From: Magnolia sinica
Taxonomy: Eukaryota > Streptophyta > Magnoliopsida > Magnoliales > Magnoliaceae
Assembly: GCF_029962835.1 (NCBI RefSeq)
Contig: NC_080588.1
Span: 65,248,001-65,312,000, forward strand
Direction: 5' to 3'
DNA: 64,000 bases
The notes below the pieces were generated by a model that was given only the letters and a program-made list of their open reading frames with translations, ran no database searches and was not told the DNA's origin. Below, in pieces: positions 1 through 64,000 of this stretch. The position numbers were made by a program, and so were the translations under genes. Within the stretch, counting starts at the first letter, position 1; each line of letters opens with the position of its first letter.

Positions 1-1122
1 GAGGACCTACTCGAATGTACCAGAGACGAAGATGACCACTCACATCAACGCGATTTTCTTTATGGATGGGAGACGAGTTCCAGATGGGGCTCGCCGGGCT
101 ATTTTGAAGACCCTACATGCATTGGACGTGCATCAGGAAGACCTCACCTTGGGATGATGCATGTGGGCTGCTTAGGAGACTATTTTAGTCATAGGATTTA
201 TATTTCGTGTTGATCCCACCGTTGGATCTTGTCGATCAGGCCATCGGGCCACCAAATCTTTTAGATCTGGGCCCCTTGGACTATGATCTTGTTTGCTTTA
301 TGGTTTTTGGTATTTTTAGGAGTTATTTGATGGTTGAGATTGATAATATTTGTTTTAGTTTTCTTATTTTGGATGATGGACTACTTAAGTGAGTGACATA
401 GTTGTAATTATGCTGGATTTTAATTCTGAATTTTTTATTATCAAAACCACAAGGGGAGTGGAGTTTCAACCCTAATGGTGTTATTAAGATGAAAAAGAAG
501 AAGAGTGGAGCTCTCTTGTGTGAAAGAATTTTTTTGCTTATTTTCTAGGGTTTTTTTATTAAAAAAAAAATCTCCCTTCTAATTAAATTGTGGAAGGGTA
601 GAAACTTGTTTAGTGGTGGATTCCAAGGTACATCCTCTTCTTCTTCTTCAAAAGGTATTCTTCGTCTTACATCCTTCCTCTCTCCTCTTCGAAAGGTATT
701 CTCTTATTCTCTCGTATTTCTATTTTCCTTCCTATTACAACCTTCTAAACCCTAGATCTTAAATTTTTTTTTTTCTCCAATTTCCAAAAACTCTAATTCC
801 AAAATCTCCAATTTCCATGAACCCTAATTTTTCAAATTTCAGATTTTCCCCTTCTTAACCCTAATCATAAAACCTATTAGTCATCTCCTCTAGTGTCGAA
901 CGTGCTTATGCTAAATTGGAAGTTCTATTCTTCCGTCGATCCTAGTTTTAATTGATTTATGTGATTTCTTGGCATGCGGGCATGTGATTTAGGTTAAATC
1001 AGATTTTATTTCCTATTGTTTACTCTTAATTACTTGGTGGATCACCATCTTTTGTTAATTGTATTACTTTATGGACTCTTTCATAATCTTCACGTTGCAT
1101 GCTAGCATTAAATCATGTGTCT
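1..1122. other. No gene recognised
   Basis: I see no exon, RNA gene or bounded element here. The sequence is AT-rich, with T runs and CTT/CTC-rich stretches around 630-720. The first 400 bases have the look of old repeat DNA, but I could not assign a family. Confidence 0.4.
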
Positions 1123-1652
1123 TGCATCACATTTTCACACTGGGCTCGAGCGAGATTGCTTGTGGGATGTAGGGGCACACTTGGGGTGGGGGGCCTGTGT
1201 GAGGTGGTACCCATGCGATGTGGAGCCCTGGAGGGGGGTTTAACCGAGGTCCTAACCCGTGCGATGTGGGGCCTGGGCTATGAGATAAAAGGGATTAATT
1301 TGCCTTGCTCTATTAGTTTGAGCTTTTAGAGCAAGTAGTTAATTGTCCTGCATCAAAGCGGTATCAGGGCGGGAGGTCTCATGTTTGAGACTTCTCACCG
1401 GGGGTGATTAATGTAGTGGTCTTTTCACACCGGGCTCTAGTAGGGTTGCTTGTGGGATGCAGAGGCACTCTCGGGATGGGCGGCCTGTGTGAGGCTGTAC
1501 CCATGTAATGTGGGGCCCACGAGGGCGGTTCGCCGGTTCGACTGAGGTCCTAACCCATGCAATGTGGGGCCTGGGCTATGAGATAAATGGATTAATTCGC
1601 CATGCTTTATCAGTTCGAGCTTTTAAAGCAAGTGGTTAATTGTCTTGCATCA
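1123..1652 (+). mobile_element. TRIM-type miniature LTR retroelement, copy 1
   Basis: Two direct repeats of about 235-250 bp (about 1123-1355 and 1405-1652) flank an internal region of only about 50 bp. Right after the first repeat, CGGTATCAGGGC (1359-1370) resembles the initiator-tRNA-Met primer-binding site, and a GGGGG purine tract precedes the second repeat. The repeats end in CTGCATCA, and the second begins TGATTAATG. This LTR-PBS-PPT-LTR layout with no coding space is that of a TRIM. It is an old copy: the two repeats differ at many positions and the first has a degenerate start. No clear target duplication was found. A second copy of the family lies at 62.95-63.52 kb. Confidence 0.75.
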
Positions 1653-1831
1653 GTAGGATCGTAGACTTCCAATGTAGTGGGGCATATAGGAGACTGTTCG
1701 GTGGTAGAGTATCAAAACCGGTCTTTTTAAAACCTCAATTTCTCTTTATATATAGATTCAATTCTAGAAGGAGAGGAGCCCTGATAGGAAGAGAGCCTTG
1801 TATGTCCCCCTTCCCCTTTGGGTGTCACTTG

Positions 1832-1859
1832 TAGAGAGAGAGAGAGAGAGAGAGAGAGA
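1832..1859. repeat. (AG)n microsatellite
   Basis: A run of about 13 AG dinucleotides. Confidence 0.9.
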
Positions 1860-2396
1860 TTCTCATCTATTGTAGCATCTTCTTTGGCCCTACTCGTAAG
1901 GGTTGCCGGTGGCTCTCATCCTCTAATTCCGGTAGCTCTAGCCAAAGGATTTGAGTTTTTTTTTCCCAACATTGCCTGCCTTGAATCCTAATTGTGTTGC
2001 ATGGACAATTGAACCAATGTTACCTAAAACGCCAAACCCCCAAGTTTTCCATTCCTGATTGATCGATCTCGATCATGGGTCATTTATGATCCATATCACT
2101 ATTTTTAGTGACACAAAATTTTGGCTCTATCTTATTATTGACTAAGTTAATGAATATATTAATTGTAATCAGCCTATGTGTAGACTTTTAGATAGTGCTT
2201 GATTTTAATAAACTATGTAATTGTCTATTGCATTGCCCCTATGGGAGTTTTATGCTTTCATTGCCAGTTCCCAGCCTGGATAAAGGAGGGCTGCATTATG
2301 TTGGCAGCCGGCATCAAATGTATACCATAATTTCCAACAACTGATTAAGTTAATTCAGATTTATATTTACAATGTAGCGATTTATGCTTTTATCTA

Positions 2397-2582
2397 CCTA
2401 CCCGGGTTTGGGCGAATGGCTAGCATTGTGGGTTTGCTCCCCACAAACGTGAGTACAATTCCCCTCACCATGCTTTACCTGATGCACGTGGTTTGCTGGT
2501 GATTGTGTGCATCTGCAAGGAATAGTCTCACCTTAATGGGGGCGGGGACACCCTGTCGTCATCAAAAAAATAAAAATAAAAA
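2397..2582 (+). mobile_element. tRNA-derived SINE, family A, copy 1
   Basis: A body of about 170 bp with a tRNA-like head (GCGAATGGCTAGC, then a degenerate B box near 2450) and an A-rich tail with AAAAATA units. It is flanked by a 16-bp target duplication, TTTATGCTTTTATCTA (2381-2396) and TTTATACTTTTATCTA (2583-2598), with one mismatch. It shares head and 3' region with the SINE at 6743-6899. Confidence 0.8.
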
Positions 2583-3118
2583 TTTATACTTTTATCTATT
2601 TAATTATAATATGATGCTAAGCATGCGGGGTCTGTAATAGTAACATTTATCACTTCACGTATAAATTGCAATATGAGTTCAAGTATAAAGCTATATTGTA
2701 TACACAAAATGTATGTATTGGAGTGACGCACATGATACTACCCCTAGCATACCATGTATTCAAGGAGGCAGTGTACCACATACCATATACCCACAATCAA
2801 GAGCTGTTTGTCATTTTCTTATCAGTGTGGCTTTTTGTATGCTAGGCCTGCTGAGATTTTCCAGTTGAAGCTCGATATATCTATTAGACACTTGATACTG
2901 TTTTCTTCTTGAATTCGAGTCCTTTTAATGTTTCTAACCTGCGAAAATGGTCGTTACTTTCTTTAGCAATGTATGGCAGAAAGTGAAAGCTAAAATTTCC
3001 CTTTTGAGCTTGTTGTTCTAGGGTTTATTTCCCTTCACGGAATGAATGTTATGAGCTGACAACCATTCAAAGAAAAAGAAAAAAAAAAAATCAGCTGACA
3101 AGGTTGTCTTTGAAACAG

Positions 3119-6100
3119 AGTGTTTTCGAAGGCCTCCACTACATGAGACATCTAAAGTGGCTGGCAGCATTATTGAAGCCAATCACACTGAAAGGTTGAA
3201 GGCCTATGTTGAAGCTGGATGTAGACATGTTCCTGTTGCTATACAAAATACAATCAAGTGTAAGGATTGCTTTCTAATTCTCTGTTTCATGTTATTTGCT
3301 TGGTGACATTGATATGGGTTTTGAAAAGACGTGGATGTTCCAAGGAAGCCATTTCCTCTGACCGAGTAAGTAACTCATTTCAAAATATGTCACATGTAGA
3401 ACATACAAAACTATGTACAGGTAATTCAACAAAGGGAAAAATCAAATTCCCTAAAGGAAACTATTGAACCTCAAAATGTTTAATCTCATGCATAGATATG
3501 TTTTTTGAGCTATCTAGGTGGCACATGGACGCCCCCTACTCATTGACCATCCTATGTGAAGTTCATGGCACTGTTTAGACTTATCGTCGAAGTTAAACAA
3601 CTGATAGGGCCGTTTCTAATATTGCCAAAATAATTGGCTTGCTTTTGTAACGTTTGTTTTTTCTGGAAATGTGTTTTGTTTTAAAATGTTCTCTGGATCA
3701 TTGCTTTTTTTTTTTGGAAAGTTCTCTCAGAAGTTTGTTATTTTGATGAAGTTTTCTCTGTTTCATTAATGTGTGGAATGCCTATGAGATGCATGGCCAT
3801 TGATGGGTATCTGGATCATTGGGTATTTGAATTATCCCATTTAATTTGATCGGATTTGGATCTATTTTTCGAGCCCCACTAAATATCATGTCCATAGATT
3901 TGTATCTGATTAGAAATTAGTTCAAGTTAGATACCTGACTCGGGGTTGTAGTGAGAAATGGGCTAAGATTGGCTAGGGTGTCCCCCAAAAGCAATGCACC
4001 ACAACAACGCTTGGTTGCTGTGAGAGGTTGATGAGGATGAGGACAACCAAATGCTGATGGATTAGGCTGATGCACTTGTTAAGGAGTTTTGGGATGTATT
4101 AGAGCGTGGAAAGGGGCCAAATATCTTCCACAACAGGCCGAATCTGTAGACTTATCAATGGACCATATATTGTGGCACCTGTGGTACACTTTTGGGTCCA
4201 TAAAAGGGTCTTTTGGTGGCATTTAGCTTAAGTTATGAATTTATCTTATTTTTGGATGGATTTTGATTTTGATTTTTTTTTTGTTTATGTCTCGCTTGAG
4301 TAGAGAGGAGTATTTTAGCCATTTTCCTTTAAATTAAGATTGTAGGGCTGGGATTATAACACCTATCCCATAGTTTATGCCTGATGTAAAGTTTAGATTA
4401 GTGCTAGGGTTTCTCATTTGTTTTTCTTCATATAAGAACTCCAAAAAGAAAAAATGTCCGGCAATTTTTGTGACTTTTTTTTTTTTATAAAAAAAATACA
4501 AGGTTTGGGCATTAACCCTTCTCTAGGGTTTGTACAAGTGCATGTTTTCATATATGAGGCGTGTGATCTGAGTCATTAAAATTGGCGAGAGCTTTGATTA
4601 TTGCATTTTTTTTTTTTTTTTGTTAAATAAAAATTAAGTGGAAGAATTTCTATTCTTAAATTGAGTGTGTTTGGGTATAATTTGGTTATAGGGTTTGATA
4701 TATCTACGTGCGATTGATGAATCTCATTCATTAGCTACACTAAATTTGGTATCAGAGCTCGGGTTAATCTTGTGTAGTTAATGAGTGAGATTCATCAACA
4801 ATAGGTGGTTATATTAAACCTTAGAACCAAATCATACCCAAACGCACCCAATTCAAGAATAAAGATTCTTCCACTTGAAAAGAAAGGGAAAACAATGTAA
4901 TAACTAGCGAATAATCAAAACTCTCTCTAGTTTTGATGGCCCAGATCACACGACCCCCCTGTAAAAATATGCACTTGCACAAACATTAAAGAATGGTTGA
5001 CGCCCAATGTTTATAGAAAAGAAAAATGTCCAAAAAGCTAATGTTATTTTTTTTTTTTTATTGAGTTTTATATGAAGGAAAACAAAAGAGAGAAGTCTTA
5101 AAACTAATCTAAGCTTTACATCAAGCATAAATTCCGGGCTAGATGTTATAATTTCAAATTTATAATATTAATTAAAGGAAAATGACTAAAACACCCCCAT
5201 TTTTACTTAAGTGAGACAACTAAAATAAAAAAGAAAAAAAAATCCAAAAATAAGATAAAATTCGTAACTTTAGGTAAATACCACAAAAGACCCATTAATG
5301 GACCTAAAAGTGTACTACGGGTGCCACAATGTGTGGTCTATTGATGGGTCTATGGATTTGACGTACTATGGAAGATATTTGAGCCCCTTTCTATGCTTTA
5401 ATAATCCCAAAACTCCTTAGCAAGTACATTTGCTCGATCCATCAATATTTGGTTGCCCACATCCTCATTAGAAGTAGGCATAAGCTCCCGCGCCATTCTA
5501 AACGCATATGGGTAAAGAAGCTAGTCTAGGAGAACTAGATTTGTTTTGTTACATGGAATACACTAGATACGATGAAATGAAGCAAAGTTAACGTTCAGGA
5601 GACCAGGTGGAAAGGGGGCCAAAAGTAGAGAAATTAATGGATATAAATTTTGGTATATAGGAAAGGATGATGATAGAAATGTGGTGGGGATAGTGGTAGA
5701 TAAAGATTTAAAGGATACGTTGTAGATATTAGGAGAGTAAATCATAGGATTTTATTAATAGAACTTGTGTTAGGAGAGGAGATAATCAAGTTATAAGTGC
5801 ATGTGCTGCAGGTTGGGCTAGAGGATAGGATCAAGAGACAAATTTGGGAGGACATGGATGGACTAATGCAAGGAATTAGAATGGAGAGAGGATATTTGTA
5901 AGAGGAGACTTAAATGGTTATATGGGAAAAGAAAGTAGAGGATATGAGAGCATATATAGAGGATATGGTTTTGTTATCCTTGATTTTGCAATGGCATTCA
6001 CTCTAGCTCTAGCAAACACATACTTTAAAAAGAATGATGGACATTTGATAACTATCAAAAGTAGATCATATACAAGCCAAATAGATTTCTTTATACTTAA

Positions 6101-9100
6101 GAAAACAAAATGATCAATATGTAATGATTGCAAGGTTATATTAGGAGAGAGTCTAACTGTGCAACATATGTCGATGGTTATGGATGTTTTCATTAAGAGA
6201 TGGAAGAAAAGGGGGTGAAATTTATAGTGTCCAAAAACTAAGTGTTGGGATTTAAAAGGAGAGAACGATGTTATTTAAAAATAAATTGATGGAAGAAGTA
6301 AAGTGGAATATCTCTGAAGAAGTAAATGTTATGTGGAATGAGATGGTTGTGTGCATTAGGAAAGTGATAAAAGATGTTTTAGGAGTATTGAGAGGAAAAG
6401 TCAATCATATAAGTAAACTCGGTGTTAGAATGATGATGCACATAAAGATATTCATGAGAAACATGCATGCTTCAAAGCCTGGCAAGGGACTAGAGATGAT
6501 GAAAATTTTGAACAATTTAGAAATGCCAAAAAGACTGCTAAGAAAGTAGCAAATGAGGCTAAACTTATAAAAATGAGAAAGATGGCTTTAAACTTTTGAT
6601 GATATTTACTGTAGATTGGGGCGATAAAGTGAGAAAGATGGCTTCAAACTTACAAAAATGAGAGAGGAAGGGTATGGAGTAGATCATGTTAGGTGCATTA
6701 AGAGCGATAACTAAAGGGTACTAGTAAAAGACAAATAGACAAGCGAATGGTCTTCACCATAGGTTTGTTCCCTATAGGTGAGGGTTCGATTCCCCTCCTT
6801 GTCTTTACCCGATACAAGTGTGTGATTGCGTGTATCTGCAGGGATTAGTCTCACTTCAAAAAAGAGGTGGGAACACCCTGTGTCTTCAAAAAAAAAAAAA
6901 GACAAATAGACAATGAGATCAATGATAGGTGAAGCTATTTTCAGAATTTATTAAGTGATAACCACTCTGAGAGCATAGGGATAATAGGAACCATTAACTT
7001 AAATAAAATCAGAGACTATAGATACTTCGTAGAATTATGATATCAGAAGTGAAAGAAGCTTTGAGAGAAATGAAAATAGGAAAAAAGACCTTAAACCAGA
7101 TGTTATACCAATAGAGGTTTAGAAGTGCGGGAGATACTCGGTTATTTTGGTTGACAAAGTTGTTCAGCAACATTGTAAGATCGAAGAAAATGCTAAACAA
7201 ATGGAGGAAAAGTACCATGGTACCTATTTATAAGAATAAAGGAGACATGCAAAGTTGCACTAATTGTCGTGGGATTAAACTTGAGCCATACTATGAAACT
7301 TTAGGAGAGAGTGATTGAACAAAGACTAAAGCATGAGATGAATGTGTCAGAAAATCAGTTTGGTTTCATGCCTAGGAGGTCTATCACTAAAACTATTTTC
7401 CTACTTAGGTAATTGATGGAGAAATATAGGGAGAAGAGGAAGGATCTCCACATGGTCTTTATTGACTTAGACAAAGCACGTGATAGGGTGCTTAAAGAGT
7501 TAATCTGGTGGGTGTTGGGAAAGAAAGGAGCCTTAAGAGGATATATTGACATGATTAAGGCTATGTATGAGGGAGCAATGACAAATGGGAAGACCATTAG
7601 TGGAGAGACAAGTGAGTTCTTAATTGCTGTCGGTTTCCTCCAGGGGTTAGCATTGAGACCCTACCTTTCTGCATTAGTTGCGGATGAATTAACGAGGCAT
7701 TTGAAGGAAGAGATCCCACAGTGTATGTTGTTTGCAAATGACATAATTTTGATTGACGAGACGAGGGAGGGTGTAAACATAAAGCTAGATTTATAGAGGG
7801 ATGCTTTAGAATCAAAGGATTTAAAATTAGTTGGACTAAAACAGAGTATTTAGAGTGCAATTTAAGTAATAATAGGAGCGAAAACGAGGAATTAGTTCAG
7901 ATTGTTGACCAAGAAGTTTCTCCAAATACCACTTACAATGCCTTGGTTCAATAATTCATGAGAGTGGAGAGATTGAGTGAGAAGTATGTTGCCCATGGAA
8001 TTCAAGCTGGGTGGAAGAAATGGAGGTCTGCCTTTGGAGTATTATGTGATTGTGTGTACCACTCAAACTAAAGGGAAATTTTATGAGATAGCTATTAGAC
8101 CAGGCATGCTGTATGGGGCAACATGTTGGGCAGTTAAAGAACGCGTTCATAGGATGAGTGTGGTTGAAATGAGGATGTTGAGATGGATGAGTGGAACACG
8201 AGGATAGAATTAGAAATGAATGCATTTGAGGGAACTTAGGAGCAACACCAATAGGTAACAAGATGAGGGAAAGTAAACTTAGATGGTTTAGTCATGTGCA
8301 ATGTAGATTAAGAGACTGCTTTGATTAGGAGTGAGTTGGTACAAGTCGAAGGCCCTTGAAGGGCAAGGGGAAGGCCCATAAGGATGTGGATGTAGTAAGA
8401 AAAGACTCGATGACCTATGGTCTAATTGAAGGTCTGGCCTTGATGGAGTGGAATGGCGGAACATGACTCTTGTAGCTGATCCCAATTAATTGGGATAAGG
8501 CTTAGACGGTGATGATTCTTTATTTAATTATATTTATTATTTAAAAACCATACGGAAGGCATGTTTCTAATAGGGATCAGAATTTGGAGTCCAGCTTGAA
8601 CTTCGAGTCTGGAATTTATTCTAGATCCCATTCTGCATCCAACCCCCATTGCGGATCCTAATTTTTGCTTGAAATTAGATCCAACAGGATCTGATCAGAT
8701 TCCTGAGTCGTATCAGATTTGGATCTTGTGCCTCATATATGGTACTTCTCTCTGAACTTTGCTGGGTCTAGAATCTAGATACAAGTACCCTAGTATCCGA
8801 TCAAACCCTATGCTTTTCTTTTGAGCTTTTCCTGTCAAGTGTTTAAGGATAAAGGTTTTCATTATGTGAGATGGTGGAGGGGGCATTATGTTTACAATTT
8901 AGATCTACAAAGCATAGGCCCCAATTGTACAGAGTACTAGGCTTCAGCAAAAGTGAAAGACCCCACTATTCGTCTGAGAAGGTCATAAATTTGCACCATC
9001 CATGGTTGAAACAGTATCACAGCCATATCAATAGTTTCCGATTTGTCCAGCACTAGATGATGAAGAAGATCTTGCATCATGTTTTGATGTTGTCCAACTC

Positions 9101-12100
9101 CTCTTTTTAGAGCTATGGTGTCTTGCTTATTTGGTTTGCTTTTGTATTGATTTATGTCCAGTAGGTTCTTTTGTTTTTTGATTTTTTTTTTTTAAATACA
9201 ATCTTAGCTTAGTTTTTCTTTCTTATTCTTCTTTTGCCAGATGAATCTATATAATAATTGCCTTTCTCCTATTTATGTTTTCGTAAACATGCATACAGAA
9301 GTACAGGCATTCCAACATGGACTTCAAGACCACATAACCAAAGGTAATCTAACGGTCATTCCTAGTAGGACTTGTATAGTATCGATAGACATTTCTGCAC
9401 TGCTTTAACTTCCATCAGCATCTTTTGATGTCTGCATGTAACAGTTTGTGCTTTGACTGTTTTCATTCTTTTGTATTTTATATGGATTCCATAAAAAAGA
9501 GGTCATGAGCATGAATACTGATGCATGCCGAACAAAGTGAAACAAGTGAAACCTGGACAAGTTGGTCCTACCATCCTGCTGTCCATAACTATTTGCTACT
9601 GTTTGAACTTGCCTAGTATATCTTTTGCATGCGTTAAACGAACTTTCTTGTATTTCATTCACCTGGCTTTTTTGTTGGCAGCTAGTTATTAGGATTAGTT
9701 GTGACCTGTTAAGTGATGAACGTGAGAAGTGCTAAAACTTGATCTTGAAAATGGAAGCTTTCACAGAAGTATTCTTCAGGTTTCCCTCCAGTGATCATCT
9801 ACTTGATTTGGAACCACAAAAAAACCAGTCATGTATGTAACTCACAGGCTTCACTGTGGAGGGGCATATACAAGCACCAGATGGGTTAAAAATAACCATA
9901 TGCCCCTCAGATCATAGGACATGGCGATAAAAGTGGAGGTAATGAACAATTGCTGGGCAGAGAATTTGTATTGTAATGTTCAGGTTTTCAGTCTGTACTA
10001 GGGGGATCCATCGTCCAGTGATCCTAGCTATTGATATGATTTGCCAAACCAGTCACCATGGATGGCCCATGCTCTAAAATCCTCGCATGAGGGGATTCTA
10101 GCTTTATAATATTTGGTCTTTCTTTAGTTGAATGAGAACTGTTGCTGTATTTTCTTTCATTACCCTCTATTCCTTGCGCACCTATTGAGGGTTAAGGTTT
10201 TTCCACCTGGGAGCCACAATCAACCACAATCAATACCTTCTTATCAATGGGTTTGGATCATTGAACCATGGGTCCTACTTGTACAAACAGAAAGCCCACA
10301 TAGTATTGTACAAACATCCGGCCTGAGCATTGTATAAATCCTCATGAGAGCATTGGGAGTAGGGAAACTAGCACGGAAAGTATCTGGAATAGCAAAACCA
10401 GGACTACCATTTACGGTAGAAGTTGGGTGGGTGCCCATCAGTACGGTTAAATTTCCTTTTAATTGGGGGAAAATGAATTTCTACCTCTTGGCATCCTTTA
10501 ATTCATGTGGAAACTTCTAATCTCTCATATCAGCAGTAAATCAATGTTATGGTGGGCTTCAGCCATCTAACACATCTTTACTATGTTATACAAAAAAGTC
10601 AATTTGGTGGCCCGGGGGAAGGCATATGGAAGCAAAGTCAATGGTTTTGTTTCAGAAGGTTGACAGACATCTAATATATCCATTTTGTTCTGCAATGGCG
10701 GTAAATTTTATAGGGATGTGATGATCTCTTGGTTAGAATTGTCAAGTATGATACGTGAAATGGATCTCCGCTCGGTAGCGACATGCCAGCAGGTCCCTAG
10801 CCCAGGAAGGGCCAGTTTAGTGGCCAAAATAGATGATGCCCACATCAGATGAAATCCATTGTGTTGCTGCTTTTCTCCTGTTTTCTTGAATAAAAGAGTG
10901 ACATTTTTCAAAGTAGTTTGGCCTGACAAATTTATGTGAAGTTCACAAAAAATTTCTTGCTGACATGGCTGTACAGCCCGACAACTGGCAGCACATGTTT
11001 ATATGGTTACATATCATTTCCCTTGTTTAACACTCATCCTAAAGTTTGGAGTTGAGGTCAGGTGGGCATCCGATTGGCAAACTTGTGGCGAGCATTTGAT
11101 AGGAATTCTTGCTTGTAGTTTTGATTGGCACTTATAGTTTTGATTGGCGAAATAGGATTTGCAAGACTGACCACAAATCCTAAGACAAGACTGTGTTGAT
11201 GATAGAAACTATTTCTGACTTATCCTGTTGGTACCTTTAAGATCTAATGTGTTGCAGCTTCATGTAACCGATTTTTCTTTATTTCCACTGTTATCCTCAA
11301 TTTAGTAAAATTTCACCTGTACTTTTCTCCATTCAAAAGAAAAAGGAACCTATTCTAATCCTGAGGATTGCATTGGTTCTCATCCCAACCATCCATTGAT
11401 ATAATATTGACAAGGAGTGAAATCGTGCTTCCTGCTTAGTGGTTTGCTTGGAGCTGCCCCTCCATGACCTTGCTCTGCTCGCTTGCTCTTTGGGGCATGC
11501 ATGTAATAGGTGGGCTGAGATTTGTTACCAGGTAGGACCTTATTGGCATATAGTGGTGTCAATCTGAGCATCTGCCATCGTCGGTTCCAAAACTCGGGCA
11601 AAAGAGGTGGGTTGATATTTGGTGGCCAGTCGATTATGGAACTTCTGCCAATCTACCATTTAAAGCCAACCCAAATTTATTGGGGAAAGGCTAAGATAAT
11701 GATGATGATCCTTGAGTTTGCATCTGGCTTCTTGTGTGGGCTGGTTATTGAAGGCTCTTACTTCGGGGAAGACTTGGGATAAGTCTTGATGATGCGTGAC
11801 GTACTGGCTTTACTCGTCTGAACCAACTATGATGTAATACAGAAAAGAAAAAAAGAAGAAAAAAAGAAAGAGAGGAAGAAAGGAAGAAAGAAAAAAGAAA
11901 AAAGAAAAAGAATGATGACTATCGTTGAGTGATCTTTTTCCTGTTGTCTTTGCAGCGAAAGTGGTTCTAGATGAACTTGAACGCCTCACGGAGGATGTGA
12001 TTGGTATCATGGAGGCTGCCAATGGAAATATTCTAGATATTGTGGGTAACCTTTCTGGCGATCGCTTGGTACATCACACAACTTGTTTTGAAAAGGTTAG

Positions 12101-13282
12101 AGGGTTCAGCTCTATATGTTTCTTTTCTCTGCCTCTGCTTGTTGTTTTCAGTATTGCTTGTTCATTTCTTGCTTTTGATCACTTGGGCTGTGTTTTGGAT
12201 GCACAAGAGATTTGAATTGTTGACTTTCAGTTAAATGACAAAAGCTAACATGTTTTGCTCACTAACTGCAATTATGTTTCTGTAAGTACCACTTGAAAGT
12301 AATGTAATTGCATTTTGGATTTTGAGACTTGACTTGCAGCGAGGAAACTACAATTTGGTTGTTCTTGCATTATTAGACTGGTAACTGCAATTCAGTTTGA
12401 CTGTGCATCCAAACACACCCTTAGGCTGCATTGGATGCTGATTGAATTGAACTGCACTAATTCAATTGAATAAAGTTGGAATGGTTGAAATGCGGCTCGC
12501 CCAACTCCAATCATAATGAGGGCTTAGCTCCTAAATAGCAATCTGCTTTGCTTCAAGTCCAACTTGAAGTGCATTTAGTCATTGTCATCATCACCATTAT
12601 CTAAGCGTTATCCCAATTAATGGGGTTAGCTACGTGAATTGTGTTTCGCCATTCGATTTTTTAAATATCACATTTTAGGATTCATGAAAAAAGTTGTGGC
12701 AAAAGTTTCACGCTGGATGCCAGCCTGATGCAACTCTCCTCCATCCAGGCTTAGGACTGACAACGAGAGCACAAAGCTCCCTTTGCTGTTATTTGTTGTG
12801 GCATATGAGTGCCAATGATGATCCTCCAGTGTAAGAGGTCTCTCCCTAATCCATCCTAAAAGGAGACTTAAAGAGTCAACACACGCACCCTAGAATAGGG
12901 CAAGGGTGTGTAAAAGGAGAGACATCTAATTGGAGGAGAGAAATGTTGATAGGTTTTTCGAAATGCATCGGAAAGTAGAAGTTTTCAAAAATCAGGTTTT
13001 AGATATTACGACTGTATGGATTCCAACTCAGATATTCTCAGAAAAGGAAAACGCAAATTTAATGGTTAGGATTTACTTGATCAATGCCGCCAATGAATCA
13101 TGGATTTTGTTCATGCCGTTCCTTCAACTAGAAGGTCTCTCCTTGATCTATCCCAAATGAAGAAGAGGGTAGAGAGCTAACATGTGAACCTTGGAGCAAG
13201 GCCAAGGAGATGCTTTGAGCCATTTGTGTAGGTGGACTCCACACGTGTGGAATGTGGGATGGATGGAAGGAGGGAGAGATGG

Positions 13283-13316
<34 letters not shown>

Positions 13317-16087
13317 CAGGTGACGCCCACGGGGTGCGGACGTCCAAGGCTTTGTCTGTTTTTCTTCCTTAGAGATATGATCTATATAAGGAGTCAAGGT
13401 TTCAGGGAGACATCAATTATGGTACTCCAACCTTCCATATGCCCTACTATAATTGAAGTTTGTGATCCTGCCTTAATCATGTCCTTATTTGGTCAAATTT
13501 CTCCATTGTTATGGCCATCCACCATTGACCCAATGCCCATGCAAATCAAGTTCACAAGTTCTTAGGAAACTAGTGGATCCCTTGTTGGCCCATGTGAGCT
13601 TCAATTGGACCTTGATGGATGCGCTCAGCTACACTCACTTTTGTTGACCATACGATGACCTCGTAAAGCGAGTTAAAGCATATGTGATCAAGTCCTTTTA
13701 AAAAAAAAAAAATTTATTTTTTATTTTTATACATACACACACACACACCCCCGCACACTCACGCCGTAGTGGGATTTCACCATGGATACTCGAACGCTTG
13801 ACCGGGTGTTGAAACTCCTGAGAGTCTTACCACCGGAGCAAGAGTAAGGATCCTTGGGTGTAAGGATCAATCAAATCTAGTGTATTCTTAAGTCAATCCA
13901 GGTATGATGGGCCTTTCAATCTAAGTACTTGAACTTGATCCACCAATGTAAGCGTTCAACATGTCTAACACCATGAGCATATTCCCATGGCGCGTGCGTG
14001 CACACACACACACACTCCTATGTGGGTGTCGCGCCCCGAAATTTGGTGCCCGAGTTGGCCAGACCCGACTCCGAATCCCAGATTGTGATTAAATTTTTAA
14101 ATATTCTCAACCATAAATTAAATAAAAACTACATCAAATATTCATCCAATACAACGTTTAAACTTACTTTTGAGTTTCTCACTGTACATTTTTATTTTAA
14201 ACACAAATATAAAAGATCACAATGACTAGACAGGTGGTTAGATCGTCGCTCCGCTTCGCCCCTGACTAATCTCTGTGCCCTGAAACACTGTTAATATGGG
14301 TGTGAGCATAACAGCTCGTGGGATCATATCCAACCCAAGTATGAAATTTGTATAATTATACAAAATGTACAAATAATGAAAATAATTTGTTTAAAGCTTA
14401 AAACATGAATTGAAGTATTGAATGTTAAAAGATGAGATGAATGCAATCATGGAATCGAAATGATGCTCCGAATGTCAAACTTTCCATGAATTATATAAAT
14501 AATAAAATTAAATAACCATCATCTTTTACAACACTGTACCCAAGTGGATGACCACGTCGCATTAACGCCCATGCACTAGTACCTTGAGGTGAGGGATCCA
14601 TTTATACATTAGCCAATCAGACTACTGTTCAGTTGTACCTCTGGCATATGTCTGCACACACAATTATACTCATACGTCGTACACAAAGGAGACTCCAAAG
14701 GATCCAGTGGGTTCTAGGGTCTTTTACCCAAGGGTCACAATCGCTCTACTTGCTCGCTTTAGGGTCTTCTACCAAAGGGATACAATCGCTCTACTTGGTG
14801 GCTTTAGGGACTTTCACCCGAGGGACACAATCGCCCTACTTGCTTATGCCTTTTAGGGACATTTGCATTCCAACATTAATTCTTAATTAAAAATAAATAT
14901 GCACAAAATATGAGTAATCACCATCGATTCAAATCAAATTGATTAAATATACGATTTACTGCAGGTTATATACAAACTACATAACTACATCACATATTCT
15001 TCGTCATTCTCAAATTATGCATAAAAGTCGTTATAAGGTTCAATAGCTATTAAACCAGTAATTATTTTAATTAAATAATTAAAATCCTCGATTATAAATT
15101 GAGAATAATTTTTTTTATATAGCTTAATAATTAATTTATCAAAATTACAATTTTATTTAAATTCAAATTAAAATTTCTTTATGAAATTGTAAATCAGTAA
15201 AGTGCAGAAACTCCTAAAATTAACCATGTTAAATCCCAAATTAAATCAAATAATTTAATGTATGATTTAAATTTAGTAATTCTAATTTAATTAATTTAGT
15301 AATATATGAATAAAATATGAATATTTTATAATAATTCTTTACTTATAATAAATTAAGGGAAAATATCTTCTAAACATATTAATCAGATTCAAACCCTACT
15401 AGTTGAATCTAAGAAAGATATTAATAAATATTAATTCAATCTCATCTATTAGTACACTTTCATCTATTAGGATTCGGTAAGTACATATATTGAAAATCTA
15501 TATTAATCAATAATTTTCAAGATTTAAAATTCGGTTGATTAAATCTCAATTTATTAAAATTAGAATAAATAATTATCTGTCTTGTTTATTTAGAATTAAT
15601 TTTAGAATTTAATTTTTTTCAATCGAAATTAATTATATAATCCCTAAAATTCAAAATCAAACTCGAAAGTTCATAATCTAATTAAAATACTAATAATCAA
15701 ACTAAAGTGGATTTAAGTTTAAATTAGTTAATCATACATTAATATTCCTAAACTGAAATTTTACTTGATTTATGTTTAACTAAAGCTAAATAAGATATTT
15801 AAAATTATTAAATTTAGACTTTAATTATTATTAAATTTTGCCTAATATTATAAATATTATTATTTTTAATTAGTATGAATTATTTTGATATATTATTTCT
15901 AATTAGTCTTGAATAATAATAAAAATTTCTAAAATTTATAATTTAAGTCAATGTACATAATTATATCAGTAAAATTAATTTAAAATATAACCAAAGTAGG
16001 ATTCAGAATAATTTCAAATTTAATTCCTACATAATTCAAATAATTTAAAAATTATAATTTTTATTAAATTTAGTAATTTAGAATTCT

Positions 16088-16123
<36 letters not shown>

Positions 16124-19100
16124 CTCTCTCTCTCTCTCTCTCTCTCTAATCTTATTGAACATTTTTTTCTACAAATATTCCATGAATAAAAATATCAACA
16201 ATAAACAATAATTTGTTACAAAATTCAATTTAAATAAAATTAACTATAATGATAAAAATAATAATTTAATAACAACAATTATAAAAATTTCAGACTAGAG
16301 ATGGATCACCCACCTTGATAAAATCTTGATGAAGATTTTTTTTTCTCATTTTAAAAAAATTTATTTTTCCTTACACTTTCCATTTTCATATGCCTATACC
16401 ACTCTATTTATATTAGAGGGTCCCATCATATGTAAAACACACATGTGGGAAAAAAATAAAATAAAATAAAATGTTAACTTTAAATGGCATCTCATGGAAG
16501 TGAAACACCCATAATTTAGTGATGGGGACATCACATGTACACGCACGCCCCCCTATGCACGTACGCAAGGAGGGCCCCACGATTACGACAGCCAGGGAGG
16601 GCCTCCTAGTTAGAGGACTGCGTTTTGGTTCGTTGGAGTGGACCCGATAGCCATGTAAAGCCCACCATGGACTCTCATGATTGTGACCCACTATCCTAAT
16701 TAATCTCGTATTTTAGGTTTTGCTTATTATTGTTAGTACAAATATCATGGATGGGTCCTTGCTCTTGCTCCGGTGGTACTCTTAGAAGTTTCAACACCTG
16801 GTCAGGGTTCGAGTACCCATAGGTGGTGAAATCCCACTATGGCGTGTGTGGGGGTGTGTTAAAAAAAAAAAAAAAACAAGTATCATGGATGGTTTAGATT
16901 ACTTTGATTACTTTGATTAGTTATTATTTTTTATTACTTCATCACCAAGTAATAGGTTGTGCACATGGCGCGAGTTTTGGGTATGGGGTTTTATTATAAA
17001 TAGGCACCCCTTGTAGTCTTTTTGATTGATTGAATATTAATAAAAATTCATGCATTTTTTCTACAAGTATCATGGACGGGTCCTTGCTCTTGCTCCGGTG
17101 GTAGACTCTCAGAAGTTTCAACACCTGGTCAGGGTTCGAGTACCCATAGGTGGTGAAATCCCACTACGGCGTGAGTGTGTGGGGGTGTGTTAAAAAAAAA
17201 AAAAAAACAAGTATCATGGATGGTTTAGATTACTTTGATTACTTTGATTAGTTATTATTTTTTATTACTTCATCACCAAGTAATAGGTTGCGCACATGGC
17301 GCGAGTTTTGGGTGTGGGGTTTTATTATAAATAGGCACCCCTTGTAGTCTTTTTGATTGATTGAATATTAATAAAAATTCATGCATTTTTTCTACTCCTC
17401 TGAGCTTCTGAGTTGTGGAAATCCAATTGGGTGTGAAACCCTGCCTTCCTCGAAGGGCTGATTATCGTGGTGCGAAGCCACATTTATCTCGATTCGCCCC
17501 CACCTTTTACCATCTACAAATCTCTTCTCCTACAACCATCTATGCCCCAAATCTCTCCTTTATTGCAGCAGTTTTTCTCTCTATAGCAGAATTCCAGAAT
17601 CTGGCCCTGCAGGAGGGCTGAAACTTCGGCGGAGCACCACGCACAGACGGTACATCAGATCGGCTTGAAAATTGGAGGTTTTGGAGCCCACCCCTGGCCG
17701 ACCAGACCTTTGAAGTCGGTTTCCGGGTCTGGAGCCCACATGCACGTGCGACTAGGCCCCTGCGCACGTGCGTCAGGTCTGGCCCGCTGTCCACGCGCGT
17801 GGATTGTCGCTAGGTTCCATTATTTTCCTCTCATTCTTCTCATGCTTATTTTCCGTAACCCTAACCCTAGATTGCATTAATCCCAATTTATTTACCCCCT
17901 TTCCTAACCTTAGGGTTCCCTAGAAGTGGAACCTGTGAATACTTTGGATTGGGGACATTTCTGTGCATGTGTGGATGAATATACCTCCCTTTGAGCATTG
18001 TTTGGTCCATAATTTTTTTTGAGATCCAGCCCTAACATGTGTAGGCCTGGACCCGCATAGATTTCCCTTGCTTGAATGTTTGAACTTTTGTGTGGGATGT
18101 GGAATTTTTATTTGATTGTTTTTGAATTAGTATGATCTAAAGTTTGAGATCTTGCATATCATATTTAATTTTCATGTCTTGTGTCATTTAGTTCCATTTA
18201 TTATGAAAAGTACATCGCGTGTGTATAGGAAGTCATGCATGTGTTGGGTGGTTGTGCATGTGGTGCATGGTTATACATGTGCATGGTTGTGCATGTGGGA
18301 GCAGTGTATACATGGGCGTACATGTAGAATCACTAATGTATAATGGATGGTTGATCAGGTGGGTAGGTTGATGGGTCAAATAGATGGATGAATTTAGGTG
18401 GTGAATGACTAATTGAGAAGTTCTTTGGACTGTGTTGATTTATATATGAATTTAACGATTTTATTTTGTTGGTTTAAGTTAACAAATGAGTGGTCGACTG
18501 ATCTTATAATAAAACTTGGACGATTTGAAATTATTGGTTTGGTCATTGTGATGGGTGGTCTAGATTAGTGATCCCTGATGATAGTCACATACTTTATGTT
18601 TTCTAAATCCAACACTCACGTGCTAGTAACTTTACTATGAATTAATATATTTATATTTTATTAAAAATTAAAAATATTTAAAACATGCTATTATTACTTT
18701 AAAATGTTAGAATTTAAATAGGCATGCTACACACGTTTATAATATATTACATTAGAGAGTTATACCATACATGGATGGACGGTTGAGATGTTTTGAAAAT
18801 AAGATCTAGGTGGACCATGTGGTACCTCAATGAGCAGAGAGGTCGATTTACGGTTGATTTTATGAATTGGTTATCTGATTATGAGATATGAGGCGCCGGA
18901 TTTACAATTATACGTATGGATGTATCGATAGTTTTGTCCTCTTCTAAAATTATGCGTTTACCACCAAAATATGTCTTGTGGACCTCTAAAACATGTTAAA
19001 CTATGTTCCAATGTAAGAAGTACTTTAGTAAATTTGTCGAGAGAAATATGAGAATCTTCACAGTGATTTTTGTTTGATTTCTGGGTGCCCAATTGGCAGA

Positions 19101-19441
19101 TCCAGGTATGATGTGTGGTTGAATGATAAGATATATGTGAAATAATTAAATGATTAAGAATCTAATCCTTTATACAAGTTAATGTACGGTTACTTTCATA
19201 TTTAGATAGGTGCAAGATGGGTTTTTAGTTGATCAGATGGATCGTCGAATAAACAGCTTATATGATTAAACTACAATCCTGAAAATGGATGGATGAGTGG
19301 GTGACCACATGCCCTATATGACGTATGAACGATTGAATTTAGTGCATGTTTCACAGTTAGATTTGAGCTAACGAATGAACGGTTGATCTTAGGTATATGT
19401 GTACACACACATATACACACACACATGCACACACACATATG

Positions 19442-19486
<45 letters not shown>

Positions 19487-21590
19487 ACCATACAAATTAT
19501 CAATCACAGTAAATTAATCAATCACACATATCACAACTTGCATACTTTATGTGCACATGCATGCATGAATGCATGAATAAATGAAAGGATTATGCATGGA
19601 TGTTTAGATGCATGCAAATGTGCATGTATGCATATGCATGCAAGTGCACCAAAATCTCAGGTCATTACAGTGGGGTAAGGCAAAAGCACATCGATTCATT
19701 GTCATACTTTATAGTGGAGACCTTCTACCCTAATAGTAACCATTGGTCTATCCAACAACCTGCTAAGTGGTCATGGCATGATAAGGTACTGAGATCCATG
19801 TCCCTAAAGTCCCATGGCCAGTACCATTTTGTCCAATCTCAAGTTCCCAAGGACAATTAGAGGAATCCCTCTCCTTTAACCCATGTTCCATATGTTTAAG
19901 GTATTTTCATATATTTACTATGTCATTATAACTTGTCCATCTAGGACCAATGGTCATTATGATCTACGGACAAGATTGCCAGCATTACATCCATGCCATC
20001 AATGGATCGGTTTCACATTGGTTTTGTAGGGCACTACAATGCTATCAATGGATTGGATTCACATTGGTTTTCTAGGGCACTAAAATAGATGTACTACTCT
20101 TCTTCTTCTTCTTCCTCCTCCTCCTCCTCCTCTCCCCCCTCCTCGTCGTCCTCCTCCCCTCAAATGCAAGTGTCCGCAAGTGTCCAAAGGTTCTAATAAC
20201 AAGATCCTATATCCATGAACACCTACTCTATGTGGGTTAGGGTGTGAGGTAGGGCAAAGCCACCAACTTGTCTTGGAGCTTGACCTTCCATCTGAACTCA
20301 TCATCAATCCCCTCACACATGATGATTACCTAAGAATAACAATAGGCTCGTCCTAGAAGCTGCTAGGTGGTCATAGACATATGGGGTACTGAGATCCATG
20401 GAACGCAACTCTCCCTTGGCTGATGGCTGTTGCACCCAAACTCATGTTCCCAAGGACAACAGAGGAAACCCTCTCCCTTAACCCATGAATACATGTAGGA
20501 TTAAAGGTAAACCTACATATTAATTATGACATTAATAATATGTCCACAAAGGACCCATGGTTCTCATGATCAACATTGGCTTTCTAGGGCACATGACGCG
20601 GCCAAACTCCCAGTTGCCCCAAAGCCAACCACCCTCAAGTGTTACCTCTACCCAAATGCTAAAGAGGACTCCACATAGCAGCAACAGCACGAAGGATCAT
20701 TACTGGTAAGATGTGAGTATATATGTTCTCGCATGGAAGTCCATAGAAATGCTCTTATGGTAATTAACAGTCTGCATGTACAATCCATTCATGGTATAGG
20801 ATTCTACAGAATGTCTGCAGTTTCTTCATCATGACTTTAAATGGCCACGACTACATTTTGGTCATTTCCTCTACAATTAATTAATTAATTTTTCTCTACA
20901 ATTAATTGATGTATTGTGATTCCATCCAACTAAGCATCCAAACAAACTCTTAGTCATTCATGCACATTCAAATTCACTTCATTTATCTATCCTTAACACT
21001 GTGGCTTTATAAATTTATGTTAATTTAGAAAATGACCAGATGAGACTGCTGCTAATGCTACAAATGATGTTTTCTCAGGGGGAGACCGAAACAGGCTGCC
21101 GTCGGGGCTTACGAATTTCAGAGTATGCAATCACAATGAGAATAATTTACAACATGATGAAGCGTGACTGTGAAATGCAGGTATGGTGGGGTCCTTCCTT
21201 GAAGGTGGGTTTGGGATCATATTAAATTCCCATGGGCAGAATGGCCATTGTGCTGGTTCCTACAAGGAATGCGCTCAGTTGCCATATGGGCTGTTTGAAT
21301 TGAGAAAGCCCGTTCCGCTCGATGCCATATGATCTTTTCGCAGTTCTCAATTCCCACGCGCGCCACAAGCCACCTAAGGCCTATTCGAGTGCTTTCCAAA
21401 CAGGCCGTTGTATCCCACATCTGAAGCTTTCTAATCTAACTAAATCTAACATGCAATGCAGGAAAAAATTGTTACATCTCTCGATTATAGCTCATCATCT
21501 GAACACCTGGAAAACTACTGCCTGATGTGGGATTTGCGGCCGTTCATAGATGATGACATCATGCATCAAGCTTGGGGATATATTCCATAA
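3119..21590 (+). CDS. Conserved plant protein of unresolved function, 3' part of a split gene
   Basis: I do not recognise the product. Supported exons are A 3119-3259, B0 9299-9343, B 11956-12041, C 21079-21180 and D 21462-21590 (TAA). Each begins after AG and ends at GT. Phases agree for B0-B-C-D: B0 ends with one base of a codon, B starts with two, then B, C and D meet on whole codons. Exon A ends in a phase that would make a stop with B0, so at least one exon between 3260 and 9298 is missing from this model, and the start codon was not found. Exon A reads CFRRPPLHETSKVAGSIIEA and onward (46 codons). Exons B0-B read as acidic helix-like sequence (LDELERLTEDVIGIMEAAN). Exon C contains RISEYAITMRIIYNMMKRD. 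Exon D ends WDLRPFIDDDIMHQAWGYIP. The C-terminal two exons are the most convincing. The introns of up to 9 kb are full of transposons. It could be a decayed gene, but the exons that join show no internal stop. Confidence 0.6.
4028..5469. repeat. Long inverted repeat of two LTR-like arms around a primer-binding site
   Basis: The left arm (about 4028-4740) and right arm (about 4772-5469) are reverse complements over roughly 700 bp with scattered mismatches. The inner ends are GCTACAC (4734-4740) and GTGTAGT (4772-4778). The 31-bp spacer contains TGGTATCAGAGC (4747-4758), a perfect initiator-tRNA-Met primer-binding-site core that normally follows the 5' LTR. The arms are therefore probably two LTR copies placed head to head. 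No coding internal region is present. The structure lies within the intron between exons A and B0 of the unresolved gene and could fold into a very long hairpin if transcribed. Confidence 0.75.
5527..8518 (+). mobile_element. RTE-type LINE, decayed, near full length
   Basis: Fragments in order along the plus strand give an AP-endonuclease region (5922-6110, with ILDFAMAFTLALANTYFKK and QIDFF) and reverse transcriptase (7330-7800, with QFGFMP, MVFIDLDKARDRV, then LFANDIILIDETREGVN). A C-terminal segment follows (8090-8240, MLYGATCWAVKERVHRMSV and MRMLRWM). The 3' end has the usual DP-stop-like tail, GATCCCAATTAATTGGGATAAGG, then GATGATT. The catalytic FADD of the RT is FAND here, and several stops interrupt the frame, so it is dead. 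It is itself interrupted by a SINE at 6743-6899. Confidence 0.8.
6743..6899 (+). mobile_element. tRNA-derived SINE, family A, copy 2, inside the RTE LINE
   Basis: A body of about 157 bp starts GCGAATGGTC and carries the B-box sequence GGTTCGATTCC (6783-6793) and an A tail. The target duplication AAAGACAAATAGACAA stands before (to 6742) and after the tail (to 6913). It is homologous to the SINE at 2397-2582. It inserted into an already resident RTE LINE. Confidence 0.88.
8519..9298. other. Intronic sequence, no feature resolved
   Basis: This lies between the LINE and exon B0 of the unresolved gene. A possible additional exon is expected somewhere between 3260 and 9298 on phase grounds, but no candidate here fits both splice sites and frame. 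The pieces around 8860-9100 were examined and left unassigned. Confidence 0.35.
9344..11639. other. Intron of the unresolved gene, no further feature
   Basis: The sequence between exons B0 and B is of ordinary composition. No exon with matching splice sites, RNA gene or bounded transposon was seen. Confidence 0.4.
11640..11710 (+). mobile_element. 3' tail of an RTE-type LINE
   Basis: The sequence CCAACCCAAATTTATTGGGG, then AAAGGCTAAGATAATGATGA, matches the 3' end of RTE LINEs like that at 8470-8518. It is a short 5'-truncated insertion or remnant. Confidence 0.55.
12185..12420. mobile_element. MITE with terminal inverted repeats
   Basis: The left end GGGCTGTGTTTTGGATGCAC and the right end, read on the other strand, GGGTGTGTTTGGATGCAC form an imperfect TIR of about 20 bp around 236 bp of noncoding DNA. 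The right flank is TTA, as expected for PIF/Harbinger-like elements, but the left flank is CTT, so the target duplication is not proved. Confidence 0.55.
12560..12660 (-). mobile_element. 3' tail of an RTE-type LINE
   Basis: The top strand reads TCATCATCACCATTATCTAA, then CGTTATCCCAATTAATGGGG, the reverse complement of the RTE LINE 3' end seen at 8470-8518. It is followed by the upstream piece of the same tail (GTTTCGCCATTCG). Confidence 0.6.
13285..13314. repeat. (TC)n microsatellite
   Basis: About 15 TC dinucleotides. Confidence 0.9.
13702..13853 (-). mobile_element. tRNA-derived SINE, family B, copy 1
   Basis: Read on the minus strand it starts GGATCCTTACTCTTGCTCCG, then has a B-box-like sequence (GCGTTCGAGTATCC) and the family signature GTGAAATCCCACTACGGCGTG, ending in a GT-rich and A/T-rich tail. 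Other copies are at 16755, 17079 and 46817. Confidence 0.75.
16093..16147. repeat. (CA)n followed by (TC)n microsatellite
   Basis: About 14 CA units adjoin about 13 TC units. Confidence 0.95.
16755..16876 (+). mobile_element. tRNA-derived SINE, family B, copy 2
   Basis: It starts GGTCCTTGCTCTTGCTCCGG, has the B-box-like GGGTTCGAGTACCC and GTGAAATCCCACTATGGCGT, and ends in a 16-A tail. The target duplication is ACAAATATCATGGATGG before and ACAAGTATCATGGATGG after. Confidence 0.85.
17079..17206 (+). mobile_element. tRNA-derived SINE, family B, copy 3
   Basis: A copy of the SINE at 16755, duplicated together with its flank. It retains the GGGTTCGAGTACCC box and A tail. Confidence 0.85.
19402..19483. 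repeat. (CA)n-rich microsatellite
   Basis: Imperfect CA/TG repeats with interspersed ATAT and a CGCG stretch at 19441-19448, then a pure (CA) run. Confidence 0.9.
19735..20597. repeat. Two diverged direct repeats
   Basis: Copy 1 (about 19735-20090) and copy 2 (about 20340-20597) share in order GGTACTGAGATCCATG, GTTCCCAAGGACAA, CCCTCTCC-TTAACCCATG, a TATGTCATTA-like segment, and ATTGG-TTTCTAGGGCAC. They lie between the 5.6 kb element and exon C and are separated by a CTT/CTC-rich stretch. The family is not recognised; no TSD or coding sequence was found. Confidence 0.6.
20098..20160. repeat. Pyrimidine-rich CTT/CTC triplet repeat
   Basis: Imperfect CTT, then CTC triplets with a TCG interruption. 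Confidence 0.8.
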
Positions 21591-23322
21591 GTGCGACTGG
21601 TCATGAGAAGCAATTCAATTTTTGTAGGAAAAGGTGATGCCAGCTGTCATTCCATTAAGGCACGAAGCTGGATTAAATTTTGATAAATTCAAATTGTAAT
21701 CAGAAACTAATTTCACAAGGATTGCAATTTGACAATGGACATTTTGTGTCCACTGCATCATGAAACTTGTACTCTGACGGCCGTGTTCGGTGGGAACCTA
21801 TGGTCCTACCCTAGTGTATGTTGTGTTTGACTGTGTTTGGTTCCAGATTCCAGATTCATGCTCTTTTATTTTTTTTATGCCACTTTCACAACATGGGCAG
21901 GAATATGATTCCATCTTATCCTATTTGCATCCACATGCTGCCTAAAAGATGCATGTTCTCCAAATGCAAATTATTGAAGTGAATGTGTTCACGGAGCGTG
22001 ATTCCGACCGCTCATTAGTTGATTCGAGCACATGGTCTCACATGTCGACGGCGTGTGGTCATGCAATTTTAACAGAAAAGGTTGTTGTGGTGTGTCTGCT
22101 ATGAGCGGTCTGGATCATCGTACTGGAGGCCATTATACACTGAAGGTGGGCTGGGCATTGTAAATTGCTTGTCAGATGGATCCAATGCACGATTGTGATT
22201 GTGCCGTTCAAGGGCTGCGCATCATGCAATTTGACTGTCGCAATTTTTGGCCCATTGCCAATCGAGGGTGGGGCCCATTAGACGAATTCTTTAAATTTGC
22301 TCTATATGCTGCATCTGTACGGATGCGAATGCAAGCATGCTATAATCCTATCGCTCTCCTCTGAATGCTCCGGTGAGTCGAGTGTATGATACACGTCCGC
22401 AAATCAGGCAGGTTGAACTTGGATAACTAAACAAAGGGCGGTTGGAGAAAAAAAAAGTCCAATGGTTAAAACTCAACATACGTGTGTGGATCATTTGATG
22501 AGCGTGCTACCCTGATTTTTGACATATGTCATGTTCGTAGTGCACCCTACTTGATGAACGGCGTAGATCACTGAATCACGACCGAAGGATGACAAAATAC
22601 TTCTGGCAGTGTGGTGGGGCAATACTCGCACATTAACTTGTGTACAAGGCAAACTTGCACGTCAATCAAAGTGCCCAAAATTTAGACAGCTTATAATTAA
22701 TTTATCAAACGTCATGTTTGTATACTTGAATAGATCCAGGTTATGTGAATATAATTTCTCGACCGGTAAGCTGTGTGCGTCCGCATATATGTAATCCAAG
22801 CCGTTGTGTGGCCCAATGATTTGTGGACAACCACCGGCCTCTCCCAAGCCTTAACATCTACATCTCTTACCTGGCCATTTGTTTCGACGACCCATTACAA
22901 TGGCACACGGTGACTCGCGCGTGTATCGTAACGAGCGGACCATCTTATTTTTGCTTCCCTGGTGGGACAATCTAATAAAAGCTCGATCCCCGCACAAGTG
23001 TGGCACGGAGGCATGTTAATCGCGGTATCCGTTCCAACGTGGACCACGTTATCCATCCTTGGTGATTTGATTTCTGACAGCCCAGGTTCCTCAGGGAAGC
23101 GAATGTTCGTCATCCGCCCCACATGGTGACGGCCACGGATCTTGTACACGCGAGCCAAAAGTTTAGCACGTGTGGCGTGATTCTCCTTCAATCTACCCGC
23201 GCGCGAATCGCCAGAGCATTCGTTGCTTCTTAAAATACGTCCGCGGTCATATGCGCGCTCGTCTCCGGTACTGAGCGAGAGAGAAGCGAAGCAGAGGCCG
23301 AAAGAGAGGGGGGAGAGAGATT
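21591..23322. other. Intergenic region and UFC1 promoter
   Basis: No exon or bounded element was seen between the stop of the unresolved gene and the UFC1 leader. The last 300 bp are GC-richer and contain a CACGTG G-box core at 23167-23172. TTAAAATA near 23230 is a weak TATA-like candidate. Promoter roles are inferred from position only. Confidence 0.4.
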
Positions 23323-23337
23323 TTAGGGTTAGGGTTT
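23323..23337 (+). promoter_or_regulatory. Telobox-like repeat in the UFC1 leader
   Basis: TTAGGGTTAGGGTTT lies 36-50 bp before the UFC1 start codon. Its complement contains AAACCCTAA, the telobox found in many plant promoters and leaders of translation and growth genes. The function here is inferred. Confidence 0.55.
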
Positions 23338-23372
23338 CCATCCCTTGTTATTCCATCTATCGTTGTGTAGAA

Positions 23373-26300
23373 ATGGAGGGCTGGGATCCGAACACGAAGT
23401 CGACTCTGACTCAGATCCCGTTGCTCTCCACCAGAGCTGGCCCACGAGATGGGCCGGCGTGGACACAGCGTCTCAAAGAGGAGTACAAATCCCTCATCGC
23501 GTACACCTCCATGAACAAATCCAACGATAACGATTGGTTTCGGATATCGGCCGCCAACCCCGAGGGCACGCGGTGGACCGGCAGGTGCTGGTACGTCCAC
23601 AACCTCCTTAAATACGAATTCGACCTCCAATTCGACATCCCTGTCACCTACCCGGCAACCGCCCCCGAGATCGAGCTGCCCCAGCTTGATGGAAAGACCC
23701 ACAAGGTCAATTTGGTTATTTTTCACCTAATGCTTCCTCTCACCTTATTCTGATATGTTTATTTGATTTATTGTGTTTTTTTTTTTTTTTTTTTTTTTTC
23801 TAATTTTTCGATTTTTGTTTTTGGAGGTTTGCAGATGTATAGAGGAGGGAAGATTTGCTTGACGGTGCATTTCAAGCCATTGTGGGCGAAGAATTGGTAT
23901 GCTATTCTTGGTCTTTGGGTTTAAGGTTTTTAGGGTTTTGTGTTTTTTTTAGGAATCTTAGTGTTTGTGCTTTTTTCTTTGGATTTGAATTGGGTTTTGT
24001 GCTACACATGTTCTGGGGGTTGTAGAAAATGTAAATATCGGTTTGCATGCAGTTGATCCAATCAAAGCGGATCTTATTAGCCCAATCCATTTCGTTTTGA
24101 GTGGAAGGAAAGGGATTGGAGAAAGTACTGCTTTTTAATGTCTCTCGATAATTTTGGTTCAAATCTTTATCGAGATTCTATCCAGGCAAAAGAAAAAAAA
24201 GAAAAAAAAAAAAGACCCCGGGGTTCAACTCCTTTCCAAACAGACCCTCTATTCATTTATCCAGGTTTGTCTTTTAGAGTTTGAGAATCTGGAGTCTGTT
24301 AATTTCATTGATTAAAATTTTCCTGATAATTAAGTATTTCAAAGATTTAGGGTTTTCTTAGAAGAGATGCTCCTTTGTTTTCCCTCTCCATAATTTCATG
24401 CCTTGCAGCAATCTCCATGGCAAATGAGGTCCACCATTTTTGTGTGTGTGTGGTCCTGTGGCCCTTACTATGTTTTGCAAATGGACTGTCAAATGTTTCA
24501 ACTCTCTGTTTGGCTGCATCTGATTAATATTAGATGCATCTATAGAAAAAGTTAGAAGAAATAGTGTGCCAATCTCTTGATGGAAAATAAGCTACTTATC
24601 GAACTGGTGGTTTGACTCAAGCTACATGATGCATAGTTAGTGAAATGCCATATGGTAAAAAAAGATGGATAGATAGTACACAGCTATATTTCCCAAATTT
24701 AAAGTAATTCCTATTCATTCTATTGTAGCTGAGTGAATTGCTGGTTCAATGTTTCACATCTTGATGCAACTATGGGCAAAAAAAAGTGAGCACAACCATT
24801 CATCAGGCCTTTAGAGAGATTCAAATTAATTCTGATTGATTCGACTGTAGGTCTCTAGCTAATGCATCACATCTGTCGATCGTGTAGGCTGTGGGGTCCT
24901 CTTTTACCCCATTTTTTGGATTAGATCTTAATGCAAATCCCGAAAGGGGAAGCAAATAAATCAATAAGAAAAGAAAGAGATTGCGGGAAATACCCAACAA
25001 TCATTTAGCCGAATGCTAGAGATCACGAATGCAAGACCGTGAGAAAGCTCAACAATCCTCTAATCTTGACCTAGAGATTTGAAATAAAAATATGAAAGAA
25101 AGAGGAAATTTCCTAATCCAGAGATTTTGAAATAAAAGGAAAGTAGTGATGGGCTAAAAAGGGAAAGCGGTCATTTTCTTGTACACACGTGTGGAGCGTG
25201 CATGCCTTTTCTTCAAATCTTGATCAATCGGCTTGTGTGCCCATTTGGTTACATCAATTTCACTCGGCTTTGAAAGCAACTCGTCCTTGAGTTTAAATTG
25301 AATCATAATCTCCTGCAAAGATCCTCATTTGTAGCACATCTTCTTCAGCTTTGCTGGTAGTTGATGGTGGAGACCTACATGCCTAACGGCTAGCTGGTGC
25401 TTAATATGGTATTGAAACACGAACCATCTTTTCAAAGGCTTCTTGTTGGTCCTCCACATTCTAGACGTTGATTGTGGCCTCTTCGTCATAGTCTGCTTTC
25501 AATTTACATACCTTCATTAATGTTGAGATGGTACTATTGTGTTGACCTCTATGGAGTTTGCTAATATGACTGGAGCACTATCCATCTCTTTGACTATTGG
25601 ATCGTCCATATCTATTAAACTTTCAGTCTCTTCAATTGGATCATCCATCAAATGATCTTTGGTTTTACTTGAATTTCCTCTGATCTGGCCATTGATCTAT
25701 CAACCAATCCAAAGAGGGATTTCTTTTGGGTTGCCACACTATCTATAATCGCATCATTCCTTGGAATGCTAAATAAAATGGATTGAAGCCCATAAAATTT
25801 TTCCCGTTCAATTAAGGGCTCAAAGTAAGCTCTCACAAACTCCTTGAGTTCCTTGAAGTCATCTGCAATATCTTCCTTGAATGCTTTTATCTCATTCTTG
25901 GCCTCCTGCAATTTCTCCTTCGACCTCTTTTGAATATTCTTAGGCTTCAGTGATATTTCCGTGCAATGAGATGCTTTTGAGTAGCCAAAATGTAGTTGTC
26001 GTTGCTCATAATATCTGGAGGGCCATTGAAAAGAATCTCTAGAAGATCCATATGAAGATGGGTGAGACTCGAGACGATAGGGGTGATAATCGTGATGGTC
26101 AGAAGGAGTCGGATAAGAAGAATGAGAAAGATATGGACAGGTAGGAAAGTCTAGATGGGGATAATTGTACGAGGCGTATGGACATCTTCCTATCCATGAT
26201 ATCTCCAAACAAGAACATAGGCTGGCTATAGGCTTGGATTCTAGATCTATGGTTGTGTTTTTTTTGTTTTTTTGGCAAGGAAAAGAGGAAGGGCAAGGAA

Positions 26301-29300
26301 TTGATGGGTGTGGGATAGGGTATAGGTTGTTTACTAGTGGAATTTGGGACAAAGATAAGGTGACAATTTAGGTGAGATGGATGTGGAGACAAAAATTGAG
26401 GAAAAGAAGAAGATGGAGAAAAGTGAAAGAGAAAAGAGGAGAAATCCCAAGAGCAGAACTTTGATATCAATTTAATGCAAACCTTAAAAGTGGTAGCAAA
26501 TAAATCAATAATGAAAGAAAGAGATTGCGGGAAAGACCCAACAATCCTCTAGCCGAATGCTAGAGATCACGAATGCAAGACCGAGCAAGCTCAACAGTCC
26601 TCTAGTCTTGAACTAGAGATTACTTTCCCTCCCTTCAACAGCTACCGTAAAGAAAGAAAAAAAAAGACAGAGAGAATCCCATAAAGAAAATGTCATTCAA
26701 CTTGTCTTATTCTATAGGTCTTATATATAATCAAACTTTACAATCTGTAATAAAAGCTGTGGAATCTAAAGATAGAATTCCTAGCTAGCCAATATATGAG
26801 AAAATAAGAAATCACCTAAATACCAGAGCATTTTAATTGAGAAAGCTCCTAAATAAGAAGCTACTTAAATAAGAAAAATATAAAATTACTCATTGCCTAA
26901 TATAAAGATATGAAAGAAAGAAAATTTCGTAATCTAGAGATTTGAAAGAAAAAGAAAGTAGCGATGGGCTGAAAAGGGAAAGTGATCCTTGTACACATGT
27001 GGAGTGTGCACGTGTGAGATGGGGGCCTTTTCTTCAAATCTTGATCAATTGGCTTGTGTGGCCATTTGGTTACATCAGATTTGGTCCTCCATCACTTTGT
27101 TAATTAGTCTCTAAAATTCTCGAGGTACAAGTGCATCATTACTTCCAATCCAATGTTCTCACAAGGATGGGTGGAGAGCATGGAGCTTGAGTGGCTTGCT
27201 CACACACTATATCCAACTGAAACAAGATTTGCTAATTACCTTAAACTAAGTTCAAGGCTATCAAATACAATCTTCCAACTTTCCACATATCTGTGCTTTC
27301 CTTGTCTAGTTATATGTGGAAGTTGGTCTCTCGCTTCATATGTTATTTCAAGGTTTAAGAAGCATTGTTCGTCTTTGGTTTTTCCATTTCTTGTTTGATT
27401 TGAGTTCAATTTGGGTTTTTTTCCCCCATATTTTTATTTTTCGATTCATACTTTGTATTTTTTAAGCGATTTTCCTTAATTATTTTAATTTTTTGCTTGC
27501 GAATGCATGGATTCAAGCAATAGGGTAGGAAGAAAGATCTACAAGCTTGACATGGAGACAGTGTGCGACCACGTTGACGTGAAGTTTCTCAACTATATGC
27601 TGGATAGGATGGGATGTTGTGCAGTTTGGAGATGGATCTAGGAATTTGTAAGTTCAGCTAGATATTCTTTGTGGGTGAATGGATCCGGGGGCTGCAGAAA
27701 CTCTTAGGAGGTTGCTGTAGAAAGCAAGAGTAATGGGCTTGATTTGCAGTTTTAAGGTGGAAAGTGTGAGATTTCAGTTTTCCTATCACTAGTTTGCTGA
27801 TGACACCTTGTTATTCTGTGATGCTAAAGAGTTGCAAGTGGACAAGCCAAGGAAGTCTTTTTGTTTGAGGTGGTTTCTGGTCCGAACATCAACATCCATA
27901 AGAGTAAGATTGTGGTAGTTAGGTTGGAACCTGTGGAGGTGGATTGATTTTCCTGGGCATTTAGCTGTAAGCCGGCTTGTCTTCCTTCTTACTTGGGCCT
28001 TCTGCTATGAATTGTCAAGCCAACGAAACACTTGTGGGACAATTATTGACAGAATCGAATTAAAGCTCTCCAGTTGGAAGTGGAGATACTTGTCATTGGG
28101 TGGCAGAATCACACTTATTAAGGCAGCCATGCCCAATATGCCACTGTTGTACATGCTATTATTCCAGTCTATGCCACTGTTCTGCATGTCATTTGTCCAG
28201 TGTCCAGCTTCAATCTTAGCACGTTGGAAAAGCTTCGTAGAAATTCTCTGGAAAGGGACAAGATGAGCATAGAGTTCACCTCGTGAATTGGAGTATGCAG
28301 GCCCACAGTGAAGGAGGGCAAGTATTGGGGATTTGAAATCTATGAATGCAGGCCCACCAATGCATTGGGAAAGTGGTTATGGTCCTTCTGGATCTTTGGA
28401 ATGAAAGGTGACAGTTTATAGAAGCAGATTATTTCCTGTAAATAAGGGTTAGAGAGGGGAGGGTGAAGCCTCTTTAGTACCCCAAAAGGCCATCTTCAGA
28501 GTTGTGGATATGTTCAAGAAAGAAACTTCATATACGGTTGGTAATGGAACCCACACCTGGTTTTGGGAGGATGTTTGGTGTGCTGATAGGCTCAGAGATG
28601 GTAAGCTCTCAGTGCTTCGATTTATTATGCGGTCATGTGGTTTAGGCTCCACCTTGTCACAGGAATCCTGATGAGTTTAGAGTTGGAGAAATGGTGGGTT
28701 TGCTGACGTTATTGCAGCTGTTCCCCCGCCACGCTTGAAAGTGATAGATGAGTTCGGAGATTGGAAATCTAAGGCAGATTCTTGTTCCTCTCCACGGGAA
28801 TCTTCTGTGCCAATGGAGTTCATTGGGTCTTTCCTAATGTAGACAATTGGCAAGTTAAATGGTGATCAAATGCATGCATTTTTTATGTCTTCGGGATGCT
28901 GAATCGGAGGATAATCTCTTTACACTTTCCCCTTTGCTATGGCTGTCAGAGGGCTTCTTCAACCTATTTCACTGTTGCTGGGTGGTGCCATAGTCGATTA
29001 GGTCTTTTTTCTTCCCATGTCATGGGGAGGAGTGGGCCCCAAAGGGAGAATTCTTGCAAGCTTGTGGTCAATTTGGGTAGAGCGTAATAATTGATGTTTT
29101 AGAAACTGATCCCGAAACCCTGATGAGGTGTTTAGGAAGGCAAAGGTGGAAGTAGTTTCTTGGGCAGTTTGCTGGTGTATTTTTTGAGAATGTCAATTCC
29201 TTTCAGTTAGTTTCCAGCCGTTTCCTTTTAATCTGTAGAGCTTTGATTTCTCGTCTCCGCTCTTCTGCTTCTAATAATATTTTCAGTTCCTGTTTCATTT

Positions 29301-29932
29301 TCTTTCTGCCAGAATCAAATACAATTTTTGTGTGCAAGCAACTTAATTTTATCGGAACTAAAACAAACCAATACAAAAGCTAAGACAGACCCCAGCACTA
29401 GCAATATTGCCTAAACAACAGCAGCTCTGCCTAGTGACTAAATGAATAGTTTAATCAAGAAGCAGAGAACTGAAGAAAAAGCAGCCAGCTATATATAAAT
29501 AAATTTCAAAAAAAAAAAAAAGAGGAAAGAAAGAGAAAGAAAACAACCATAGGATGGCACCCCAGTGTCACCTAGCCACCAGGATCAGACTCCAATCCTT
29601 GCTGATCTCTGCTACCAATTCCCCACTGCGAACCTCGTGATTCGTTGCCAGAATCAAACACATGGTATGGCATCACATGTTTCACACAATAGTAATGTAG
29701 GTACGGATGTTTGTGGGGCAGAATGATGTTGGCAAGTTTTGATTTTTGTTATCCTTTAGGATTATCATTATTCTTAATTATGGTTTGGTTTGGTTTATGC
29801 AGCCCCAGATTCGGAATTGCCCATGCTCTTTGCTTGGGTCTTGCTCCATGGCTAGCTGCAGAGGTGCCTATTCTTGTGGATTCAGGCATGGTGAAACACA
29901 AAGATGATGCAACCTCATCAGTCGAATCTTAG
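23373..29932 (+). CDS. UFC1: UFM1-conjugating enzyme (E2) UFC1
   Basis: UFC1 accepts UFM1 from the E1 UBA5 as a thioester and passes it, with the E3 UFL1, to substrates such as ribosomal protein uL24 at the ER. Three exons are complete: 23373-23705, 23835-23896 and 29803-29932 (TAG). They give 174 residues, near the usual length for plants. The catalytic Cys is residue 119 in [10 protein letters not shown] (exon 2), and the family motifs [38 protein letters not shown] and GLAPWLAAE are all present. Introns are GT-AG; the first donor, GTCAAT, is weak. Intron 1 has a 20-plus T run. Intron 2 (5.9 kb) carries an LTR element and an L1 remnant. The start chosen is the only ATG giving the family N-terminus. 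The frame is open upstream without a family match. A likely poly(A) signal is at 30011. Confidence 0.96.
23897..24928. other. UFC1 intron 2, 5' segment without elements
   Basis: AT-rich intron sequence with poly-A/poly-T runs. No exon or bounded transposon was recognised. Confidence 0.5.
24929..27077 (-). mobile_element. Small LTR retroelement (LARD/TRIM-like) in UFC1 intron 2
   Basis: The LTRs are 24929-25256 (328 bp) and 26473-27077 (605 bp; it contains about 250 bp absent from the other). On the minus strand they start TGATGTAACC and end TTGCATTA. Flanks GATCT (24924-24928) and GATTT (27078-27082) are a likely 5-bp target duplication with one change. Beside the right LTR, TTGATATCAAAGTTCTG on the minus strand resembles a tRNA-Met primer-binding site. 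Beside the left LTR, minus-strand sequence AAGGACGAGTTGCTTTC recalls the end of plant Ty3/Gypsy internal regions. No gag-pol domain was recognised. The internal region has an open frame of about 234 codons (25648-26352, minus) that ends in a charged, coiled-coil-like stretch. It appears non-autonomous. Confidence 0.7.
27540..29300 (+). mobile_element. L1-type LINE remnant in UFC1 intron 2
   Basis: Plus-strand pieces match an L1 reverse transcriptase in order: [16 protein letters not shown] (about 27570), [11 protein letters not shown] (about 27793, catalytic FADD retained), and [20 protein letters not shown] (28065). The post-RT zinc-finger-like region follows, including [12 protein letters not shown] (28227-28265). 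It is 5'-truncated and has frame breaks. It lies in the sense direction of UFC1 and only 500 bp from exon 3. Confidence 0.75.
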
Positions 29933-30010
29933 TACAGTTTTTTTTTATTATTTAAAATAATTGTAAGACCATTTACTAATGTCTTGTAATTTTAGGACTT
30001 CGGATGGACA

Positions 30011-30016
30011 AATAAA
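30011..30016 (+). terminator. Candidate poly(A) signal of UFC1
   Basis: AATAAA, 79 bp after the UFC1 stop codon. The role is inferred from position. Confidence 0.5.
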
Positions 30017-31357
30017 TTTGAGAGGCATTGAACAGTTATTTTTCTTGCAACTGTACCTTACACTGTCTAAAATGCATGTTATCTTGAAAGTCTGTGGAAC
30101 CTTGAAGTTATGTTACTGAGGTTTGGCAAGGATATGATACATTAAAAAAAAATCTCTCTCAAAAAAGAAAAAGAGATACCGTTACATAAAAAATTGTCAT
30201 CATTGGTGTAGTTGTGATGTCTGGCAGGCAGGGCCGGCAATACAGGGGCCAACGTCATTGCTTCAGGTCACCATGTTTTAGTATATTTTTCTTTTCGAAG
30301 CTATATCTACAACTGCTGTTTTGATTCCTGTTTGTTTGACATTGACTTTTATCAAAGAGACAAGGGGTGCAATCATCAGCTCAAATGAATGCTGCGCTTG
30401 GCACGTCAAGCTCTTCAGATGCTTATCAAAGCAATTGGTAGTAAAATTCCAGAGGCATGCTGCTGACTCTACATGTTTCCATGTGCCAAGCCAGCATGTG
30501 TTAAACATCTGAGCTACACGCTATATGTACGCCCCACCCTGTGATGTGACCTGGCCCAAAAATGAGGCCATGCACTCATTAGCTCCGAGCATCTGTGCAA
30601 TAATTTGATGGCTATAATAGCTTTGTTTCTTTTAACCCTCCATTTGTTTTTCTTTAAAACCATGGTCCGCATGAAGAGTAGACCAGATTGATTATTGGGC
30701 CAGCGGCACTTACACTCTGGCCCTAGCTATCTACTTACAACTTGGATGACCAACACACACCAGCTTGCATCTCCTGAGGGGAATGCCTGGGAGTACAAAG
30801 GCAACTTGAACCACGTGCAGTAATTGATTAGTTTGCATATTTTGGGTTGCTTCATCATCAACATCCTCTAAGCCTTGTTCCAACTAACTTGATGTTGGCT
30901 ACACAAATCCAGTTCTGCCATTCCACTCTGCCAAGGTATAAATACTTAAACAATGCTTTTCAAATCATTCTATCACATACCAGCAGGTGCAATATTCTTA
31001 AATCCAGATGTTTTGCTTTGCCTTTATTTCTTTTGCTTTTGCTTTTTTTTTTTTTCTTCTCTCTCCCTGTCATATATCAAAACTGCTGCTTGAGCCATTA
31101 GTAATATATCAATACAGAACTCCGTAGACTTTTGCCTTTCCTAGCTTTTGGGGGACAATTTCCTCTGTATCATGTACGTTAGACTTGATGATGAAGATAT
31201 TCAAAATTTTAAGGCCCTTCAATTGTTGTTATACAAGGTATCGTCTGGTCAAAGCATATCTTTCTCCTCTTGATCATCCTTGTTTCTATTTGAGAAACCA
31301 TTCTTCGGTTCCAATTGGCAGTATGCAATTCCTTTTCTGCCATCTGCATCTTGGGAT

Positions 31358-32502
31358 TGTTGATCAAATAATACAGAAATTATATTTTCTGTAAATATGT
31401 AAACCAAAAAAATATCAAAATTATCAAGATAGGCTGAAGCACGTATGAGAACATTGTCCTTAAATCGTTATTTGCCCATTGTCAATCAAATTGAGAATGC
31501 TGAAGGTTCTAGGCAAACAGCTTCTAAGATACGACGAGCCTGGTGTGGATCCGCGTTTAGCAAATAAGAGGATCCACTTATGGAACTCTATATACAAATT
31601 TTTGACAAATATCAAAAAGAAAAATCCCAAAATGAGAAAGAGAAATGGAAATGTTTAGACTACTGCACTAGTATGTTCTTGAGTTCTTCTGATTAAGGTT
31701 CAAATGAACTTTGCACCTTGCTGTCTTGTTGGAGTACACTGGTTTGTATGAGTATGAATTCGAGTGTGTTTGTGATGGTTTGCAAACCCATCCAGGCACT
31801 ATATATATAAGCTAGGATGGTTGACCGTTTTGGTCCAGGGCCATTAATCCACGTGATTGTTTCTAGCTGTTGGTGAGAAACTAGCTGTTATTGGCAGTTT
31901 CTGACCGTTATGTATGTGGTGTAACAGCTGCTGCATGCTGACCGTTTAGACTCATTGACTAGCCGTTTATAGCTGTTGGGCTAGCCACATGCAGCAGTTT
32001 TAGCATGGTCAGTTTTAATATGCATGAGGAGTTACACCTCACTCGAATGACTAGTTTTTTCAGCCTCTATATCAGTCACATGGGTCTCATTTAGACCTTT
32101 AGACTCATCCCAGCCACCCGTCCTATCTCTCTGTTGCACTTGTCTCGCATCGGTTCGCGTAAGGTTGTGAAGGAGCAACCCTCTGCGACACGATGCGCAT
32201 GTGCGAAGTGCGCCACTAGCACCTCTACAGCCACACTGCCTCACATACTCACGCCCTCGCACTGAGCCCGTTCCCGTGCCCGAGATCAAGCCCATGCTCG
32301 AGTGCGAGCGTGCGCGTGTTGTAGTGTGACTAAGCAATTAAAACATAAAAGTACTTCACCTTTCTCACATAAACCCCAATTTTTCCTTTCTCTTTTCTAA
32401 TGTGGGACTCTTCCCAAAACACCAAAAATGGATTTTTTACAAAACTTTTTACTATATATAAAAATTATTTAAAATATATTTTTAATTAACCTTTTTATAA
32501 CA
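31358..32502 (-). repeat. LTR of the copia element (left)
   Basis: A 1145-bp terminal repeat, the 3' LTR in the minus-strand orientation of the element. It is preceded by GGGAT. Confidence 0.92.
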
Positions 32503-35500
32503 ATCCCCCACGTGATTTTAAAATTTATTTTTTCATAAAAATATCTGCCAAAATATAAACAACTTATATGCATAAAGAAATATATTTTTCGATTTGAATC
32601 ATTCCTTATTGTAAGTATCTCAAAGCTCTATTGAAATTACTGGTAACCGCAATGTTGAATCAGTTATTCCTAAATAATAGAGTTGGAGAAATTACACACA
32701 TATTCACTTTTGTGTATATTAGAGTTCCCACAATCTTGCTCACCACAATTAATAGTCATGTGTTCATCATATTTCATGAACGATTCTGAGAGAAACTCCA
32801 ACTCTCATGAGAGACGACACCATCTCTATATCTACATAAGTAAAATCCTTCTAGTGTTTTCGTTACTATTAAGACACTTGTCCTTTAGACTGGATTTCAT
32901 TAAGAGTTCTAAGACTCGACCATCTTTCGTAATGCTCAGCACTTATCTATTATGGATGAGGTCATATATAATTTTAGTGCTAAAAACTTTCACATATCAA
33001 TAATTTGTTTTTACTCATTTAACCCAAAATTAGAAATTTTTTGATTTTAAGTTAGGTTACCATCACTGGTGGAACTTTAGTTGAAGAGTTTCAACTTCAT
33101 CCCTCTAAATGTTGCCTTTGCTACCTCTCTCGTTAGAGGTTTAGTAAAAGAGTTAGTTAGGTTATTACTTGATTTCACATAGGAAATTGTAATGATTTCA
33201 TCTTAAATTAATTGTCTCACATAATCATGTCGTAGACTTATATGTCTAGACTTTCCATTATAAGTGCCGTTATAGGCTCTAGCTAATGTGGCTTCACTCT
33301 CACAATGTGGTGACACAACCGGTATAAGGTTTATACGAAAATGAATTTCTAATAAAAAATCTTTTAGCCACTTGGCCTCTTTGCCCATTGCAGCTAAGGC
33401 TATAAATTTAGACTCCATAGTCGAGTGCGTTATGCAGATCTGTTTCTTAAATTCCCAAGATATAGCTGCACCTCATAGGGTGAATACCCACCTTAAAGTA
33501 GACTTGTTGTTCTTTGCACTCGATATCCAGTTCGCATCGGTATATCCTTTCAATACGGCCGGAAACTCTAAGTAAAGTAATTCTAAGTCTTTGGTTGTTT
33601 TTAAGTAACCAATGACTCTACTGATAGCATTCTAGTGTTACACACTGGGGTTATTAGTAAACCTATTAAGTTTACTTACGGCATATGTGATATCTGGTTT
33701 AGTGTATTGCATAGCATACATAAGACTTTTTATAGCACTCGCATAGTCTAGTTATCCAACTGCTCTTCCGTTATTCTCTTTCGACTTGATACTTAGATCA
33801 AAAGAGGTTTTTGCTTCTTTTATATTTAGATGGTTAAACTTATTTAGTATCTTCTCAATGTAATAAGATTGACACAAAGCATAACTCTCACTACGTTTTT
33901 TTTAACTTTGATACCTAGGATGATATCCACATGTCTAAGATCCTTCATTTTGAATACGGAAGATAAAAACTTCTTTGTTTCAATTACACATTCCATTTTA
34001 TTACTAATTATTAACATGTCATCAACATATAAACAAATAATAATTATACAGCTATCGTCAACTTTAGAATATATGCGTTTATCAGCTACATTATGTATAA
34101 AACCACGAGATAGTATTTTTGAATCAAGCTTCTCATACCACTGTTTTAGTACTTGTTTTAATTCATACAAAGATTTAATTAATTTACAAACTTTATTCTC
34201 ATTTTCTGGTAGAACGAAACATTCAGGTTGTTCTATGTATACTTCATTATTGAGGTTACCATTCAGGAATGTAGTCTTTACATCCATTTGGTGGATGTGA
34301 AGATGATGTATGGAAGCCAGCGCAAATAAAATCCTAATGGATGTTATTCTAGCTACAGGAGAATGTGTCAAAATAATCTATCCCTTATTTTTGTCTGAAA
34401 CCCCTAGCTACTAGTCCAGCTTTAAAGGTTTGGATAGTCCCATTAGTATAATATTTCTTTCTAAATACCCACTTACAATTTATGAGTTTAGAACCTAGAG
34501 ATAAGTTAACTAGTTCCCATGTTTGATTTGATATTATAAATTTCATTTCATCATTAATAGCTTCTTTTCGGAAAGCTAAGTCTCTAGAAGACATAGCATC
34601 ATTATATGTTTTAGGGTCATCTTTTATAGTAATTTCTATATGAATTTTTCTTATAACATTTTCTCTATCTCATTCTACAAGATGGAAAAAGATACGTTGA
34701 GAGTCTATATGGTCATCATCTAGACTCTTCTCTATTCTTATCTTTTGATTCTTACGAGGTTTGCTTGGAGCTTCCACTACCTGTGGAGCTATACTCACTG
34801 ATTCTCTATTAGGAGTTTGAACTTCATTATCCTTTGACTTTAAGGATAGTGAGTTCTTAAAGAACTCAACATCTCTTGATTTTATAATGGTGTTAGACTT
34901 TAGATCTAGGAGTCTATAAACTTTACTATTTTGTGCATACCCTACGAAGGCGCACTTAATAGCTCTGGGTCCTAACTTGGTTTCTTTTGGATTAGGAATT
35001 CTACAATATGCAAGACACCCTCACACTTTAAGATATCCTAAGTTAGGTTTTCTACATTTTCATGTTTCATATGGCGATATTTTATACTTCTTAGAGGAAA
35101 TTCTGTTTAATATGTGACATGCTGCAAGCAGTGCCTCACCCCATAGACTAAGTGGCAACTTTGCTCGTATTAGCATTAAGTTGACCATCTCTATTAACGT
35201 TCTATTTTTCCTTTCTGCTATACCATTCTGTTGCAATGTGTATGGTGAAGTACATTTTTGTATTAATCAATAATCTTCACAGAAGTTAACGAATTCATTT
35301 GAAAAGTATTCTCTTCCTCCGTCGATACGGAGAATCTTAATTTTCTTATTTAATTAATTTTCTACTTCTGCTTTATATACTTTAAAGATGTTTAATGCTT
35401 TGTCTTTACTCATTAACAGGTATACATACACATATCTAAAACAATCATCAATAAAGGTTATAAAATACCCTCTTTCTCCATGAGTAAGAATGTCGTTTAA

Positions 35501-36985
35501 CTTACAGATATCACTGTACACAAAATCCAATACTTGAGATGATCTCTTGACACTAGGAAAATGTTTCTTTGTCATTTTTGATTGTATGCCTACTTCACAT
35601 ATATCATTTTCATTATTTGTGTATGGGATTAAACTATTCTCAGTCATGAATTTTAAGGTATTATACCTATATGAGCTAGTCTATCATGTTATAGTTCAAC
35701 AGATTCAACCATATACGTAAAAGTGCTACTTTCGTTGAGAGAAAATTTAATCATACCATTATAAGCATATCCATTCTTTGATAGAATCAGTTTTCCTGAC
35801 TCGTACACAACCCTAATTCCTGGTTTACCCAGAAGATTCCCATAGACTAGGTTTCACCTCATGTCTGGGAGTGTAATACATTTGTCAGAATCACTTTCTT
35901 CTCAAAAGTAAACACCAGTTCAACGGTTCCTTTACCGACAACCTTCAATCGTACTTCATTACTTATTTAGACTTCTTAACCAATGGTCAATTCCTCATAG
36001 GTTTTGAAAGCTGATCCGTCGTAACAGATATGTACGGTAGCAGCAGTATCGTACCACCAACTGAAAACTTTTTCTTGAATTGTGTTCACTTCAGTGATCA
36101 TTGCCACTATATCGACTTCTACTACACTAGCTTTTTTTTTTTTTTATGTGCGATATCGGCAAACTCAAGCATAATGCCCGGTTTTTCCACAAACATGGCA
36201 ATGACCTTTGAATTTTCTGTTCTTCTTCTGAGTTTTCTTTAATTTCCATTTATTGAGTTTCAGGGAATCATCATTCTCGGGATTCTTGTTATTAATATTC
36301 TCTACTGCATGTACTTTGGACGAGGAATTCCTATTTTCATTTTTGTTTTACGGTTGCAAGATTCTTCCTCAATTCTTAGATGTTTCTGGATTTGTTTCAG
36401 TGTGTAATATTTAGTCTTATGCAACAACTTCTTTTTATAATCTTTCCACATTAGGGGTAACTTTGCGATAATAGCCCTGACTTGGAATGACTCAGGAAGA
36501 TCAATTTTAATGATCCTGATTTTATTTACAATTAGCTGCAATTCTTGGATTTAAAGCAGCAACGATTTATTATCTACCATGTTATAGTCGAAGTACCTGG
36601 CTATTTTGGTACCTTCTTCTTCAGCTTTGTATTTGAACTCGAGGGTGGTCTAAATTTCTTTTGAAGACGATGTTTGCGTGTACAGATCGTACGAACTGTC
36701 AGAGAGCGCATTTAAAATGTGTTTACGTTACAAGAGTTCATCTTCAGTTTGTTTGTTGCGAGCAACAATCACTTCAGGTATGTCCTCATCGGTAGCTTCA
36801 GACAGTAGTTGCAGACTTGGATATAGGATGTAAAAGATCCTTAAGGCCGTCAGAAGAAATTCGATCTTGTCTTGCCACTATGTAAAGTTGGTTCCATTGA
36901 ACCGATCAAGACGAATCAAATCCTGATTCATCAGTTTGATGGAAGATACGCTTTTGGCTTCCATCTCAAAATAACGCTTTAAGAT

Positions 36986-38102
36986 TGTTGATCAAATCAT
37001 ACAGAAATTATATTTTCTGTAAATATGTAAACCAAAAAAATATCAAAATTATCAGGATAGGCTGAAGCACGTATGAGAACACCGTCCTTAAATCGTTATT
37101 TGCCCATTCTCAATCAAATTGAGAATACTGAAAGGTTCCAGGCAAACAACTTCTAGGATACGACGAGCCTGGTGTGGATCCGCATTTAGCAAATACGAGG
37201 ATTCACTAATGCAACTCTATACACAAATTTCTGGCAAATAACAAAAAGAAAAATCCCAAAATGAGAAAGATAAATGCAAATGTTTAGACCACTACACCAG
37301 TCTGTTCTTAAGTTCTTCTAGCTAAGGTTCAGATGAACCTTGCACCTTGTTGTCTTGCTAGAGTACATTGGTTCGTATGAGTATGAATTCGAGGGTGTTT
37401 GTGATGGTTTGTAAACCCATCTAAGCACTGTATATATAGGCTAGGATGGCTGATCGTTTTGGTTCAGCGCTATTAATCCACATGACTGTTTCTAGTTGTT
37501 GGTGAGAAACTAGCTGTTATCGGCAGTTTCTGACTGTTATGCACGTGGTGTAACAGCTACTACATGCTGACCGTTTAGACTCATTGGCTAGCCGTTTATA
37601 GCTGTTGGGCTAGCCACATGCAACAATTTCTGCATGGTCAGTTTTAATGTACACGAGGAGTTACACCTCACTCGAACAGCTAGTTTTTCTAGCCTCTATA
37701 TAAGTCACGTGGGTCTCATTCAGACCTCTAGACTCATCCCAGCCACTTGCCATATCTTTCTGTCACACTGCGACTCGCACCGGTTCGCGAAGGAGCGACC
37801 TTCTGCGATACGATGAGCACGTGCGAAGTGCAAAGTGCGCCACTAGCGCCTTTAAAGCCACACTGCCTCAGATGCCCACACCCTTGCACCAAGCTCGAGC
37901 CCAAGCACGGAACACGCAAGCCCGATACACCATAGACCAAACAATTAAAATATAAAGGTACTCTACCTTTCTCATATAAACCACAATTTTTTCTTTCTCT
38001 TTTCTAATGTAAACTATTCCCAAAACACCAAAAATAGGTTTTTGCAAAACTTTTTTATACTATATATATTATTTTAAATATATTTTAAACCTTTTTATAA
38101 CA
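36986..38102 (-). repeat. LTR of the copia element (right)
   Basis: A 1117-bp terminal repeat, the 5' LTR in the orientation of the element. It is followed by GGGAT. Confidence 0.92.
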
Positions 38103-38317
38103 GGGATTGTTGGATTGAATTCCCATGTTCTAGATCAGCAAATGGTTGATTCTCCTCAGATGTCGAGACGTGAGGCATCTCTTGGAGGTTAGGTTTTTGT
38201 TACAATCCCGATAGTTTGAGCCTAGTTTGGCACATTTCATAACTTTTGGCGCTTTGTGTATTGGTTAAATTTTTAACAATTGATATTAAGAGCTAATACT
38301 ACATCATGTGTTTGAGT

Positions 38318-38904
38318 TAGGGGTGTACATCGAGTCGAGTTGGCCTCAGCTCGACTTAGCTCGGCCACTAGCTAACCTTAGTTCGAACTCAGCTCGGCTC
38401 AGTCTTTGAGCTTGACTAGCCAGCTCGGCTCGGTTCGGTCAGCAGCTCAGGCCAGTTCGAGCCAAGTTTGAGCCGAGTTCGCCTGTGCAACATTTTCACA
38501 AACACCTGGACTGCACCTTCAAAATCTCACTGTATTTAAGACATTAGCAATGGTTTTACATGTATTTTATCAAACACTTTCTAAGCAACATAAAAATCAA
38601 GAAAAAAAGGTATTAGTTTTAAATACATACCTTCCTTGCCACCAGCCACACTTCGTTGGGTCATTTCATCAAACACTTGGTGAGCAACATCAATATCAAA
38701 GTAACCGAGTCACTGGACTTCCGAGTTCAATTCGAGCCGGGTTCGATCCAAGTCGAGTTGGGTTGGGGCCAGCTCGAACTCATTTCCGAGTTCAAAAAAT
38801 CAGCTCAACTTGGCTCGAACTCAGCTTCGAAACGAGCGGAATTGAGCTTTTTCGAGTCTAGTCAAGCGAGCTAACCGAGCTAGCTCGGTCCGTGTACACC
38901 TCTA
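38318..38904. mobile_element. hAT-type MITE
   Basis: The TIRs TAGGGGTGTACA (left) and, on the other strand, TAGAGGTGTACA (right) match at 11 of 12 positions. A perfect 8-bp target duplication, GTTTGAGT, stands at 38310-38317 and 38905-38912. Both the TIR type and the 8-bp duplication are typical of hAT. The 587-bp interior has no coding potential and is full of AGCTCGGCTCGA-like repeats. It lies inside a larger unidentified insertion (38196-39049) in the KEA3-tail duplicate. Confidence 0.9.
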
Positions 38905-39240
38905 GTTTGAGTCATGGAAATGTTTACTCGTGAAAAGGGCTATCAGATGCCACCAGGCTCCGAGAAAAACTACTTAGAACTACTATCCCCATATTTAAAA
39001 GAGCCGAACTTGATGCTTTCCATGAGTCCTGTGGGCGCATGGTTGGGTTCTTAACATTTTTTGGTGTGGTTCTTGATCCATGGAAATTGGGGCCTTGTCT
39101 GGCCCGGCCTCCACCAAGTCAGCGACGCTTACCTGCCTCAGTTGTCCATTGTTTTATTAGAGATGCAACCACTTCAAAATTTCATACCATGAAATTGAAA
39201 CAGAGGGCATGCTATGACACTACCTGTTATGGTGGATTTG

Positions 39241-40067
39241 ATACACCGCCATTTTTAAAGCTGTGGTGACTCACTTTCTGTACACGTGGCTTAATGTAGG
39301 ACAATCAGTACAGTTCAAATCGTTTACATCATCCTGTACGAACCACGGCTTGAAACAGGCAGCCATCTGTACGGGTAGTCGTTTCATTTTTAACCATTCA
39401 TTAGACGGCCATCGATTGGATGGTTAGGATTCTTCCATCAGTGTCAATGTAGGGCCACGGTCCATCTGTAATGGACCCTCTATTTACACTCTCTGGATTG
39501 ACCTGCAGCATGCCAATTCTACAGTTTTTTTTTTTTTTCCCTTTACGAGACAACTCAAAAATTAGTGGGTGCATCGCAAAATGGACGGTCTGATTTTTGG
39601 GACCATGGCATCTTCAGTGTGGCCCACCTGATGTACCGCTCGGATTTGAATATATATGCTGGCAAGTAGATGGGGATCACTTAAAATACGTCCTAGCCAT
39701 CCATTCTCTGGTGTGTGTGTGTTTATATTTTTTTCCCTCCATTGAGGTTAGTAAGCTCTCACCTGATGGACGGATTATATTTTTTAAAAAAGTATGGGCC
39801 CCACAGTGCTCGGGTTCTGTAGCCGTTGGCTCCAACACCTATTGTAGAGGAATCCTTTCCAGCTTAGAATCTAGGATTTTTCTTTTTCCAGGAATCCCAT
39901 CCACAATTCAGAAAATAAGATGGACGCTCCTGATGACCGGACCATCGCCGCAGCTCTGCATCAGGACACTATCCCTCTCTGATGCATTAGAACCTCACAA
40001 CTCCCGTCTACATACCGAACGGAATCGTCTTCTACGGCTGTTTCACGCATTGTGGAAAAACATCCTG
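39241..40067. other. Intergenic, repeat-like, no gene
   Basis: Noncoding sequence between the KEA3-tail duplicate and the palindromic array. An open frame here (39597-40157) runs into the palindromic repeats and has no recognisable protein content. Confidence 0.4.
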
Positions 40068-41511
40068 TGGGGGCCACCATGTTGTGCATTTGAAATCCAC
40101 TCCGTCCATCAGGTGCTCTTCTTGATGCTAGGCTCTTGGGCCAAAAATCAGTCATAACCATACACTCATGTGGACGGCACCACAGGGAGCAATGGGATGC
40201 GATGCCAACCATTGGTTTGTGTGTGGGTCCATCATTGCGTGTATATTTCATCAAAACCGTTCATCAGGTACGACTCACTTGATCGGGCCGACGATACGGA
40301 TGGACCGAGTGGATATAACACAAACATCGAGGCGAGCCCTAGAGAGCTTCGGGTTAAAGGGTCGCTGCTTCGGTGGATCTTCGGATCCATCAAGGTTGGT
40401 GAATCCCTGACTGTGAAGCCTACCGTGATGTATTTGACTTAAATCCACTCCGTCCATCAGTTTTGAAAACTCATGATAAGTCATGATCGAAAAAATGAAG
40501 CATATTGAAATCCCAAGTGAACCACAGCAGAGGAAATAATGGTGATTGACCGTTAAAAACGTCTTGTGGGCCACGAAAGTTTTTGATCAAGCTGTTATTT
40601 GTTTGGCCCTTCACTCAATTCTTTGTGACCTTATCAACAGCTAGAATGGCAAATAAACGTTCCGGTGGCCCCAATAAGTTTTAAATGGCGGGCATTCAAT
40701 CACTATTGTTTATGTAGTGTGGTCCACCTGATATTTGAATATGCTTATTTTTGGGATCATACCCTAAAATGAGATATCAAAACGGATGACGGAGTGGATC
40801 TAAGGCACATAAATCACGGTGGGCCCACAGTCTTGGTGCATCCGGGGCAAAGGGTTTAAGGGGCGGATTGATTAGGTGAGGCACGAGGCCCTCACCGTGG
40901 GTCCAACCTGTTGATAAGGTCACAAAGACCTGGATGAAGGGATCACACAAATATCAGCTTGATCCCAAACTTTTGTGGCTCATAAGTAGTTTTTAATGAT
41001 AATCACCATTGTTTCCTGTGGTGTGGATCACCTGAGATTTGGATCTTCTTAATTTTTGGGTTTCTGATTTAAAATAATCTTTTAAAACGGATAGACGGCG
41101 TAGATGTAAAGAAAATACATCAAAGTGGCTCCAAAGTCAGGGATCGACAGATCCACGGAAGCCTCGCCCGTTACACGCAAGTCTGCGTTGGACTCGGATT
41201 CGGCGGTGATGCCTCCATCACTCAAATTGGTACTGGAAAAATTCCGTAGGTCTTAATACGTTGTATATGTTTTATCCACACTGTCCATCCATTTTTTCAG
41301 CTCATTTTATAACGTGAGGAAAAAAACGAGGAAGATACAAATCTCAATTGGACCACACAAATAGTAAACAATGGTGATTGCACGTCCGCTCTTTCCTCTG
41401 GTATGGTCCGTCTTAGATTTGAAGTTGTCTCGGTTTTGAAAACATACCCTAAAATGAGTTGGAAAAATGTATGAACGGCGTGGATAAAACATGTACACCA
41501 TGGTGGGGCCC
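40068..41511. mobile_element. Four modules of a palindromic MITE-like repeat
   Basis: Modules lie at about 40068-40334, 40415-40832 (full), 40888-41142 (right half) and 41250-41511 (short). The full module begins with ACCGTGATGTATTTG and TCCACTCCGTCCATC and ends with their near mirror image, ACGGAGTGGATC then CACGGTGGGCCCAC. Conserved inner blocks are GTGGTCCACCTGA, ACCTTATCAACAG and CCCTAAAATGA. No coding sequence is present. The same family recurs at 41576, 52409 and 53278. Confidence 0.75.
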
Positions 41512-41575
41512 GCATATCACCGACTGTATGGGTTACTAGTTGCTACTGGAGTGAGTTGCATGTTGCACCCACTAC

Positions 41576-42014
41576 AGGGGCTACCTCTGTGCGGCCGTTG
41601 TGACTTATTTGTTTTATCCACGCCATACATTCATTTTTCCAGATCATTTTAGGGTATTATGTAAAAAATTATGCAGATCCAATGATAAAGTGGACCACAC
41701 CACAGAAAACAATGGAGTTTGAACGCCACTGATGAAAGCTTCTTGGGGCCACTGAAAGTTTTGGATGAAGCTTATATTTAATTTTCTCCTTCATCCAGGT
41801 CTGTTCTGACCTTATGAACAGGTTGGATGGCAAATAAAACATAACAGTAGCCCTACGAAAATTTCAACGGTGGGCGTTCAATCCAAACTATTTTCTGTGG
41901 TGTGGTCCACCTGAACTTTGGATATGCGTAATTTTATTTTTTCCCACTAAAAATATATGGAAAAACTAATGGATGGAATGGATAAAACAAATACATCGCA
42001 GTGGGCCCCACAGA
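41576..42014. mobile_element. Full-length palindromic MITE-like repeat upstream of the ubiquitin-RUB gene
   Basis: The left arm has TTGTTTTATCCACGCCATAC and TTTTTCCAGATCATTTTAGG. The right arm has their inverted counterparts (GGAAAAACTAATGGATGG, TGGATAAAACAAATACATCG, GTGGGCCCCACAG). The interior carries CTTCATCCAGGTCTGTTCTG, ACCTTATGAACAGGTTGGAT and GTGGTGTGGTCCACCTGA. The element ends 310 bp before the start codon, so it must supply part of the proximal promoter unless the promoter is unusually short. Confidence 0.78.
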
Positions 42015-42157
42015 GCTTGGCCCACGTTATGCCACAGACATCCCCGTGGCGCTGTGCAAGAGGCAATCCGCTTCCGGTCACTACCGAAGACGAGTTCCCT
42101 ACTTAAGACTCTCTCTCTCTCATCTTGTAGAAAAAACGCCCGAGTCCCTCCAAGCTC

Positions 42158-42300
42158 CTCTATCTCTCTCTCTCCTTCTTTCTCTTCTCCTCCTCCTCAA
42201 AGCTTCTCTATCTCTCTCTCTCCCCTTCTTTCTCTTCTCCTCCTCCTCAAAGCTTCTCTATCTGTCTCTCTCCTCTTCTTTCTCTTCTTCTTCTTCTTCT
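42158..42300 (+). repeat. Tandem ~50-bp CT-rich repeats in the ubiquitin-RUB leader
   Basis: About 2.7 copies of a unit containing TTCTTTCTCTTCTCCTCCTC and AAGCTTCTCTATCTCTCTC lie just before the start codon. A TTCCGCAG at 42309-42316 could end a leader intron, as polyubiquitin genes often have, but no donor was established. Confidence 0.75.
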
Positions 42301-42323
42301 CTCTCTCCTTCCGCAGTAAAAAG

Positions 42324-45300
42324 ATGCAGATATTCGTGAAAACCCTAACGGGGAAAACCATAACTCTCGAAGTCGAGAGCAGCGACACCATCGACAACGT
42401 CAAGGCTAAAATCCAGGTTCCTCTCTCTCTTTCTCTTTCCTCTTCTTCCTCTTCTCCTTCTTCTTCTTCTCTCATTGATATTCTGCAGGACAAGGAAGGA
42501 ATCCCACCAGATCAGCAGAGGTTGATTTTTGCTGGGAAGCAACTGGAAGATGGCCGAACCCTCGCAGATTACAACATCCAGAAGGAGTCTACTCTTCACC
42601 TTGTCTTGAGGCTTAGGGGTGGAACGATGATCAAGGTTAAGACTCTCACTGGGAAGGAGATCGAAATTGACATCGAGCCTACTGACACCATCGATCGGAT
42701 TAAGGAGCGCGTTGAGGAGAAGGAAGGGATCCCTCCTGTGCAGCAAAGGCATGCCTTTTCTCACACTTGTTGTCGTTTCATGATTCACAATATCGAGTCC
42801 TCTCTGATGGATTTTGCTGTCCCTTTCTTGTTTTTCTTTTCCATCCTTATTCGTTGGGCTTGCACAATCGTAGTGACAATTCTCGTTCTTGGCATGGGAA
42901 TTTCTCATCTGGTTTTCGGATTATGATGTTTTTCTCATGGTAATTATTTTATCGGGAAAATCTCACCGAGAATAAAAGATTAGAAAAGAGGATTAATTTA
43001 AATTTAGTAAGTTGTAAAATTTAAGATATAGGTAAAAATGGATTAGTTTAAACTTCTATCTATTTCTTTTGTTGAGACCTTGGTAATTTCTTGCTAAAAT
43101 CAGGAAAATTAAAATCTGCCTAGATTTTGAGAATCTTGTGATACTATCTTTTGATGAATTTTCTGTGCAAATACAGAGGGATTTTCAATATCTCAGTGAC
43201 ATTGCTCACATGTTCTGAAAATCGAATTGGATCATAAAATTGTAAGAGGGTCTGAATCATAAAACTTAAAATCATAAGATATATGCAATTTTCCATAAAA
43301 TCATAGAAAAATGTAAATAAATATGCAAGAATTATAAAAAATTGAAAATGATTAAATCTACACTTTTTTTTGATTGTAGGGTGAATTAACTCTTTCCCCT
43401 GTGTTCATACGCATAAATTTTTTTATACCATCCCATGTGCGTAGATAAAGTTTGCTATTGCTAGTCTTCTTGATCGCATTGGCTTCAACTTCCCTCTTTA
43501 TTTTTCCAAATGTTCTAGTATCAAATTGATGTAGTCTGCCATGCATGAGGCCTAAACGTTGCTTTTCTCCTTTCTATTAATAATCTGTTGATCTTCACGT
43601 AGGAGCTCATGTTATCTGTGATCGCCTGTATACCATTCTCTTCTCCAACTTAAATTACAACTAAATCTAACATTAACAAAAATTGTCGGCATTCTTAACA
43701 ATTACCTGATTTGTCAATGCTTGTTAAAAATACTGTGCTACAGTGCTAGATTGACTACTTACTAGAAAATTAGTAATTTAACGGTTCTTTTCATCAATCC
43801 AACCATCAAACTCAATGGTGCGTCCCTCCTACCTGTTCTTCTCTAACTGTTTCTATATTTTCAAGTATCTGCTAAAAATTTTGCACCTCTCCATCTTCAA
43901 AAAAGTATTTCTTATCTCATGGTAAGACATTAACTTTAGTGCTTGACCAAACGCCACATTCGATTAGCATGCTGGTGCAAGAAAGGTCTTCTTACAAAAT
44001 TGAAAGGGAGAACATCTGCATGAAAGAATTTTGCAATGTCCAAGCATAATTTTTCTGTACTTCCATCCAGACAACATTTAATGTTGCTTGCTTCCCATCT
44101 TGACAATATTTCATCGTATGCTCATCTATGTGGCCCTTTTCCTTTGATTGGCGCTTCTCTCTATTCTCCTCATCCTCTTCTACTAGGGCCTTGTCATGAA
44201 CCACCACCCACTTTATATAGAGAGCTTCATTCTTTCCCTTTTTGCATCAACTATTCATCTCGAAATAGTTAGAAATTTGACTTGGATTTTGTGTGTTCTG
44301 CATGCATGTTGCAACATTTATTCTTGTTCGAGCGAGGTTGTTCTTCATATGGAAGACACCATCATGGTATTGCTGCAATAGATACATTGCAAATGTTGCT
44401 TATAATTTGGGTTCACAGTTGTACGATATTCCCATGTTTCATCCTCATCATTGCTTTTACCAGCGCGGTGGTTTAGTTCTACACATTCACTGTCATCACA
44501 GACGAAAGCCATCCATCACTCACCAATCACCATTCACCAAATTAATTAACCATCCAGAAAAAAAGTTCACCAGTCACCAACAAATTCAATAAACTCATTC
44601 ACAATAAAGAAATCCCATCCACTATGTAATCCATCCCATCCACATCCACCATAAAGAAATCATATCCACCATTTAATCCATCCATCCACCATAAGACCAC
44701 CCATCTACCATAGAAAATTAGAAATACACACATTTCATCACATAGCAACAATGCAAAGAAGAAGAAATGAAATCAATACACATATCAAAGCAATAAAATA
44801 AAATACATTAGCTTGGGAGGAAAGGATGTTTTATAGAAACACTCCAGAAAAAAAACAGAAATTGATTTGGATTAGTCATTGAAAAGTGTTGGGGGGGGGG
44901 GGGGGTGGGGGTGGTTTGCTGAAAATGGGAGGGCTTACACACAAAAATACATGGGAGGGGTTTTCTTTTCAAAAAATAAAATAAAAAAAAGAAGGAAAAA
45001 AAAAAAGAAAAGAAAAAAAAGAAGGAAAAGTAAAGAAGAATTGAATAAAAAAGAAAAAACCACCAGAAGCACTTGCTGTATAAGGGTTTTATTACCATCC
45101 AATAGGATCGTAAAATTATGATTTTGTTCACATAATTCAATCCCCAATGCTATTCATTAAGTGATTTTAATTGTTTTTCATATGATTCAAGTCCTGAATT
45201 GTATGATTTTAACAACATTGGGCATGTGGTACATGGGATTCTTCTGTATCTAATTTTGACATGCTTCTTTTGTACTATTATTTTCTTTTTGACATTTTTC

Positions 45301-48300
45301 GTACTCGCAATCATGATTTATATGCTATGGGCTAGTTGAGATTTCTGTGAAAAGCGCCACTTCACTTCCTCTTGTTGAGATACAATAATAGATGATCCTT
45401 GTTCTTTATATTTTTGTTGCAATTGATTGGCTTTTTTATGAGGCTATATATATATATCGTCATAGCCTCATAAAAAAAAGAAAAGATAAATACTTTTTTT
45501 TAGTGTCTATGAGAACTTATTCATCTATACATACTGTTGCCTAGACGTATAAATACTGGTTTTGCTTTTTTTTGTAAGTCATTGTTGGAACATATTCACC
45601 CATACTAACGTTTGAGAGCTGCACTTTTCTTTCGGATAATTTTGATTAGAACTTGTCTATCCATTATGATGTTTACTGTCATATCTTTACTTGTGTAAAG
45701 CATTCTTCCATCGGTTTCTGTTAGAGCTGCTTGATTGTCATCTCCTTCTATGTCTTTAAGGAAAAGAACTAAAATGTTTGGATGAGAAAAAAAGAGTTGC
45801 AAGAAAATGAAAAATCTCTCTAGTGTATGGAGTAAAATGCTATAAATTAACAAGGCTGTAGGTTTTTCCTCTAGGAGTTAAAAATCAGCAAAATGCACAA
45901 AAAAAAAAAAAAAAAAAAAAACCACTTAATGCTTTCCTTGTGGTTGCTATAGGAACATGCATACAAAGATTAGGTGTTTTTGGCTTCTTCTTCTTCTTCT
46001 TCTTCTTCTTTTTTAATGAATAGGAACAAAGCAATTTATTTTTCTTTTTATTTTATAAGAGGAGGAATACAAAGTTGCTGAAAATAAAATTAGAAAAAAC
46101 AGCCCTTGGCAAAATTGTCAGTGTGATTGCCCACCAAACGCCTCCAACTCAAAGACTTCAATGACATCTTCCAAAGAATTTCACCCACTGGGCCCCCGTC
46201 TCCTACCTTCCACTTAGTGCAGAGCCCTGAAACCGATGATGGGATCACCCACTAGATTTTTATTTTTTTGAAGGTTAACTGGTATTTCATTAATAAGCGA
46301 ATACAATCCTAAATTTACATCCCAAAAAGGAACTTGAGCTTACAAGCATCCACTGTTTGTAGACCGGAAGCTCATTCTGCCACTTCCCTCTTGAAAACAA
46401 CACCTATTCCTCTCCCCCCGTATCTTGCTCTCTCCTCCTTTCTTATCCTTTCTCTGTGCCATGCCCATAGTAGTTCTTTAACGGTCTTTGTCATCACCCA
46501 ACTGATATTAAAAGTCCTTAGGGATTCCTCCCATACCTTTACAGTGAATAAGAAGATGATTGACCATTCCTTCATCTTTCATGCACATAGCACAGTTATT
46601 CGATATAATCCTAGATCTCTTTTGGAGGTTATCTATGGTGAGGATTTTCTCTCTTCCTGCCATCCATAAGAAAACCACTGTCTTGGGAGGAGCCTAATAC
46701 TGCCAAAATAAATAAGCATGCTCCAAGCCTGTCTCTGATAGTGATTGTCGAATCCTGGAGTAGGAAGACTGCACCAAAAAAATGTCCTGGTGGGTGGACA
46801 TTCCATACCATTGAGTTTTTTTTTTTTTGTAACACACGCACACTCCCTCACGCCGTAGTGGGATTTCACCACCTATGGATACTCGAACCCTTGACCGGGT
46901 GTTGAAACTCCTGAGAGTCTACCACCGCAGCAGGAGTAAGGATCCATTGAGTCTTGTGTTAGACTAGGTGGTAATGCTGCAAATGCTCTAGTAATCTGGT
47001 GATGTCATCTACTTCCTCCTCTAGTAAGGCCTTGTGACAAGGACACCATGCTCAACCATCTCCACATTGCGAATAACGGCAAGCCACTGTTATGTTCTTG
47101 TCCATAGCCAACCATGCCGCTCTCAATGGTCCATCCATGCACCACACATCCTCCCTGAATCTAATGCGATTTCCATCCCCAAGCTAAAATGATACCCCCT
47201 CCTTAAACTTAGGAGCTAAGGAGATTTGCGTTCCACATTCCTGATGCCCTATAACTGACACAATAATCCCCCAACTGTGATAGTCTTGGAAACTCCGCTC
47301 TCAATGGTCCATCCCTGCATCATACATCCTCCCTGAATCTAATGCGATTTCCATCCCCAAGCCAAAATTACACCTCCTTAAACTTGGGAACTGAGGAGAT
47401 GATTGCCTTCCACATACTTGATGCCCTGAGATTTGCGTTCCACATTCCTGATGCCCTATAACTGACACAATAACCCCCCCAACTGTGATAGTCTTGGAAA
47501 CTCCGCTCTCAATGGTCCATCCCTGCATCATACATCCTCCCTGAATCTAATGCGATTTCCATCCCCAAGTCAAAATTACACCCCACCCCCCCCCCCCCCC
47601 CCAAATACGTCCTCCCACTTCAGTAGGTGAAACTAGTGCCTATTCTCAGCTCCTCTCCGTAAGAAATCTTGCCTCAACTTCTCCAATTTATCCAAAACAG
47701 ATTTCGGACATCCCATATTTTCACAGTGAATGAAGAGGCGAGCAACGTCTTTTGCAGCTACTTGCACATGAAACATCTGTTTGAGATCATCAACCACCTC
47801 TGGTACAAGATCCACCATTGAAATATCATGTAAACAAACCAGACAATGAAAGGTTTTTACCTTCATTGGAGCATCATTGTCCCAGATCACCGTAGCCCAC
47901 CCAATGCAATTTCCAGTACAAAGTTGTCCAAGCCTTCTGAAGTTTTTGGTTGTGAATAAGCCATCCGCCTCAGGAACATAGATGCTACAGTTACCTGTGT
48001 GAGCAATGTAGCTCACAAACTGGGGATCTCGTCTTTCAAATTATGTCCAAAGGTTGGAGCCCAAACATCATCCCTACTTGATCTTCGAACGAATCGATCA
48101 ACCGTACCATCTACGCATGGAGCAATCCGAAACAGTGGCTGAAACATGAACTGGAGAGGGATTTCTGATCACCAAACATCTTTCCAAAAATGAGTCATTG
48201 CCCCAGTCCCAGCCCTACATCTGGCATTCTTCCAGAAAACCTGGAAAATGTTAGAGATGGCTTTCTACTGCCCCCTATCCTTGTAGCCTGCCCTGACATC

Positions 48301-49537
48301 CCGCCCATTTTTATTTATTTTTACTAGGCTATGTTTACATTCCAGGATAACTTTCACCATGGAAGGGTCCCTGCAACTGAACCTCCACCATTTTGCTGGG
48401 AGGGCCATGTTAAGATCCCGTGTCGAAATTATCCCTGAACCCCCAAGTTCGATCGGCTTGCAGGCCCTGACGAAGCCACCAAAAGGAATTTGTGATTTCC
48501 CCTCCATTTATCATAGGAATCTCCTTTGGATAGCTTCCAACTTGGCTACAACTTTCTGTGAGCATGTAAACAGGGACAGCATGTACACCAGGTGTTATTG
48601 GACTTGTAGTCCTCGGTGAATTCAAGCTTTGTTTTCTTTTGGTCAAACAATTTGAACAACATGCCCCTTATTTAGGAATTCATATCCAGGGGTTTTCAGT
48701 TGGTTTATCCTTTTCATTATGAGTATTTTTCCAAAGATTAAAAAAAGCCAAGTACATTCTCATTATAAATCTTTCAGTGTGTCTGGATGGATCCCAAACT
48801 GCAAGCATTTTGCATAACCCACTCACAACCTCACTTGCATTAAAGATGTGTACCATTAATTCCAGCCATTTGGATAACCCACTCATGACACCACTTGCAC
48901 AAACTAGCGCATCAGGACAGGTGTTTTGATGCATTAGGTCCTTATAATTTATCAGAATTAGGGTGGAAAAGAAGGTGAATTATTTTTCACAGGATTCAAA
49001 CTCTTAGATATTTTGCTGCTGCCACTCATGTGGACCAATAATGTTCGATAGCAATGGATAGTTAAATAATTATTTTAACCATTGATTTTTAAGTTATGTT
49101 CTCCTGACCATCTGAATTTTAGGCCACCCCATATTACACAAGTATTAGAAGCTCTAGGAAGAATATTATAAATACTGAAAACTAAACTGAAGATTATTAT
49201 ATTTTGGGTTGTTTCAATAGATTTAACTTTGTAATGTTCCAAATGATCAATGATATCAAGATGTTATTCAATATTTTTACGTAAAATTTAAGTCATTATA
49301 CTGATGCGATGCTTTAAAATTATTGATGTTTATAATTAAATGTATAAAAACGCTATGTTTCCCTTGTATTTGCTTTTTTATAATCAAATTTATAAAAAAT
49401 TTCGTTACTTCTGAATTTCTGATGCAGAGTCTGCTTTCTCAGCAGATTCTCCTATCCTTTTCCTGTAATTTCTCTTTCATTTAATACAAATTTTGTTACT
49501 TCTGAAAAAAAAAAAAGATTTATAAAAAAATTATATT

Positions 49538-49576
<39 letters not shown>

Positions 49577-50449
49577 AAGTAAAAAAGAAAAAAGAAGACC
49601 AGAAATAAAATTTTAATGGGGTATGCAAATGGGCCCATCTTTATGGGTGCTTGAGCAGATGTCTCCAAATCTTTTAAATGGCACATGGAAAGTCTAATCA
49701 CCAAACCAGACAGATTCCTTCATAGCATTGGGGGCAAGCCATGGTGAAAAATCATGCCGTTCAGATAATAATAACCCTTTGAATGTGGGCTATTTTGTTA
49801 CAACTGTATGTTTTGAAAATTTATTTTATTATTAATTTTTGGGCCATAGGTTGGATGGTTAGGATCATAGGCAATCCATGCTCAGGGCTATAGAATAGAT
49901 GTTTCAATATGATGATTGGACCTCCACTTGATGTTTACTGCTCATTTTTCATGCTATTGATGGGTTTGATTTTTTCACCAGGGCTTGCTATAGAATAGAT
50001 AGTGGCTTTTATTTCACTTGCGTAAACATCTAAGTTAACCTTCTCTCACCGAGGGTGCGTCATTACCGACTTCTGTCTTTTATGTCGACATATATGCCAC
50101 TGTTTATAGGGTTAGGACTGTTTAAGCCTTGTCATTTTTGCAGTATGGTCCATTCACATTTTGACCTATCAAATGAATGGTTTCTATCGAGTCCATGCCT
50201 GCGGCATGAAGCAATGACATGGAGGCAGGACACCTCCCATGCAATCTAGAGCAAGCTGGATCCAGTCTCGAATGTATATATCTTCGAGGCTGGATCATAT
50301 TTGCATGGTGTTTGACATTGTTATTTTGCCACTTCCACAGGCTCATTTACGCAGGCAAGCAGCTCGCCGATGACAAAACTGCTCGTGACTACAACATTGA
50401 GGGTGGTTCCGTTCTTCATCTTGTCCTTGCACTGAGGGGTGGTTGTTAG
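42324..50449 (+). CDS. RUB1: Ubiquitin-RUB (NEDD8-like) fusion precursor
   Basis: It encodes ubiquitin (residues 1-76, [10 protein letters not shown] to RLRGG) fused to the NEDD8-like modifier RUB (from [20 protein letters not shown] to LALRGG plus one Cys), 153 residues in all. Hydrolases cut after each GG; RUB is then attached by AXR1-ECR1 and RCE1 to cullins, activating CRL ubiquitin ligases. Exons are 42324-42416, 42489-42748 and 50341-50449 (TAG). The family-exact join [12 protein letters not shown] requires intron 2 to start with GC (AAAG|GCATGC), so it is a GC-AG intron of 7592 bp. Intron 1 is only 72 nt, a multiple of three without stops. The frame is also open upstream to 41973, but that lies in the MITE and CT-rich leader, and ubiquitin starts at the chosen ATG. 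The C-terminal extension is a single Cys. Intron 2 is loaded with an L1 remnant and a SINE. The symbol follows the Arabidopsis ubiquitin-RUB genes; RUB2 cannot be excluded. Confidence 0.95.
42749..46255. other. 5' part of ubiquitin-RUB intron 2
   Basis: Noncoding AT-rich intron. Notable are short repeats of CATCCACCATAAAGAAATC type at 44620-44710, a G run at 44889-44903, purine-rich A/G DNA at 44970-45060, and an A run at 45899-45920. Small minus-strand open pieces at 43358-43546 and 43992-44207 look like protein remnants, but I could not identify them. Confidence 0.45.
46817..46943 (-). mobile_element. tRNA-derived SINE, family B, copy 4, inside the L1 remnant
   Basis: The top strand starts with a T run and ends GGAT. 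The minus strand carries the B-box-like GGGTTCGAGTATCC and GTGAAATCCCACTACGGCGTG. The 9-bp target duplication CCATTGAGT is at 46808-46816 and 46944-46952. Confidence 0.85.
47118..47595. repeat. 2.5 tandem copies of a ~180-210-bp LINE segment
   Basis: GCTCTCAATGGTCCATCC recurs at 47118, 47296 and 47504. Each is followed by ATCCTCCCTGAATCTAATGC and GATTTCCATCCCCAAG, and the first two by a TCCTTAAACTT segment and CTGATGCCCTATAACTGACA. The third copy runs into a C run (47588-47602). Copies 2 and 3 are closer to each other than to copy 1. Confidence 0.85.
48651..50340. other. 3' part of ubiquitin-RUB intron 2
   Basis: No exon or bounded element. It contains a (CA)n microsatellite at about 49540-49571. 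The acceptor ACTTCCACAG at 50331-50340 closes the intron. Confidence 0.5.
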
Positions 50450-50774
50450 TGAAAGGTTCTTTTGTCTGAACTGTCTGGTGTGCAGGAGGCTCCCAGTTCT
50501 GGTGAAGTTTCTTGTGCACTTCACATATATAGGAGATAAAAAAGACATGCACATAATATCATTACTTTATTGAATGGTGGAGCTTGCCAACATTGACCAG
50601 TGATTGGAAAACACGTTCTGATGACACTCGTTTTAATTTTATCCGGTGTCTTACCATATGCTTTCATCCCTCGTTTCTGTTGTGAGCAGTAGTATGTTTG
50701 TGCCAATATGACACAGGTGCAAGATCTGAGCTTTTCATCACATGGGCCATATTAGAAGAGGAGGAGAGTAAAAA
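50450..50774. other. 3' flank of the ubiquitin-RUB gene
   Basis: Contains the presumed 3' untranslated region. The first AATAAA found is at 50799, about 350 bp after the stop. No other feature was seen. Confidence 0.4.
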
Positions 50775-51060
50775 AAGAAGAAAGATGAAAAAATAGCGAA
50801 TAAAGTGAATACATGTATTTGCTCATGTTGACATCGTACACTATGGCCTACCTGATGGAAAGCTTGGCATCTAAAGTTGGATATTGCACAAGTGTTGATA
50901 GGTGAAGAAAGAAAGAAACAAACAGCGAATAAAGTAGGTGCACTTGTGCTTACTGTATTTGCACATGCTGTTTTTGTACACTATAGCCCGCCTGATGGAA
51001 AGCTTGGATCTAATCAGAGTCGTTCGCCTGATGGACAGCTTGGATCTTGCACAAGTGTGC
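50775..51060. repeat. Diverged tandem duplication of ~130 bp
   Basis: Two units share AGCGAATAAAGT, TGTATTTGC(T/A)CATG, GTACACTAT(G/A)GCC and CTGATGGAAAGCTTGG. A third partial CTGATGGACAGCTTGGATCT follows at 51031. Confidence 0.65.
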
Positions 51061-52408
51061 CATATCTGCGCATGTGCTTGTGTATGGATGGCAGCAAACC
51101 TCGTGTTCTCATTGGATGTTTTTAGATTCTGAAAATGCCTCCTCTACTTTCCTACGATAAATGCTAGGCCATTCACACCAGGGTGGATTGATGAGACAGT
51201 TTTTTGACACCAAGATGATGGGCCCTTTTGCGGCCCATGTGCAGGATCTGGGCCAGTCATCTGGTGGAGGCCTATGGTCAGCATGCACTGGCCCAGAAAA
51301 CAGGCTGGTTCACTAATCTGGTGTTGCCTGACATGACGCTGAATATAGAATTGTTCTTCTTTTCCGTGACCATCCGTTGGGCTCATGTCTCTGTTGCCCA
51401 CTCGATGAGTGGATTAGACTCTTTTTTTAAAATTTTTTTTCCCTTGTTGACCAGGGTGTGTTCAAGTGCCCCCCTCGCCTGATGACTGGTTCAGATCTTA
51501 CTGTGTCCTGCCCAGTTAGTCAAACTGGATGTGGTTGTGACTTCGCCTTTAAAAAATGCTGAGTTGGTTACTTTGTAGTTGGCCTGGTATTTTAATTGAA
51601 CTCGTCGTTTGGTTGCATTATTGGATTGATTTCCAAATATTTTTCTGAGAAAGCGGAATTGCAAATGCTTTAAATACCTCTGTTAGCATCTGCATTCCTA
51701 TTGAGAGAATAGGCCCCGGATGTTGGAAAGAATGCAATTGCAATTTGAGGGTTAGATCCTTGTCTTTGCACCAGTCCCAAAACCCAGAAACTCCACTAGA
51801 CTGACTCTGTATCTAGAGAGGTTGGTTCTAATTGGCCCGTCTCACGCTTGATGGAGCATGCCCTAAAAGACCATTGCTTTGGAATACCCAACTGTAGGCC
51901 CCACTGGTCGGAATTGAATCCTCTCCTGCCAAGGCTCAACGTTTGAAAATTAAGTTTCGTGGGGTGGGGAGTGAATCCACCGAAATTGATTTCATTTTAG
52001 ATAGGTTTTTAATGTTCTCAAACAATATCTTCTTCTGGGCACACGCGTGAAGGCTCAACTACACGCAACAGGAAATAACGCTGGATTCGTAAGAGGTGTT
52101 TATGTTTCGATGGCCTTATTTCTAGATTACCACCACATAATCACCTGGGACACTCCTGTTGAGTGCTTGGACAACACAAGCCAAGCATGCGCGTGTGAGA
52201 TTTTAATATCTAAAAAGGTTGCGGATACGTGGAGCGCCCAGCTACACCGCCGCCGCTAAAAAGTTACACTATCAGCACGTTGATTGCTCCGGATAAGCAT
52301 TTGGGCTGGGTCATACTACCTATATGGACAAATCAAAGTGCGTATAGGCTTCCTAAGGGGAGTGGACTAGTTGAGACCCCGGACTCACCCAAGACGGTGC
52401 GGCCCTTA
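51061..52408. other. Intergenic, no gene recognised
   Basis: Noncoding sequence between the ubiquitin-RUB gene and the palindromic repeats. No element with clear ends was seen. Confidence 0.4.
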
Positions 52409-52771
52409 CCGTGGGGCTCACCTTGATGATGTATTCTATATCCATCCGTTTTTCTCCGGATCATTTTAGGGCATTATCCCCAAAATGAAGCAGATCCAAT
52501 TATTAGTTCTATACCCACGCAGTCCATCCGTTTTTCCAGATCATTTTAGGGCAATATCCCAAAAATGAAGCAGATCCAATTATCAGGTGGACCATACCAT
52601 AATACGATAGGAAACAGTGGTGATTATTAATGGGTTACAAAAGTTTTGGATCAAGCTGATATTTGGTTTTTCCCTTCATACAGGCTCATGTGATCTTATC
52701 AAGAGATTCGATGGAAAAAATGGATGGACGACATGGATACAGAATACATACATCAAAGTGGCCCCACGATC
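52409..52771. mobile_element. Palindromic MITE-like repeat with an internal duplication
   Basis: The same family as at 41576-42014. It starts CCGTGGGGCTCACC, has the arm TCCATCCGTTTTTC then GATCATTTTAGGGCA duplicated in tandem (about 52441-52500 and 52503-52583), and ends ATACATCAAAGTGGCCCCAC. Confidence 0.72.
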
Positions 52772-53277
52772 AGGGCCCCACCATCTCATGAACTTGGAAC
52801 CACCAATGTCGGTGAGACCGTGACCGCAGCGGCCACCTTAGACTTGGATCTGCCTAATTTTTTGGAACCCGTCCTAAAATGGGATGGATAAACAGGATAA
52901 ACGGATAGATGGCATAGATATATACAAGGCATCAACAAGGTGGGGCCTACGGAAAGGGTAACACCCACCAAGGTGTTACCCGGGCAACAGCCAATCCGCG
53001 CTCTGATGTGAGGGCTCCCATTGGTCCAACGGTTCAAATCAGAACAACTTGCCCATCTCGGTCGGCCACATGTGGCCAAATCAAATCTCACCAAGTCAGG
53101 CCTAACGGAACTTTGGTGTTTCCTGGCATCACCGAATCTGTGGAGGAACCGGATTCAGTGAGGCTGAGGAAATACCCAATTCGTCTAGGCCTAAGGGGAT
53201 TTGATTGGTCCAGCCTAGCGTGTGAGTTAATTGGATTGACTGTGTCGCGCAAGGATGTGGCCATAAGTGAAGCAAGG

Positions 53278-53547
53278 TAGGGCCCACCATGACATTTGTG
53301 AGAAATCCACTCTGTCCATCCATTTTGCCAGCTCATGTTAGGACTTGGGACCAAAAATGAGTAGCATCCAAAACTCAAGTGGGCCACACGAGTGCAAAAA
53401 GTGGGGAAAGAAAAGCTTACCATTAAAACCTTCTTGAGTCCACCTTGACGTTTATATGCCATCCAAACCCTTCATAAAGTTACACCCACTAGGATGAGCA
53501 GAAAACACAAAAAATTAGCCTGATGCAAAACTTCTGTGGCCCCATGA
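53278..53547. mobile_element. Left part of another palindromic MITE-like repeat
   Basis: It begins TAGGGCCCACCATGACATTT, then ATCCACTCTGTCCATCCATT and GTGGGCCACACGAG. The mirror-image right arm is absent; it runs into the KEA3 3' flank. A right-arm piece of the same family lies at about 52845-52955. Confidence 0.65.
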
Positions 53548-55046
53548 ATGCTGGGCTCGGCACAACAAGCTCTAAGATGCTTATCAAAACAAGATGTTGA
53601 ATGTGCTGGGCTTTTTGAACATCTGAACCATCCATCATATGTACGCCCCACCCTGTTGATGTAACCTGGCCCAAAAATAAGGCCAGTATATTCATCAGTT
53701 CCTAACATCTGTGCAATAGTTTGATGGCCATGATAGCTTCAATTCTTTTCCCCCTCCATTTGTTTTTCTTTAAACCATGGTCCACCATAAGAATAGACCA
53801 GCTTGATTCTTGGGCCAGCAGCACTTACAGTCCAGCCCCAAGTGATGTACATATAACTTGGATGGTCAACACGTACCAGCTTGCACCTGAGGGGATGCCT
53901 GAAGAGTACAAAGGCAACTTGAATCACAAGCAATAATTGATTAGTTTTGCATATTTTGCATGGCTTGAGTTGGAGCAGGTGCAATATCATCAACATCATA
54001 TAAGTCTAATTTGAACTAATTGGCATTGGCTACACAATTCCAGTTCTGCCATTCCATTCTAACAAGGACCCAATACTTAATCAACACGTCTTTCAATTCA
54101 TTCTACCTTCTCCCACTGCTTTTGGGACTTCTTGTCCCTCAAGGTTGCAGCAAGGGCAAAGTTCATAAGTTCACATGCTTTTCTTCACCTTTATTTTCCC
54201 CTTCGCTCTCTGCCAGTGGATGCAAATTGAGCATCCAATCTTCATGGGGTACTCTGTTCCATGGACTCCCACCCATCTTTTGAATGCTGTAACTCCACCG
54301 AGGGATTTGCAGCAGCAGCACCATCATCAACTAAGCCTTATCCCAAATAATTAGGGTTGGCAACATGAATCCTGTTTCACCATTCCACTCTATCCAGCGC
54401 CATACCTTCAGTTAGACATGGAGATTTGCACAGAGGGATTTGCAGCAACATCCCTAAGCCTAATCTTCCGCCAAAAGTATAATTTAATTAAAACTGCTTG
54501 AGCCATCAGTAGTATATCAATACAGAACTTTGTAGACCTTTGCCTTTCCTAGCTTTTGAGGGACAATTTCCTGCATATCATGTATGTTAGACTTAGACTT
54601 GATGATGAAGATATCCAAGTATTTAAGGCCCTTCAATTGCCGTTATACAGGGCATTGTCTCGTCAAGCATATCTTTCCCATCTTGATCATCCTTGTTTCT
54701 ATTTGAGAAACCATTCTCCGAATCCAATTCACAGTATGTAACCCCTTTTCCACATTCCACGTCTTCGGCTTGTTGGATTGAATTCCCATTTCTTGATTGA
54801 TCTACTTGTTGTAGAGCATCAGACAGCTGATTCTCTTCAGATGTCAAGACATAAAGCATCACTGGGAGGTCAGGTTTTTGGGGTGGTTCTTTATCAAGGG
54901 AAATTGGAGCCTTACCTGGCCTGTCCCCCGCCAAGTCAGCCACCCTTACCTGGTTCAGTTGTGTAATGTTTTATTAGAGATGCAACGGCTTAACTTTTTC
55001 ATGCCATCAAATTGAAATAGAGGGCATGCTATGTCACTACCTGTAA
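53548..55046. repeat. Parental copy of the duplicated KEA3 3' segment
   Basis: This stretch corresponds to the duplicate at 30388-39240. It holds the KEA3 last exon (54623-54949), last intron and about 1 kb of 3' flank. An RTE-LINE-like tail at about 53985-54065 (ATCATCAACATC, then GGCATTGGCTACACAATTCC) is present in both copies, so it predates the duplication. A further tail at 54320-54420 is absent from the duplicate. Confidence 0.85.
54320..54420 (-). mobile_element. 3' tail of an RTE-type LINE in the KEA3 3' flank
   Basis: The top strand reads ACCATCATCAACTAAGCCTT, then ATCCCAAATAATTAGGG and CACCATTCCACTCTATCC, the inverted RTE 3' end. It lies within about 280 bp present here but missing from the KEA3-tail duplicate, so it was either gained after duplication or lost from the copy. 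Confidence 0.7.
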
Positions 55047-55483
55047 TGGCTTCATAACCACATAATCTTGCTCTTCAGCTCTATTCATTGAATCTTTGGC
55101 CTGAAGCTCCATGGATTCTCTTACAAGCTGGCTCAAGAAATTTACATCGTCGGACATGACACCCAGCCCTTTCAAAAGCTTCGAGCCAAGCTGTAAACTA
55201 GTCTGCATTTACACCACGATGACAACAACAACCAAGCAACAATAACAACAACATAAGAGTAATGTGACAATGTAGTATGCTCAGAAATTCCACAAGAAAG
55301 AAAGTTTAAGGAAATAGAGAATGACAGACAAAGTTAAAATGACATTTTCGGTTCACATATACAGGGGGAGCCATCATTTCTGTGACTCAGATAGTTAGTC
55401 CCATGAGCCCATCATGAACATGAGCCCATCATGAACAGAACATGCCCCAAATGTATCTTCCATAGAAAAATATTTCCCATCTG

Positions 55484-55544
<61 letters not shown>

Positions 55545-57972
55545 ATTTAATGGCATCCTTGGCTGAACCATCCACTCACAGTTGACTGACTGCATAGTTA
55601 ACATTGTCCCATGCCAGTGTTTTTTGGCATGGCCCGTCCATAATGAGGCTCGTCATATGACCGGAATGGACCACAGAAGGGTGGGCCCCACACAATTAAT
55701 GGGCCAAAAAAGTATATCTGTTTGGTTTGGTCAAGCACAACATAATTCCTCAGAGATTTGCCAACAATGAGAAGCAAAAGAAAAAAGGGAAGCCTTTTCC
55801 AACGTACCTCTGCATTTTCGAGTATAGCGTCCGTTGCCCCTGCTTTCTTCAGCTCCAAAAGATGCACAATGTCCTGAGCTCTGGCATATATGGGGATCTG
55901 CCAAACAGGTTTTGATTCGGCATTTTGGTTGATCAATTGTTCAATAGAAATTCTACAACATCAAAGTGCAATTTGATTGTGTGTTAACGTAAAGCTTACA
56001 GCCCACAAATTTGATGTCCACAATACATTGCAGGCTAATTCCTTCAATACCAATCCCATCTGCAGTTCTTTTTACTAAGGCTATTCCAATAGTCTTTTCT
56101 GTTCGCGAAATTCATTCAGATGGGACATGGTTAAGATTTATTTGCCATGATCTATATGAACACCACATAGAAGGTGTTTGGTCATCACATGCTTGTACCT
56201 GTTAGATGAGGTCCTATGTTGACAGGTCCTCCCTTGGAGTCATCCTGTTTTGTTAAGAAGCTTGACCATCTAGTTCACAAGACTGAAGTTCTACTGATAA
56301 TCATCATGTCACAGACTTCTAGATTCTGTTCGTGTTTGAAGTTTGGATTTGCATTGGGTATTGTTTTCGCACTACTCTCCTCCATGTTCAATTTTTCGAA
56401 CTTAAAAAAAGAGAAGTTCACAAAAATGCAATCCTAATTTGTATAGGTAACTCCTGGGATTCTTGAACAGCATCATGAGGAACTCATTGCACCAAAAAAA
56501 TGGCAAAGCTGTAGCATTAAACTGACTTCAGTTAGGAAGTGTTTGGATTCAAAGAATCCAAACTGCAGATGTGGAAAGCCCCCTAGAAATCCAACAAAGT
56601 GAAAAACATTGGAAATGTTGAGAGTTCAATGGTCAATATATGTTATTTGTTTTGCATGGTTGATTTCCATGGAAATGTTGAAAAGTCAATCTTCAATGGT
56701 GAAAGGTGTTTCTTGTTACCGTGGAAATGCCCATGGATTAGCAGTTTGGAAGAAATCAATTAACTCATTTTTTGAGGAAAAGTGTAATGATGATAGTCAA
56801 TTTCCACAATTACTTATTTGATGTAGGTCATGACCTACCTAGGCCCATTGTATGGCCTAAGAAGACATAGGCCATAGCCCATGGTAGGGCCAACATGTGC
56901 TAATTTTTGGACGGTTTATTTACAGATTTTTTTATTTTTATTTATTTATTTTTTTGGGAAGGATTAAATCAAAGATTGTAATTTACTATTTTTGGGAGAT
57001 AAGTGGGGCTGATTTAAAGATGCGATTGAAGATACGAAGGAGATGTGATTGATATGATTGAAGATATGTGGCTGATTTAGAGATATAATTACTTTCTATG
57101 TTTGCTTTTTCTTATTAGGCTTTTATCATATTAAGGAAAATTAGATTAGTTTAAAATAAATTATAATTGATTTAAAATCAATATCTTAGTTCGGGGGATT
57201 TTAATTAAAAGATTCATTTATTTGGATTTATAAAAGGGGCTGGTGGTGTAGGAGTAACTCAATTTAATATTTTTCCAAGTGTGTGAGTTTTTATTTTTTT
57301 AAATTTATTTTTAATTAAATTTTTTGTAAGAGAAGAAGGTTGATATCAATAAAGTTCTTTCCCTCTCTATTCCATTGTTCTTGTGGGTATGCTTTTTTTT
57401 TTTTTTTTTTTTCTTTTGCAATTTGGGTATTGAGATCTCATTGACTCAATAATCGGGTTGTGCCGTTATTACAATACAAACGAAAAAAAAAAAACATCAT
57501 AACTATGGAAATCGGTGTAATTTCCAACCATTTCCAGCTTCCCAAACAGGTTCTTCCCGTAGTTTTATGCAAGGAAGAGAAGGAAGAAAAAGTGGGAGAA
57601 CAGAGGAGCGGGAGAATGGAAGAGAAGAGATTGGCGTTGGGCATCCCCGCCTCTTTGCTTTATATACTTTTTTAACAAAGCCAAAAAATGACAAAATTGC
57701 CAATCACTTAATTACAATGAGACATGTACACATTGAGAGCATACCACATAAGACTAAGGGCTACATAATCAAGGAGGGCTAGGTTGGCGGTACAACTGAG
57801 CAACCCTCATCACAAACATTCTAGGTCACAGTCCACATTCATCACCATCAACACTTTCAACTGGGCAGGTGAGGGTCCTGCCCCACCAAACATAGTCGTG
57901 AATTTCATAAACTTTGGTTGGCTTGCAATACTTTGCTACCTTTCTAAATTGATTCACTTTCATCTACTTGAG

Positions 57973-58004
<32 letters not shown>

Positions 58005-61000
58005 TTTCTTTTGTTATTTATTTATTGGCAGTCAGAATTATTATTAAATTAAAAAGGGAAAATGGAAGTATTACAGGCACAGGCTCACTGCAAGAGCCAA
58101 AAACACACTGAAACCAGCCAAGGCAGCAAAGGAAATGCCAAGGAGACGCAATGGAAATGACAGCTTTCTCACACATTCTGCTCCTTTTGGTGTGTGGCTT
58201 TGTTATGTGGCCTCCAAGAAATGAGGTTAGAAAGAACCAAAACAAATACAGTAGCAGAACAATTCACATGAGCGCTATTACCGCAGGGAATGCAAGCCGA
58301 ATCCTTTGAACTGCCTCGGTTGTCCTTTCTTTCCCTGCATACATGACCATGACAGCTTTTGGAGAAGAAATGCCAGCAGATTGCAGAACGGCTGGACGTG
58401 AACCATCTCCATAGAGGATTGGAAAGCCCAGTTTCCGAGCTGCCTGATTCAGTCATGGAAAGCTGATTATGCAGAAAGTCTTGAAACCACCAGCTAAAAG
58501 CAAAAAAACTTTTTGACTGCTCATGCTGCATACAAAACGATTCTAAAAATTTGAAGGGCCAATTTGGAAGCTGCCAAGTATGAATTGAGCAGAATCCTAC
58601 ATTGGGTTTTGTGGCAGCATGGAAGATGGTAACTACAAAAGTAGCATCAGCTTTCCTGCTTTTTCCACCTCCCAATTGAGATTTGGGATGGAGTGGTTGC
58701 AATTTGCTGCTGAAAGAGGAACTTCCAAACACACCATATGGCTGAGTTGCAGGAAAAAAATTCACTCACCTTTACAACCCCTGGATCAAGATCAAAAGCT
58801 GCGTAAGGCCACCCAGCAAAGTCACCATCTAGTCCAGAGGCCAATGGAGTTGATAGGAAATTGGCTAGGACCTGTAACTAGGAACACTTAAACACCTCGA
58901 ACATATAGATAACTCAATCAAAACTGATATCAAGATTATCACGAGCTAATACCCCACCTGACCCATTTGTCCGAATCCAAGAATGACAACTGGATCAGTT
59001 GCATCGAAATTCACAGTATCAGCAACTTTCTGCAAAGACGTCTTAGGATCCACCTACATGCCGTTTTATGTAAATGAAGAGCGGTAAACAACTCAATACT
59101 TGTTAACTAATAGATGTAGAGTATAGATACATACGTCCTTCCCCTCAAACTTCTCATCAATGATCTCGGCAGCTTTCCTTCCAACTTCATTGAGGAATGG
59201 GGTCAATGCCATTGACAACACAACAACGATTATAAGCAGCTTGTTCAGCTCAAGTGGCAGTACTCCAAGCCTGCGTACAAAAGAGAATCGTGACACAGTA
59301 TATTTGGAAATGATCAATAACCAGGTACACTGTCATGGAGATATATGGTGACTGACCTGTTTGCTAGTGAAAATACTACAAAACCAAACTCGCCTCCTTG
59401 TGATAGAAGTAGTCCAATTCGTACACTTTCTTGAAATGTTAATCCAACACGGGGACCTATCGCAGTTATTATAAGTGTCTTGATGACAATTAGACCTGCC
59501 AAGAGCGAAAGTACATTTGGCCATTCTCGGAGAAGGAGCTGCATAGCAAAGAGCATAAGTTGTATAGAGAAAGCCTTGGGAGCAAATTGTAGCAAAATTT
59601 CTGCTACACACACATAAAAAGCACTTGATGCTATGCTCGTTATGCTACAAAATGCAAATTTCATTGTTCTTATATAGTATTTCTCCCTATGTGAAAAACA
59701 TCAATTTTAGAAGCAGGAAGAATCTATCGAGTTGGCTTAATCTTCAGTAAAAATTATTGTTCATTTGGTGGTGACGTCTTACAAAATAAATAAAAATGTA
59801 GAGAATGATACCTGAACATGCCTTTTATCTAAACAATCTTTACATGCATCCACAGACTGGTGAACTCTAGAAGCATATGGCTACAAGATCATGCTATATT
59901 GACATTCTACTTTCAAGTAGTGTATCATGTACATTTAAATATGCATATTGGCATGCAAACACATACCTATTTACACAAAATGGGGCTGTTCTAAAATGTA
60001 CCTATATTTGCTTATTTGTACAGTATAAAATATTTGTAATACTGCTTGATTGCAAGAATTAACCATATTAACGATAGAAGAAATTAACTATATTGGCTTT
60101 CCAATAAATAACAATATTAGGCGATATTTATTATTGATTTTGCCAAGAGTATTCTATGAAAAAATGTTTAACTTCCGCTTAAAGGTTAGAGGTACTTGCT
60201 AAATGCTGGTAGATAGTGGACATCAAGATCATTGAATCACCCATCTAAACCAAATGCTCCAAAATCCCAGACTAACAAATCTTCATGATCAAATTGGTGC
60301 AATTGACCCATGATACATTAGAGACTGGAAAAAGTGACCGCACACATGAAAGCATGTACCACGTTCACATTGGAACTCACACATGCAGTTGATGATAGAT
60401 GCCTATGAGAATAATGTATCATATAACAAGAAAATTGTGAAATATTTTGACCTAGCTTTCCTTTGAAATAGTGGTTTAAATGATCCTAAGATGGCCTGCA
60501 TTCAGGTGTTCATGATACAGATAGTTAAATTCTGGCTCCTTTGTAGTGCTATCAACAGGTGGTGTTCAAGACTGAGAGTTGGATGCTATCATACCCATAA
60601 ATGAATCTAAGGAAATTGATTCAGATCCTGTAGGATTCCGTATGGAAAATGTACATGAGGTACCGGATCTGAATCCAATTGACCCTAGATCCAACCTGAT
60701 TGGTAATGGGCCTGATATCTGGACCCTGATCCAATTAAATTGGACCAGATACTTCGTTATCCACAGAATAGGGTACCCATTGACAGCCCTGCTCCTCTGA
60801 CTGCAACATTTGAATAGAACAAAAATATGATCACATGCCCATGCATATTTAAAGTCAAATGCATGCAAGGACAGCCTAAAAGGTAGCTTAAATCCAAAAT
60901 ATAGGAATTCGAGTGCAAGCAAACGGTGGAGTGCATGATTAAATTTGTAATATAACCCATGATCTGGAATACAAGAAAAAAGTTTCAGAACTTCTACATA

Positions 61001-63946
61001 TATTGCCCAGTAAGAGTAAAAGCAGCATCTCACATAATAAGAATTGTGAAACTACATTCTTAAAATACCTGCATGTCGATGGATGTTCCTGTAGTTACAA
61101 AAAATAACCCAAGAAGCAAGCCTCGAAAGGGCCTTATGTCGGCTTCAATCTGTGTCCGGAAATTGGTTTCTGCTAGAAGTGCCCCAGCCAGAAATGCACC
61201 AAGCTATGCAACAATAACAGATTCATTAAATACATTAACTAGGAAAACTCAGGATTTTAGCCGGTTTACAACTTTCAGACAAATTATCAAACCGTGTCAC
61301 TGAAGCCCAAGTATTGGGTCATAAGTGAAGTCCCTGCAACTGTAAGCAAACAGAGAGCAACAAAAGCTTCTGAGCTCCTTGATTCTGCAACAACCTGCAT
61401 TTTAATGTAATTGGCCTCAAAAAATCTCTTTTCTCAGGCACCATGAAAACAATAAATATGACAGATGGAGATTTGAGTTATTATTAGGAATCTGATACCA
61501 ACTTCAAAGATACGCCTGAGTAGGTATTTTCCTCCAAGGGAAAGCAGGCCAAGTCCACCTAGAGCCTTCAAACTTTCTGTAGCTAGCATTGGCCAAATGC
61601 TTTCCTCCACTAGGTTCTGCAAGAAGGGACCAAATAAATTATAACCAGATTTGGTTTGAACTGATTGATGGATGCACTTGACAGGCTGAAACATGCACTG
61701 TATATAAAGTTATAGTGCCAAACAATATGAACCCCTGTGGAGAGGTCTTGAAAGTTTTTTCCGCAGTAACACAAAAATGGAGTTTGATTAGAAACCTCAT
61801 GGATGGTATCATCATAATGCAAAATGGACGAAGCTGGATATAGGAGGTTTAGACTTCAAGAAGCATGCTGAATTACTAAACAATTTCATTAAAAAAATGT
61901 GCAGAAATTGTCAATGGTAGCAAGGAAACATCAGAGCATCTGAACTAAAGAACACAGGTTTCTTTTATGCCATGGGATTTCAAATTCCGACATGGATTTG
62001 AGGAAATGGGATGGATGAATGATGAAAAGCTGTAACAGCAACTAAACTGGATTTCTTGTACAGATCAATTATTGCATAGTTTGCATGTGTGAAAGCTGAT
62101 AAGATCACAGTAGAAGAAATGAGAAAACAACCAAACTATATCACCAGTTTATGAATGAAGGACATGGACAAAGCTAGTGGGACTGAAAACAGGCCAAAGC
62201 ACACAGCTGTATGGAAAATCAAAGCTGGGCTACACATACAACATTGTAATTTCATTTCGATGATGAAGTGATTAACCCCAGGTCCTCCGTCTTTATGTTG
62301 GACAAGAAAAAGGCATAACCAAACTGTGGAGTACTTTAAGGCGGAAAAAACAAGTTAAATAATATAGACAGGGGAGCCACTATTTGCGCTGATACACTTG
62401 CTCTTTTTTATAGATACAACTTTGTACTATTGTATTATCAAGAGAGGCAAAAGGGTGTGTTCAGGCTGAATTGGGCTGGGTTCGGGCTCAGGCCTACTTA
62501 GCATCTTGTGTTGGCTGGGCTTAGGCCCCCTTCTCCTGTAACAGGCTGGAGATAGGTCCTTTCATTATAGCCAGTGGCAGGCTTGGGCTGGAGTTAGGCC
62601 TATTGTCCTAGTCTTTCAGGCTGGACATGGACAAGCCCTGGCATGGCCCATACTGGCTCAATTAACAAGAGGGGATTTTATTTTTTTTTCCAAAATTAAC
62701 ATCAGAGAAAAGAAGCAAATAACTCCACTTATGTACATCCTAACTGAATGCATGACCTCATTGCAGTAGCCCAAGCATCATGCAATGATAACCAAAACAA
62801 CCTGTTGCGATTGCATAAGAATGACAACAACTAAATTGGGGAGAACTAAGGTCCCATTTGGTGAGTGGCATGTTGCAACATGGTAGCTCCCTAGGAAGGA
62901 CTTACCACGGGAAACAAGCGCAAGTTGAAGGAAAAAACACTACTGAGTGCAATGCAGGGGTATTTTCACACCAGGCTTGGGTGGGGTTGCTTGTGGGATG
63001 CAAGGGCACACTCGGGGTGGACGGCCCGTGTGAGGTGGGTGGCTCGTGTGAGACGGGCCCCACCCGTGTGAGGCGGTGGCTCGTGTGAGGCGGTACCCAT
63101 GTGATTTGGGGACCACAAGGGGGTTCGGCCGAGGTCCTAACCCAGGAGATGTGGGGCCTGGGCTATAAGATAAAGGGATTGATTCGCCATGCTCTATCAG
63201 TTTGAGCTTTTAGAGCAAGTGGTTAATTGTCCTGCATTAGAAACAATGATGTAATGGTATCGACGCATCCCATTATGCGTGATTAATGCAGGGGCATTTT
63301 CACACCGAGCTTGAGTGGGGTTGCTTGTGGGATGCAGGGGCACACTCGGGGTGGACGGCCCGTGCGAGGTGGTACCCATGTGATTTGGGGGCCACAAGGG
63401 GGGTTTGGCCGAGGTCCTAATCCATGAGATGTGGGGCCCGGGTTATGAAATAAAGGGATTGATTCGCCATGCTCTATCAATTTGAGCTTTTAGAGCAAGT
63501 GGTTAATTATCCTGCATCAGAGTGAAGTTGACAGTGGTAGAAATTAGAGGGTAAAAGTCGAGATGTCCCAAAAGACCATCTCAAGGGAATTCAAATTCAC
63601 ATTGGTTCCCATGCAACACCAGCAGAGCAACAAACAACATCCTTAAACCTAGAGATCCAATCATGTATACATAGAAAAACATGAAAAGTGACAGCATAAG
63701 GATATAATTCATGTGACCACACAAGTAATTGAAGTCTGTCTGATTTCCCAACCAAAAATTTCCAAATGGAACAAATATACTTTGCAAAATCAATTTCAAG
63801 GCTAGGAAGTACCACAGATGCAATGCAGTATTTCTTCTATGGTAAATTCAGTTGGACAATTTCAGTGCTAGTATACATGTAAACTTTTTGCATACCTGAC
63901 TCTCTAGCACTGGAAGTATGACTAAGAGGGGGACGACAGCTATGTC
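54623..63946 (-). CDS. KEA3: K+ efflux antiporter KEA3-like, C-terminal 552 residues
   Basis: This is a CPA2-type K+/H+ antiporter. Plant KEA3 sits in the thylakoid membrane and releases lumenal H+ when light drops. Twelve exons: 63896-63946, 61503-61616, 61293-61394, 61069-61203, 59357-59538, 59135-59270, 58958-59053, 58770-58871, 58282-58443, 55808-55897, 55041-55202 and 54623-54949 (TAA). All introns are GT-AG and all phases agree. Earlier exons lie beyond the window. Residues 1-240 of this part are the end of the exchanger domain ([57 protein letters not shown]). Residues about 260-445 form the KTN (RCK_N) domain with the Rossmann motif GFGQMG (266-271) and [20 protein letters not shown]. 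The tail of 108 residues is acidic. The KTN sequence separates it from KEA1/2, which read FVRAHDVDHG-like there. In Arabidopsis, KEA3 C-terminal splice forms are known; the last exon here starts GTAAGG, so its acceptor also looks like a donor. Confidence 0.93.
55203..55807. repeat. KEA3 intron 10 with an (AT)n run
   Basis: The 605-bp intron (numbered within this window) contains about 28 AT units at 55487-55542 and a small tandem CATGAGCCCATCATGAA at 55402-55436. Nothing else was seen. Confidence 0.85.
55898..58281. other. KEA3 intron 9 (2.4 kb)
   Basis: It holds the possible solo LTR described separately, T runs at 57390-57411 and 57968-57999, and otherwise featureless sequence. No exon was missed by phase: exons 9 and 10 join on whole codons. 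Confidence 0.5.
56820..57445. mobile_element. Possible solo LTR in KEA3 intron 9
   Basis: It begins TGATGTAGGTCATGACCTAC, is AT-rich, has a GTAGGAGTAACTCAATTTAA segment and TTGATATCAATAAAG near 57335, as in LTR leaders. The right edge and a target duplication were not found, so the call is tentative. Confidence 0.3.
59539..61068. other. KEA3 intron 4 (1.5 kb)
   Basis: No exon. The stretch 60575-60795 has GATCC-rich old-repeat character and ends TACCCATTGACAGCCCTGCT, which on the other strand (AGCAGGGCTGTCAATGGGTA) resembles the end of a hAT-type MITE. The other end was not identified. Confidence 0.4.
61617..62952. other. KEA3 intron 1 of this window, right of exon 2
   Basis: No exon. Between 62455 and 62665 there is GGCTGGGCTTAGGCC-like internally repetitive sequence of MITE character without resolved ends. 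The TRIM at 62.95-63.52 kb lies further along the same intron. Confidence 0.4.
62953..63519 (+). mobile_element. TRIM-type miniature LTR retroelement, copy 2, in a KEA3 intron
   Basis: LTRs at about 62953-63239 and 63280-63519 flank only about 40 bp with TGGTATCGACGC (63255-63266), a degenerate primer-binding site. The LTRs share GCAGGGGCATTTTCACACC-like starts, GGTCCTAACCCA and TAGAGCAAGTGGTTAATT, and end CCTGCAT(C/T)A. The left LTR is about 50 bp longer through extra GTGTGAGGCGG-type repeats (63030-63095). It is the same family as the element at 1123-1652. Its orientation is opposite to KEA3. Confidence 0.75.
63520..63895. other. KEA3 intron next to the first exon of this window
   Basis: Ordinary intron sequence leading to the donor GTATGC (read on the minus strand) of exon 63896-63946. 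No other feature was seen. Confidence 0.4.
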
Positions 63947-64000
63947 CTGCAAATATCAACCAGTGGGGATCAAAGTAGTTATCGACTTGATATTTTTTGT

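What the first reader, a model, noticed from the sequence alone, without database searches (positions are those of the whole stretch)
30388..39240. A direct duplicate of the KEA3 tail lies 16-23 kb away, between two other genes
The KEA3 last exon, last intron and about 1 kb of 3' flank recur in the same order and orientation beyond the ubiquitin-RUB gene. One edge of the duplication falls within a few bases of an exon-intron border. The copy still aligns over the coding tail but has been split twice. The parental 3' end lies on the far side of another gene, so this was not a simple adjacent tandem event. KEA3 tail forms matter for its regulation, so a second copy transcribed from the same strand could be a source of small RNA or antisense to KEA3.
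Basis: seen in the sequence. Interest (0 to 1): 0.72.

Follow-up and report, generated by a model that had tools for sequence, protein, structure and literature searches.

The report
Broken partial copy of KEA3's tail
An old, incomplete extra copy of the end of a chloroplast ion-transporter gene lies a few tens of kilobases from the gene in a large plant genome; later jumping elements have cut it into three pieces, and it looks like an ordinary dead gene fragment.

Summary
KEA3 is on the minus strand. Its last 108 codons, its last intron (91 nt) and about 1.1 kb of 3' flank (window 53544-55049) recur once, in the same orientation, as three pieces (30385-31357, 38108-38198, 39058-39232), 78-86% identical by piece. 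A genome search with most of the tail and its flank, repeat-bearing part left out, finds only the gene and this copy (3 of 3 candidates).

Both splits are transposon insertions: a Copia-type LTR retrotransposon (31358-38102, 5-bp target duplication, RVT_2 domain), and a small insert holding a hAT-like element with an 8-bp target duplication.

The copy keeps the intron, so it is not an ordinary retrocopy. Its frame is broken and it lacks the KTN/TrkA_N domain. It is a local, non-processed pseudogene fragment, older than the LTR insertion.

One correction: the left limit of homology is a junction in the parent, where a dispersed repeat is cut off with a 7-nt microhomology (ATGAATG). The copy's UFC1-side flank may be the older context of KEA3's 3' end.

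The small-RNA/antisense idea has no support here: same-strand transcription would give sense RNA.

The parts
53544..55049 (-). Parental segment T: KEA3 last exon (54623-54949 with stop), last intron (54950-55040), 8-9 nt of the penultimate exon, and about 1.08 kb of 3' flank
30385..31357 (-). Copy piece 1: 3' flank and the distal part of the coding tail
31358..38102 (-). Copia-type LTR retrotransposon in the copy; LTRs 31358-32502 and about 36985-38102 (86.5% identical at aligned sites); RVT_2 on the minus strand
31353..31357 (.). Target-site duplication GGGAT (second copy at 38103-38107)
38108..38198 (-). Copy piece 2: middle of the coding tail, with an 18-nt deletion against the parent
38199..39055 (.). 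Second insert (MITE-like by its look; T-runs at both sides, weak terminal repeat GTTAnnAnCCC) that separates pieces 2 and 3; ends approximate
38318..38904 (.). hAT-like element nested in the second insert; termini TAGGGGTGTACA/TAGAGGTGTACA, 8-bp target duplication GTTTGAGT (38310-38317, 38905-38912); the label hAT is from recall
39058..39232 (-). Copy piece 3: start of the last exon, the whole last intron and 8-9 nt of the penultimate exon
53269..53550 (.). Member of a highly repeated dispersed family, cut off at the left limit of the parent's homologous segment; ATGAATG at 53544-53550 is shared by most inspected family members and by the copy (30385-30391)
23373..29932 (+). UFC1 coding region (Pfam UFC1 in its first and last pieces); the copy starts about 450 bp after its stop
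42324..50449 (+). Ubiquitin-RUB fusion gene lying between copy and parent
54623..64000 (-).

Best explanation
It is an old, partial, non-processed (DNA-level) duplicate of the 3' end of KEA3: a pseudogene fragment without a function of its own. Shown: one extra copy of the tail in the genome, same orientation, intron kept, sharp right edge, two transposon insertions, broken frame. Inferred: it arose in a local break-repair rearrangement. Also inferred, at about 0.7: the parent's left edge is a microhomology junction, so the copy's UFC1-side flank is probably the older neighbour of KEA3's 3' end. Either the ubiquitin-RUB block came to lie between two copies of the tail, or the parent's old flank was deleted afterwards.
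For: Collinear alignment including the 91-nt intron. Single extra copy of 54440-55100 genome-wide (3 of 3 candidates). The splits are a Copia-type element with GGGAT target duplications and an insert with a nested hAT-like element with an 8-bp duplication. Frame damage: both inserts interrupt the tail, and a 1-nt insertion near its end brings an early stop. Order of events: the LTR element lies inside the copy; pooled non-coding K80 of the duplicates is 0.193+-0.019 against 0.153+-0.013 for the LTR pair, transversions per site 0.067 against 0.035 (Fisher P 0.003). dN/dS of the tail pair is 0.60 (bootstrap 0.32-1.24), compatible with one constrained and one free copy. Parent junction: 39 of 39 long non-self hits of the repeat family stop at window 53536-53552 (40 of 6786 candidates scored, 25 further hits are short). 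In 4 of 5 fetched members (L019, L020, L022, L023) the sequence past the GAATG runs on alike from member to member and unlike KEA3's flank; the row for the fifth, L021, showed another piece and says nothing. ATGAATG is intact in 3 of those 4.
Against: No stop codon occurs in the 99 codons compared in the parent's frame; simulation gives a 0.19-0.40 chance of that without selection, so it is weak. By part the duplicates' K80 is uneven: 0.126+-0.035 (near flank, 123 sites), 0.188+-0.051 (intron), 0.199+-0.029 (coding), 0.213+-0.024 (far flank); the near flank is no more diverged than the LTRs. All differences pooled give only P 0.064, and transposon methylation may change LTR rates. PMC7935947 (passages) did not find proximal pseudogenes to be especially fragmented. 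No relative's genome could be compared and no RNA data seen.
Confidence: 0.88

Rival explanations
1. A copy of the tail was made as filler at a break between UFC1 and ubiquitin-RUB (synthesis-dependent strand annealing), with ubiquitin-RUB already next to KEA3.
For: Fits the present order; gene fragments copied as filler at breaks are a proposed source of plant pseudogenes and moved genes (PMC7935947 and PMC3445842, passages). No homology beyond either edge (left score reached by 195 of 200 shuffles, a shorter left stretch by 152 of 200, right by 119 of 200).
Against: It leaves unexplained why the copy's left limit falls exactly where the parent's own sequence is a cut-off repeat joined through ATGAATG, unless the break fell there by chance. 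PMC7935947 ties the filler model to dispersed rather than proximal copies (passages), and the filler sizes given for maize in PMC2686159 are small (passages).
Confidence: 0.3
2. Tandem duplication of a larger unit (KEA3 to ubiquitin-RUB) with later loss of one KEA3 body and one ubiquitin-RUB.
For: Would give a single microhomology junction on the parent's left side, as seen.
Against: No ubiquitin, RUB, UFC1 or non-minisatellite KEA3 peptide match in 100 kb right and 60 kb left of the window, and no other KEA3 exon remnant in window 1-55040. A lost copy cannot be excluded.
Confidence: 0.12
3. The copy regulates KEA3 through small RNA or antisense RNA.
For: 20 perfect and 206 near-perfect (2 mismatches or fewer) 21-nt windows exist in the alignment; UFC1 read-through would cross it antisense; 38 rice gene-pseudogene pairs were proposed as sources of such small RNAs (PMC2708354, passages).
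Against: No transcript evidence; about 17% of aligned sites differ; no sequence sign of selection on the copy; insertions separate the pieces. KEA3 already has a convergent neighbour whose read-through would match perfectly (inference from gene order).
Confidence: 0.03
4. The match is only a dispersed repeat or an assembly duplicate.
For: A short dispersed repeat is present inside the parental segment and a related piece in the copy, and others adjoin them.
Against: 54440-55100 has one other copy in the genome; 78-86% identity and separate insertions exclude an assembly duplicate.
Confidence: 0.01

Closest known systems
Non-processed (duplicated) pseudogenes of plants, 'proximal' class (PMC7935947, passages)
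   Same: Partial, intron-bearing, disabled copy of a gene within 25 loci of its parent
   Different: That paper finds proximal copies often share flanks and are not especially fragmented; this one is a fragment without shared outer flanks
Gene-fragment insertions by break repair with filler DNA (PMC3445842, PMC2686159, passages)
   Same: Gene piece copied over a short distance, sharp edges, no transposon ends found
   Different: Filler sizes quoted for maize in PMC2686159 lie between 1 and 131 bp; here about 1.2 kb, and which side received the new sequence is unresolved
Patch-mediated tandem duplications (Vaughn and Bennetzen 2014, seen only as a reference entry)
   Same: Direct repeats created at a break (by its title and my recall)
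   Different: Length and the intervening gene exceed what I recall for that class; not tested
Pseudogene-derived antisense siRNA pairs of rice (PMC2708354, passages)
   Same: Gene and diverged duplicate in one genome
   Different: No RNA evidence here; the copy lies in the same orientation as its parent

Membership tests
Non-processed pseudogene fragment | Significant homology to a parent gene in the same genome | tested here: met
Non-processed pseudogene fragment | Parental intron retained | tested here: met
   91-nt intron aligns in full within 39058-39232
Non-processed pseudogene fragment | Disabled: missing exons, broken frame, insertions | tested here: met
   no other KEA3 exon found outside the gene in the window
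Non-processed pseudogene fragment | Not expressed as a functional product | not testable with these tools
   No RNA data
Processed (retro-) pseudogene | Loss of introns | tested here: not met
   intron present; copying from unspliced RNA is not excluded
Transposon-captured gene fragment (Pack-MULE type) | Terminal inverted repeats and target duplication enclosing the fragment | tested here: not met
   No inverted match between left flank 29930-30385 and right flank 39233-40400 (searches C and D, E up to 1); very short termini would be missed, and Helitron ends were not tested
Copia LTR retrotransposon (31358-38102) | Paired LTRs with TG..CA ends, target duplication, Copia-type reverse transcriptase | tested here: met
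   that RVT_2 marks Copia is from recall
Small-RNA-producing regulatory pseudogene | Antisense small RNAs from the copy with sense RNAs from the parent | not testable with these tools
   No small-RNA data

The most novel reading that the evidence does not exclude
UFC1 read-through crosses the copy on the + strand and yields antisense RNA or siRNA that pairs with the KEA3 coding tail and 3' UTR, linking UFC1 transcription to KEA3 level; the stop-free compared codons of the copy would then be partly due to selection.
Probability: 0.02. Interest if true: 0.55.

Novelty: new member of a known kind. Interest (0 to 1): 0.14.

Why it matters
By itself it is an ordinary gene fragment. It is a clean worked case in which nested insertions order the events and a repeat family exposes a junction, and it warns annotators that KEA3-like sequence near UFC1 is a dead copy. 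If relatives show KEA3 next to UFC1, it would document how a ubiquitin-RUB gene came to lie between two copies of a neighbour's tail.

Tried and rejected
Rejected: dispersed-repeat artefact; retrocopy of spliced RNA (intron kept); capture by a transposon with terminal inverted repeats (short ends could be missed); homology continuing left of the parent's repeat or right into KEA3 (left score reached by 195 of 200 shuffles, shorter left stretch by 152 of 200, right by 119 of 200); remnants of ubiquitin-RUB, UFC1 or other KEA3 exons elsewhere in window 1-55040 (the only KEA3-body hits are a minisatellite at 1.1-1.65 kb; the ubiquitin and RUB parts hit each other); a second ubiquitin-RUB next to the locus.

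A region of contig C12 with partial RUB copies was examined for ancestral gene order. The 30 kb read there gave no KEA3 or UFC1 exon match, so it does not decide the polarity. The KEA3 paralogue search (protein 59317-59700) did not complete, so KEA3 copy number rests on the tail searches only. An inverted-repeat test of the repeat at the parent's left edge gave only a weak score, with no control.

Dating: with the Liriodendron intergenic rate of 1.51e-9 (PMC6784881, passages) the K80 values would give about 64 My (duplicates) and 51 My (LTRs), and half that at 3.02e-9. The organism was not identified; Magnoliaceae is my inference from the genome size and from contigs C1-C19 being the ones with hits at megabase coordinates, so these ages are illustrative only.

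Full report
What was checked. The window is G000:C16:65248001-65312000 of a 1.84-Gb genome in 127 contigs. KEA3 runs on the minus strand. Its last intron is 54950-55040 and its last exon 54623-54949, 108 codons and a stop. The homology stops 8-9 nt inside the penultimate exon. Pfam supports UFC1 in pieces at 23.2-23.8 and 29.7-29.9 kb, ubiquitin domains at 42.0-42.9 and 50.2-50.4 kb, and Na_H_Exchanger plus TrkA_N in the KEA3 gene; the last exon has no Pfam match at E 0.01.

Not a dispersed repeat. The whole tail gives 43 matches, 4 to gene or copy and 39 to a short repeat at about 54310-54421 (40 of 2397 candidates scored). Window 54440-55100 matches only the gene and the copy (3 matches, 3 of 3 candidates scored). 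The UFC1 3' region is single (1 of 1). The stretch right of the copy has only short dispersed pieces elsewhere (40 matches, 40 of 52 candidates scored).

Why it is split. Piece 1 ends at a Copia-type LTR retrotransposon, 31358-38102. Its LTRs are 86.5% identical at 1108 aligned sites, it has TG..CA ends and the target duplication GGGAT on both sides, and RVT_2 on the minus strand. Pieces 2 and 3 are parted by an insert of about 0.86 kb that itself holds a hAT-like element, 38318-38904, with 12-nt termini matching at 11 positions and the 8-bp duplication GTTTGAGT. The outer insert's ends are approximate, and the labels hAT-like and MITE-like are from recall.

State of the copy. The intron is kept, so the source was DNA or unspliced RNA. 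The coding tail is interrupted by both inserts, has an 18-nt deletion, and has one extra nt near its end that gives an early stop. In the 99 codons that can be compared no stop occurs and dN/dS is 0.60 (bootstrap 0.32-1.24). Chance absence of a stop has probability 0.40, 0.28 and 0.19 for 27, 40 and 53 neutral substitutions, so this is no sign of selection.

Timing. By part, K80 between the duplicates is 0.126+-0.035 (near flank), 0.188+-0.051 (intron), 0.199+-0.029 (coding, with one intron base) and 0.213+-0.024 (far flank). Pooled non-coding parts give 0.193+-0.019 and the LTR pair 0.153+-0.013; transversions per site are 0.067 and 0.035 (Fisher P 0.003), while all differences together give P 0.064. 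So the divergence supports the order only in part; that the LTR insertion came later follows mainly from its lying inside the copy. Ages with Liriodendron rates (PMC6784881, passages) are illustrative, since the species is not identified.

Which edge is new. Just left of the parent's segment lies a member of a very large repeat family (6786 first-look candidates, 40 scored, 65 matches). Of these matches 1 is the window itself, 39 are long and all of those stop between window 53536 and 53552, and 25 are short and end earlier. Five members were fetched with their flanks. In four (L019, L020, L022, L023) the sequence runs on alike past the point where the window's member is joined to KEA3's flank; the row for the fifth, L021, showed another piece. 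The seven bases ATGAATG, 53544-53550, stand at that point in three of the four (L022 has ACGAATG) and at the copy's left end, 30385-30391. This is what a microhomology-mediated join on the parent's side would look like. Two histories fit: a block with ubiquitin-RUB came to lie between two copies of the tail, or the parent's older flank was later deleted through the 7-nt repeat. In both, the UFC1-side flank of the copy is the older context of KEA3's 3' end. A third history, a copy inserted as filler beside UFC1, remains possible if its break fell by chance at the repeat's end. A larger tandem duplication would predict a second ubiquitin-RUB nearby; none was found by BLAST in 100 kb to the right or 60 kb to the left.

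Function. Antisense would need + strand transcription, for example UFC1 read-through, since UFC1's stop is about 450 bp before the copy. The alignment holds 20 perfect ungapped 21-nt windows and 206 with at most two mismatches, so cross-pairing is possible but nothing shows that it happens. In Arabidopsis KEA3 has three splice forms; KEA3.3 lacks the KTN domain and KEA3.1 misses 153 C-terminal residues (PMC6624313, passages). The TrkA_N (KTN) match is not in the duplicated part here.

Known or new. Non-processed pseudogenes close to the parent are a standard class in plants, and break repair with copied filler is a proposed origin of gene fragments (PMC7935947 and PMC3445842, passages), though PMC7935947 ties that origin to dispersed rather than proximal copies. 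One search for KEA3 with pseudogene and duplication listed two papers, a rice CPA family survey and a paper on plastid NDH loss (listing only); I make no claim about what is or is not in print. I file it as an ordinary new member of a known kind.

Noticed in passing
window 1130-1653 and 62951-63522; L025 about 160-800; L027 about 4520-4720: The same minisatellite-like repeat (read as [19 protein letters not shown] in one frame) occurs near both ends of the window, inside the KEA3 gene body and again to the right of the window.
   Followed up: no
G000:C12:8292171-8292435 and 8305039-8305286 (L041, L042, L046-L048): Two further copies of the RUB last-exon region on C12, same strand, about 13 kb apart, one with pieces matching the 3' flank; no good match to the first ubiquitin exons in the 30 kb read, so these may be another case of a gene-tail duplicate.
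   Followed up: partly
window 4031-5468: A 1.4-kb stretch matches its own reverse complement at 75%: a large palindromic or fold-back element.
   Followed up: no
window 16729-17395: A direct repeat of two units of about 340 bp, 95.6% identical; part of it is related to 13.7-13.9 kb and 46.8-46.9 kb.
   Followed up: no
window 40400-42020: The region upstream of the ubiquitin-RUB gene holds many mutually related dispersed repeats in both orientations, also found near 52.5-53.5 kb and in the 100 kb to the right.
   Followed up: no
window about 42750-50340: The RUB part of the ubiquitin-RUB gene is interrupted by an intron of about 7.6 kb (from ORF coordinates).
   Followed up: no
window 55487-55542: A perfect 56-bp TA repeat in a KEA3 intron about 440 bp upstream (in KEA3's direction) of the duplicated segment.
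   Followed up: no
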